A stretch of 64,000 nucleotides of DNA from Scilla litardierei (taxonomy: Eukaryota > Streptophyta > Magnoliopsida > Asparagales > Asparagaceae), in the NCBI GenBank assembly GCA_030789695.1, contig CM061130.1:8299860-8363859 (forward strand), in the 5' to 3' direction. The notes beneath the pieces were generated by a model that was given only the letters and a program-made list of their open reading frames with translations, did not search any database and was not told the origin of the DNA. A program made the position numbers and the translations under genes. The stretch's first letter is position 1. Each line of letters begins with the position of its first letter. Of this stretch, positions 1-64,000 are shown piece after piece.

Positions 1-189
1 TGTGCCTAGTTCTGGGCAGACTTCTACCCAGTTTTCTAGGCAGAAGTCTGCCTAGTTCACTCCGTACATTACTCCACGTCCCTCCCTCCATCCCTTCCTC
101 TCGCACTCTCTCAAACCCTAACCCTAGGGTTCAAAACGATCGGAGGAGGAGACAAAACCCTAACCCTAATTTCCTAAAGTTTACAATTT
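1..189. other. Inverted repeat and telo-box-rich AT/CT sequence at window edge
   Basis: Positions 1-55 hold an imperfect inverted repeat built from GGGCAGACTTCTACCCAG and CTAGGCAGAAGTCTGCCTAG. Positions 112-170 carry several AAACCCTAA (telo-box-like) motifs inside CT-rich sequence, as is common in transcribed leaders. No open reading frame of note is present. It may be the tail of an LTR cut by the window edge, but no LTR end can be shown. Confidence 0.4.
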
Positions 190-735
190 GGAATTGCATT
201 AAAGCATCTCCAACCCTCCCCTTCAAAAAAGCTACTTCAAAATGGAATATTCCTCAAAGATTCCATTTTGAAGAATGAGCGACTGCAATCATCCCCCTTC
301 AAATCTTATTTTATCATATTTAATTATCTTTACATAATGATAAAATATTACTTTTGAAAATGAGTTAATCTAATAAATTATTGACTTATTAAAGAAATTT
401 ATAAATACTATAAATTTATTGTTATTTTATAAGTATTATAACTTTAGTGAAAGATATTAAATATTAATATTTGTCCGTAAAAATAATATTAATTTTATAC
501 AGATGATCTCTTCATCAACAAAACAACCGAATACTTGAAAAATATTCAATATTGGTATCATATTATAGGTATTATGACGATCTTTACAGTGGTACTAAAA
601 TTATTAAATTTGGTTATGTGAAATGAAATATATTAAACGTTTAACTAATCATTCTTAATTAAATAGAGAGGCAAAGTTGTAATTTAGGGTGGGAATATCA
701 AATGAAGGGGTGAACAGTGCCCCTTCATATTTGAT
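190..735. mobile_element. Candidate MITE (AT-rich, non-coding)
   Basis: This AT-rich stretch starts with the motif GCATCTCCAACCCTCCCCTTC and ends with a hairpin made of TGAAGGGG and CCCCTTCA. CCCCTTCA-type sequence near both ends, the lack of coding capacity and the size of about 550 bp fit a DNA-transposon miniature. Clean terminal inverted repeats and a target-site duplication were not found, so family and boundaries are guesses. Confidence 0.3.
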
Positions 736-744
736 GTGTGTGTG

Positions 745-775
<31 letters not shown>

Positions 776-790
776 TGTATATGATATGTA
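733..790. repeat. ATGT microsatellite
   Basis: Short tandem ATGT units interrupted by GATATG. Simple-sequence repeat; no coding meaning is assigned to the Tyr/Ile/Cys-rich readings across it. Confidence 0.85.
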
Positions 791-821
791 TGGTTATAGG
801 CGATATGCTATATGGTTATAG

Positions 822-824
<3 letters not shown>

Positions 825-911
<87 letters not shown>
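825..911. repeat. Compound (GA)n-(TA)n microsatellite
   Basis: A GA run switches directly to a TA run that ends seven bases before the Helitron 3' terminus at 918. AT-rich simple repeats are common Helitron targets, since these elements insert between A and T. Confidence 0.9.
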
Positions 912-917
<6 letters not shown>

Positions 918-1496
918 CTAGTCATAACCCGTGCCCGCGGGCTCGGTGCATTCAATATTTTTCCCCGCAAAATCTTTGTCCCCAAAAAAATATTTTTACA
1001 GCCAAAATTTAAAAGAATAACAAATTAGCGTAAAAAAATTTAGAGGCACGGCCGCCTTCGGCGAGGAACAATAAATTCGGTGCGGGCGCCTTCGGCGTAG
1101 AACAACAAATTAGCGTATAAAATTTAGCGGGCGCCTTCGGCGCGGGCGCCTTCGGACCTCTGCTTGAGGGGTTAATTGAAACAGACGTCCAAAAAGCTCA
1201 GCCCGTCTCTTTGAATGCACATTCCCTGTGTTTTTTTTTGTTTCAATTTTTTTGGGCATGTGTTTCGATGAGTGCAAAACCGGGTGAAAATAAAAATGGT
1301 GGGTTTGAGTGTGTAGTGTCTTGGTTTTTTTGTTTTTTTTGCTTGAGGGTGTGATTTTGGGTGTTTGGGTATGTGTGTGTTTTTGAGGGGTTGGGTGGAG
1401 TTTTGTGTTTTTTGGGTTTTGGGTTTAAGAAGGTTGTCCCATGTGGCGATGTGACATTGCCACATGGGACAAAGATTTAAAAACCTCCCTCAATTG

Positions 1497-1505
<9 letters not shown>
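918..1505 (-). mobile_element. Short non-autonomous Helitron
   Basis: Read on the minus strand, the right-hand part near 1500 holds ATTACAATTGAGGG, matching the core 5' end of the larger Helitron at 26252. The element ends at 918 in CTAG, preceded by a GC-rich hairpin (CCGCGGGC core) like that of the larger copy, with A at 917 and T on the opposite strand as expected for insertion between A and T. The interior has GGCGCCTTCGGCG-type repeats shared with the larger copy. The 5'-terminal TC is replaced by an expanded TA microsatellite, so that end is approximate. No Rep/helicase is encoded, so it would have depended on an autonomous relative. Confidence 0.75.

Positions 1506-1541
<36 letters not shown>
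1500..1541. repeat. (AT)n microsatellite at Helitron 5' end
   Basis: A pure AT run that has overwritten or replaced the Helitron 5' TC dinucleotide. Confidence 0.9.
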
Positions 1542-1544
<3 letters not shown>

Positions 1545-1914
1545 AAACATCGATTTTGCAACCACTTGATGCATGGGTAAAACATGTCCAAATGAGTTGA
1601 AATTTTGTTTGGAGCTTGTTTAGACATGTTAGATGACATCCAACGGTCGGATTTTCTATGTACATTGTCTAGCTTTAAATTCCACTTGGATGGATCCGCA
1701 TGTTTGATCCATCCGAATGGATCCTAGTCAATCTCTATGTATGTATGTATGTTATTGTATTTATAAAATCCGAATGGATCCTAGTCAATCTCTATGTATA
1801 GTTATAAAATCGGCTAATTTTGCAACCACTTGATGCATGGGCAAAACATGTCCAAATGAGTTGAAATTTTGTTTGGAGCTAGTTTAGACATGTTAGATGA
1901 CATCCAACGGTCGG

Positions 1915-1920
<6 letters not shown>
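1541..1920. repeat. Diverged tandem duplication, period about 264 bp
   Basis: A block beginning TTTTGCAACCACTTGATGCA at 1554 recurs at 1818 with a few changes and runs for about 110 bp to CAACGGTCGGATTTT. Between the copies GAATGGATCCTAGTCAATCT occurs twice (about 1713 and 1771). It is non-coding and bounded by TA microsatellites on both sides. Confidence 0.8.

Positions 1921-1963
<43 letters not shown>
1919..1963. repeat. (TA)n run at LINE 3' end
   Basis: A TA run abuts the 3' end of the minus-strand LINE. It takes the place of the usual poly(A) tail. Confidence 0.85.
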
Positions 1964-1967
<4 letters not shown>

Positions 1968-4740
1968 GGTAATGAAAGCTTTATTAAAACTGTACAAAAT
2001 TACAGAACCCAATGGAAACCCCAGGGAATAGGGACTCCATAGAGAGAGGATAGGGCACAAGCGCCGTCACTCTCCACTAAAGATTCCCTGCCCCCATAGT
2101 TTCCACAAAAAATATATACAAGAATGCCTATCAGCCATTGTCAACCATTGTCTCTAAACCCCCAATTGGATAGGGCATCTGCCGCTTCAATGTCGTCCAT
2201 ATCAGCATCCTGGAGTGAAATCCTGACATCTGCCTTAATGTCTGCAAATATTTGGATAGAGGACTTCTTGTTTCCTTCAAATAATCTGTTGTTTCGCTCT
2301 CTCCAGAGGTGCCACACAGTGGCGCTTAGCGCATTCCTAGCCAGCCGCCCCAAGGTACTATTTTTGCAAAATTTGATCAGGTACAGATCTCCGACTTCAT
2401 GCAAGCTAGTGGGGACATTAGAAATGATACCGAGTTTAAGCATCATTCGGCTAAGCAAGTAGCGGCTGAAAGAGCAGTCAAAAAATAAATGACTTGCGGT
2501 TTCGTTCTCTGCGCCATCACATAGCAGGCAGTGCCCATCTGAGTTAAGCCCCCATTGGATGAGCCAATCTTTAGTAAGCAATTTTGATTTGAATGCACGC
2601 AACAATGTGAGCGACATTTTAGGAATTTGCTTGGTATACCAGACTAATTTGTGATAAGCGAATTTCTCACCTCGAATTCTAGTACCTTCCCAAGATTGCC
2701 TGAAGTGGAAAATAGGCCCCGGAATCCAGCTCCACGCGTCCTCTCCTTGCGAGATGCTATTGCCCTGAAGAATTGGCCTCAGGCATTGCAAGTTTGAGTC
2801 AAGTTGCCAATCAGTACCATTCCAGTAATCCGCCACCTTTTTTTAAGCTTTCTCCCTCTGGGATAGCGTGCAAATGTTTGAGCGGGCCACAAGGTAACTA
2901 GTTATCGTGCCAGAAGAGAGTAGTTCTACCATTCCTCACCTTCTATTTAATAAGCTTCTGCGATATGCTTCTACAGTGTAGCAAAAACTTCCACGAGCCC
3001 GAATGTAATAAGTTTCCCTCTGACGCGTAGAATTTACCAGAGTGGCCATATTTCCTCTCCATATATTTGCCCCACAGCCCCCCTGAAGTTAAGTATCTCC
3101 AAGTAAGGCGAACACCATAATCCAAATTGATGTCCGAGAGGAGCCTGAGCCCTACCCCACCTTCATCCTTGGGGGTGCACAAATCCTTCCATGCCCAAGC
3201 TCGAGAAGATCCCCATATAAATCTTCTGCAAACAGACGTAATAGTGTGCAGAACAGAGATAGGAATTCGGAAGGCTTGCATCCAAAAGGAGATCATACCG
3301 TAAATAATCGTTTTGACCAGCTCAATCCTGCCAGAGATAGACAAAGAGGTAGTAGACCAGCCCAAGAGTCTCTTTTTACACCTGTCTATAAGCCTACTAT
3401 ACATAGGAGTCTTCAGATATTTGGATGAGAGTGGGAGCCCCAAATAAGTAGTAATGGTAGAAGCAAGTTTAATCCCCAACTGTTCTGGAAATAATAAAGG
3501 GTTCTTTGTACCCTTACTAAAGATGCCAGCACTTTTCTCCTAATTCACAAGAAGACCCGTGAAGTTATGGAAATCTTCAAGTAAAGATTGTAGCCCTTTA
3601 AGAGAATGGGTATTGCCTCTGCAAAAGACTAACAAGTCATCAGCAAACAATAATTGTGAGATATAACCTGATCTTCTCATAGGGTGAATGGTGCCGGAGA
3701 TGATAGCCTTGCTAATCAACAGCCAGAAAGCCTCCATAACAATTACAAACAAATATGGGGATAGGGGGTCTCCTTGCCGAAGGCCTCTATTGCTTCCAAA
3801 ATGCCCCCACAGGGGATCCATTGATCATAACCGAGAAAGATGGAGTTGAAATGCATTCCTTGATCCAGTTGATGAATTTGTGGTTGAAACCCATCTGGTG
3901 GAGAAAATAATAAATAAACTCTCTGTTCACACTATCAAAAGCTTTACGGAGGTCCAATTTTATGCATGCTCGAGCCCCCATAGGGTTGCTAAATCCTTTA
4001 TTTCTTCATGGGCTAGCAAGGTACAATCAGAAAGTAGCCTACCTTTCAAGAATGCAGCTTGATTTGGGGAGATGAGATCATGTATTGCCTCTTTTAGTCT
4101 GTTGCATATGACCTTGCTAATAATTTGGTAAATCACGTTGCAACATGCAATTGGCCTGTAGTCACCAAGGCTAGTTGCATTCCCATTTTTGGGCACAAGC
4201 GTGAGAAATGTGTGATTCACCTGGGGAAGTAGAACGCCAGTTTTGAAGAATGACAGAACCCCGGTAGTAACATCATTACCTATTTGGTTCCAGTTGTGAT
4301 GGTAGAAGTAGCCATTGAAACCATCAGGACCCGGAGATTTGTCTGCCCCTATTTGAAAGGCGGCGTCCTTAATTTTCGATATCGAGACCCGCCGATCAAA
4401 CCAAGCGACAACTTCAGGGGTTAATTTCCGCTTTGGTACCAGCCTAGGAAAAACTCTCCAATAGTGCGCCTGGTTATATAATTCCATATATAACTGCGGT
4501 GCCTCAATTTTGAGCTCCTCATAAGATTTATTCTTCCTACCCTCAGCATCAATGAGGTGCCCCAGATTGTTGTGAACCTGTCTAGCCTTCATGCAGTTAT
4601 AAAAAACTTCGTATTCCTGTCCCCCAGGCTCAGCCACTCTTGTCTGCTTTTTTGACGCATCATTTCTTCATCCCATCCCAGAAGTTTGGATAATTCCGAA
4701 TATAAACTACGCTCCTAGCATTGCAACATTATATCTTCAT
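1964..4740 (-). mobile_element. 5'-truncated L1-type LINE
   Basis: A non-LTR retrotransposon on the minus strand. It has the C-terminal two thirds of ORF2 (reverse transcriptase then zf-RVT), a short 3' UTR and an AATAAA signal (plus-strand TTTATT at 1980-1985) close to its 3' end. The apurinic endonuclease domain and ORF1 are absent, the usual result of incomplete target-primed reverse transcription. The left end abuts a TA run, not poly(A). The 5' boundary near 4740 is placed where recognisable ORF2 sequence ends. No target-site duplication was identified. Confidence 0.85.
2141..4637 (-). pseudogene. LINE ORF2 remnant: reverse transcriptase and zf-RVT
   Basis: This is the polymerase of an L1-type retrotransposon, which copies its RNA at a nicked chromosomal site. 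In coding order: 4637-3960 holds the RT fingers with SPGPDGFNG; 3981-3787 holds palm motif A (KLDLRKAFDSVN); 3821-3540 holds the catalytic FADDLLVF; 3479-2943 is the thumb/connection; 2836-2141 is the zf-RVT region with a Cys/His cluster (CLLCDGAENETASHLFFDC). The pieces lie in different frames with stops between them, so at least four frameshifts or small indels have killed it. Sequence just upstream of 4637 still resembles ORF2 in another frame. Identification of domains is firm; activity is excluded. Confidence 0.9.
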
Positions 4741-5525
4741 GAAATATATATATATAAGAGCTTCGTATGAAAAATGGATACGATCCATGGTAACGACACT
4801 ACCAACGAGTATCCAACATAAGCTTTGAGAGTAAACTTTAGCGTTGGTGTTATACTCGTCATGCAATGCCACCCCACATCTAAGAGTCCACATAGGCTAT
4901 GTTTTGGGTGTGGTAACTTGAACTCATTTTTAATGAGATGGGAAAAATCAATCCAAGATGATATCATGTTACATGGAAAAGTGGATTGGTTTGAGTTGAA
5001 TTTCTTGAAAGTTCTCCTTGTGTGCTTCAATGTTTAATCATCACACTTACACGATGGTGTAGAAGTATTTGTTATAATCTACATTGGTTTTGACTTGTTT
5101 ATTCTAAAAATGACTACATGCAAATGTTTGTTATAGTTAATAATACTCTCTTTTTGCATGTATTATGACATTGACTTCGTGATTACACTTTTGATGATAA
5201 CAAAAGGGGGAGAATAATTTGATAATTTGGGAAGGTACGGTATTAATGAATAATAATGTGGTATGCTTAATGAATATGCTTAATGAATAATTGGTGCATG
5301 AATATGTATTGGTATTGCTTAATGAATATGTGTTCATGGGGGAGCATGGATATAGGGAGAGCATGCTTATAGTTTGAATATCGTTGCATATCATTGTTAT
5401 AATGTTGCATACTTCCTCCATCATCACTCTTGACACACAAATGTAACGGTGATATTATTTGGATCGTTATTGCTCAAATCTTATATATGGTTTGTTATCA
5501 TCAAAAGGGAAAGATTGTTGGATAC
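4741..5525 (+). other. Probable 3' tail of an old copia element, ending at an LTR start
   Basis: There is no credible gene here. Two purine-rich motifs lie close to TGATGATAACAAAAGGGGGA (about 5190-5212) and ATCATCAAAAGGGAAAGAT (about 5496-5514), the form seen at polypurine tracts next to copia 3' LTRs. The second is followed by TGTTGGATAC, a plausible copia LTR start, which is then cut by Gypsy-A at 5526. A short AT-rich tandem motif (TGCTTAATGAATA) recurs near 5260-5330. The copia assignment rests only on these motifs. Confidence 0.4.
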
Positions 5526-6250
5526 TGTAACGACCAGTATTTTTCAACACATCAATTTACGTATTTACGCATTTTCAACATTTTAAAATTTTTCTTTATA
5601 ATGGTTAGTCAGGAGTTTTATATCAAAAATGATTTCAAAAATTTCCTATAAAAATGTTTTGAAGCATTAGACTAGTTATAGAGTATTTCAATAAGTTTGG
5701 ATTTCATCAAATACCTCTAAATGATTTAGATAAAAATTCATTTTCAATTATTACTGTTTTGGCTTAACGAATTAATTTTCTTTACAAACATTATCAAAAT
5801 GTTTTCAAACTTTTACTGTGTCATCCTATGATCATTTAGGGCTCCCTACATTAATTTCGTAATTTTCTGATATTAAATCAACTTAGAACCCGAAAACCCA
5901 CTCTCTAAATATTTTAGCCTAAATCTAATATCTCCGCAGCTCAAACCCCAAAATAGATCTCGTCTTCGCGATCTTCGCGATGATACGATCCCATGGATAT
6001 GTTTTCGCAATTTTTCGGAGTCGTATGCGAAAACGGGGTTGTATTCCACCGTTTTCACTAATTACTATCACTAATCACCATTTTACAACTTACTAATTCA
6101 CTTTTTACCCAATTACTTCTATCCTAAACGACCAACCACTCCCTTAACCAGCCTCCCTTATCTACTGAGATCCAAATAATTTGGATCTTATCCACACCCT
6201 TTAACAATTTTGTCTTCCCCCTTAATTACAATATTGCCATTAGCTTAACC

Positions 6251-6258
6251 TATATAAA
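6251..6258 (+). promoter_or_regulatory. TATA box, Gypsy-A 5' LTR
   Basis: TATATAAA followed by a C-rich stretch and a long CT run. The right LTR keeps the same arrangement at 53625-53632. This is the expected start region of the element's genomic RNA. Confidence 0.6.
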
Positions 6259-6287
6259 CCCCCCTCCCACTTTGTACTAACACACAC

Positions 6288-6290
<3 letters not shown>

Positions 6291-6368
<78 letters not shown>
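6291..6368. repeat. (TC)n microsatellite in Gypsy-A LTR
   Basis: An almost pure TC run of about 75 bases lies about 35 bp downstream of the TATA box. The right LTR has only a short CT-rich remnant here, so the run expanded in this copy or shrank in the other. Confidence 0.95.
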
Positions 6369-6370
<2 letters not shown>

Positions 6371-8874
6371 CCCTTTCACGTTCGAACCCATACCCCAGCC
6401 CGTGGAAACCCCCGCTCTCCCTCTCAAAATCTCTCTCTCCCTCTCTCCGTAGTCATCACACGACGGACCGCTGTCGCCGATCGACCACCGCTCGCCGAGA
6501 GCTCGTTGCCATCCTCCAAGCGCTCACGCTCTTCCATGGTGACCCCGACCCCCGACAGCGTTGACGAACCCGCTCGCAGCTCTAAGCCCGAAGCCCGCAC
6601 ACCCTCGCCGTGAAGCCACATCAGCACCCATGACGCCGCTGCTACCGTACTCCGCCGTCACCACCGCCTCACCGTTAGCAGCTCGCCACCGCCGCAAATA
6701 GCACCCCACAGCTCCACACGGTTCGTCACTCCGATGAGGAACCCCGCCCAGCGACGCTTCCCCGCTCCGAGCTTCGCCACCGCCGCTCCTCTGACAACCG
6801 CTCCCACGCCACGTTCGCCGCCTAGCCCTGCTGTCGAGAGCAGGATGGCCTCCTCCCCGTTGCACTGTCGACATGCGGAAATGTAATTCGTGTATATATA
6901 CGGTATTTTATAATTAGTTAAATGGGTATTATTAGTTTTTAATTCATAACTAAAAATATACGCCTCAGACAAATGTGAAACCAGCTCCAGAAAATCAGAA
7001 ATGATATTCTGGATCCAATGGCGCTGGTCTCATCTCGATTAGACGCTTATATTTTCTGAAATAAATTTTTAACCCTAAAACTTAAATACGTAAATTCCTT
7101 TTAAAATCAGTAACTTCTAATTTTCACGTACAATGATACGTGAGAAAAATATATGTTGTAGTAATCTTCGAGACGATCATTTTGACTGCTCGCTTGAACA
7201 ATTCCGATTAGTATTGCATCCAGAATAAATTATTGAAGGATTACGTTACTTAAGTAAAAGTGGGTTTCAATGTGATTTTTGAGCTTCTGAAAATTATAAA
7301 AATTAACAGAGGCTTCTGAAAATATGTTCCTCTTACAGTAAAATTATATTCTTCATTTTTAGCCTATATAAAAATTTAGAATGTTTTCTAACACCGTTTC
7401 ATCAGTTTTAAAAATCAGAACGATCAAATTATTTAGATAGGAATGTCATGTTCTCTAATCAATTATGTTTGTGTTGCAGGTACAAATTCTTTTGCACCAG
7501 CTTCCGTGGAAGCCATAGATCCAGTCCTGGTTTGCTACAACAACTTCGAATTTAGTAAGTTACAACAATTCTAGATTTAGAAAATTAGTTAACTGTACTC
7601 GTATGAACTCATAGAACACCACTTATAGCCTCAGAACGGCTGTTGACTTGAACCAGACTAGAAACCTATTCTAAGAGGAAAGTAATCGACTACAGATCAA
7701 ACTTTAAACTTTGGTGGTTGTAGCATACAACCATCAACTTGGGTAAATTGTGTACTAAACAAAACTATTACATGCTTGAAGCATGGAATCGACACCCCGA
7801 GTGTTGGACTTGTCTTTATCCGCTAATTCCTTAGCGTCCACCGTGCTTTGGCACAGTCTGCTTGATAATGAGTTGCTAATTTCTGGTTTTCAATAAGAAA
7901 GTTAACCAGTTGTCTTGGTTTGACTAGCATCAAGTGATACATTGTATGGAACACCGTATGGAATATATTGTGGAACATCTCGTGGAACATCCTGTAAGGA
8001 ACATGTACTTGATTCACATGACACATCACCGGGGTTTGGGGTAACTCGTAGTTGAGAGAGATCGGGAGTGACTGGAGTTCATCTACATGTCTAGCTGCCT
8101 GTGTTTCGGCAAATAAAAATATGCTGCCATGTCAGCATCCTGTCTAGCTGCCTGGGTTTTCGGCATTCGTCTGGGTAAACGCATACAGGCAAGAGATGAA
8201 CGCAATGGTCACATATTGTACCCTCCGACTTGAGTCATGTAGTTTTAGTGTAGCTTGCACGCAGTATTTGCACTTTACCTACTACACAATTGCAGTCAAC
8301 GTACTTTACTTGTTGTACCTTCAGCTACCGCAGTACCATGTTTCACTTGCACTACTACTGTACACTTGTTATCCCTTTCAGTTCTGTTTACTTTTACTTT
8401 TCAGTTATGTACAATGTTGCTCATTACTTTACTTTTCACTCTGGTTTCCTTGTACGTAGTTACTTTTGTTGTATTTGTACATTGCTTCTTTTCTATATAT
8501 ATAGAATTGGTGTGACTTACCTACGGTTCCATTTATGGCACCGGCAGACGACGACCTGATCGAGAAAGTTGCCCCCGAGTTCGAATAGCCTGAGTTTGAC
8601 CCGGAGGCTGCAGAGTTTTGGCTGCTTGTGCTAGTGTAGGTGTTGTATTATGTTTTTCCCTTTCGCATTTCCTTTCCGTACTTCCTTTATGTATCTGTGT
8701 GAGAGAGTGCTGGTTGTTTTTGTACTTTAAACTTGGACTGTAATAATGTGTGTAAGCTGGTTGAGTGTTTGGTACATCTCTAGATTATGGCTATGCTGAT
8801 TTCATTGGTAAACTGCAAGACCTGCAAATAAATCAAATAAGTAACATGCCCCCGAGAGCGGATCATTACAAGTT

Positions 8875-8890
8875 TGGTGGCCCATGCAGG
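8875..8890 (+). promoter_or_regulatory. Primer-binding site, Gypsy-A
   Basis: TGGTGGCCCATGCAGG begins four bases after the LTR end and begins with TGG, the complement of a tRNA CCA end. The same 16 bases occur just inside the 5' LTRs of the LARD-like element, Gypsy-B and Gypsy-C. The tRNA was not identified. Confidence 0.7.
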
Positions 8891-8997
8891 TTCGCGCAAA
8901 ATACCTCGTGAACAATATAATAAAATCAGGATGTACCGTATATGATACTCGACTAAGCTGACATTTTTCTATGTATGCAGGTTTGACACTCAAAACG

Positions 8998-10121
8998 ATG
9001 GACGTACACACCACTGAGAGTCCTAACAGAGCTGACCTATCTGGAGCAAGCAACCAGACCGGTAACAGACAACCTCTACCTGTACATCAGATTTCTGATC
9101 TCGCATTGTGAGAGATGGTTCAAGCTATCCGAGGAGAACAAAAGCCTAGAGGAGGCATACAACAATTCCGGTCACTCCACCCGAAGACCTGGAATGGTGT
9201 AGATGGCCCTGTGAAGGAGGAAGAATGGCTGCAAAGCACCGAAGAAAATTTGAGGGCCGCTCAGATCGCAGAATATGAATGAGTGGACACTGCCAAGTCC
9301 CAACTAACTGACGGAGCCAGAATCTCGTGGAGCTCCGCTGAAGATCGTCTACAACGACCAATCAACTGGGCGACATTCACTGACCACTTCCACACCCAAT
9401 ACTTCTCACCCGAAGCTCAAATGGAACTTCAAGCTCAATTCATCGTGTTGAAGCAAGGTTCCATGTCAGTGGAACAGTATGATGCCCAATTCACCATGCT
9501 GAGCCGTTTTTCTCCCAGGATGGTTGCCACCCCCTAACCCGAGCCCAACGTTTCAAGAAAGGGCTCAACATAAAGATCCGATGAAACTTGGTCGGACATC
9601 AACTTTGCACTCATACCGAGGTCCTGGCTGTAGCTCGTGAACACGAGTTAATTGAGAGAGAAGAAAGACGTGAGATGGCTGCCCCTCCCAGAAGGCCCCC
9701 ACCTCCAACCACTGCTACTGGACCCAGCCGACGACCCCCGTCCAATTAGATGTACCGGTGCACCCAGCAGACGCAATTCAAGAGGCATGCCCCACCACCG
9801 CGTCAGGTGTGTCATCATTGCGGGAAGCCAGGGCACTTTCGTTCCGAATGTCAGTCTTTTCTGAACCTTGGCCTGATCTGTGGGGAGAAGGACCATGCCG
9901 CAAAGGATTGCCCAAGGAGGCCACCACCTTCTACTCTGCTCCGGCCAATTCCCCTGCCAGGAATGCACCGCAGCGACCACCACCACCTACTCAGTAACGA
10001 CAACCACTCCCTCCTCAACAGCGAGTGTACCAGCAAACCCGACAACAGGCGCCACCCCCGAGGCACCAAGCTTATACAATGATGGTGGAAGAGGCAGAGG
10101 CCACGGACCAACTAATCACAG
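8998..10121 (+). pseudogene. gag: Gypsy-A gag (capsid/nucleocapsid) pseudogene
   Basis: A retrotransposon Gag that would form the virus-like particle. The reading starts at ATG 8998. A Retrotrans_gag segment lies around 9290-9540 (recognisable QYFSPEAQMELQAQF and EQYDAQFTMLSRF). The nucleocapsid zinc knuckle CHHCGKPGHFRSEC lies near 9807-9848, and a second Cys-rich segment follows. The C-terminal tail resembles that of Gypsy-C. Several in-frame stops and frame changes break it. It ends at a conserved splice-donor-like site (exon base 10121). Family assignment is solid; function is lost. Confidence 0.8.
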
Positions 10122-10176
10122 GTATGAGATATCCCACTGAGCTATATACTCTATTGTTTAGAAATCGTAAGCTTAG
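10122..10176 (+). other. Putative intron at gag/protease junction, Gypsy-A
   Basis: A 55-bp GT...AG segment (donor CACAG/GTATGAG, acceptor AAGCTTAG/AC). Its removal joins the gag frame to the protease frame in phase 1. Without removal the reading shifts frame and stops. Gypsy-C has an intron at the same protein position and in the same phase. At 55 bp it is short for a plant intron and may have lost bases as the element decayed. Confidence 0.6.
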
Positions 10177-13100
10177 ACATGATTCTCGTAACCGTATGTA
10201 CCGTCTTAGTAGCTGGTAAACCAGCCCTCATATTATTCGACTCGGGAGTAACACATTGCTTCTTGGCGAGTCGATTAGTCCACACACATGCCACCCCTGT
10301 TGAACCTATGACTTCCCATTGGAAGGTCAAGACCACTGGCGGTTCCCATCCGATAACCAGTGAATGCCTTCACTGCTCTGTAGTGATTTGTGGACGAGAC
10401 CTTTTTACCGACTTCATGGTGATAGAGATGCCAAGTTTTGATGCTGTCCTAGGAATGGATTGGTTAGGGACATTTCATGCCACCATTGATTGTCATCAAA
10501 GGAGGGTAGAATTCAAAATACCCAACCATCCTATGTTTGAATTCCACAGCGCTAGCCGATCGGAAGGACCAGTGAAGTTTCGAGCCAGACTTTCAAAGGC
10601 GGGTAGCAACTGCAACAGAAGATGAGCAAGAGAAGCCTGAGATAGTGCGAGAATTCTTGGACATATTTTCGGACGACCTCTTAGGTTAGCCTCTGGATCG
10701 CGGCCTCGAATTTACCATTGATCTTATGCCAGGTGCACAACTGGTATCCAATGGACCCTATCGCATGGCCCCCGCCTGAGCTTGAAGAGATTCGAGCTCA
10801 GCTGGACAACCTTATATAGAAGGGATGGATACGACCCAGTGTATCAGCATGGGGTGCCCCAGTGCTACTCGTGAAGAAGAAGGATGGATCCCAATGCATG
10901 TGCGTCGACTACCGCGAGCTGAACAAGATGACGGTGAAGAACAAGTATCCTCTGCCCCGCATCGACGACATTTTCGACCAGCTTGGAGGATCAAGCATGT
11001 TTTCAAAGTTGGACTTGAAGACTGGATATCATTAAGTGAAGGTGAAGAAGGAGGATGTCCACAAGACTGCTTTTCGAACCAGAAATGGACACTACGATTT
11101 CTTGGTGATGCCATTTGGTGTGACTAATGCACCTACTGTATTCATGATTCTCATGAACCAGGTCATGTACAACCATCTGGACAAGTTCGTGGTGGTCAAC
11201 ATCGACGACATCCTCATCTACTCGAAGGATGTCCAGGAGCACAGAGGACACCTAAGGAAGGTCTTGGAGACACTGAGACAACACCAACTGTATGCCAAGT
11301 ACAGTAAGTGTGAGTTCTGGCTCGATAAGGTGGCTTTCCTGGGCCACATCGTATCGGGAGAAGGGATATCCGTCGACCCTGAGAAGGTAGCTGCTGTTCA
11401 GAACTGACCGGTCCCTAAGACTGTGACTGAGATTCGAAGTATCCTGGGACTGACTGGTTACTACCGATGATTCATCCAAGACTTCTCGAAGACCGCGAGA
11501 TCCATGATGCAATTGACGAGAAAAGACGTAGTATTCTTCTGGTCGAAGGCTTGTGAGGATGCATTCCAGGAACTGAAGAGAAGAGTCACTTTGGCCCCGA
11601 TTCTGGTCATCCCACACAGGATCGGAGGTTTTGAAGTATTTTGTGACGCTTCTGTCAAATGACTTGGGTGCATGCTGCATCAGTATGGCCGAGTCGTTGC
11701 CTATGCATCCAGACAATTGAAGATCCATGAGAAGAACTACCACACTCATGACCTTGAGTTGGCGGCAGTTATCTTTGCTCTAAAAATTTGAAGGCACTTC
11801 CTGTTGGGCAAACATGTGAAGATATTCTCATATCACAAGAGTCTTAAGTACCTGTTCACCCAGAAGGAGCTCAACATGCGTCAATGATGATGGATCGAAC
11901 TGATGGCGGACTATGATATTGACCTTCAGTACCATCCTGAGAAGGTCAATGTCGTATCGGATGCATTGAGTCGTCTCCCTGCAGTGATGACTCTCACATC
12001 ACAATGGAGATTACAGCATGAGATACAAGCCATGGAGATAGATGTCATACTACCTGGAGTAACGTCTTCATTACTCAACCTTCAGATCCAGTCGGATTTT
12101 GTAGAGACGATCAAAGATGCCCAAGCAGCAGACGAGAAGCTACTAAAGATCGGAGACATGGTGTTAGCAGGCCAGAGGCCAAAATTCAAGATCCATGAGG
12201 ACGGATCTTTGAGATTTGGCAACTGCATATGCGTACCATCTAGAGACGTCAGAGAAGCTTTATTGGAGGAAGCTCATAGTTCCTCATATTCCAGTCATCC
12301 AGGTGGTACCAAGATGTATCAGGACTTGCGACAACACTACTGGTGGCATGGTATGGAGAGAAGCATCACATGGAGTGTGGCGAAGTGTATAGTGTGCCAA
12401 CAGGTGAAGACTGAACATCACCAGTCTGTCGGTTTGTTATAGCCTTTGCCCATTCCAGAGTGAAAGTGGCAACACATCACGATGGATTTTGTGACGGGAC
12501 TGCCCAAGGGTACGAAACATAACGATGTTGTCTGTGTGATCGTTAATCGATTGACCAAGTCAGCACACTTCATCCCTTTCAGAGTGGGCCAGTCGACCGA
12601 GGTGTTTGCCAAGAAGTACATGGAGGAGATCATGAACTTGCATGGTGTCCTTGTTAGTATTGTTTCCGACGGAGACACTAGATTCACGTCTCACTTTTGG
12701 AAGAGCTTGCTGGAGTGTCCGGGGACCCGCTTAAGCTTCAGTATAGCTTATCATCCTCAGATCGATGGACACTCAGAATGCACCATTCAGATCCTGGAGG
12801 ACATGTTGCGTGCATGTATGCTGGACTTCAAGGGATCTTAGGAAGACCATCTACATCTCGTGGAGTTTGCTTGCAACAACAGCTATCAGGCCAGCATTGG
12901 TATGGCGCCCTTTGTAGCGCTACATGGCAGGAAGTGTCGTTCTCCCTTGAGTTGGGACGACGTTGGTGATCGATAGCTCATCGGTCCAGACTTGATTGTT
13001 GAAGCAGTGGAAGTAGTCAGGACCATCAGAGAGAAGCTACATTTTGCGCAAGATCGATAGAATCATTGGGCAGATGCAAAGCGCCGACATTTGGAGTTCC

Positions 13101-13314
13101 AGCATGGCGACTATGTGTTTTTGAAGATCTCTCAGAATCGTGGGATGATTCGTTTTAGACGAAGGGGGAAGCTCAGTCCTCAATACTTTGGTCAATTTGA
13201 TATATTGGAGCGAGTAGGCGAGGTGGCCTATCGCCTTGCCTTGCCACCTGCGTGGGAAGGAGTACATGAAGTCTTTCATGTCTCACAGCTTCGACGCTAC
13301 GTGAGTGATCCTAG
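10177..13314 (+). pseudogene. pol: Gypsy-A pol pseudogene: protease, RT, RNase H, integrase
   Basis: A polyprotein remnant. The protease has LFDSG (about 10235) and later VLGMDWLG. RT runs about 10830-11400 with the active-site box IDDILIYSK, where the usual aromatic residue before IDD is Asn. RNase H carries CDAS and a YASRQLK segment (about 11640-11830). Integrase has an HHCC zinc finger (about 12268-12420) and the catalytic Asp, Asp, Glu in MDFVTGL, VSDGDTRF and HSECTIQ. The SH3-like C-terminal segment ends at VSQLRRYVSDPS, where Gypsy-B inserted. The 3' piece with the chromodomain is at 52589-52769. At least eight stops, mostly explicable by C-to-T or G-to-A changes, make it non-functional. 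Confidence 0.9.
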
Positions 13315-13570
13315 TGTCACGACCCGTTTCCCAGAATACCTGCATGTACTAAATTTTTTTTTAGTGTCACGACCCGTTTCCCAGAATACCTGCATGTACT
13401 AAAATTTTTTTTCCAAGTATTCTGAAGAGTGAGGGTGATGAGAGGGGAAAAGAAAGGAAAAGGAGAAACTGAACAAGCAGGTCACTGCACACATGCTGGG
13501 ATAGTACAAGTGAAGCTTCACAGTAATATTAAAACAACACCACAGGTAACTCAATACAGTTACAATATCC
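13315..13570 (-). repeat. Gypsy-B 3' LTR fragment with 50-bp terminal duplication
   Basis: It matches the last 255 bp or so of the right LTR. The outermost 50 bp (13315-13364, starting TGTCACGACCCGTTTCCCAG) is repeated at once from 13365. Similarity to the right LTR ends near 13570, so most of this LTR is missing. Confidence 0.75.
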
Positions 13571-14651
13571 ATGCACAAACACACAACAATACACATTAAT
13601 ATATATACACACCATCACTTGATAAACAGAGTCACTATTACGGTGTCACACCGTACGTACACCGGATCCCTATACACCCAATACTTAGTCATATGGGCAC
13701 ACTCACATATATAGACACATAAATAGCTATATACACATCATTCAGTCACATCCATACATACATTCATGCACACGTACTAACATGTGCATGATTGTGTCAC
13801 ATAAAGTCAGCAATCATAGCTATAGATAATATACACACAACCTCACATCCATAGTAGTGCACCTACTGCCTCACACAGGTAGGCATATATATCACACACA
13901 ATGCATACAAGAGTGCACAAACATAACACATCCCCTGCCATATGTCATATATATATAACTACTTTTGCACATCCTACGCACATACTGCTATAATAGTCCA
14001 ATAACTATAAATGTACATCCACACTCCATACACACACACATATACATATAAACGTGCAACCAATTACATACATATCAACAGTTTCATTCACTTACATTAA
14101 TCAAACATATTACACACACACACACATATATTCCCTATCTATCACACTTACATATACTCTCAGGTATTTAAACTTTTTAACACACTAGGAAGTCATACCC
14201 TAGTATTGCAATACTAGTGATATATATGAACTAACTTTCCACATATATATATCTACACCACTTACCCATACAAGCACACATATATTCACGCACATGCACT
14301 TACCCACATATGTCCAGAGACAATGTGGATATCCCACTACTTTATCCATACAAGGGTAGATGTACACACATTAGTGTACTCCCCATATGAAACACAACTA
14401 TATTTAGGAGATAGTGAGCCACATACATGTACTCACATCACATACATACACACCCTCGCCTATGTCCCTATAAACATAGAGTACCCTTGCTAGCTGATAT
14501 GTATCCATTAGTACACTTCCACCATTAATAAACATGTACTTATCATCTATTCCTCAAATTCACACAAGTACAACACATATCAGCCTCACATATCCGTATC
14601 ATATACTTTTATAGAGACGTAGTATACATACATTCAAGTATTCACCACCTA
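13571..14651 (-). other. Gypsy-B internal sequence, CA/TA-rich, non-coding
   Basis: About 1.1 kb dominated by ACACATATA-type words with no gene. On the minus strand its composition (TATGTGTG-rich) resembles the internal region of the LARD-like element at 23500-28200, which suggests a shared kind of spacer, though no clear alignment was seen. GTATT at 14652-14656 is the Copia target-site duplication. Confidence 0.5.
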
Positions 14652-15404
14652 GTATTTGTAATGCCCTACAAGCTACTGCACAAGTACGAGAGGGGGGTGA
14701 ATAGTACTTTAAAAATAACGAGGAGTATAATTCCTAATTATAGTGCAAACAACTACCAAATCAATTTGCGGAAGCTAAAATTGATGACAACAACAAAAAT
14801 AACAATGCTAACAAAAGATGTTACTGGGTTTGGATCCACCCAAGTCTCTTCGACTTGTTCCCGGTGATCCTACGTCCCAACCACCCGGATCCCCTCCGGA
14901 TACTTGAGTTAGAAACCCTAACTCAAGATTTCCACTATGATATCTTGTGAAAAACCTTCACAAGATCAAATCATACAAGCAATGGCAATAGTGAATCCCA
15001 CAACCCGGGATCACAACCTTCTCTCACAACCGAGAGAATCAATAAGCAATATAAATGAGTTTATAATGAAATAAACAATGTTACCACAAAATCCTATACC
15101 TTGAGTTTTCTTACCAAATAGATGCAAGGAGTGATTTGTGAAAGATGAAGTCACCAAGACCTAGCACCACTGAAATGAGCAGCAATGGGTGCCTAGGAGT
15201 GATTTGGAGACTTGAATCAAGCTAGAGCTTGAAGGGCTCACCAAGAACAAACTTCTCTCAAGATGGATTCTAGATCTAGAAAGTGAGAGAATGGATTTCT
15301 TGTGAGGAAGAGAGCTTTGGAAATGAGTGAGAATCACTATCTCTTTCAATCTCAATGAATATCTTAATGGCAGCTCTAACCTAGAGAGAAATGACCAAGG
15401 TTCG

Positions 15405-15412
15405 TATTTATA
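15405..15412 (-). promoter_or_regulatory. TATA box, Copia left LTR
   Basis: TATAAATA on the minus strand in the context CCCTATAAATACG. The same box is at 48197-48204 in the right (5') LTR, which drives genomic RNA. The palindromic array ends 55 bp upstream. Confidence 0.7.
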
Positions 15413-15466
15413 GGGTCCCATAAAAACGAGTTAGGTCAAATCCCAACGGTTAGAAATCTGAAGCAA

Positions 15467-16006
15467 CTAGTCGGTCAAAGAACAACCACTGACCGACTAG
15501 TTCATCAAATAGTCGGTCAGTCAAACAACATGGACCGACTAAGTGAGGAACAGTGAAGAGATAGAATTTCAGACCTAGAAATCTAGTCGGTCCAAGAAGA
15601 CTCTCTGACCGACTAGTTTCACAACTAGTCGGTCGGTCAGTGAACTTCGACCGACTAAGAGTCAAAAACAAATAGTCTGAATACAAATTGATTTAGTCGG
15701 TCCAAGAACAAATGTTGACTGACTAGATTATCAACTAGTCGGTCACCAAACGTTCTTAGACCGACTAACGATAAACAATAACTCAGGAGAAAATTAGCAT
15801 GAACAGTAAAGCTCAACTAGTCGGTCAAAGAAGCATCACTGACCGACTAGTTCACAAACTAGTCGGTCGGTGAGTCAACGTAGACCGACTAATTGTAAAC
15901 AGTACTGAGCAAGAAAAGATTAACTCAAACTAGTCGGTCCAAGAAGCTTTGCTGACCGACTAGATCACCATCTAGTCGGTCAGTTCTTCTTCTTGAACCA
16001 ACTAAC
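15467..16006 (-). promoter_or_regulatory. Palindromic array upstream of Copia LTR promoter
   Basis: Five units of about 115 bp. Each has two hairpins of the form TAGTCGGTC-N14-GACCGACTA. Adjacent hairpins meet around a CTAG, so the ideal unit core is ACCGACTAGTCGGT. Spacer sequences vary between units and some arms carry single changes. About 20 half-sites in total. The same array, with matching spacers and some downstream sequence, occurs in the LTR of Gypsy-C. Position just upstream of the TATA box suggests an enhancer; that role is inferred. Confidence 0.75.
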
Positions 16007-16407
16007 ATGCACGAACAAGTCCGAATCGAAGCGCGATGCTTCGAGGAAGTTAGAATGGACTTCTACTAAGATCCTAGAGCTACGATATGAGCGTTATGAA
16101 GATAGAATTGTAAGATATACTCAAGGCTTAACATTCTATAGATCGAAGCTAAAAGACTATAAATAAAACCTTAAGAAACGGTCTTCGAGAGCTTCGATCA
16201 ATTCTTCATGACTTCCAAAACGGTCCAAAAGCTTCAACGAAGCTTTAGGCAATGAATACGAGCTTTGAGAAGTCTTGAGATGTTGCTTTGATTGTTCTCG
16301 TGAATTTGGCGACTATCTCCAATACTGCGCTCAGAAATTGTTAGTTTATGAATTATTTATGTTTGCTCATCATCCAAAACCAAATCCGGGGAGTCCAATA
16401 TTCAACA

Positions 16408-16423
16408 TTCTCCCCCTTTTTGG
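16408..16423 (-). promoter_or_regulatory. Polypurine tract, Copia
   Basis: Minus-strand CCAAAAAGGGGGAGAA directly abuts the 3' LTR start and would prime plus-strand DNA synthesis. Confidence 0.85.
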
Positions 16424-17357
16424 TGATGACAAACCAACATAAATAATAATCAAAAATAATGATTCAAATGTAAAAAACTTACTCCCCCTGCATTGATGAC
16501 ACGTTAATTTCAAAATGAATATATATAAATTGCATCAATCAGACGAGTAAGATATATAACGAGAATCGATTTTTGGAATATCGGATTTTGAAAATCCTTA
16601 TATATATCTTAACTCCCCTTGAATCTAACACATCAAATTAGATTCTTGAAAATTGAGTTAAATTTTCATTTGCCCCTATTTATTATCATTATCTCTCCCC
16701 CTTTGGCATTATCCCAAAAATGGGGGCATACAACGACAACAAGTAGGAAAAGGAAAATCCAACATCGGGAGTCTTAGATATTGACGATGGACCTAATTGA
16801 CACCAAGGGAAAAGTGATGAAATCAAAGCAAGGTGTGCCAAATTGTCCATTATCAAAAAGCGAAAATGAAAATCATCAAAAATACCAAATATTAATTCAT
16901 TTCTTGAATAAAGGAACATACCCTCCAATATTCAATATTCTTGGTTAAAATTGTGCATGGAAAACAATTCTATACAATCATAGAAATTTAATCTATTTAA
17001 CCAAGTTTTTTTTAAGCGTCGAGCGACGATTTCACATATCATAGACATTGAATGAATATTAAATGTGCACGACGAGGAAAAAGAGAAAATTGATGTATAT
17101 ATATATATGAATACAATGAGTACATCCAAAAACACATCGACTACATCATAAGAAGTGCAACATACCATCTATATCAACATCAAAAAGGTACATCATAATC
17201 ATCGGGACATCATCATCAACATCCAAAATACATCAAATACACCGACATCCATAAAATCAAAATACATCAAAACAACGCCAACACTCCATCCTAACCCAAA
17301 ACACTCTCAATAAGATGCATCATCCAAAGATCATAGGAGAGGCCTCGAAAAAGACGA
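16424..17357 (-). other. Copia 3' untranslated region
   Basis: AT-rich sequence between the stop of the third ORF and the polypurine tract. It holds a short TA run (17097-17107). Short open frames here show no similarity that I recognise. Confidence 0.7.
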
Positions 17358-18870
17358 TCACGAGTAAGTGGCAGGATCAGCAGTCTCCGGGGGTCCAGTC
17401 GAGGGAGTGGACTCAGGCTCTGCTGCGAGGAGAGGCGTGTCAACAGACGGGATCGTCGGGGCAGGAGTGGAAACAGCGACGACTGGCTCAAAGGCTAGGG
17501 TATCAACAGGAACAACAGCAGGCAGATCAGGAGCAGGGTCGTCAGCAGGAGCAGCAGCAGCATCAGAAGTCTGATCCACTGGTGCAGAAGTCTCTGGAGC
17601 ACCGGTAGAGGTGCCAGCTCCAGGAGCAGATGTGGTAGCAGCAGCAGCAGCAGTGGCCTCAGCGCCACGAGCTAAGGAGGTAACAAGCTCATCAATATCC
17701 TCATCATCCATCTCCTCATCCTCAGAAACAGGAGGAGGAAGGTGAATGCCCATCAAACTCGCCATACGGCAAACTACCTCCTCGGTACGAGCCAAACGAG
17801 ACTCGTGCCGACGAAGTAACCGGACGACATCATCAAGTGTGGTGGTAGGAGGAGGGGCAGCAGCAGCTGAAGGTGTGGCCTGGGATGTAGAAGGAGTCGA
17901 CCGCTGCACGTGACGGAGTGCCGCAAGAGATTTCTTGACGGCCGTCGCATTCAGGGGAGGACCCAGGGGACGCTCATCATCCGAAGGCAAAGGAACACCA
18001 AATCGACGGAAAACCAAGGTCAGAAGATAAGGATACGGGATGTGTGCAGATTTAGTGGTCTTGCGAATACACTCGAAAGAGTCCATCTTGTCGAGTATAA
18101 TGCGAGCCCAATTAATCTCGCTACCCATGAAAAGAGCGTATATCAATTTCAGAAATGGCTGAGACGGAAGAGAAGAAGATCCATACTTGGGCAGAAGGTA
18201 GGATTTCAAGATCAGGTTAATCACCCAAGCATTCGGCTTGAATGATTTGGAAGGGACGCCTATGAAAGCAGGGGGGATAACCTGGAAGATTTTAGCTAGG
18301 GTCCGCTGATCGAGGGAGGAGATATTGTCTACAGAGATGTCAGACGGGAGGAGGCCACACGATGAGCAGCCTATCAAATCCCCCAAGATCTCTGCCGTGA
18401 GGACTACCGGAGTCCCCAAAACAGAAGTCTCGATGGAGTGAGTCTCATTGTACTGACCCCGGACACGATTGGCATAGAAGAGCTTGACCAGGCGAGGATA
18501 GGGTCGTGGGTTCGCCTTAGGGTCAAATCTAAGGTAGTCCAAAAGTCCACTATAGGATAACAGATCCGCAAGGCCAAGAAAATCAGAAAACTGAACGTAA
18601 TGCTCCAACAGTAGTGGGCAATGCTCTATACGGTTGTAAGCCGCTAGACACTGAGGGTCGTCGCGACACAACGATATATCTATACCGCCTACTGGCATCG
18701 GGCCTTTACCCTTAGCCTTACGGGTCTTAGGAGGAGGTGGAGGAGGGGGTGGAGTAGGTGCCTTCTTGGGATGTTCAGGAGTGTACTCTTCCTCGGAATC
18801 ATCCTCGGAGTCACTATCTGAACGCTCACCGGGAGGGGTAGGTGCACGGAACTTTTTGGGCTTGGCTTTG
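17358..18870 (-). pseudogene. Copia third ORF, C-terminal part (extra 3' ORF, SIRE 'env-like' position)
   Basis: About 504 codons, the larger part of an ORF of about 566 codons whose first 64 codons lie at 31096-31288 beyond the LARD-like element. After an acidic Ser/Asp/Glu and poly-Pro segment comes a globular domain of about 220 residues with RLVKLFYANRV, LTAEILGDLIGC and KLIYALFMGSEI. This resembles the 'putative plant transposon protein' domain (Pfam PF20167 type) common in third ORFs of large plant LTR elements. An Ala/Pro/Thr-rich low-complexity tail follows. No signal peptide or membrane helix is evident, so an envelope role is not supported by the sequence. Removing the insert and one CTTTG copy restores the frame (1701 bases). 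Confidence 0.7.
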
Positions 18871-21704
18871 TGTAACGACCACTTTTCGTGGTACGTTGTT
18901 CGTGCACGTGCTTTGTCCGTGCACGTGTTTGTTTTAGACTTTGTTCGTTTGTGAACACTTTCGTGTGATATGCCGTTGCGAACGTCTCTGAGAATATTAA
19001 ATAGTGGCACTATTTTGGAACGACGTTTCTCGAGTCGTTTTCCCACAATTTACACTTACTCGATGAGACGTGACGATTCTCACTCTTGACGGGAGACGTT
19101 TCTATTTTTAGTCTCGTCGTCCGACGTCGAAATCGAGATCCGTCTTCTTAGTTAGCTCACATTCATCTTCACGATCACCATGATATTTATTTTATAATTT
19201 TTGGAGTTTATTTGACCACTTTTATATTTTTAACAAGTTTTATATTATTTTTAATAATTAATTTTTAAATTATTTACGGCCAAATAAAATTTATTTATGT
19301 TTTAAATGTTTTAAAGAATTTTTGAGCCAATTTCCAGCTCATTTGGACCAAGTCAAATCCTTGGGTGAGTTGGAGAAGTTGAGATTTAAATTTTAAATTA
19401 TTTTAAACTTCTAATCCTATTAGATTTAGCCCTAGACCAAGTCAACCCATCTATACTATATAAGCAACCCCTAGGAAGACCTATTTTCGCAAGAAATTAG
19501 CCCTAGCCTCTTCCAAAACTCAGATTTGACGTTGCGACGATTCGTCGCAACGTTGCGACGTTCAGCCACCGCAGCGACCGAAGGAAACGGCCCCGTTCCC
19601 CCGCTCCGACCGAAGCCCCGCCCCGCATCCAAGCGCTCCGCATCGCTGCAGCCGCTAGCCGCTCCGTTCCATCGGTCTGACCGAGGGATTGGCCCGCACC
19701 AAGCAGCTCCGCATCGCAGCACAGCTTTCCGCACCGTCGCCCGCTTGTCGCTCCGCTCCGCAGCCCGCACGACCGACCCGCTGCTCCGCACCGACCGCTG
19801 TTGCGAGTGCTGCAACGTTGCAACGCTGCCCCGCCCCGCATCCAAGCGTCTGACCGAGGCTCTCGACCGGTCTGACCGATAGGAACCCTCGCACCAAGCC
19901 TCGCCCCGCAGCCGCTGCACACCCCAACGTCGCAGCCCCCGCATTTTGAGCGCACGACCGAGAGATTCCCCCGCATTGGCTGTGTACGACCGATGGCCAT
20001 TCGTCGCAACCCCGCATCCGTCGCACCGCTTGCCTCCGTGGGCCCCCCAAGTTCTCCAGAGTTATTGTGGGTCCCTCAAAGGCCCCTAGGACTACTGTGG
20101 GCCCCACCTAGGTGCTTGCTCTTTGAGGATTCGTCGCGTACGACGTCGTCGCACGTCGTAGCCCGTCGTCGCACGTGCGAGCTTTGGAATCTGGAATCGT
20201 CGCCCCGGTCGATTGCTCTGAAATTTCCAGCGAGGAATCTAATTGGAATCTGGACTTGGAGCGCGATCTTTTATTCCAACCCCCGGCGTCGCTACCCGAC
20301 GCCGGTGTAGCTTTCGCGTCGTGTTGAGGTAACGTTTTGCACCCCTAGGACCCCCAACCAAATTGCATGCTAATCAAGACTAAAATCAGTATTTTCAAAG
20401 TATTTTAAATGTTTTAAATTCACTAATGAAGATTAATAATATGGACTTTAGGCCGGTGGACTTGTGCACGTAGAATAATTGTGATTTTCGGACTCATTGG
20501 ACGGTGTGCTCAGACGTCGCACTTGCAGGCAAGTGAAACTTGCCAACTCTTGTGTAGGGCCATGTTTTTAGGCCACTTCCTTGCTTTTAGCGTAAAAGAG
20601 ACTAGTCAGTGAAATGATAGCTGGCTAGACGCCTACTTGATCTAGTTTGACAACGAAACTAGATCCGTCACCTAAATGATCTAGCTTGACAACGAAGCTA
20701 GATCCAACCCTTAAACTTGTCATCCATGCATGCTAAACTGTCACGTTTACTTTTCTTACTTGTACTCTTTACTACTTGTCATGCCATGTCATCCATGCAT
20801 TGATTGTTGCATCGTAGCACACGCTACAATACTTGTCCTCGTACTACTTGTCCGGCTAGGTGCACCCCTACGCCATACTTGTTTACACACTTCCTGGCTC
20901 GTGGTCCAGAAGCGAGCATTCCAAGTTCGGGGGTAAGGCCCTGGCTCGACACACGTGGAGGGGTAGGGATAAACGTTCACTTGAGCTTAGGAGTGGCCTG
21001 ATCAGCCCTCTAGCCAAAAGACAGAATCTCTGTGCACGAGGTGCTTACTTTTCTTGTCTTGTACTTGTCTTGTGAATGCCATGCCATGCTCGTACTTTAC
21101 TTTACTTTACTTTACCTGCTGCACTCATACTTTAACTGCCGTGTCATTGCATCATGCTAGAACTGCTAGGTTGCTCTTACTTGTACTTTCAGTTTCACTT
21201 GCACAAGTCTTCCAGACTTGCTGACATGTGCCCCTTGCTCTTTTGGGTGTCACATGTTAGACCCTGAGCCAGAGACCGTTGCTGAGTACGTGATGTTTTG
21301 CTGACGCTGAGTCTGAGTCCATGATTGCACAGGAGGATTTTGGTGGACACCGGTGACCATTCTTTGAGTCTTTGTTGAGCTTTATTTTGCTTTAGGCCTT
21401 TTGTTAGTTGTTGGTGCGTAGCACCGTTGTTTTGTACTTTGTACTTTTGTTGGCCATATTTGGGCCTTTAGTCTCTTTTTCTTTTAGCCTGGTGGCTTTT
21501 CTGCGATGTTGGAATTATATTTATGGATATTCTGAGATTATTCTTTTGTCTCATTTCATTATTATTATCTTGTTTCGCTCGCGTTGCAAGGACCTGCAGT
21601 TTTAAATTTGATTGACGCTTATCGGACTTGCAGCTTTGTAGCTTCAAGTCTGAGCGGACCTTCTCACGCTTCGCCTCCATATTTTTGGGAAGCGGGGCGT
21701 GACA
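18871..21704 (+). repeat. LARD-like element 5' LTR
   Basis: It begins TGTAACGACCACTTTTCG and ends GGGGCGTGACA. An AT-rich upstream half is followed by the TATA box (19457), then a GC-rich block at 19520-20210 with palindromes such as GTTGCGACGA/TCGTCGCAAC and repeated CGGTCTGACCG words. Overlapping open frames on both strands in the GC-rich block are present in both LTRs but show no protein similarity. Confidence 0.92.
19457..19464 (+). promoter_or_regulatory. TATA box, LARD-like 5' LTR
   Basis: TATATAAG followed by CAACCCCTAGG. The identical box is at 28851-28858 in the 3' LTR. The GC-rich palindromic block begins about 60 bp downstream, so it would be in the transcript. Confidence 0.65.
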
Positions 21705-21712
21705 GGTTTTGT

Positions 21713-21728
21713 TGGTGGCCCATGCAGG
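21713..21728 (+). promoter_or_regulatory. Primer-binding site, LARD-like element
   Basis: TGGTGGCCCATGCAGG lies nine bases inside the 5' LTR end (21704), identical to the site in Gypsy-A, -B and -C. Confidence 0.7.
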
Positions 21729-24216
21729 TCCAATCTTACAATTGCGAATTAACGAAACAACGATAATAACGGAATGTCCATTAAATAAATTGCAACATCC
21801 GAGTCATAAGCCCTGAGTCTAGTTGTTTTCTTAGGACCCTAGGTGATAAGAAGGCTTAGTTAGACGTCCGTGTTTGCTAGTTAGAGGCCTCTGATTGTTA
21901 GTTAGACTCCCTATCAGCCATTGATTCAATCTTCGTAGGAGTTACCTTAGTGGACCTTGTTTACCCTTGACCATATTAGACTTTTAGGAATTTCCTTTAG
22001 TCGTTCGCTTGGTTTCATCGATTTCGGACCAAGCTGAACGCATTCATTTACCGTCTACCCTTTAGAACTCTTAGCGCTTAGTTTTTAATCTTTAGTTGGT
22101 CGACCGTAGGAATTTCTCCGTAGACTTTTCTGATTCATAACCTAGGCGTAAGAATGCTTTGATCACCTGACCAATTTCCTTGCCTCGATTCACGAGATCG
22201 CCTCATGACGATCGTCGTCAATCTTCAAACATCGCCATTGCAAAACTTGAACCTTCTGAAAGTGTTTTTCAATCTTCTCTTCCACTAAGTTTAATTTTGT
22301 TCAAAATTTTAATATACCTATATTTCACCCTCCTTCATTGATTTAAAATTTTAAAACGTTTGTCGGAATTTTTGAATACTGGCTTATGGTATTTTCCCAG
22401 CCTATATTTTTCATACTTATGTAAATGTGTCGTTCTTTCATATATTAGTTTTACTTTTGCCCTGCCCAATTCGATTTATAATTTTCCCTCTTATTTGTGT
22501 TATTTGAATGATACGCCGTGTTTACCTTAATATACTTTCAAGACATATGGAATTGCAGCTTTCAGCAAGTTAGACTTGCTCGTCGTTTTCGCTACTTCAG
22601 ATTTTTGCAAAATTACTATTTTCATAGCCTCTTCCTGCTTTAGACCCTCCCTGATTTGATTTTAAAGATTTGCTATTCGATCTTGATAATTCTTATGCTA
22701 AATTACTATTATTTTCTTTCCGCTCACCATACACGCTTTTAGAAAAATTTCTCAACCAAATTGAATTTCAATTATATTTTTATATCCGTGCCAGACTTGT
22801 TGAGCTCGTATATTAAGAACCTTGTGTAACTCTGTTTCTCATTTTTGGCAAACCTTGGTTCTCTAAAAGTAGTTTCAATGTTGGTTATTTTAAATTTCTC
22901 CATAGCCTAAAAGTTTTGAAAGCATTTAACATGAGTTTAAATTCTTCCGTTACTTGATTTCATTCTTTGACTTCCCAAAACTTTTTGAAAAAATTATATT
23001 AAATTACTAACGTATAGAATTTTCTAAACCATGTCCTTAATATTCGTGTAAATGATTTTACTCCCTTTCTTAATGATTTTATATAAACCAATAAAACATT
23101 TTCTCTTATTATGAATATTCGACTCAAACTTATTTCAACTCGCTTTATCGATCTTCAAATATTTTATACAGATGAGGAATTCCAATTTTTTTTGAAGTAC
23201 AACAGTTTTCAAACTCCACGTGTTTTAGCTTATGCTATTTACCCTATTTTCTTTCTGTATCCTATTTAAGCATCACTACATCTCTTTTTTTCCCTCAACC
23301 TAAACAACACCATTGAGTCAATGTTTCGTCTAACCAAGCTGTCTCCTTGTATTCGTCCTATCTGAACTCGTGCTTATCGATCCTTCCCTCGTCACGCTCT
23401 CGACCTCTCTTTATTGCTTAGGCCTTAGGGTCCTTCAATGTCTGTGTCAACTCTTAGTTGTTAGTAGACCCTTGGACCCTTGTGAGGTTGTCGTGGTGCA
23501 CGTACCTAAGTTGTGTACGTGGGCTTGAATGAGAATTCCCATAGTATATTGATGGTTGCATATTGAGTGATATATATATATATATACTCGGAGTTATTCG
23601 TGATGGTATGAAGTTGTTGTGTGTTAGTCGTTATAGATTTTTGCGAGGATAGCTATACTATACTAGGGATGCCTGTGTATATAAGAGTTAGCGTTGAAAT
23701 ATCTAAGTTGTGTATGTAGTCAGAGATACTTATAATGGTTGAAATAAAATGATTGGTAAAGCTATGTGTATGCTAGGTGTGATGATAATAAGTGTATGTA
23801 TAGTTAAGGGAGTAGGCCTACTATATGACCTATACACTAGTACGTATAAATATGGTAGTAGGATTATAATTTTGATTGGTATTGCCTGCTTTTACGGGAT
23901 GTTGCATGCGTGCATACCGTGAGGTATACACGACTATTGCACATCTTAATTACGTATGTGTGAATGTGTTAGTATACTAATTATAGGTAGTAGGCTATGG
24001 TGTGAATATATACATTATTTATGTGTGACTATACGGTGAATGTTTGTACTAGAGAGGGTATTATAAATATGTGGGTGCTGATGTCTGTAATGTTATTATT
24101 ATGGTATATAATTAGATTGAACTATGTGGGTGCTACCTGACTAAATATTAAGTGTGATTGACCTATGGTATGCATATGGTTGTATTGGTAGATATATATA
24201 TATACATACATATATA
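21729..24216 (+). other. LARD-like internal region, left part (non-coding)
   Basis: About 2.5 kb with no gene. The leader at about 21772-21825 (AATGTCCA, then CCGAGTCATAAG and TGAGTCTA) aligns with the Gypsy-C leader at about 44975-45035 on the minus strand, which supports descent from a related element. The rest is T-rich, changing after 23500 to TATGTGTGA-like sequence rich in TA dinucleotides. Confidence 0.7.
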
Positions 24217-26251
24217 TCTATATTATAAAAGAGGGATGTTATCAAGAGAAATTGGATAAGAGATATTGGAAAAGAGAAATTGGATAAGAGATATCTATAT
24301 TATAAAAGAGGGATGTTATCAAGAGAAATTGGATAAGAGATATTGGAAAAGAGAAATTGGATAAGAGATATCTATATTAAAAAAGAGGGATGTTATCAAG
24401 AGAAATTGGATAAGAGATATTGGAAAAGAGAAATTGGATAAGAGATATCTATATTATAAAAGAGGGATGTTATCAAGAGAAATTGGATAAGATATATTGG
24501 AAAATAGAAATTGGATAAGAGATATCTATAATATAAAAGAGGGATGTTATCAAGAGAAATTGGATAAGAGATATTGGACATGTGAAATTGGATAAGAGAT
24601 ATCTATATTATAAAAGAGGGATGTTATCAAGAGAAATTGGATAAGAGATATTGGAAAAGAGAAATTGGATAAGAGATATCTATATTATAAAAGAGGGAAG
24701 TTATCAAGAGAAATTGGATAAGAGATATTGGAAAAGAGAAATTGGATAAGAGATATCTATATTATAAAAGAGGGATGTTATCAAGAGAAATTGGATAAGA
24801 GATATTGGAAAAGAGAAATTGGATAAGAGATATCTATATTATAAAAGAGGGATGTTATCAAGAGAAATTGGATAAGAGATATTGGAAAAGAGAAATTGGA
24901 TAAGAGATATCTATATTATAAAAGAGGGATGGTATCAAGAGAAATTGGATAAGAGATATTGGAAAATAGAAATTGGATAAGAGATATCTATAATATAAAA
25001 GTGGGATGCTATCAAGAGAAATTAGATAAGAGATATTGGACATGAGAAATTGGATAAGAGATATCTATATTATAAAAGAGGGATGTTATCAAGAGAAATT
25101 GGATTAGAGATATTGGACAAGATAAATTGGATAAGAGATATCTATATTATAAAAGAGGGATGTTATCAAGAGAAATTGAATAAGAGATATTGGACAATAG
25201 AAATTGGATAAGAGGGATGTTATCAAGAGAAATTGGATAAGATATATTGGAAAAGAGAAATTGGATAAGAGATATATATATTATAAAAGAGGGATGTTAT
25301 CAAGAGAAATTGGATAAGAGATATTGGAAAAGAGAAATTGGATAAGAGATATCTATTATATAAAAGAGGGATGTTATCAAGAGAAATTGGATAATAGATA
25401 TTGGACATGAGAAATTGGATAAGAGATATCTATATTATAAGAGAGGGATGTTATCAAGAGAAATTGGATAAGAGATATCTATATTATAAAAGAGGGATGT
25501 TATCAAGAGAAATTGGATAAGAGATATTGGAAAAGAGAAATTGGATAAGAGATATCTATATTATAAAAGAGGGATGTTATCAAGAGAAATTGGATAAGAG
25601 ATATTGGAAAAGGGAAATTGGATAAGAGATATCTATATTATAAAAGAGGGATGTTATCAAGAGAAATTGGATAAGAGATATTGGCTAAGAGAAATTGGAT
25701 AAGAGATATCTATATTATAAAACAGGGATGTTATCAAGAGAAATTGGATAAGATATATTGGAAAAGAGAAATTGGATAAGAGATATCTATATTATAAAAC
25801 AGGGATGTTATCAAGAGAAATTGGATAAGAGATATTGGAAAAGAGAAATTGGATAAGGGATATCTATATTATAAAAGAGGGATGTTATCAAGAGAAATTG
25901 GATAAGAGATATTGGAAAAGAGAAATTGGATAAGGGATATCTATATTATAAAAGAGGGATGTTATCAAGAGAAATTGGATAAGTGATATTGAAAAAGAGA
26001 AATTGGATAAGAGATATATATATATATTATAAATGAGGGATGTTGTCAAGAGAAATTGTATAAGAGATATTGGAAAAGAGAAATTGGATAAGAGATATCT
26101 ATAATATAAAAGAGGGAAGTTATCAAGAGAAATTGGATACGAGATATTGGAAAAGAGAAATTGGATAAGAGATATCTATAATATAAAAGAGGGATGTTAT
26201 CAAGAGAAATTGGATAAGAGATATTGGAAAAGAGAAATTGGATAAGAGATA
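24217..26251 (+). repeat. Tandem array of Helitron 5' ends (77-bp unit, about 26 copies)
   Basis: The typical unit is 77 bp: TCTATATTATAAAAGAGG, ATGTTATCAAG, then two AGAAATTGGATAAGAGATA motifs separated by TTGGAAA. Most units differ at only a few positions; some are shortened (for example near 25200 and 25440-25490). Every unit starts with the terminal TC motif, so each could act as a 5' end. Translated frames across the array are simple repeats, not proteins. Confidence 0.92.
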
Positions 26252-26639
26252 TCTATATTACAATTGAGGGCAGAATTTGAATTTGTCCTATGTGGCAATG
26301 TCACATCAAGTTTTGGAGGGAAATTTTTGGGTTGAAGAGAAATTTGTTGGGAATACACAAAAACATCGAAATTAGGAATAGCCTTTTGATATTAGTTATG
26401 TAAAAAAAATGTTGTGCATAGACAATCTCATCTTGGGAATGAACCCGAGCGGTGGGAGAATGAACGCGGGAGATGCTGCCAACTCATTGATCCGCGTTGT
26501 AAAACCCTGTAAAATTTCGATTCCATCTGCTGATATTTCAGGGGAAACTAATAATTATTGATGTTTGTTTAAAATTACGTGGGTCCAAGATTTTTAAATG
26601 AACAGTGTCCCAAGGACACGGGTTATATGTAGGGCGCCG

Positions 26640-27125
26640 AAGGCGCCCGCTAAATTTTTTAACGCTGATTTGTTGTTCCGCGCCTAAGGCACCCGCTCCG
26701 TTCGGCGCGGGCTAAATTTTTTAACGCTGATTTGTTGTTCCGCGCCTAAGGCACCCGCTCCGTTCGACGCGGGCTAAATTTTTTAACGCTGATTTGTTAT
26801 TCCGCGCATAAGGCACCCGCTCCGAAATTGTTGTTTTACGTCGAGTTTGTTGTTCTGCGCCGAAGGCACCCACGTCGAATTTGATGTTCTGTGTCGAAGG
26901 CGCATGCGCTGAATTTGTTATTCCGCGCCAAAGGCGCCCGCGCCATTTTTTAACGCTGATTTGTTGTTCCGCGCCTAAGGCACATGCGTCGAAATTGTTG
27001 TTTTACGTCGAATTTGTTGTTCTGCGCCGAAGGCACCCACGTCGAATTTGGTGTTCTGTGTCGAATGCGCATGCGTTGAATTTGTTGTTCCGCACCGAAG
27101 GCACCCACGCCGAAGGCGCCTGTGC
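26640..27125 (+). repeat. GC-rich degenerate repeats in Helitron body
   Basis: Units of about 50 bp combine TTTTTTAACGCTGATTTGTT with GCGCCTAAGGCACCCGC or close variants. The palindromic GGCGCC/GCGCC words form small hairpins. The short Helitron at 918-1505 carries the same words, so this is a family feature. Confidence 0.8.
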
Positions 27126-27252
27126 CCCTAAATATTGTAAGCTAATTTGTTTTCTTTTAAATTTTGGCTTTGAAAAAAAAATTTCGCGGAACAAAGATTT
27201 CGCAAGGGAAAATCTTAAATGAACCGTGCCCGCGGGCACGGGTTATGACTAG

Positions 27253-28229
27253 TATATATATATGTTGGAGTGGTAGTGGTATATGTATGAATGCCGTGTT
27301 ACGTATATAGAATATTCTGATATGTGTATTGAGTCTCACTCAAGCTTGAGTGGGTATACTCTAAGTATATTGAATGTAAGTTGTAGTTTGAATATATCAA
27401 TGTTTGATGTATGTATAGTGATAGGAGTGTTGTGCCTGGTTGTGCTACGCACATGATTGTGGGTCGCTACGCCAGTATATAGTTATAGGTGTTGGTCTTG
27501 TGGTATAGCTAACTACTAAGGACTTGCTCGTGTGAACGTATGTGTACTAGCTAAAACTAGGTGTGTTTGTGTGCTAGTTATATAATGGTACGATTGGTGT
27601 ATGTAAATGAAATGTTAGCGTGTATGGGTGTGCACCATGCACGGGTAAGTATGTGCTTAGTTATAGGAATTGATGACTACGATATATGTGGCGTGTCGTA
27701 AATACAGTTATAGGACCGTATGTGATGAGAATATATGGTGAACTATTTGCATGCACTGTATGACTATATGTTGTGAAATTATAGTAGTGGTGAATGTATA
27801 TTAAATATAGTGAACTTGATTTAATAATGGTATGGTGTGACTATATGTGTTGAGATGTTTGGTATTGGACGAATATTAGAGGGTAGTATACCCTTGATGT
27901 TTGTGCATAGGTAGCTATCTATACGTAGAGCAATGATTGTATTTGCTAGTATGAGATCATACCTATATAAGTATCTGAACTATTGTTTTGTGTGTAGCAG
28001 TTATATAAGGGATGCATGTTTATATATACCTGATTGAAATACATGTATGAAGTTGACGGACTATAATAGGTATTAATGTATAACGTACGTGAATGTAGAT
28101 ATATACGTGTTGGTAGTAATAATGTTTGACTACCTAGTGCATATATACGCACTTGTAATGACTATACCTGGTTGAATTATTATATGACTTGATTGGGGTA
28201 GTTACTAGAGCGACTAGCTATATTAGAAA
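27253..28229 (+). other. LARD-like internal region, right part (non-coding)
   Basis: A TATGTG/TAGTA-rich sequence continuing that found left of the Helitron. No gene or similarity seen. Confidence 0.7.
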
Positions 28230-28264
28230 GTCCGAGGACGGACTTTATTCTAAGGTGGGGAGGA
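28230..28264 (+). promoter_or_regulatory. Pre-PPT hairpin and polypurine tract, LARD-like element
   Basis: The inverted repeat GTCCGAGGACGGAC (28230-28243) is followed by AAGGTGGGGAGGA abutting the 3' LTR at 28265. Gypsy-C and Gypsy-A have the same hairpin layout, TTCCGAGGACGGAA in coding sense. Confidence 0.8.
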
Positions 28265-31095
28265 TGTAACGACCACTTTTCGTGGTACGTTGTTCGTGCA
28301 CGTGCTTTGTCCGTGCACGTGTTTGTTTTAGACTTTGTTCGTTTGTGAACACTTTCGTGTGATATGCCGTTGCGAACGTCTCTGAGAATATTAAATAGTG
28401 GCACTATTTTGGAACGACGTTTCTCGAGTCGTTTTCCCACAATTTACACTTACTCGATGAGACGTGACGATTCTCACTCTTGACGGGAGACGTTTCTATT
28501 TTTAGTCTCGTCGTCCGACGTCGAAATCGAGATCCGTCTTCTTAGTTAGCTCACATTCGTCTTCACGATCACCACGATATTTATTTTATAATTTTTGGAG
28601 TTTATTTGACCACTTTTATATTTTTAACAAGTTTTATATTATTTTTAATAATTAATTTTTAAATTATTTGCGGCCAAATAAAATTTATTTATGTTTTAAA
28701 CGTTTTAAAGAATTTTTGAGCCAATTTCCAGCTCATTTGGACCAAGTCAAATCCTTGGGTGAGTTGGAGAAGTTGAGATTTAAATTTTAAATTATTTTAA
28801 ACTTCTAATCCTATTAGATTTAGCCCTAGACCAAGTCAACCCATCTATACTATATAAGCAACCCCTAGGAAGACCTATTTTCGCAAGAAATTAGCCCTAG
28901 CCTCTTCCAAAACTCAGATTTGACGTTGCGACGATTCGTCGCAACGTTGCGACGTTCAGCCACCGCAGCGACCGAAGGAAACGGCCCCGTTCCCCCGCTC
29001 CGACCGAAGCCCCACCCCGCATCCAAGCGCTCCGCATCGCTGCAGCCGCTAGCCGCTCCGTTCCATCGGTCTGACCGAGGGATTGGCCCGCACCAAGCAG
29101 CTCCGCATCGCAGCACAGCTTTCCGCACCGTCGCCCGCTTGTCGCTCCGCTCCGCAGCCCGCACGACCGACCCGCTGCTCCGCACCGACCGCTGTTGCGA
29201 GCGCTGCAACGTTGCAACGCTGCCCCGCCCCGCATCCAAGCGTCTGACCGAGGCTCTCGACCGGTCTGACCGATAGGAACCCTCGCACCAAGCCTCGCCC
29301 CGCAGCCGCTGCACACCCCAACGTCGCAGCCCCCGCATTTTGAGCGCACGACCGAGAGATTCCCCCGCATTGGCTGTGTACGACCGATGGCCATTCGTCG
29401 CAACCCCGCATCCGTCGCACCGCTTGCCTCCGTGGGCCCCCCAAGTTCTCCAGAGTTATTGTGGGTCCCTCAAAGGCCCCTAGGACTACTGTGGGCCCCA
29501 CCTAGGTGCTTGCTCTTTGAGGATTCGTCGCGTACGACGTCGTCGCACGTCGTAGCCCGTCGTCGCACGTGCGAGCTTTGGAATCTGGAATCGTCGCCCC
29601 GGTCGATTGCTCTGAAATTTCCAGCGAGGAATCTAATTGGAATCTGGACTTGGAGCGCGATCTTTTATTCCAACCCCCGGCGTCGCTACCCGACGCCGGT
29701 GTAGCTTTCGCGTCGTGTTGAGGTAACGTTTTGCACCCCTAGGACCCCCAACCAAATTGCATGCTAATCAAGACTAAAATCAGTATTTTCAAAGTATTTT
29801 AAATGTTTTAAATTCACTAATGAAGATTAATAATATGGACTTTAGGCCGGTGGACTTGTGCACGTAGAATAATTGTGATTTTCGGACTCATTGGACGGTG
29901 TGCTCAGACGTCGCACTTGCAGGCAAGTGAAACTTGCCAACTCTTGTGTAGGGCCATGTTTTTAGGCCACTTCCTTGCTTTTAGCGTAAAAGAGACTAGT
30001 CAGTGAAATGATAGCTGGCTAGACGCCTACTTGATCTAGTTTGACAACGAAACTAGATCCGTCACCTAAATGATCTAGCTTGACAACGAAGCTAGATCCA
30101 ACCCTTAAACTTGTCATCCATGCATGCTAAACTGTCACGTTTACTTTTCTTACTTGTACTCTTTACTACTTGTCATGCCATGTCATCCATGCATTGATTG
30201 TTGCATCGTAGCACACGCTACAATACTTGTCCTCGTACTACTTGTCCGGCTAGGTGCACCCCTACGCCATACTTGTTTACACACTTCCTGGCTCGTGGTC
30301 CAGAAGCGAGCATTCCAAGTTCGGGGGTAAGGCCCTGGCTCGACACACGTGGAGGGGTAGGGATAAACGTTCACTTGAGCTTAGGAGTGGCCTGATCAGC
30401 CCTCTAGCCAAAAGACAGAATCTCTGTGCACGAGGTGCTTACTTTTCTTGTCTTGTACTTGTCTTGTGAATGCCATGCCATGCTCGTACTTTACTTTACT
30501 TTACTTTACCTGCTGCACTCATACTTTAACTGCCGTGTCATTGCATCATGCTAGAACTGCTAGGTTGCTCTTACTTGTACTTTCAGTTTCACTTGCACAA
30601 GTCTTCCAGACTTGCTGACATGTGCCCCTTGCTCTTTTGGGTGTCACATGTTAGACCCTGAGCCAGAGACCGTTGCTGAGTACGTGATGTTTTGCTGACG
30701 CTGAGTCTGAGTCCATGATTGCACAGGAGGATTTTGGTGGACACCGGTGACCATTCTTTGAGTCTTTGTTGAGCTTTATTTTGCTTTAGGCCTTTTGTTA
30801 GTTGGTGCGTAGCACCGTTGTTTTGTACTTTGTACTTTTGTTGGCCATGTTTGGGCCTTTAGTCTCTTTTTCTTTTAGCCTGGTGGCTTTTCTGCGATGT
30901 TGGAATTATATTTATGGATATTCTGAGATTATTCTTTTGTCTCATTTCATTATTATTATCTTGTTTCGCTCGCGTTGCAAGGACCTGCAGTTTTAAATTT
31001 GATTGACGCTTATCGGACTTGCAGCTTTGTAGCTTCAAGTCTGAGCGGGCCTTCTCACGCTTCGCCTCCATATTTTTGGGAAGCGGGGCGTGACA
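28265..31095 (+). repeat. LARD-like element 3' LTR
   Basis: 2831 bp. It matches the 5' LTR except for about eight scattered substitutions and a 3-bp deletion near 30803. It carries the same TATA box, GC-rich palindromic block and GTGACA end. Confidence 0.92.
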
Positions 31096-31288
31096 CTTTG
31101 GGCTTGGAAGACTGGCCGGTAGGTTTGGGCTTGGATGTCCTCTTCCTCTTCAACGGTGTTGAAGACGAAGAGGGGGGACGAGTGGTCTTGGCCCTACGCT
31201 TAGGTGGGGTCGAAGCAGTCGCGGCCTCTATGGTCATGGGGGATGCCCTAGAAGAGGTAATCGGGATTCTCGTTCTTGCCATGATCAC
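31096..31288 (-). pseudogene. Copia third ORF, N-terminal part
   Basis: First 64 codons of the extra Copia ORF. The start is ATG at 31288, with a second ATG two codons later. It is basic and Ser/Thr/Pro-rich (KRRAKTTRPPSSSS, LKRKRTSKPKPTG), resembling a nuclear-localisation or nucleic-acid-binding tail, though that is a guess. It is cut at 31096 by the LARD-like insertion; the remainder is at 17358-18870. Confidence 0.7.
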
Positions 31289-31574
31289 GGCACAACGAGT
31301 TCAATCAAGCGATAAGAGAAGATCAAACAACCTAGCTCAAACCCTAGAACCTAACACAACAAGCCCTAAGAATGAATCCGAAACCCTAGAGGTGAAAACA
31401 AGTCCTAAGACAAACCCTAGGGATGAAAACGAGACCTAGGAAGGAGGGAGTTACCTAGGGGAGTGATCGACGGCGACTGGCGGCGGAGTTGGCCGGAAAA
31501 ATGGCCGGAGAACGACGGAAGTCGAAAGGTCACGAGCGGGGTTTGGGAGATTTTCGAGCTGGAGAAACGAAAAC
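31289..31574 (-). other. Leader of Copia third ORF
   Basis: Non-coding sequence between the palindromic array and the third-ORF start. In coding sense it is pyrimidine-rich with CCCTAGG words and donor-like CTAG/GTAACT near 31450. No clear TATA box was found. Confidence 0.5.
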
Positions 31575-31960
31575 AACCGACTAGAATGCAAAACGATCGG
31601 ATAGAATTGGTATAAGTCGGTCGGGATTGCGAAAAGATGTGATTGCCCTAGAGCACTTAGTCGGTCACAGTTCAAGCACTGACCGACTAGATTACGATCT
31701 AGTCGGTCGGTCAATGAGCTTAAACCGACTAAGTCGAAACAGAGGCAAAACGAAAATTCTAGGGCTAGAGTTAGTCGGTCACAGTTCAATAACTGACCGA
31801 CTAGTTTTCAATCTAGTCGGTCGGTAAGAGAACTGCGACCGACTAAAAGAAGTCAATGACAAAGGAAAGTTCAAGCTTGAACTAGTCGGTCGGAGTTCAC
31901 TAGCTGACCGACTAGATGAGCATCTAGTCGGTTGGCTGATGAACTGAAACCGACTAGAAG
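31575..31960 (-). promoter_or_regulatory. Internal palindromic array upstream of Copia third ORF
   Basis: About three units of the same TAGTCGGTC/GACCGACTA hairpins as in the Copia LTR, with single outlying half-sites at 31575 and 31616. It lies between pol and the third ORF, about 290 bp upstream of the third-ORF ATG. A promoter role is inferred from its place next to the TATA box in the LTRs. Confidence 0.65.
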
Positions 31961-32306
31961 AGTCCAAAAGTTGATAAAAAGTTCTCTCCATGAAATACTT
32001 GGACGAAACATCTTAACCCTCTCATAAGTCATCTAAACTACCCCATAAAACATCGAAATCTCAAATATTCAAATAAGAATTCGAGCAAAAATTCAAACAT
32101 ATCACATAAAATCCCGAAAAATTCAAGAAGTCTAGCATGACGAAATATTGCGAAATATAATAGCATGCAAGATAATTGAATGAAACATGAATCCTATATC
32201 TCGGATTCACCCATAATCCCTAATTCTCGACGCAACCACACAAAGGAGTCCTCCTTTAGGGGTTTCGTGAAAATATCGGCGATTTGCTTTTGGGTTTCAA
32301 CGTACA
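31961..32306 (-). other. Copia pol 3' end after frameshift, and spacer
   Basis: Beyond the frameshift near 32320, another frame on the minus strand continues the conserved RNase H C-terminus ([17 protein letters not shown] around 32250-32300) to a stop near 32195. The rest, down to the array, is AT-rich spacer. Confidence 0.7.
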
Positions 32307-35306
32307 CTAATATGATGTCCTTTTAGCAACATGATCATCTAAAAAATGGTGTCGGCCATCTATGTGTTTAGATCGGGAATGGTGCACCGGATTCTTTGAA
32401 AGACAAATAACACTTTGGTTATCCACCATGATAGGGCTAGTATCACAATGGATACCAAAATCCTTCAGTGTGTGTCTCATCCAAAGAACCTGGGCACAAG
32501 CGGCACCGACGGCAATGTATTCCGCCTCGGTGGTTGAAAGTGATACCGAATTTTGCTTCTTGGAAAACCAAGAGACAAGGGAATTTCCTAGAAAATGGCA
32601 AGTGCCACTAGTACTCTTCATGTCGGATTTGCATCCCGCATAATCAGCGTCACTATATGAGACTAACTCATATGTGCTAGATTTCGGATAAAGTAATCCA
32701 AAATCTAAAGTGCAACTTAGATAGCGAAAAATACGTTTTACCGCTACTAAGTGAGAATCCTTAGGTTGAGACTGATAACGAGCACAAATACAAACGACAA
32801 ACATGATATCGGGCCTACTTGCGGTAAGATAAAGTAAACTACCTATCATACCTCGATATAGACGAATGTCTACATCTTTTCCGCCCGTATCTTTATCAAG
32901 ATGCGTTGTAGTGCTCATATGAGTCTTTTTCCCGGAGGCATTCTCCATTCCAAATCGCTTTAGCAACTCCACCATGTATTTCGTTTGGTGGATGAAGATT
33001 GCATTGTTCAATTGGCGAATTTGGAGACCTAAGAAATATTTGAGTTCGCCCATGTGGCTCATCTCAAATTGTTCCTTCATAACATTAGAAAACTCTTCGC
33101 AAAGAGTGAAGTTAGTAGCACCGAAAATGATATCATCAACATAAATTTGAACTAATAAAATATCATTATTCGCATGCTTAACAAAAAGTGTAGAGTCGGC
33201 TTCGCCCATTTTAAAATTCAAATCCAGAAGAAAATTCTTTAGGCGATCATACCAAGCTCGAGGAGCTTGTCTCAAACCATAAAGAGCTTTTTTTAGTTTA
33301 AAAACATGATTTGGAAATTTTTCATTTATGAAGCCCGGAGGTTGAGAAACGTAAACTTCCTCAACGACATCTCCGTTTAAAAATGCACTTTTAACATCCA
33401 TTTGAAATAATTTAAAATTTTTATGGCATGCAAAAGACAATAATAGTCTAATTGATTCTAATCTAGCTACCGGAGCGAAGGATTCTTCGAAATCGATACC
33501 TTCCTCTTGTCGATAGCCTTGAGCTACTAACCGAGCTTTGTTCCGAACGACGACTTGGTTTTCGTCGGTTTTGTTCTTTAAGATCCACTTTGTCCCTATG
33601 ACGGTGTGGTTCTTCGATGGCAAAGGAACAAGCTCACATACCTCATTCCTCTCGAATTGAATGAGTTCCTCATCCATGGCAAGGATCCAAGCACTATCTT
33701 CGCACGCTTCAACTATATTCTTTGGCTCTATCGATGAGGCAAAGGCACAATTGGCGAAGTGGTGGACTTGCGATCTCGTCTTGACTCTATCATGAATATT
33801 GCCAATGACTTGCTCATGGGGATGGTCGCGAACGGTATGAAGCCGCTTGGGAATACCTTGATCACTAGGTACATTCTCAACAACTTCATTAGTCGGGTTA
33901 GTATCAATAGAATCAATTGAATCAATAGACTTAGAATTTTCAAACGAATCACATAAAACATCCATAGAATCATCATCATTTGAAATTCTAGAAGTAGTAA
34001 AATTCTCATTAAAAGAGACATGTAGTGATTCCTCGATCGTAGAGGATCTTTTGTTGTATATCCGGTAGGCTTTGCTACGTGAGGAATACCCAACAAATAT
34101 CCCCTCATCCGATCTCGGATCAAACTTGTCCAAATTATCATATGTGTTTTTAATAAAACATTTTGCGCCGAAAACACGAAAATGTTTAACTTGAGGCAAT
34201 CTACCAAACAACAATTCATAACAAGTTTGTTTAGTGCCGGGCCTCAAAAGTATTCTATTAAACACATAACAAGCGGTGTGTACCGCTTCCGCCCAAAATT
34301 GATAACCAAGTTGACTATCTTCGAGCATAGTGCGAGCACACTCCACAAGCGTTCTATTCTTCCTCTCAACAACACCATTTTGAGGAGGTGCGCGAGGGAA
34401 AGAAAACGTGTGAGTAATTCCAAGATCATCACAAAAATTTGAGAAAGACTCATTCTCAAATTCACCCCCATGATCACTACGAATAGTGACAATGGTGGTT
34501 CCGATGAGATTTTGTACTTTCTTCACAAATATTGTGAAATTTTCAAAAGCTTCATTTTTATTACATAAGAAAAATACCCATGTAAATCTAGAATAATCAT
34601 CGACGATGACAAGTCCATATCTTGCATTTCCTAAGGAAGCAACTCTAGTTGGCCCAAATAAATCTAGATGTAATAGCTCTAATGGCCGTTTAGTAGAAAT
34701 GCTTTTCTTAAGTTTAAATGAAGATTTAGGAAGCTTGCCACGTTGACAAGAATCACAAGAACTTTTCTTTTCAAAAACGAGCTTCGGAAAACCTTTAATG
34801 GAATTTAATTTTGAAAGCTTATAAAGTGTTCCAAAGTTCACATGTCCAAAGCGTCGATGCCATAAGTGTTGTTCACTTGTGTTGGCAACGAGACATTGTT
34901 CATATGACTTAGGAAGATCCAAAATATAAATATCTTTATGGCGTGTGCCGGAAAATAATAAATCATTATTATCATTTGAAATATGACACAATCCTTTCGC
35001 AAAGCTAACTTTGTAACCTTTGTCACAAAGTTGGCTTATTGAAATAAGATTATAATTTAAACCATTAACTAGATAAACATCACTAATTAAGGGTTTAGAT
35101 GGGTTACCCACTTTACCAACACCGACGATGGTTTCGCTCTCGTTGCCTCCAAATACGACGCGGTTTCCATTTGCAATGGGAACTACTCCGGAGAGCAATT
35201 GAGCGTCACCCGTCATGTGTTTTGAACACCCGCTATCGAGTATCCAATTCCCTTTGGAGCTAAATTTAAATTTGTTGCTCCTTTTCTTTTTCTTTTCCTT
35301 GAGTAC
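32307..35306 (-). CDS. pol: Copia pol: protease, integrase, reverse transcriptase, RNase H
   Basis: An open frame of about 1000 codons. The aspartic protease active site DSGC is at 35226-35237 with [13 protein letters not shown] context. The GAG-pre-integrase HHCC finger (LWHRRFGH then CDSCQRGK) follows. The integrase core has Asp in HLDLFGP, Asp in RSDHGGEF and Glu in VVERKNR. RT (RVT_2) runs from WILKNK with [16 protein letters not shown] and the catalytic YVDDIIFG. RNase H has YSDADYAG and [10 protein letters not shown]. The order integrase-RT is diagnostic of copia. A frameshift after DDHVAK removes the last 40 or so residues. It is in the same frame as gag but separated by four stops between 35363 and 35307, so suppression or defect must be assumed. 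All catalytic residues are present. Confidence 0.93.
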
Positions 35307-35360
35307 CTAAAGATAGAGAATTTCATATCATGGTACCCAAGGTCATTGGGTCCTCAAAGG

Positions 35361-37601
35361 TTAGACCTTTGGAAGCCAAGTCCAATTGGACTTAGACTTC
35401 CCCACATAATTTCTACTATGCACAACATCCGAAAAATAAGCATTCATATACACTTGTTTTTCATCCATGCTTGTGTCCTTTGGGCTCCAAATAGTGAAAA
35501 TCTTGGGAGCCCTCATCCTATTGGGTGCATGCATGCGACGTTGATTTCTACGTGATGCATGTTGTAGATAGGCATAAGGAACATGATGGAATGGTGCACG
35601 ACGAGAATTATTCATATGATGAGGTGGGTGAACATATGCATGTGTGGGAACATGTGCGTGAGGGTGTCTCACATGGTGTGCACGTGCCCGAGAATGTGTT
35701 GCATAAAAATCATCATATGTGTGAGCCGGTGGAGTAGGATGTGTGTTCCTACGTGGCATGGTATTTGTGTACATATAAGCATGCCCCTTCTTTGGAGGTC
35801 CACCCAAAGTGGGTTTCTTTCCGAAAGAGGGTGTGGACGAGGTGGAAGCACCATTGGTAGAAAAACTACCAATAGAGTGTTTGCTACCACTCGTTGAGGC
35901 ATCGGAAGTTGGCCTAACAAAAGTAGTGACCGACTTGGATGACTTTCCCAAAGTATACCCCAAACCAACATGGTGATTGGCCGGAGGTAGGACACTTAGG
36001 ATATTATCCAAATGGCCCTTACCCTTATTGAATTCATTGATTCGGCCTAATGTGTTCTCATATTTCTCGGTGAGAGAACGCAAAGAAGTATCCAAAGTGG
36101 ATACTTGCGATGTGAGCACATAAACACGAGATTTAAGACTTTCATTCTCAATACTCAAAGTCAAGTTTTGAGAAGTCAAATCCTCTATCTTATGTTCTTC
36201 CGGATCCTCAATGCTAACATGTTCAAGTTTAGATTTGAGATTAACAATCTCATTTCTTAACTCTTCAACAACGGTGTCGTTGTTGGTGATGATAGTCTTA
36301 GACGAGGTTTGAATGCTAGCTAGGTCATCTTTTACTTTAGTATATCTATTTACTAATTTAGTGTATTTAGACCATAATTGAGAGTTAGCATTCCTAAGGT
36401 CATCCATGCTTACCTCATCGCCTTCGTTGTCGCTATCATCGGAGGAGGAAGATCCTTGATCATGCTCCTCTCTTGCCATGAAGCACATGTGCTCTTGCTC
36501 CACTTTCTCATCGTCCGACTCTCCGCTTGAGGAATCCTCGGAGTCGGTGAATGTTGCTCCGACAAGTCCCTTTTTGTACCCCTTTTTGTACTTCTTGGAC
36601 TTGTCGAACTTCGGCGCCTTCCACTTCTCCTTTTGCTTGTTTTGAGGACAATCCGCTTTGATGTGTCATGGCTTATTACATTTAAAGCAAAAAGGTGGAG
36701 AGGCATTAGTAGAAGTAAATTTAGATTTTTGTTTGAAGTTACCCTTTCGGAAGAAGCGATTGAACTTCTTTGCCATGAGTGCAATGGATTCCATGTCCAT
36801 TTCTTCTTCCGAGTCCTCATCATCGGTAGAGGTGGATGAAGCCGCCTTGAATGCAATCGCCTTTTTCTTAGGCACGTCTTGGTTCAAATAGGACTTCATC
36901 TTTTCTTGCAATTTTAGCTTGCTATCCTTGCATACCTCGTATGACATTAAAGTACCCATTAGTTGAACTACGGTGTACTTATTCATATCATTACCTTCCT
37001 CGATGGCGAAGGTACGCTTTTCCCAAGAGGAAGAAAGTCCTTCGATAAGCTTCGAACACTTCTCCTTTTGGGTGTAGGATTTGCCGAGAGCCTCCAACTC
37101 GTTTATGATGTCGACGAAGCGAGCGTAATACTCCTTCATCTTCTCGCCATGTTGCATATGAAACATTTCGTAATCTTTGTTAACAACTACGAGTTTAGAG
37201 TCTCTTACCCTACTCGTCCCTTCATGTAGAATGAGGAGGGAGTTCCAAATTTGATATGCACTCTTACATGTGCATATCTTATTGAAGTCCTCGGGCTCCA
37301 ATGTGCATTGCAAGGCGTTCATTGCCTCGGCATTGCTTACCTCCGCGGCGATCTCCGCGGTTGTCCATTTCTCAAAGTCTTCTTCTTCGGGCTCGACGTA
37401 TTCCTTCATCGTGGTCCTCCATAGAGATGCACTCCGGAGGAAGGTTTCCATCCGGCATTTCCAGTACCCGTAGTTGGTACCGTTGAAGAATGGAGGCCTC
37501 GTTGAGGAATGTCCTTCCATTACCGAAGATGCTCCTTCACGGTTCCTGAAGGTGCCATAGTCGGAAGGTGGACGCACGGTCTTGTTGTCGTTGGCAGACA
37601 T
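35361..37601 (-). pseudogene. gag: Copia gag with long coiled-coil C-terminus and one nonsense codon
   Basis: About 746 codons from ATG 37601. Residues about 30-60 hold FFNGTNYGYWKCRMETFL (DUF4219-like start). About 80-230 is a UBN2-type capsid segment. The zinc knuckle begins CFKCNKP near residue 305 but is cut by TGA at 36666-36668, after which the same frame continues with the His/Cys part of the knuckle. Residues about 400-540 form a Leu-rich coiled coil (DLRNANSQLWSKY, SLKSRVYVLTSQV). A His/Pro/Arg-rich tail follows. The long gag with a coiled coil is typical of SIRE. The single TGA makes it defective unless read through. Start chosen because the primer site lies only 14 bp upstream. Confidence 0.85.
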
Positions 37602-37614
37602 AGCTAAGTATCTG

Positions 37615-37626
37615 GCTCTGATACCA
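37615..37626 (-). promoter_or_regulatory. Primer-binding site, Copia (initiator Met tRNA type)
   Basis: Minus-strand TGGTATCAGAGC, the standard plant copia primer site complementary to the initiator Met-tRNA 3' end, two bases inside the 5' LTR end at 37629. Confidence 0.92.
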
Positions 37627-39530
37627 AATGTAATGCCCTACAAGCTACTGCACAAGTACTAGAGGGGGGGTGAATAGTACTTTAAAAATAACGAGGAGTA
37701 TAATTCCTAATTATAGTGCAAACAACTACCAAATCAATTTGCGGAAGCTTAAATTGATGACAACAACAAAAATAACTGTCACGACCCGCTTCCCTAAAAT
37801 GGAGGCGAGACGTGAAAAGGTCCGCACGAGAGTGGAGCTGTGAAGCCCCAAACCCGATAAGCGTCCACAATACATAAACAGGTCCCTGTAACCACAACAG
37901 AATGACAATAATAACACAAGGCGAGACTGAAATAAAATTCACATCTCAAACATTGTCCAACAAGAAAATAAATCCAACATCCAGAAAAGCCACCAAGCTA
38001 AAAGAAAAGAGTCTAAAGGCCCAGAACAAGGCCAACAAAGAAACGACATAACAAAGATATAGGTGCCACGCACCGAATACAAAACAACTGTCTAACAAAA
38101 GTAAAACACACGAAGACACTAGGACTGGTCCCCAGTGTCCACGTACTCCCCGTCGAACACAAGCTCGGGCTCGACGTCAGCAAACACCTCGTCCTCAACG
38201 AGGTACTCGGGCTCAGGATCTAACATGTGTCACCCAAAAGAGTAAAGGGGCACATGTCAGCAAGTCTAAAAGACTTGGGTAAGGAAACTGAAGGTAAGGC
38301 AACTAGCAACCTAGCAGTTTAGTATGCATGGCATGGCAGTTATAACATGAGTGCACAATTTAAAACATGGCAAGACAATTTGCACAAGGGAACAATTTAT
38401 CGGGACAAGACAAGAGTAGCCAAGCTACTATCAATTCAATCAATTCACATTTTGTGGGTGTTTAAGCCCTTCGCTGAATGGCATAGCATTTCAGACCGAT
38501 CGGCACTAAACACTACCCAATACCCACACGATATGGAGCCTGGGGTCCCCGCACATTGAGCTCAGCTAGTGAGCCTGAGGTTGCCCCGCACATTGAGCTC
38601 GCATTCTTAGTTCACAATTCAATATATCGAGCGTTGGGGTTTCCAACTCATTATGCTCGCTTCTGGTCACGAGCCAGGAACACAAGTATGGCGTAGGGAA
38701 CACCTAGCCGGAACACGCAATCCGGGCATTGGCTATCAACCAACACATGGCCCGCTTCTGGAACACGAGCCAGGTACACAACATTGTAGCGAAGCTACGC
38801 AATCACAGCAATACCTAAAGAATGCGAGGTCATGACAATTTATTTGTGTACCGTTAATTAAATTAAACGTGACAGGCGAAATGCAATGACATGAACATAT
38901 TCGCGTACCGTTAATTGAAAGTAAACATGACATGGTAATTGTGCAACATGCTAAAAGTCGGAACTAGCTTCGTTGTCAAGCTAATTCCCCAATTTGCGCC
39001 TAGGCGAGTATCATTTCGTCGCCTAGCCTCTTTTACGCCTATAACAAGAAAATGGCCTAAAACATGGCCTAAATCCTAAGTGGCAAGTTTCACTTGCCTA
39101 GCACCGGGGGTGACGACCACTTCGTCACACGGATGCTATCTATGGGAAAATCGCTGTTATGGGGAAACATACAACAAACAACATGAAATTAATTAGGGTT
39201 GTCATAAAATTATAAATAGGTTAAGAAAACAACGGTAGAACGATTTATTACCAAGAGGAGACGGAAGAAACACTCCGGGGAACCCTAGGATCAAATCTGG
39301 AGAAGATTGGAGAAGATTGGGGAAACTAGGGTTTTGGAGGATTTGGGGATTTTGATGGGTTTTGGTGAGATTTTGGGGAAGATGAGGGGTAGATGGAGTG
39401 AATGGAGGGTTTGGATGATGATTCTAGGGCTTGGAATGGAGAAATGGAGCTTGGAGGAAGATGGGGGCTGAAGGGGGAAGTTTTTAGGGTTTTGGGTCGT
39501 GTTGGAGAAGATGAAGTCGTTTGGGAGGGG

Positions 39531-39538
39531 TATTTATA
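39531..39538 (-). promoter_or_regulatory. TATA box, Gypsy-C left LTR
   Basis: TATAAATA on the minus strand (context CCTATAAATACCCC), 45 bp downstream of the palindromic array. The identical box is at 46853-46860 in the 5' LTR. Confidence 0.7.
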
Positions 39539-39582
39539 GGTTGGGCTGGCGGCTGCCCAGAAATTAGGGTTTTAACACTGGT

Positions 39583-39999
39583 TAGTCGGTCAAAGAGCAA
39601 CCACTGACCGACTAGTTTGGCAACTAGTCGGTCGGTCGACCAACGCAGACCGACTAAGTGCAAACAGTAACTCCTGAACGAAAATAGGATTCTAGAGTTA
39701 GTCGGTCCATGAACAAGTACTGACCGACTAGTTTAGCATCTAGTCGGTCGATGAACGTTCTTAGACCGACTAAGCGTAAACAGTAGCTGATACAAAAATA
39801 ATATGATGAGTTAGTCGGTCAAAGAAGCATTGCTGACCGACTAGTTTGCAACCTAGTCGGTCAACCAACGTTCTTAGACCGACTAACGATAAACAGTAAC
39901 TCCTGAGAAATTTAGAAAGCTAACTAGTCGGTTCAAGAAGGATTGCCGACCGACTGGATCGTCATCTAGTCGGTCGGTGGCCCTTCTTACACCGGCTAA
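39583..39999 (-). promoter_or_regulatory. Palindromic array in Gypsy-C LTR
   Basis: Four units of TAGTCGGTC-N14-GACCGACTA hairpins. Spacers match those of the Copia LTR array closely (for example AAAGAGCAACCACT here and AAAGAACAACCACT there), and similarity continues for about 100 bp beyond the array. The second copy is at 46904-47320. Confidence 0.8.
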
Positions 40000-40268
40000 T
40001 AAGCACAGAAAGTTCCGATACGGAGCGCGAGGCCCCGGGATCGATTCCTAAGACTTCTAGGCTTGATCTAACAGTAAGATACGACCGTTATGAAGTCCGT
40101 TACGAGTGACATACTTCGAAATCGACGATCCTAAGGAAGAAACGAGAAATCACGACGAAACGATCGAAAATGAAAGCTACGGAGACGAAAACCACACATG
40201 AGGAGAAAATCCACCAAAACTTATATTATATAATATTATATCTAGATACAAGAAAAGCGGTCGTTACA

Positions 40269-40303
40269 TCCTCCCCAACTTAAGAAAAATTCCGTCCTCG
40301 GAA
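40269..40303 (-). promoter_or_regulatory. Polypurine tract and pre-PPT hairpin, Gypsy-C
   Basis: Minus-strand AAGTTGGGGAGGA abuts the 3' LTR. The inverted repeat TTCCGAGGACGGAA lies at 40290-40303, eleven bases beyond the pol stop codon. Confidence 0.82.
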
Positions 40304-40314
40304 TTTCCAAAAAC

Positions 40315-41217
40315 TCACGAGTCCGGAAACAAAAGTGGGAAACGCTCTCGCATCTCATCCTCATTCTCCCAAGTAGACTCTCCAGGTGAACCGTGTCGCC
40401 ACATCACCCTCACAAGATTGACAATCTTGTTCCGAAGCGATTTCTGACGCCTGTCCAGAATCTGCACTGGATGCTGGTCATACGTCATATCGGGGCGAAC
40501 GGTAATCTCCGAAAAATCCACCGCATGAGACGGATCACTAATGTATCGACGAAGTTGCGACACATGGAAAACATTGTGAACTCCTTCCAAAGATGGCGGC
40601 AAGGCCAATCGATAAGCTACCTCGCCAACCCTCTCCAAAACATCAAATGGTCCAATGTATCGCGGGCTCAACTTTCCACGCTTCCCGAAACGAATCACAC
40701 CACGATTCGGGGAAATCTTCAAGAACACATGGTCGCCCGGCTGAAACTCCAAAGGACGACGTTTAGCATCCGCCCAATGCTTAAAACGGTCCTGAGCAAT
40801 TCTCAACCTCTCCCGAATATTCCTGACGATATCCACGGCCTCCACGATCATCTCAGGTCCCAACAACTCCCGATCACCAACGTCATCCTAACTCAATGGC
40901 GATCGACATTTCCTCCCATAAAGAGCGGCGAAAGGCGCCATGCCAATACTCGCCTGGAAGCTGTTATTGTAAGAGAACTCCACCAAATGCAAATGGTCCT
41001 CCCACGAACCCTTGAAATCCAACATGCACGCCCTCAGTATGTCTTCCAAAATCTGAATCGTCCTCTCGGACTGGCCATCCGTCTGCGGATGGTACGCCGT
41101 GCTGAAACTCAGACGCGTACCCAAGCTCTTCTGCAAACTCTGCCAGAACTGAGAAGTGAACCTCGTGTCTCTGTCAGACACGATACTCACGGGGACTCCA
41201 TGAAGTCGCACAACCTC
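40315..41217 (-). CDS. pol: Gypsy-C pol, 3' exon: integrase core end, SH3-like segment, chromodomain
   Basis: It starts just after the putative 71-bp intron. It carries the second catalytic Asp ([10 protein letters not shown]) and the Glu (GQSERTIQ) of integrase, then the C-terminal SH3-like segment ([12 protein letters not shown] to [10 protein letters not shown]), and ends with a chromodomain ([32 protein letters not shown]) that in chromoviruses steers integration to heterochromatin. A TAG at 40888-40890 replaces the Trp of the conserved SPLSWDD motif. Stop at 40315. Confidence 0.88.
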
Positions 41218-41288
41218 CTGCACGATTCACGTTACATCACTACCCAAACTAGGAAAGGAAAATAAAACGGAGAGTAAAAGAATTTTAC
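41218..41288 (-). other. Putative 71-bp intron in Gypsy-C integrase
   Basis: A T-rich GT...AG segment (donor ATGGAG/GTAAAATT, acceptor CGTGCAG/GAGG), phase 0. Removing it gives the uninterrupted Tyr-Met-Glu-Glu seen at the matching place in Gypsy-A (12610-12650). Kept in the RNA, it brings a stop within the insert, separating the first catalytic Asp from the other two catalytic residues. Confidence 0.65.
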
Positions 41289-43708
41289 CTCCATATATCT
41301 CCTCGCTAGCGCCTCAGTGGACTGTCCCACTCGGAACGGAATAAAGTGCGCAGATTTGGTCAATCGATCTACGATCACCCAAATCGCGTCATTCTGTTTC
41401 GGACTCCGAGGCAGTCCAGTCACGAAATCCATAGTGATGTGCTGCCACTTCCACTCCGGAATCGGAAGCGGTTGTAGCAACCCGGCCGAACGCTGATGCT
41501 CCGCCTTCACTTGCTGGCACACCAAGCACTTGGCTACACTCCGAGCCACGCTCCTCTTCATACCATGCCACCAATAATTCAGACGAAGATCCTGGTACAT
41601 CTTGGTGCCACTAGGATGCACAGAATACGGCGAACTGTGTGCCTCCACCATCAGCTCCTCTCTGATATCCCCAGCAGGCACACACAACCTGGCTCCAAAC
41701 CTCAGCGAGCCATCCTCATGAATCAAAAAGTCAGTCCGCAGACCGGCTTCCACCTGCTCCCGAATCCTCACCAGCTTCGGATCCTCAGCCTGGCCAGCCT
41801 TAATCCGATCCACGATCGTCGACTGTACCTGCATGTACATCAACGACGAAGCCTCTCCAGGAAGAACAATCTCCACGCCAGACTCGCAAAAATCCTGCTG
41901 CAATCTCCACTGCGAGGTCAAAATCAACACCGCCGGAAGCCTACTCAAAGCATCCGGAACCACATTCACCTTGCCAGGGTGAAACTGCAAATCAATATCA
42001 TAATCCGCCATAAGCTCCAACCATCGACGCTGTCGCATGTTAAGCTCCTTCTGAGTGAAAATATACTTCAAGCTTTTGTGATCGGTGAAAATCTTCACTT
42101 TCTCACTCAGCAGGAAGTGCCTCCAAATCTTAAGAGCAAACACAACGGCAGCCAACTCCAAATCATGCGTCGGGTAATTCTTCTCATGAACCTTAAGCTG
42201 ACGAGACGCATACGCCACAACGTGCCCGTGCTGATGCAACACACAACCGAGACCCTTGCCAGAAGCATCGCAAAAGATCTCAAATCCACCGCTGCGATCA
42301 GGCACAACAAGAATAGGGGCAGTCGTCAACCTCTCCTTCAGAATACCAAAAGCACTCACACAATCACCCGACAAAACAAAAGCAACATCCTTCCGCGTCA
42401 ACCTGGTCATCGGCTCAGCAATACGAGAAAAGTCCTTAATGAATCGCCAATAATAACCGGCAAGTCCAAGGAAACTCCGAATCTCAGACGCCGACGACGG
42501 AACAGGCCACTCCCTGATGGCCCGAACCTTCTCGGGATCCACTGAAATACCATCTCCAGTCACCACATGCCCGAGAAAAGCAACTCGATCCAGCCAAAAC
42601 TCGCACTTCGAAAACTTAGCATACAACCGATGCTTCCTCAAAATCTCCAACACCGTCCTTAAGTGCGAGGCATGCTCTTCCTCCGACTTCGAATAGATCA
42701 GAATGTCGTCAATAAAGATAACGACAAACTTATCCAAAAAGTCGTAGAAAATCAGGTTCATCATATTCATGAAAACTGCGGGCGCGTTAGTTACGCCAAA
42801 AGGCATAACCACGAACTCATAGTGTCCATACTTCGTCCTGAACGCTGTCTTCGGAACATCTCCCTTCTTCACCTTCAACTGATGGTAACCACTCCTCAAA
42901 TCCAATTTAGAAAACACCCTCGAACCTCCAAGCTGATCAAAAATATCATCGATGCGAGGTAACGGGTATTTATTCTTAATGGTCACCGCATTCAACTCCC
43001 GATAGTCCACGCACATGCGACACGAACCATCCTTCTTCTTAACCAACAACACCGGTGCTCCCCACGGAGACACGCTAGGATTAATATAACCCTTCTGCAA
43101 AAGATCGTCCAACTGCTTCCACAACTCTTCCAACTCAGCAGGTGCCATACGATACGGCGCCTTCGAAATCGGCTGCGCACCTGGAACAAGATCAATAGAA
43201 AATTCCAAAGCTCGATCAGGCGGCAAACCAGACATCTCCTCGGGGAAGACGTCGCCAAAATCACGCACCACAGCTGGCCACTCCAGCTCCATCTGCATAG
43301 CCACAGCCTCCACCGGCCTGGCCCGAAATCTGACAGGACCAAGCGAACTGCTACCACGACTGAACTCAAACACTGGATGTCCGGGAATCTCGAACACCAC
43401 CTTCTTCCTCCGACAGTCGATCGTAGCATAGAAGCTCGCAAGCCAGTCCATCCCAAGAACTGCATCATAGTTGATGATGTCGTGGACAATGAAATCAGCG
43501 AAAAGCTCATGTCCACAGACCACCAACGGGCAAGAATTGCAACCACGATGCACCGAGACCACACCATTCCCTGTAACGATATTCCAACTCTTGGGAAGAG
43601 GGGACGTCGACAAGGAATGCCTCTCCACGAAGCTCCGAGAAATAATGCACATCGATGCACCAGAGTCAAAGAGGACTCGTGCAGGAAATGTGCAAACCAA
43701 AATCACAC
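41289..43708 (-). CDS. pol: Gypsy-C pol, central exon: protease, RT, RNase H, integrase N-terminus
   Basis: About 806 codons uninterrupted by stops. The protease active site LFDSGAS lies near 43670, with VLGMDWLA later. RT has [24 protein letters not shown] and the catalytic [10 protein letters not shown]. RNase H has [17 protein letters not shown] and FTDHKSLKY. The integrase zinc finger ([26 protein letters not shown]) is followed by the first catalytic Asp in TMDFVTGLP. No usual ATG opens this exon; the frame is entered from gag through the putative intron, where the first codon is split after one base. All catalytic residues visible in this exon are intact. Confidence 0.92.
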
Positions 43709-43822
43709 CTAATCAAGCAATTAACAATCAAACCCTAATCTAGAAAACAAGCAAGTTCAAGCAAACAACATAATCTAGCAATCAAGACCAAATAGGAAAG
43801 TAACAGCTAGATTGAGGATTAC
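43709..43822 (-). other. Putative 114-bp intron at gag/protease junction, Gypsy-C
   Basis: A T-rich GT...AG segment (donor ATCGTAG/GTAATCC, acceptor TTGATTAG/GTGTG), phase 1. If unspliced, the gag frame stops within it after about 15 codons (ending PIWS), giving Gag alone; if spliced, Gag continues into protease without frame change. Gypsy-A has the same intron position and phase. Confidence 0.75.
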
Positions 43823-44954
43823 CTACGATAACCTCATCCACAGCCTCGCTCTCCACAGCGGTCATCAGAAAAGCCTGCCTCCTCGGCGGAACAGCCTGCC
43901 GAAAAGCCTGCCTCTGCGGAACAAGAGCTGCTCCACGTCCAGCAGGAACAGGCACTCGCTGCTGCAACGGCTGTGCTGCAACAGGAGCCCTCCGCAGCGG
44001 ATCCGCATGCCGACAATCCTTCGCAACATGAGAAGCATCACCGCAAACCAGACACTAGCCCAGAAACTTCCGGCACTGATCCTTGACGTGACCAGGCTTG
44101 CCGCAGAAATGGCAAAACTTCAGAATAGACCCTCCTGGCCTCTTAAACTGAGCAGACTGATTAGGCCTGAATCCAGGTCTAACCACAGCTCTCGCCTGTT
44201 CCACAGGCCTCTTCCCAGCACCAACAACAGACCCCTTCCTCTGGTTCACAAGCAGCTCCTGCCTCTTGGCAGCGACCAGAACCTTCTGATAAGACTCTCG
44301 GTCAGAAGAGGTCACAAAACTCTGGAGCTCCGAAGCAAGCCCCTGCAGGAACCTCTAAGCTCTCTCCTCAGCGTCCTGCACCATCTTTGGTGCAAACCGA
44401 CTCAGCCTCATGAACTCTTGGTGATACAAGTCCACCGACGAGTTCCCCTGCTTCAGATCGATAAAACGCTGCAGCATCTCCTCCTTGGCAGCCTTCGGGA
44501 AGAACTCACCCTCAAATCTGGTCTTGAAGGTAGCCCAAGCTATCGGCTCCACCAACATCTTCTCTTCCGCATCCCACCAATTCCTGGCGTTATCCTTGAG
44601 CTGCCTCTTCGCCAAATCAACCCATCCAGCCGGGGTGATCTTGGCCATCTTCAGATTGTCCTCGATGTTCCGAATCCACTCATCGGCAGCCAGAGGACCC
44701 TCAGAACCATCAAAATATGCGGGACCCAGCTCCCGAAATTGCTTCGCTCCTGGCTCAGAGCGAGGGGCATCCGGAAGAGCCCGGGCAGCTCGAGCAAGCG
44801 GAGCATTCTGGACTTGCAAAAGCACGCCATGCTGCACTTGCATCATCTGCAGCATCATCCGCATCATCTCACCGCTGGTGGGTTCCAGCTCAGGCTCCTC
44901 ATCATGAGGGAGCGCACCACTACCCCCACCACGGGTGAAACGCCTTCCTGCCAT
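43823..44954 (-). pseudogene. gag: Gypsy-C gag with two amber codons
   Basis: 377 codons from ATG 44954. Residues about 70-200 form the Retrotrans_gag capsid domain (AYFDGSEGPLAADEW, DNARNWWD, LYHQEFMRLSRFAP). The zinc knuckle CHFCGKPGHVKDQC is near residues 280-293, and a second, CLVCGDASHVAKDC, follows. The C-terminal tail (RRQAFLMTA, ESEAVDE) matches that of Gypsy-A. TAG codons at 44355-44357 and 44055-44057 interrupt an otherwise unbroken frame. ATG 44954 is the first in frame after the leader and begins MAGRRFTRGG. Confidence 0.85.
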
Positions 44955-45073
44955 CTAATGACACAGAGAACGAATCAGATTAGACTCATAGCTTATGACT
45001 CGGACGTCGAACTTAATCTATTGGACATTCTAATATTATTATCGTCATTCCAAACATCGCAGTTACAGAAGGA
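44955..45073 (-). other. Gypsy-C leader between primer site and gag
   Basis: A short non-coding leader. The part with GACGTCCGAGTCATAAG and TGAGTCTAATCTG matches the LARD-like leader. An acceptor-like TGTCATTAG directly precedes the gag ATG. Confidence 0.7.
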
Positions 45074-45089
45074 CCTGCATGGGCCACCA
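45074..45089 (-). promoter_or_regulatory. Primer-binding site, Gypsy-C
   Basis: Minus-strand TGGTGGCCCATGCAGG, eight bases inside the 5' LTR end at 45098. Confidence 0.7.
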
Positions 45090-45097
45090 CTAAAACC

Positions 45098-47590
45098 TGT
45101 CACGACCCGCTTCCCTAAAATGGAGGCGAGACGTGAAAAGGTCCGCACGAGAGTGGAGCTGTGAAGCCCCAAACCCGATAAGCGTCCACAATACATAAAC
45201 AGGTCCCTGTAACCACAACAGAATGACAATAATAACACAAGGCGAGACTGAAATAAAATTCACATCTCAAACATTGTCCAACAAGAAAATAAATCCAACA
45301 TCCAGAAAAGCCACCAGGCTAAAAGAAAAGAGTCTAAAGGCCCAGAACAAGGCCAACAAAGAAACGACATAACAAAGATATAGGTGCCACGCACCGAATA
45401 CAAAACAACTGTCTAACAAAAGTAAAACACACGAAGACACTAGGACTGGTCCTCAGTGTCCACGTACTCCCCGTCGAACACAAGCTCGGGCTCGGCGTCA
45501 GCAAACACCTCGTCCTCAACGAGGTACTCGGGCTCAGGATCTAACATGTGTCACCCAAAAGACTAAAGGGGCACATGTCAGCAAGTCTAAAAGACTTGGG
45601 CAAGGAAACTGAAGGTAAGGCAACTAGCAACCTAGCAGTTTAGTATGCATGGCATGGCAGTTATAACATGAGTGCACAATTTAAAACATGGCAAGACAAT
45701 TTGCACAAGGGAACAATTTATCGGGACAAGACAAGAGTAGCCAAGCTACTATCAATTCAATCAATTCACATTTTGTGGGTGTTTAAGCCCTTCGCTGAAT
45801 GGCATAGCATTTCAGACCGATCGGCACTAAACACTACCCAATACCCACACGATATGGAGCCTGGGGTCCCCGCACATTGAGCTCAGCTAGTGAGCCTGAG
45901 GTTGCCCCGCACATTGAGCTCGCATTCTTAGTTCACAATTCAATATATCGAGCGTTGGGGTTTCCAACTCATTATGCTCGCTTCTGGTCACGAGCCAGGA
46001 ACACAAGTATGGCGTAGGGAACACCTAGCCGGAACACGCAATCCGGGCATTGGCTATCAACCAACACATGGCCCGCTTCTGGAACACGAGCCAGGTACAC
46101 AACATTGTAGCGAAGCTACGCAATCACAGCAATACCTAAAGAATGCGAGGTCATGACAATTTATTTGCGTACCGTTAATTAAATTAAACGTGACAGGCGA
46201 AATGCAATGACATGAACATATTCGCGTACCGTTAATTGAAAGTAAACATGACATGGTAATTGTGCAACATGCTAAAAGTCGGAACTAGCTTCGTTGTCAA
46301 GCTAATTCCCCAATTTGCGCCTAGGCGAGTATCATTTCGTCGCCTAGCCTCTTTTACGCCTATAACAAGAAAATGACCTAAAACATGGCCTAAACCCTAA
46401 GTGGCAAGTTTCACTTGCCTAGCACCGGGGGGTGACGACCACTTCGTCACACGGATGCTATCTATGGGAAAATCGCTGTTATGGGGAAACATACAACAAA
46501 CAACATGAAATTAATTAGGGTTTTCATAAAATTATAAATAGGTTAAGAAAACAACGGTAGAACGATTTATTACCAAGAGGAGACGGAAGAAACACTCCGG
46601 GGAACCCTAGGATCAAATCTGGAGAAGATTGGAGAAGATTGGGGAAACTAGGGTTTTGGAGGATTTGGGGATTTTGATGGGTTTTGGTGAGATTTTGGGG
46701 AAGATGAGGGGTAGATGGAGTGAATGGAGGGTTTGGATGATGATTCTAGGGCTTGGAATGGAGAAATGGAGCTTGGAGGAAGATGGGGGCTGAAGGGGGA
46801 AGTTTTTAGGGTTTTGGGTCGTGTTGGAGAAGATGAAGTCGTTTGGGAGGGGTATTTATAGGTTGGGCTGGCGGCTGCCCAGAAATTAGGGTTTTAACAC
46901 TGGTTAGTCGGTCAAAGAGCAACCACTGACCGACTAGTTTGGCAACTAGTCGGTCGGTCGACCAACGCAGACCGACTAAGTGCAAACAGTAACTCCTGAA
47001 CGAAAATAGGATTCTAGAGTTAGTCGGTCCATGAACAAGTACTGACCGACTAGTTTAGCATCTAGTCGGTCGATGAACGTTCTTAGACCGACTAAGCGTA
47101 AACAGTAGCTGATACAAAAATAATATGATGAGTTAGTCGGTCAAAGAAGCATTGCTGACCGACTAGTTTGCAACCTAGTCGGTCAACCAACGTTCTTAGA
47201 CCGACTAACGATAAACATTAACTCCTGAGAAATTTAGAAAGCTAACTAGTCGGTTCAAGAAGGATTGCCGACCGACTGGATCGTCATCTAGTCGGTCGGT
47301 GGCCCTTCTTACACCGGCTAATAAGCACAGAAAGTTCCGATACGGAGCGCGAGGCCCCGGGATCGATTCCTAAGACTTCTAGGCTTGATCTAACAGTAAG
47401 ATACGACCATTATGAAGTCCGTCACGAGTGACATACTTCGAAATCGACGATCCTAAGGAAGAAACGAGAAATCACGACGAAACGATCGAAAATGAAAGCT
47501 ACGGAGACGAAAACCACACATGATGAGAAAATCCACCAAAACATATATTATATAATATTATATCCAGATACAAGAAAAGCAGTCGTTACA
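45098..47590 (-). repeat. Gypsy-C 5' LTR (right copy)
   Basis: 2493 bp, matching the left LTR at about 99.3% by eye. Palindromic array at 46904-47320, TATA at 46853-46860 (minus). Confidence 0.92.
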
Positions 47591-49204
47591 ATAACAATGC
47601 TAACAAAAGATGTTACTGGGTTCGGATCCACCCAAGTCTCTCCGACTTGTTCTCGGTGATCATACGTCCCAACCACCCGGATCCCCTCCGGATACTTGAG
47701 TTAGAAACCCTAACTCAAGATTTCCACTATGATATCTTGTGAAAAACCTTCACAAGATCAAATCATACAAGCAATGGCAATAGTGAATCCCACAACCCGG
47801 GATCACAACCTTCTCTCACAACCGAGAGAATCAATAAGCAATATAAATGAGTTTATAATGAAATAAACAATCTTACCACAAAATCCTATACCTTGAGTTT
47901 TCTTACCAAATAGGTGCAAGGAGTGATTTGTGAAAGATGAAGTCACCAAGACCTAGCACCACTGAAATGAGCAGCAATGTGTGCCTAGGAGTGATTTGGA
48001 GACTTGAATCAAGCTAGAGCTCGAAGGGCTCACCAAGAACAAACTTCTCTCAAGATGGATTCTAGATCTAGAAAGTGAGAGAATGGATTTCTTGTGAGGA
48101 AGAGAGCTTTGGAAATGAGTGAGAATCACTATCTCTTTCAATCTCAATGAATCTCTTAATGGCAGCTCTAACCTAGAGAGAAATGACCAAGTTTCGTATT
48201 TATAGGGTCCCATAAAAACGAGTTAGGTCAAATCCCAACGGTTAGAAATCTGAAGCAACTAGTCGGTCAAAGAACAACCACTGACCGACTAGTTCATCAA
48301 CTAGTCGGTCAGTCAAACAACATGGACCGACTAAGTGAGGAACAGTGAAGAGATAGAATTTCAGACCTAGAAATCTAGTCGGTCCAAGAAGACTTTCTGA
48401 CCGACTAGTTTCACAACTAGCCGGTCAGTCAGTGAACTTCGACCGACTAAGAGTCAAAAACAAATAGTCTGAATACAAATTGATTTAGTCGGTCCAAGAA
48501 CAAATGTTGACCGACTAGATTATCAACTAGTCGGTCCCCAAACGTTCTTAGACCGACTAACGATAAACAATAACTCAGGAGAAAATTAGCATGAACAGTA
48601 AAGCTCAACTAATCGGTCAAAGAAGCATCACTGACCGACTAGTTCACAAATTAGTCGGTCGGTGAGTCAACGTAGACCGACTAACTGTAAACAGTACTGA
48701 GCAAGAAAAGATTAACTCAAACTAGTCGGTCCAAGAAGCTTTGCTGACCGACTAGATCACCATCTAGTCGGTCTGTTCTTCTTCTTGAACCAACTAACAT
48801 GCACGAACAAGTCCGAATTGAAGCGCGATGCTTCGAGGAAGTTAGAATGGACTTCTACTAAGATCCTAGAGCTACGATATGAGCGTTATGAAGATAGAAT
48901 TGTAAGATATACTCAAGGCTTAACATTCTATAGATCGAAGCTAAAAGACTATAAATAAAACCTTAAGAAACGGTCTTCGAGAGCTTCGATCAATTCTTCA
49001 TGACTTCCAAAACGGTCCAAAAGCTTCAACGAAGCTTTAGGCAATGAATACGAGCTTTGAGAAGTCTTGAGATGTCGCTTTGATTGTTCTCGTGAATTTG
49101 GCGACGATCTCCAATACTGCGCTCAGAAATTGTTAGTTTATGAATTATTTATGTTTGCTCGTCATCCAAAACCAAATCCGGGGAGTCCAATATTCAACAG
49201 TATT

Positions 49205-49558
49205 TACACCCACGCGTATCCATATACCACTACAAGCATCGAGGATACGTGTAAAGTTCATGTCATTCAAATTTTCAAGTATACCGCAACATATATATAT
49301 ATATATATCAAATCTCTAAGCACAACAAATGCACTTATATCCACGGGTTCACCCAGCTACATATACACATGTATACCAACAACATACATCTATAGTATAC
49401 TATACTGCTAAAAGTTCATCCCCGAACTCCCTAAAGCTAGAGATTCCGGGGTGGATCACTCCAGACTCTCAAGTCACTGCCCACCTTAGGGATAATCTAT
49501 CTGAATCACTTACTGAAGCATTACAAGCACTATCCTTACGCACGTCGCAGTGCGGTGA
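49205..49558 (-). other. Gypsy-B internal sequence next to 5' LTR
   Basis: Non-coding; a short TA run at 49291-49308. The coding-like frames crossing it show no recognised similarity. It lies between the Copia insertion site and the Gypsy-B primer site. Confidence 0.6.
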
Positions 49559-49574
49559 CCTGCATGGGCCACCA
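49559..49574 (-). promoter_or_regulatory. Primer-binding site, Gypsy-B
   Basis: Minus-strand TGGTGGCCCATGCAGG, five bases inside the LTR end at 49580. Confidence 0.7.
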
Positions 49575-49579
49575 AAAAC

Positions 49580-52500
49580 TGTCACGCCCCATTTCCCAGA
49601 ATACATGCATGTAATAACAAAATTTTCCAAGTATTCTGAAGAGTGAGGGTGATGAGAGGGGAAAAGAAAGGAAAAGGAGAAACTGAACAAGCAGGTCACT
49701 GCGCACATGCTGGGATAGTACAAGTGAAGCTTCACATTAATATCAAAACAACACCACAGGTAACTCAATACAGTAACAACATGTCATATATACAACTTCC
49801 ATTAATTTACATAGCCCAGGTACACCACTACACCTACTCCATCATTCTCCACCTCCCAATACCACCATATCACACCATAAGACAACTCACATCAAATGTT
49901 ATCCCTGAACCCGGCTCCAAATCACTTCCAACCAAGCTAACCCTGCTACCTGAAAAATAAGGAGGAGCACATCAATGTGTGCCCCAGTAGGAACCAACTT
50001 GGGTTTGGAACTCCATTTTAAGGTTATCAATTTACAAGGCAGGCCAGAGGAATAGATCATGTAACTAAGTGATATAATGGAAATTTAATAGTTAAAACAA
50101 TGGAATCATACCTGCGGTCCAACGACGAGCTACTGCAAGAAAGGGGTTAGCAAGAATAATAATAATAATAATAGTAACAATAATAATAACATGAGGGCTC
50201 AAGCAACCAATATCAAATACGATAAGTGCAAGTGCCTGAAGCATGACACCAAGCCACAAATTACGGGCAAATGGGAGGGGAAGTGCTGCCAGCAGTAGAA
50301 GTAACACACAAATCTCATTTTATTATTTCATAATTGAGTTAATTGGAACTTGGGTAAACTGTGTGATACCAGGACCTGGACTTCACCCCAAATTTTGGGT
50401 GAATATAGCACACGGCGCCATGGACACGGGCAATGTACAACACCGGGCCTCTCACCTCCCCCGTCCTTGGCAGGAGTGAGGCTATCCACATATAACCCAA
50501 CCTCCGTATGACCCCTCCACCCCCGGTAAAGGCGAGTGGGTATAAGTATCCCCTCCACTCCCGGTAAAGGCGAGTGGGTAAGCTCCACACATCACATAAT
50601 CATCTCCCAACTTCACAGTCCAGGCCTCATATCCACAATTTACTCAAACCCCACCTAAAACCCGGGTTCTGCTAACTCACCCTCATTAGAGAGGACTGAG
50701 ATATATCCAATTTTATAAGTTAACATCATAAGTGACATGTTAGGGGTTTCAATGGCATGGATGTGCACATGTCACTTCAACTGTTCGTCATCAAACATAG
50801 GGTCATGCACTCACGTGACATGCCCTCTATCATAACATGTCATCCACTCACAATTTCAATGTATACATGCCATTCAAGCCTCTAACTTTATCAATTATCA
50901 ATGTGGCTCAAGGCCAACACTAACCTATACACATTTTTCAAATTACAGAATGTTGCCTTCATTGAGGCATTTCATCGAACACGTGGTGAGCGTGACGTGC
51001 ACGTCCATAAGAACATTAGCAAATCAATTGAAAAGACATATCATTAATATAATTTACATTCAAGAACAATAATCATGGACAATTGGGGTATAAATGACAA
51101 TATTACACAAATCATATCACCAAGCAAAAGCTTCAGCTAGCAGAAATTGCACATGATGTCATAAAAAGTGGCTGATATCATCCATTTATACACATAATTT
51201 AGCAAAACTTCCTGAATGAAACATGTAGATATGATAGTTTTGGAACCACAGATAAATGTTCATGCAAAAATATGAAGTATTTGATTTATGGTGAATTATT
51301 TCGTGAAGGGTGTCAAATCTGTTTTTCAGACAGATTTCTGGGTCTGTGTTCAAAGCTAATTTTGAGCATGTTCTAGCCAGAATTTCGACATATAGGCACT
51401 ATGATACTATTTAGATAATTTTCTTAAGTTTCCAAAAAGACCAAGATCACAAAATTTCATTGAGAATGCAGGTAGTTATGCCATTTCTACTGAACTGTGT
51501 CAAAGATGAGAATCAAACAGACATGCTGTAAAGTTTGAATTTTTACTCCTAATTTCAGAATTAAACATATATCAATATTTATATGATTTTGGGGTAGGAC
51601 TTTAAGATCCACATGCTCATATTTTTATCGAAATCTAATTCGATCTACAGTAACCATAATTACAGATAAAACACACTTCAAAATTTCAGGATTTCAAAGG
51701 GGTTGTTTTTACTAGGAATTTCAAAGGGGAATTAGTGAAATTGAACCATAACTCATGAATTTTCTACATCCCTAATTCAAATTAAGTATGAAATTCTATA
51801 AAAACAAAATAACATGAATTAATTTAATGAATTCCAAACCAAAGAAGTTCCTACCTCAATCTTGATTTTCTTCTCTTCTCTTATTTTTTGCTTCTTCTTC
51901 TTCTCCTCCTCCTCCTTGTTTTTTTTGTATGGCTCAAGGAATTTCGGCCATGTCAAGGGGGAGGGGATAGGCATGGCTAAGGAGGGGTAAAAGATGAGAA
52001 GAGTGTAGAAGAAAATGAAAGGAGATGAAAAGAAAGGATAAGAATGATTAAAACCTAGAATTTTCTTAAGAAATATCTCCACATCCTTATCTAAATCATC
52101 ATGACAAACATAAAATGACCAAAGTGCCCTTGCTTAAATGCCCCTCAACTTTTAAGTAATTACAAGTTTGCCATTACTTTATGCACCGACCACTGTAAGT
52201 ATGTACGCTCAGCAAATCTAGTCAAAAAGACCGTTTTGCCCCTGACTTTTCTAAAAATTTACGGGGACTGCCATTGATCCCTAACCCCTTTCACACTTCC
52301 ATGACTACCCCTACACACATCCACGCCCATCCATGCATGCGTACATGCATCACACACACGCGTCTAACCCATTCCTGCAGTTTTGCACCAACGACGTCCT
52401 TCGCATTTCTCCCGCGCCCAATCTCACTTTCTCGTCTCTTAGCCACCCATGACGGCCCAATCCCCTTACACTACGCTACATACATCGATGGCTACGTCGA

Positions 52501-52583
52501 TTTCATGCCTACGTACGCATTGTATGTAAATATCCCGCGCGTATACAGTAAAATACACGTATATGTCAAAACAGGGCATGACA
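49580..52583 (-). repeat. Gypsy-B 5' LTR
   Basis: 3004 bp. The minus-strand start is TGTCATGCCCTG and the end is GGGGCGTGACA. It has an AAT microsatellite (about 50156-50190) and a tandem pair of a segment ending GGTAAAGGCGAGTGGGTA (about 50513-50580). No gene. Confidence 0.85.
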
Positions 52584-52588
52584 CCTAG

Positions 52589-52769
52589 TCATGGTGTGGA
52601 TTACTCAGAGATTGTTGTTCGTCTAGATCTATCTTATGAGCAGCAACCAGTCAAGATCTTGGATCGACGGCAGAAGACCCTCAATAATCGAGTGATCAAT
52701 CTTGTCAGGGTAGTGTGGCGTCACAACTCATCTGGAGAGTCTACTTGGGAGCGAGAGGATGATATATAG
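52589..52769 (+). pseudogene. pol: Gypsy-A chromodomain, 3' piece of pol
   Basis: The continuation of Gypsy-A pol after the Gypsy-B insertion. It reads through VKILDRRQKTLNNR, VRVVWRHNSS and ESTWEREDD, a chromodomain of the Tekay type, to a stop at 52767-52769. It lacks the last 10 or so residues present in Gypsy-C. Same domain and order as 40315-40700 in Gypsy-C. Confidence 0.88.
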
Positions 52770-53017
52770 GGATGCTACCCATACCAGTTTATCGAGTCTG
52801 AGGACCTTACTTGTCTTGAGGCTAGTCTTGGAAACAATGGTGATGTCAATAGTATGTATTCATAAACATCATCTCTTGATTTCTAGATGCTGTGATATCA
52901 CATTATATTTTATATTTTTTCTATCATTTATTTGCTTGAGCTTCTTCATAACAACAATTATTTGTTTTAATAAGTTTGAGAAATTCCGAGGACGGAATTA
53001 TTTTAAGGATGATAGGA
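52770..53017 (+). other. Gypsy-A 3' untranslated region with hairpin and degenerate PPT
   Basis: T-rich sequence ending with the inverted repeat ATTCCGAGGACGGAAT (52983-52998) and the purine run AAGGATGATAGGA abutting the 3' LTR at 53018. Confidence 0.75.
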
Positions 53018-53930
53018 TGTAACGACCAGTATTTTGAAGCATTAGACTAGTTATATTGTATTTCTGTAAGTTTGGATTTCATCAAATACCTCTAAACGAT
53101 TTAGATAAAAAGTCATTTTCAATTACTACTCTTTTGGCTTAACGAATTAATTTTCTGTACAAACATTATCAAAAAGTTTTTAAACTTTTACAGTATCATT
53201 ATATGATCATTTAGGGCTCCCCACATTAATTTCGTAATTTTCTGATATCAAATCAACTTAGAACCCGCAAACCCGCTCCCTAAACGTTTTGGCCTAAAAC
53301 TAGTATCTCCGCATCTCAAACCCCAAAATAGATCTCGTATTTACGATCCTCACGAAGATACGATCCCGTGGATATGTTTTCGTAATTTTTCGGAGTTGTA
53401 TGCGAAAACGGGGGTGTATACCTCCGTTTTCACTAATTACTATCACTAATGACCATTTTACAACTTACTAATTAAATTTTTACCTAATTACTTCTACCCT
53501 AAACCTCCAACCACTTCCTTAACCAGCCTCCCTTAGTTGGTGAGTTCCAAATAATTTGGATCTCATCCAACCCCTTTAAGAATTTTGTCTCCCCCTTAAT
53601 TACAATATTGCCATTAGCTTAACCTATATAAACCCCCTCCCCCTTTGTATTAGCACACACAGTACTCCCCCCTCTCTCTCCCTTTCACGTTGAACACATA
53701 CCCCAGCCTGCAGAAACCCTCGCTCTCCCTCTCAAAATCTCTCTCTCTCCCTCTCCCCGCAGTCATCCCCCGACAGACCGCCGTCGCCGGTCGACCGCCG
53801 CTCGCCAAGAGCTCGCTGCCGTCCTCCGAGCGCTCCCGCTCCGCCACAGTAACCCCGACCCCCAACAGCATCGATGAAGCCGCCCACAGCTCCGAGCCCG
53901 AAGCCCGCACACCCTCGCCATTAAGCCACA
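53018..53930 (+). repeat. Gypsy-A 3' LTR, truncated
   Basis: It begins TGTAACGACCAGTATTTT like the 5' LTR, lacks about 125 bp right after that (5' LTR about 5543-5663), then matches to AAGCCACA at about 53930, the counterpart of about 6626. The remaining 2.2 kb is not in the window. TATA box at 53625-53632. Confidence 0.82.
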
Positions 53931-55590
53931 GATGCACTCTGACGTGCGTTTATATTTTATGTATTCACACACGTCTTCTCCGTGATTTCCCGTCGTTTTT
54001 CGTTATTTTGAGTCCGTCTTTCTGTGATTTTTAGTTTCTTTTCACTTTCGTTGTGTTTTTTGTGTTTTTGCAGGATTGCTGGCACAGGAGACATATAAAG
54101 CAAATATCATGAGTCCCCGGAGCAACGGGAGGTGTCGCACGAGAACCTGAGGGCCAAACGTCGAGTTAGAGCATGTATCTTCCATCAACCGATCGGGTGG
54201 ATAGACCCACTCGATCGGTTCATGCACGCATATCAGACCCGAGAAGAAGGCAAGGATGAAGCAGATCCCACCCGATCGGGTCAGTGATCAGGTGGTCACG
54301 ACAGTCTTCTCTGTTTTTTGAGCCGAATTCCAACCGATCGGTTGACTTGTCAACCGATCGGTTCACCTGTAGCATTTCTTCGCAAGCTCCAGAGCCCCAC
54401 GGTCTCAACCGACCGGTTCAGCTATTGGTTGAGTATTATCACGACATCAACCGATCAGTTCAATGGTCGGTTGATGGTTATTAGAAGCTGAAGACCGATC
54501 TCCCCGTCGTCTCAACCAATCGGTTGATGTTTCAACCGATCGGTTGGACGTTTATTTTTGTCTTCTTCTGGGAATATTCCCTGGCATCTTGCCAGAATGT
54601 ATACATAGCCCTAGGTTTCCCAGAAAACGAGGATCCCCTTTTCTTAAGCATTTTTTAGGGATTTTGGCTACTGCTAATTAAACTTGTTTTGTAAGTTCTC
54701 CGATTGCTTTGATACTTTAATATTGCGGTAAGACTATGTTTGCTTCTCTATTCTATTGCTTGATTATAATTTTGATGGATGAAATTTGTGTTATTGAATC
54801 TTTTGCAATGATTAGTGAGTAGTTTCACAATCTGGGACATTGGTGGAAGCCCTTTCGTGGGTTCTCCCTAGAACGACCATAGGATTAGGGTTTCGATAGG
54901 ATATAGGGATTTAGATGGTTACACGGGGCGTTTTATTGTCATTGGCGGGATAAAGACCGCCTCTGACCGTCGGGCCAAGGGGAAATAAAACGGGAGTTTG
55001 ATCCTCTAGCCCCAGCTCAGACCCCTAGCATAGACATTGATTCCTCGCGCATGGGAACGGCAGGATGAAAGGTCGAGAGATATCGTTGCGGGCTTAGTGC
55101 TCCCGGAGTCGATCGGTGTTGGACATGAAAATGCCCACCATTAGAACCCGGGTAGACGTAGCGTATCATCCTGGGCATCGACCAGAATATCGGGCACATG
55201 GGACGCTAGGTATCACTCTTAGAGGCAACGTCTCACCACTAAACCCTAGAATCCGATCGTATTCCTAACCGTCGGTCGTAATAGAGAGAACTCATGATAG
55301 GATGGTGATTCGGGTTCAATATTACATATTTAACCCCCCATTTAGCCCTTTTTGTGCTCATGTGATACTACATTGTTCTCTAATTCATACATATTTTGTA
55401 CACAATTATTTATTAGAGAAAACACTCTATTTGAGCATAAAACAGAAATTAACAAAGTATTTCTGCACTTTTTATATTTTTCCTAGCTTGGTCTCGATCT
55501 CACGATTCCAACGACTATTTATTCGTATTTTTCTGAGATCTGTGCTAATTACTATGAATATTTGAATGTAGAATACCATTTAAAGGGGGA
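53931..55590 (+). other. Unclassified LTR-like sequence with palindromic array and TATA
   Basis: About 1.66 kb that replaces the rest of the Gypsy-A 3' LTR. 53940-54065 is T-rich and ends TTTTTGCAG. 54182-54552 holds repeated CAACCGATCGGTTGA-like palindromes. A TATA-like TATACATAG at 54600 follows. The tail near 55480-55560 has an LTR-end-like phrase, and a PPT-like AAAGGGGGAAATA lies at 55582-55594. No gene. It may be the LTR and leader of the Athila element whose gag starts near 60480. Confidence 0.45.
54182..54552 (+). promoter_or_regulatory. Second type of palindromic array (core CAACCGATCGGTTG)
   Basis: About ten sites, each matching or nearly matching AACCGATCGGTT, spaced at 20-60 bp, some degenerate (for example CAACCGACCGGTTCA and CAACCAATCGGTTGA). 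The array stops about 48 bp before a TATA-like motif at 54600. The layout matches the Copia and Gypsy-C LTRs although the core differs. Confidence 0.6.
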
Positions 55591-56280
55591 AATATGGCCT
55601 AAATACGGCGAAAATACGTAAATACGTTCCACGCACGAATATTGGCGAACACGAGGCAAGATCCAAAGCGTCCGCACTTCATCCAATGGCGCTGGCACCA
55701 ATGGGAGACGCGGCCAAAGATACACCATCAGATTCTAATCCAATGGACGAAAATCACCTCCCAGGCGATCGAAAGGCGGGTGACGTGGCTACATCCCGTC
55801 CGTCGACTCACGATCCAATGGCCAGATTTTAGCCCGCTGCTGCGATTCGAAAGCGGGTGACGCGGCCGTTGGATCTCGATCCAATGGTCTGTAAGCGATA
55901 TCAGGCGACGCATGCGGGCGTGATTCCAATGCTACGTGGCGGGATCCTAGGTGATTGCCGCTGAAATGAACGGCCACGATGCAATCTAACGTGAATTCGG
56001 AGATTGAAGCGGAGCGGGCGATACCCTGGTGACGTGGCGATATCTTAACGGTCCATATTCGAAGTGGACGGTCGAGATTTGGATCCGAGCTGAACTCGGA
56101 TTGATTATCGAATGTGGGCCGACTTCGATTTAGAGCGAAGGCGCGGATCCGCAGCATGGACACGTGGCAAGCCCAGGGGAGATCCCGCCGAGATCCAATG
56201 GTTGGGAATTGAAGTGGCCCGTGGATTCGAATTTGAAGCGGGTTTTGAACCCGATAAGCACCCCAAACCCGCAATCTATC

Positions 56281-56288
56281 TATTTAAG
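56281..56288 (+). promoter_or_regulatory. TATA-like box, Athila-like 5' LTR
   Basis: TATTTAAG followed by TTTCTAGGGTTTTTGAGGG. The counterpart in the right LTR is at 59093-59100. Confidence 0.5.
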
Positions 56289-56678
56289 CATATTTCTAGG
56301 GTTTTTGAGGGAAGGTTTGGCGTATTCTGGGCGTATTACAGGCTCTAGGAGCGGTATTTCTTCTCTGTAAAATTCTGTAAAATTCCAGAGGCTGTTCTTA
56401 GTATTTCCAGAGAGTTTTGAGGCGTAGCTTGGAGATTTGGTGATAGAATTCTAAACTTCTACTCCGTATTTTGGTGTTTTTCATCGTATTTTGCTATTAG
56501 ATCAATGTATTTTGCTATGAACCTTGATTATTCTTGCATTATGAGTAGCTAAATCTTATTTGTGCATGGTATGTAGTAGTTAGGGGATGTGATTTGTGTT
56601 AGTTTGGTTGAATATCGTCGTGCTTAATCGTTAACGTCGCTAAAGTTGTAGTTTTTGTTGTTAAATCGTCTTTTTCAT

Positions 56679-56900
56679 CTTCCAAAAGAAGTGATTGAGT
56701 TGATGATCACCCCAAAAGGGTGAGTTTTGATCTATCCAAAAGTGAGTTTCATACCGTAGTTATAAGATTATAACTTTAGGCACGATTTTATTCTTATAGT
56801 GCTTGAACCCCCAAAAGGGCATCTTCCGATGAATTGCTCCAAAAAGGAGAATTCATTGAGTTATATTGGGTATTTTCCGGTGAGTTGCTCTCAAAAAGAG
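56679..56900 (+). repeat. Run of micro-hairpins, most with CAAAA loops
   Basis: Six sites at 56679, 56708, 56732, 56809, 56837 and 56888, such as CTTC-CAAAA-GAAG, CACCC-CAAAA-GGGTG, CCC-CAAAA-GGG and CTCT-CAAAA-AGAG. The stems differ while the loop is mostly CAAAA. The right LTR (about 59495-59713) has the same series, with two stems more perfect than here. Confidence 0.75.
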
Positions 56901-57223
56901 AATTCATTGTGTTATATTCGTCAACCAAGTTAATACGAATCATTGATCCTAACGAACCCATACCATGTGCATACTTTTTGTCGATACTTTCTTATACGAC
57001 TTTTCTTTGTTCGTATTATTCGCACGTCACCATCACGTACTTTCACACCATCATCACCATCATTAGTGAAGTGGTTAGTTTCTCTTTGTTGGATTTCTAT
57101 TTGATTTGAATTGTGGTTGCAACAGATTTTCTCCCGAGGATTCGACATCTGGACTCCCAGATTATATTACGTGTACGGACTCTTGCGCTTGAGAGAAGCA
57201 CTATTTTGGGCCTACCAAGTTTT

Positions 57224-57240
57224 TGGCACCGTTGCCGGGA
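57224..57240 (+). promoter_or_regulatory. Primer-binding site, tRNA-Asp type
   Basis: TGGCACCGTTGCCGGGA differs by one or two bases from the complement of the plant tRNA-Asp 3' end, the usual primer of Athila elements. It lies seven bases after the LTR end. Confidence 0.8.
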
Positions 57241-57341
57241 GGAATGGTTTGTGACTACGGTTTATTTCATTTAGAGGACCGTCGGTGAGATCTATCCACT
57301 TTACTGTACATAAATTTTTTTTATTTATCCTTTTTTAAAAA

Positions 57342-58461
57342 ATGGAGTATATGAATTTTTATTGCACAAACAATCTGTATGATGCAAAGTACGCTAATGC
57401 ACACAAACATAGGATGGAGAAGCTCAAGATTGTTAATTTTAATCAAACTGACTGTGAAACTTTCTTTCAGGCCTGGAGGAGGTTCACAGATATAGTATCG
57501 AGCTATCCGCAGCATGGGTACACAAATGAAGAGCTTATAGCGTCCTTCTTAGATGGACTATGACCACAGCTGCAGGAATTCTTGGAAGTCATGACGCCGA
57601 CAGAGGCGTGGCAATACATGGAGTCTCTGCAAGAAAATTAAGAAACCATGGAAGAGACTTCAGAGAGCGATTCAACGGAGCCTTCGTGCCTTGATCAAGG
57701 GGATCAAAGCGTAGACGTACCTTTGCAATCCTTGAAAGAGGACGTTTACTTGACTATTCAGACGCAGGAAGCCACATCCCATCAATTCCAAGAGAATTTC
57801 CTTGCTCGGAGTCGACAGATTCAAAAATCTATTGAAAATCTTACTCTGATTGCCACTTGCTTAGAAGAAACTAATTCTTTTGAAATTCAACTTCAAGAAT
57901 CTAATACGAGTTTATCTTCTATTGCAGGAAAATCGAGCAAGCCATGTCACGTTGAGGACACGAATAAATATATCTACATGGCAGAAAGTGTGTGCAAAAG
58001 AGAGGATGAGCTAGCAATTTTGGATGAATGAGAGGAGGAGACAGCTAGGGACAAGGGTTTTGAGATTATCTCCATGGAGTCAGAACCATGCCCTCCTCCA
58101 ATTTTATCCCAAAAGTATTTACCCCTCTCCCCAACGATCGAGCATCATACCGAGAGTAGTGCATATCTTTCAGGGAGTAGTCGTCAACTTGCTTTAATTT
58201 ATTTCAACTATTTTGATGAATACATTTGGAATATTTTTGTTGAAAGGAATCTTAAACTAATTTGGACTGACATAACTCATCTCTCGTAGGACATTGGTAA
58301 ACAAGTTATAGAGATGCTTGGAGTTACGTTGCTAGAGTCCAATTTAGCTTTTGGAGGAAGAATAATCGCCGAGGAGCGCAAGGAGCAAATTGAACAACTT
58401 CCTCCACCATTAAAGATTCGGGATCTGCCATTTGATCACGGTGTGTTCTTTCCAGTAGTGT
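57342..58461 (+). pseudogene. Gag-like remnant in small Athila-like element
   Basis: The reading begins at ATG 57342. A segment with FFQAWRRFTDIV and NEELIASFLDGL resembles the Retrotrans_gag motif of Athila (an 'EAW-RFK...FYNGL' type pattern). It is broken by stops near 57561 and 57639, then runs from ATG 57648 to 58031 and, after another stop, on to about 58461 as an acidic protein I do not recognise. It is too short for a full Athila gag and no protease or RT follows. Confidence 0.55.
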
Positions 58462-58809
58462 AGATTTTTAAATGCTTTCTAGGATGCTTACTTGAATAAA
58501 CTCGTGTCCCTTTTGACATTGAGGACAATGTCCATCTTTAGTTGGAGGGGTGTGTATGAGACCTTAGGATTTTTTTAGAGAAGAATAAATCACCAAATCT
58601 CATCCTTTTAAAACTCCTTCATATGCCACAATTACGTATGATTACGCATTAATTGAGTTCTAAAAATTGTTTATGGCTTGATTAAATTATTTTTCCTTCA
58701 TGGAATTACCGTTAATATGCTATTCATGAAAATTTTCAATTGCCATGATTAATATCTCGAAATAGTTTGAATTTATTTCATGCATTCTAATTTATTTCAT
58801 GCATTCTAA
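58462..58809 (+). other. 3' internal region of small Athila-like element
   Basis: Non-coding. It contains TTGAGGACAATGT and the following G-rich phrase, and an exact tandem copy of TTTATTTCATGCATTCTAAT (about 58767-58810) right at the point where the truncated right LTR begins. Confidence 0.65.
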
Positions 58810-60028
58810 TGAGATTGAAGCGGAGCGGGCGATACCCTGGCGACGTGGAGATATCTTAACGGTCCATATTCGAAGCGAACGGTCGAGATTTGGATCCGAG
58901 CTGAACTCGGATTGATTATCGAATGCGGGTCGACTTCGATTTAGAGCGAAGGCGCGGATCCGCAGCCTGGACACGTGGCAAGCCCAGGGGAGATCACGCC
59001 GAGATCCAACGGTTGGGAATTGAAGCGGCCCGTGGATTCGGATTTGAAGCGGGTTTTTAACCCGGTAAGCACCCCCAAACCCGCAATCTATCTATTTAAG
59101 TGTATTTCTAGGGGTTTTGAGGGAAGGTCTGGCGTATTCTGGGTGTATTGAAGGCTCTAGGAGCCGTATTTCTCCTCTGTAAAATTCTGTAAAATTCCAG
59201 AGGCTGTTCTTAGTATTTCCAGAGAGTTTTGAGGCGTAGCCTGGAGATTTGGTGATAGAATTCTAAACTTCTACTCCGTATTTTGGTGTTTTTCATCGTA
59301 TTTTGCTATTAGATCAATGTATTTTGCTATGAACCTTGATTATTCTTGCATTATGAGTAGCTAAATCTTATTTGTGCATGGTATGGAGTAGTTAGGGGAT
59401 GTGATTTGTGTTAGTTTGGTTGAATATCATCGTGCTTAATCGTTAACGTCGCTAAAGTTGTAGTTTTTGTTGTTAAATCATCTTTTTCATCTTCCAAAAG
59501 AAGTGATTGAGTTGATGATCGCCCCAAAAGGGTGAGTTTTGATCTCTCCAAAAGAGAGTTTCATACCGTAGTTATAAGATTATAACTTTAGGGACGATTT
59601 TATTCTTATAGTGCTTGAACCCCCAAAAGGGCATCTTCCGATGAATTGCTCCCAAAAGGAGAATCATTGAGTTATATTGGGTATTTTCAGGTGAGTTGCT
59701 CTCAAAAAGAGAATTCATTGTGTTATATCCGTCAACCAAGTTAATACGAATCATTGATCCTAACGAACCCATACCATGTGCATACTTTTTGTCGATACTT
59801 TCTCATACGACTTTTCTTTGTTCGTATTGTTCGCACGTCACCATCACGTACTTTCACACCATCATCACCATCATTAGTGAAGTGGTTAGTTTCTCTTTGT
59901 TGGATTTCTATTTGATGTGAATTGTCGTTGCAACAGATTTCCTCCCGAGGATTCGACATCTGGACTCCCAGATTATATTACTTGTACGGACTCTTGCGCT
60001 TGAGAGAAGCACTATTTTGGGCCTACCA
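58810..60028 (+). repeat. Athila-like 3' LTR, 5'-truncated
   Basis: It starts GAGATTGAAGCGGAGCGG, matching 55993 onward in the left LTR, and ends GGGCCTACCA. About 400 bp of LTR start and the polypurine tract are missing. Confidence 0.75.
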
Positions 60029-60479
60029 GATGGAAACCAAAGTCTTGGGTTACTTTTTTATATCTTACATCTTTCTGTAGTTTCATATCGTGACAACCCA
60101 CCAAGAGATAGGGCTAGCTCACCCACCAGGTGATCCGGTTCCTATTTGATCACAAGCACATCACACGCCTCCCCGTGTTCGACCCCAAAGCTACACTACA
60201 ACACAGTGTGCTTGCGGTTTCAAATTTTAATCATGGTATCCCCTTCTGACTTCATATAGTGCCAAATCTAGGGGACGTATAGTTTTATACTGCCGTTTCC
60301 GGGGAGGCAACGTGCTTATTTCGGTTAGGACCCAGTAACCCCCTAGACTAGTTCATATCCCTACCCCTGATTTCACATTCTATATTTTTTATTTTTATTC
60401 TTTATTCTTTATCTTTGTTTTTTTATTGTCATAATACCATACGCGCTTCATAGGTATATTTATTTTTCTTGCACAGGAA
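60029..60479 (+). other. Leader-like sequence upstream of Athila gag
   Basis: Non-coding. The phrase CACAGTGTGCTTGCGG resembles the end of Athila/Tat LTRs. No primer site follows. It ends in an acceptor-like TTTTTCTTGCACAG. Confidence 0.45.
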
Positions 60480-62245
60480 CTCCAGAAGTCTTGACGACTT
60501 AGTTCCTCTAGATCATGAGATTAACGCAACTGTGAGGCGTCTGAACACCGAGAGAAGACGACGGGAAGAGATTTCCGCCATGGGCAAAAATAACACTCCA
60601 CAGAAGTCCTTGCTTGAGTACTCAATGCCGTCCTTGGGTCCACATCCAGCATTAGACCTCCGGCCATCACGAGCAGAAATTTCGAGCTGAAGCCATCGCT
60701 AGTGGCTTGGATCCAACAGGACCAGTTTTCTGGAGCTCCTATGGAGAACCCGATTGAGCATCTGGACTCCTTTATGGAGAAGTGTGAGACTTTCAGAATC
60801 AATGGCATGTCAACCGAAGCAATTCAATTGAGGTTGTTCCCATTCTCTCTGCGGGACAAAGCAAAACAATGGCTGAAGCTGAAGGACCCCAATACACTTA
60901 CGACCTGGGAGAAGCTCTCAAATGCTTTCCTGAACAAGTTCTTTCCTCCGGGAAGACAATGAAGCTAAGGATCGAAATCTCCTCCTTCTCCCAGGCCAGC
61001 CATGAATCATTGCATGAAGCATGGATGAGGTTTAAGGAAATGCAAAGAAAATGCCCTTACCATGAACTCCCCCGCTGGCAGATTATAAACTTGTTTTACA
61101 ATGGGCTGAAGGATGACTTAAAGTCCTCAATGGATGCCACGGCAGGAGGATCCTTAATGGGAAGGAATGAAGAGGATGCCGGTAATATCTGGAAAATATG
61201 GCATCGAACTATGAAAGGTGGAGCGATGAACGCGCCACACCAAAATCTGGAGGAATGCACCGGGTAGAGGAAGTTGATAAATTGTCTAGCAAATTTGATT
61301 TGCTTTCTACCCAGATCTCAGCATTCATGGTAGGGGCCGGTGGCGCCAACACTCAGCATGTAGCAGCGGTAGAAACTGAAGTCTTGGGAGACTTTGATGG
61401 TGGATATATCTTGGCACCGGTGGATCAAGCGAGTCCCTCTTTTATAACCCCACAGGTAATGCGCCCTATCCACCAAGGACAAGTTCCAATCCTGCATATT
61501 CTCCTAACACCCGTAACCACTCGAACTTCAGCTACATGGCACCGTATCAGCAGCCCCAGCACCCTCAGCAGCAGCTATATCAGCCCCCTCCACCTCAGCA
61601 GCAGTTATATCAGCAGTACCCTCCTAGAAATCAGCAGCCCCTGCCCCAACAACAACAATACAATCAACAACGAGTGGCCTATCCTATCGAGAATCTCCTT
61701 ACCCAGTATATATCAAATCAGGAGAAGATCAAGCTACAGCTGCAGATTGGGCAGAAGTCTTTGGTCGATCAAGTGACCTAGCTAGGGTTACAAGTGGCCA
61801 ACCTTCAGAAAGCAAAAGGGCAACTGCCGGGGCAGCCAAAGGTGAATCCACGGGGACCCAGCCAAACACTGGCCTTGACGCACGGTCAGGAAAATGTCTC
61901 AGCAATAGTCTTGAGGAGTGGTACACAGATTCTGGCACGGCAGGCCGTGAAAGAACCTGAAGCTCCATTGGTCAATGAGAGACCAAATCTGGAAGTAAAT
62001 GACAATGGAGCTTCGACGTCAAACCCCGTGACTCCGGAGGCAGTTTCTGAAGAGAAGAAGAAAAATGAGGGCGACAACTCAAAGGTCTTCAAGCCTACAG
62101 TGCCATTCCGACAGAAGCTGGCCAAAGCAAAAATCGGTGAAAAGTACGACAAATTTTTTGAAATGGTGAAGGACTTGAGTCTGCATGTTCCTTTCTGGAA
62201 GCAATCGAAACCATCCTCTCGTATGCAAAATTTCTGAAGGACCAA
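60480..62245 (+). pseudogene. gag: Athila-type gag pseudogene
   Basis: A Gag polyprotein of the Athila lineage. 60480-60690 is the N-terminus (LLEYSMPSLG, the Athila 'RDYAMP' type motif). 60690-60962 is the capsid start (QFSGAPMENPIEHLDSFMEKC, RLFPFSLRDKAKQWL). 60950-61150 continues in another frame (ESLHEAWMRFKEMQRKCPYHELP, INLFYNGLKD). 61536-61780 is Gln/Pro/Tyr-rich, and the C-terminal part has SAIVLRSGTQI and VPFRQKLAKAKIGEKYDKF. At least three frame changes and several stops break it. The lineage call is firm from motif order. Confidence 0.85.
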
Positions 62246-62512
62246 GTTACGAAGGGGACAAGAAAAGAGAAGGTTGTCCTCAAGGCAGAATGCAGCGCTC
62301 TAATTCAACGAGCCAATCTGCCAAAGCTCAAAGACCCCCGGAGTTTTTCTATCCCATGCTCAATAGGGGAGGTAACAATCAATCGAGCGCTTGTCGACTT
62401 GGGTGCAAGCGTAAGTCTGATGCACTTATCACTTTACAAGAGGACAAAATTTGTGTGAGCTTGAACCCACTGGAATGACTTTGCAACTGGCAGACAGATC
62501 AGTAAAGTACCG
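62246..62512 (+). pseudogene. Athila-type protease fragment, cut at 62512
   Basis: Continues from gag with the aspartic-protease region: SIPCSIGEVTINRALVDLG, then ASVSLMHLSLYK and LQLADRSVKY. In Athila the active-site triad often reads D-L-G where others have D-S/T-G, as here. Similarity ends abruptly near 62512 with no RT. Confidence 0.75.
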
Positions 62513-64000
62513 TAATTGGCAGGTAAAATGAGGCCTCGACGGAGATGATGGATGGGACTCCTACTCTGCATAAAAATATATGATGGTTGTACTCGTACTC
62601 ACCGGCTACACGGAACTCGTCAAACAAGTTCTCGTGAGTTCTCTCTGCGGTTTAAGGCTCTCTATCCTCTGTTCATAAGAATATATGGCCAAAGCTAGAA
62701 GAAAGAGGGTCAAAGCGTGTCAACTATGATGCTCTTGCTGCTGCCAGTCGCGGCAAATCATGATACGAGAGGGGAGCTCTGACATGCCATTTAGTAGCAC
62801 TCATGGGATCTGGTCAACAAAGGCGGAGCTATCCCTCAAAATAGAGAAGGGCGGGCAAACCCGATCCGACGCACATCAGGTAATCAAATCTGACGCCCGC
62901 CGGCCGCCTAGCTCGTTATTCTTTGAGATCTGGCGCCTTTGCGAGGATGTCTTTAATCAGCCAATGCCAAGGCAACAGATCCCGCATCAAACCTACCTGC
63001 CAGATCTCTTTTGAGAATCATACTCCTATCGTTCTTTCTATTCGCTCTTCACTCTAACCAAACACTGATCTCGCAACAGCAACAATTCAAGTCCGACGGC
63101 CTTCAACGCTTTGCCCTACCTGAACTTTATTGGAAGAAAGCTCTTAAGTCAGCCTTTCTTGCATTACCCTTTGAGCTTTCCGCTTATGGGTGTATGCTTT
63201 TTTTATCCTATACGGATGATCCGATCCGCAAAGTAGAGGGGGAAGGTTCTGAAAGAAAGGCCGATAACGGGAAGGTACACTAAGTGAGGTGGCTAGCTTT
63301 GTCCGACTGGGTATGGGCCCGGCTAGCGACCGTGAAGCAGTGCTATGGCCCGGGGAAGTAATGCTTTGTGGGCACAATTGCTTTCTTATTTTGAAAAGCG
63401 ATTCGTGGATGAGGATGAACGAAGAGCTCAAAGGAAAGAGCAAGGCGCTGTTGCTACGCCCTAATTACACTAGTCTAGTGTTAAAGGAAAGGGGCTGTTG
63501 CGTTGCGATTTCATAAAAAAAAATTCTGGGTATTGATTGCTGGGCTGTAGACTCAAGACATGTATCAGCGAACCGAGCTATGAACATTTCGGCCATTTGC
63601 TTCAAAGTCCACACAGATTGGTGACTGCTCTTCCAACTCCCTACCGGAAACAATGGGAAGGAAGGTGAGCATGCCAGGTGAAGAAAGAAGATAGACCGGA
63701 CCCTGTACAAGATCCTTTTACCAAAAGAGGAGCTGTTAAAGGCGCTTCAGAGACCAACATAGTAGCAAAAGACTTGGTAGTGGGCGTGAGAGCGATGACG
63801 AGCAAATGAACGGAGTGTACGGAGCGAGCACTAGATAAAAAACCTCAGACAGCCCTCTTTACCCCGAAGCAGGGCCCTGGTGCTTTAGTAGCTGGAGCTG
63901 AAGCAAGCACTCTGCATACTGTATGAAAGAGTCATTCGAGTAAACACATCGGCTGGTGGAGGTTCTGGCCTTGGGTTCTCATCTGCGGGCAGTGCAGTGT
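62513..64000. other. Possible mitochondrial DNA insertion (NUMT-like)
   Basis: A sudden change to mixed-composition sequence of the style of plant mitochondrial intergenic DNA (words such as CTTTCTTTCTATTCGCTC, GGAAGAAAGAAGATAG and GGCCCGGGGAAG). It shows no LTR, RT or repeat structure. The longest open frames, 63011-63283, 63289-63516 and 63144-63443 (minus), match nothing I recognise and are probably chance. No mitochondrial gene or tRNA was identified, so this rests on sequence style alone. Confidence 0.4.

Follow-up and report, generated by a model that had tools for sequence, protein, structure and literature searches.

How one palindromic promoter array came to lie at equivalent positions in the LTRs of two unrelated retrotransposons is the question raised by this window, by which we mean the whole stretch of 64,000 nucleotides that was analysed. 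We consider it likely that the array belongs to a Sirevirus-type U3 enhancer module that is common by descent to a Sirevirus and a chromovirus-type Ty3/gypsy lineage of the same genome. Five arrays of TAGTCGGTC-N14-GACCGACTA are found within the window, two in the gypsy element gypsy-C, two in the LTRs of a copia element and one in internal copia DNA, together giving 42 unit matches at up to three mismatches as compared with none in 100 shuffles. Both elements are read on the minus strand, and the LTR arrays thus lie upstream of the TATA box TATAAATA. They occupy U3 of the gypsy-C 3′ LTR (39583..39998, minus strand, 8 units at up to three mismatches), its twin in the gypsy-C 5′ LTR (46905..47320, minus), U3 of the copia 3′ LTR (15468..16004, minus) and its twin in the copia 5′ LTR (48260..48796, minus).

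This arrangement bears out an earlier, sequence-only reading in which arrays of hairpins were placed upstream of the TATA box in both LTRs. The gypsy-C TATA box (TATAAATA, 39531..39538, minus) is 45 bp from the array, exactly as that reading had it, while the copia TATA box (15405..15412, minus) is 56 bp away rather than 55. The matching spacers and flanks that it quoted (GGAGCGCGA/GAAGCGCGA and GACCGTTATGAAG/GAGCGTTATGAAG) are also present in the sequence. Its 'ideal core' ACCGACTAGTCGGT has no contiguous copy in the window or in a further 200 kb, because the spacers keep the half-sites apart, and it overlooked the fifth array, which lies at about 31657..31974 (minus; 31658-31956 by unit matches) between pol and an extra ORF of the copia element. 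The motif consists of mirrored 9-bp half-sites with spacers of 14 and 10 bp and few exceptions (132 and 71 counts), in groups that are 39-42 apart. Each module holds 15 to 23 half-sites at fixed spacing, and the first and last array units are alike between copia and gypsy.

The two host elements belong to different superfamilies, as had been proposed. The copia element has the Pfam domains RVT_2 (5e-78) and Retrotran_gag_2 (6.9e-25), with integrase and RVT_2 in one ORF (32307..35306, minus), whereas gypsy-C has RVT_1 (1.8e-36), RVP_2 and a gypsy gag, with protease, RT and RNase H in one ORF (41232..43712, minus), along with a chromodomain (Chromo, 9.4e-5) that at 22.7 bits falls just under the curated cut-off of 25.1. 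The chromovirus-type gypsy-C (37777..47590, minus) sits inside the copia 5′ LTR with a 5-bp target duplication, ATAAC, and splits that LTR into 37629-37776 and 47591-49199 (minus); the copia 3′ LTR spans 14657..16407 (minus; target duplication AATAC). A second gypsy element, which is array-less (18871-31095, flanked by CTTTG), sits in the copia extra ORF. This ORF occupies the ENV position and is cut by the nested gypsy into a first piece that is basic and NLS-like by eye (31100..31282, minus) and a second with a Transposase_32 (PF20167) domain (17358..18869, minus). In self-comparison, the LTR pairs are 98.5% alike for copia, 99.3% for gypsy-C and 99.6% for the array-less gypsy. We further note tandem repeats of about 77 bp each within the array-less gypsy (24210-26273), a 1.2-kb LTR pair (96.6%) with 1.6 kb between, probably non-autonomous (56000-60028), and a fragment of gypsy pol with about 70% likeness to the pol protein of gypsy-C (10684-13311, plus strand).

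Similarity between the superfamilies extends beyond the arrays. Upstream of the first arm, the two are alignable over approximately 130 bp, and this leader lies at 39999..40106 (minus) in gypsy-C and at 16005..16111 (minus) in copia, with the far edge approximate in both. Local alignments of the leader across superfamilies, for which three of seven copia and five of eight gypsy sequences were taken, score above the best of 300 shuffles in 15 of 15 cases. Leader identity across superfamilies is 0.53-0.76, as compared with 0.29-0.43 in the columns further upstream (L047, whose first detected arm is set further inside, is not part of these figures). On the promoter side the similarity stops, by eye, at the last arm, after which copia continues with CCGTTGG and TATAAATA, and gypsy with AAACCCTAA, AGCCGCC and TATA. 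We take the copia CCGTTGG to resemble a mitosis-specific MYB site, and the gypsy AAACCCTAA and AGCCGCC presumably resemble the telobox and the GCC box. The claim that a regulatory module is shared, rather than the whole LTR by descent, is well supported by the homology of leader and array and its absence from the LTR further upstream, and the core promoters after the array, which differ by eye, are in line with sharing of the module only. Target duplications were not noticed at the module edges in the leader alignment. A search for the leader in 13 array-less LTRs (several mutually related) found it in none of them, with one of 91 scores passing its 100 shuffles, at 29 versus 28; ahead of the internal copia array it was likewise not detected. 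The module would run from the leader of about 130 bp through the 15 to 23 half-sites, and its boundary would be the last of these, beyond which each element has a core promoter of its own.

As an exact match, the self-complementary unit has 481,387 occurrences in the 3.68-Gb genome, as compared with none for the reversed pattern. (The assembly has thirteen chromosome-sized contigs, C1-C13, of which C13, at 825 Mb, is more than twice as large as the next.) We placed 26 arrays, made up of the five in the window, three in L041/L042, eight in a 200-kb stretch (C1:1-200000) and ten picked for unusual spacers; among these only the 200-kb stretch is an unselected sample. Thirteen arrays fall in chromovirus-type gypsy LTRs, nine in copia LTRs, four in copia internal DNA and none elsewhere. 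In the unselected stretch, all eight arrays are in four of the 15 detected LTR pairs, which are related to gypsy-C to varying degree, and the array is absent from the other 11. Of the ten arrays with unusual spacers, three are in gypsy LTRs, five in copia LTRs and two in the internal DNA of copia elements. Isolated arms in the 200 kb form 17 groups of fewer than four arms, with no excess over a hand-estimated chance level of about 40. Genome-wide, GACCGACTA-N35-65-TATAWAWA, which places the array upstream of TATA, matches 29,635 times (reversed pattern 800), and TATAWAWA-N35-65-TAGTCGGTC, which places it after TATA, 7,177 times (reversed pattern 432); the self-complementary TATATATA may be the source of part of the latter count. 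At C1:8213077 an array is closely followed by TATATAAA, which could be a third arrangement.

By its sequence marks, the copia element of the window is a Sirevirus. The AGGGGGAG PPT octamer is present three times (four times in L042), the terminal one (16410..16417, minus) starting 10 bp ahead of the 3′ LTR. The PBS reads CA/TTTGG/TATCAGAGC, where the five-base stretch is one off the rule CA/ATTGG, and C-runs near both LTR ends correspond to a polyC signal that by rule lies about 21 bp before the LTR end; these rules on multiple PPT octamers, PBS and polyC signal follow the portion of PMC2829016 available to us. The ENV-position ORF with Transposase_32 is counted among the marks as well.

Palindromic boxes are themselves known from Sireviruses. 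As described in the available portion of PMC2829016 (Bousios et al., 2010), these repeated motifs, or RM boxes, occur in 13 Sireviruses and mostly have a CGG-CCG core; they stand in the LTR ahead of TATA and, where an ENV gene is present, ahead of that gene too. In the same account classic copia elements lack the boxes, which are hence called Sirevirus-specific, the comparison covering copia elements only; the sites among the boxes are mainly stress-related, with no single common factor, and the role of the boxes was left open in 2010. The copia array fits this description, with palindromic CGG-CCG repeats upstream of both TATA and the ENV-position ORF, so that, as far as copia is concerned, the finding is already known. 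The gypsy array departs from it in that its host is no Sirevirus, given its RVT_1, RVP_2 and gypsy gag. Two differences from the boxes as presented in that portion of PMC2829016 stand out: the half-sites here are split by 14- and 10-bp spacers and there by a few bases, and array and leader are here also found in Ty3/gypsy LTRs. What is new is the array with its leader in gypsy LTRs. Among titles and abstract openings in an open-access library, no paper was found that describes Sirevirus boxes arrayed in the LTR of a gypsy element, and a literal motif search of open-access papers returned, among the matches listed, titles on unrelated subjects. The maize Sirevirus palindrome CACCGGACNNNGTCCGGTG, which is also the top motif in Helitron annotations (PMC10760457), is likewise found in a second TE superfamily; that likeness is at the motif level, however, and the available text reports nothing on a common flank, a common order within an array or a common place at the promoter.

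The internal array between pol and the extra ORF is also present in L042, L044 and L045, and one exact internal unit is counted 6,589 times. Among 23 LTR pairs hand-picked from the first promoter-site matches listed, 16 span 10.2-10.8 kb; the exact internal unit is present in nine of these, where its distance is 6.45-6.77 kb to the 5′ promoter site and 3.82-4.07 kb to the 3′ one, and absent from seven. The other seven pairs include two longer ones with the internal unit, one of which is the window copia, and five short ones without it. This second Sirevirus array, before the ENV-position ORF, could serve as a promoter or enhancer within the element. At C1:2934650-2939658 and four similar places, the two copia-type promoter sites of a pair are separated by just 5.0-5.4 kb, and these pairs are probably shortened non-autonomous copia copies.

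In this genome it is common for the U3 of an LTR family to carry a palindromic array built from some other motif. A copia-gag family carries CAGTCGACTG (best 8-mer in nine copies, shuffle best four), an Athila-type gypsy ACCGATCGGT (11 versus 4), another gypsy family TCACCCGA (8 versus 3) and two related families of unassigned kind ACTCGGCCGAGT (13 and 14 versus 4). More weakly, a Sirevirus-like copia carries TTAGTCGACTAA (5 versus 4), which recurs close to the Transposase_32 ORF of this element; the same 5 versus 4 is reached, with a different word, by the window's gypsy without an array, and this level is thus near chance. Since other families have palindromic arrays of their own, the array alone is no evidence of transfer, and the case for transfer rests on the leader, the matching end units, the identical half-sites and the fixed spacing. 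Several of these families were located individually. In the LTRs L012, L013 and L027, from related families of unassigned kind (C1:38753-40854, 184668-186694), a TATA-like site is preceded by 13-14 copies of ACTCGGCC/GGCCGAGT, and the Athila-type L019 and L020 (C1:106642-117211) have their own U3 array with 11 copies of ACCGATCG/CGATCGGT. In the Sirevirus-like copia L015/L016 (C1:63797-73364), with a Transposase_32 ORF just under the curated cut-off, TTAGTCGACTAA words are found in the LTR and between pol and this ORF, and no TAGTCGGTC array is found there.

Different origins for the shared sequence can be weighed against this background. Separate insertion of an independent satellite or MITE into each LTR, for which the very high copy number of the unit might speak, appears extremely improbable; all 26 arrays placed belong to two element lineages and have equivalent positions there, none of the 26 is a free copy, and 12 scattered stretches of 2.5 kb, one per contig on twelve contigs, contain no array. 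Independent construction of the arrays in both lineages for the same host factor would agree with the occurrence of palindromic arrays in several LTR families here, but we regard it as very unlikely, given the homology of the leader and the end units and the different motifs of the other families. Movement from gypsy to copia, or from a third source into both, is somewhat harder to set aside and we hold it to be unlikely. Divergence outside the arms is 0.38 between copia and gypsy, close to the 0.32 of pooled gypsy pairs, and the modules therefore do not root the transfer; the leader, occurring only with arrays and in no tested array-less family, gives no direction either. Boxes before both TATA and ENV, however, have been published for 13 Sireviruses, according to the available portion of PMC2829016, and two other copia families nearby use boxes with AGTCG (CAGTCGACTG and, more weakly, TTAGTCGACTAA). 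For these reasons, and with the internal array found only in copia within our sample, transfer from copia to gypsy appears the likelier direction. A Sirevirus U3 enhancer module would accordingly be the one that entered the chromovirus lineage; either template switching between RNAs packaged together or gene conversion among nested copies would suffice for this. Gypsy-C is nested inside a copia LTR here, a setting noted for the gene conversion route.

The pattern of conservation within the arrays suggests how the module may act. Between elements, arms differ at 30 of 1002 positions (3.0%) and the rest of the array at 415 of 1927 (21.5%) in six disjoint hand-picked pairs, outside of which fall three of the 15 arrays so compared; between the LTRs of one element the counts are 6/1170 versus 21/2283. 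These comparisons give a Fisher p of 0.012, and the arm mask, being set by motif resemblance, favours low apparent arm divergence. Pooled arm tests (p 0.015, 0.0007 and 0.0017) reuse sequences many times, and the disjoint pairs are relied on instead. The site is wider than nine bases, in that a pyrimidine before and a purine two after prevail. Since the arms diverge less than the rest of the array, a candidate protein-binding site on double-stranded DNA fits best. Each half-site would be bound in this form and drive transcription from a TATA box about 45-60 bp away; we infer both the binding of an activator to the half-sites and the enhancer activity. The core ACCGAC is presumably the DRE/CRT core of host DREB proteins. 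With one box array in two unrelated lineages that have different core promoters, the genome would offer a natural experiment in which a factor acting on the boxes should act on both. It would matter to the host, too, if about half a million units answered to one activator or formed one target for silencing.

Two other views concern what reads the array. It might act as RNA or as a hairpin, with transcripts folding for packaging or translation, or with small RNAs silencing the element. The arms can pair over short loops, and a small-RNA excess at palindrome clusters in maize Sireviruses is mentioned in the available text of PMC10760457 (citing Bousios 2016). This role has lost weight, and we now think it improbable, because arm changes in 75 distinct units are not compensated beyond chance (three double changes at position 9, about 1.6 expected); moreover, both arms keep one fixed sequence and the constraint reaches beyond them, with spacer ends reading YT at 1,629 of 962,774 ends (two per unit). 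Alternatively, the reader may be encoded by the element, such that the product of the Sirevirus ENV-position ORF, with its Transposase_32 domain and basic N-terminus, would attach to the half-sites and, as VANC does, counter silencing, and array-bearing gypsy elements that lack the ORF would be freeloaders. This would be compatible with a shared module and differ only on what reads it; by analogy we see it as possible, though doubtful. It would be in keeping with the array preceding the ORF in four of four internal arrays, with the constant offset of the internal unit in nine of 16 un-nested full-length pairs, and with the ORF pieces, whose peak 19-residue hydropathy of 1.57 indicates no clear membrane helix. 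Against it, we know of no DNA-binding role for Transposase_32. A tblastn search with the ORF pieces gives no hit within those gypsy elements of the window and the 200 kb that carry the array, as expected of freeloaders. In VANDAL elements, as in the copia element, a short tandem motif (9 bp here, likewise clustered beside the ORF as for VANC21) lies in noncoding DNA of an element with an extra ORF, and VANC6 motifs are also reported in the unrelated AT9TSD1 (available portion of PMC5735166). VANDALs are, in contrast, DNA transposons with another motif, and binding has been shown for VANC, whereas the present likeness is one of arrangement.

A more specific and, in our estimation, still somewhat less likely version is that the ENV-position protein is a nuclear factor rather than an envelope, one that would recognise the half-sites and activate or un-silence the element, and that chromoviruses which captured leader and array ride on it. 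If true, this would be a parasite-of-parasite relation across two retrotransposon superfamilies. Extra ORFs are treated in PMC11728184 and PMC12844716. For the extra ORF of the window, a homologue search with whole pieces found none, and a search by region found 11 Cephalotus PF20167 proteins at 27-30% identity.
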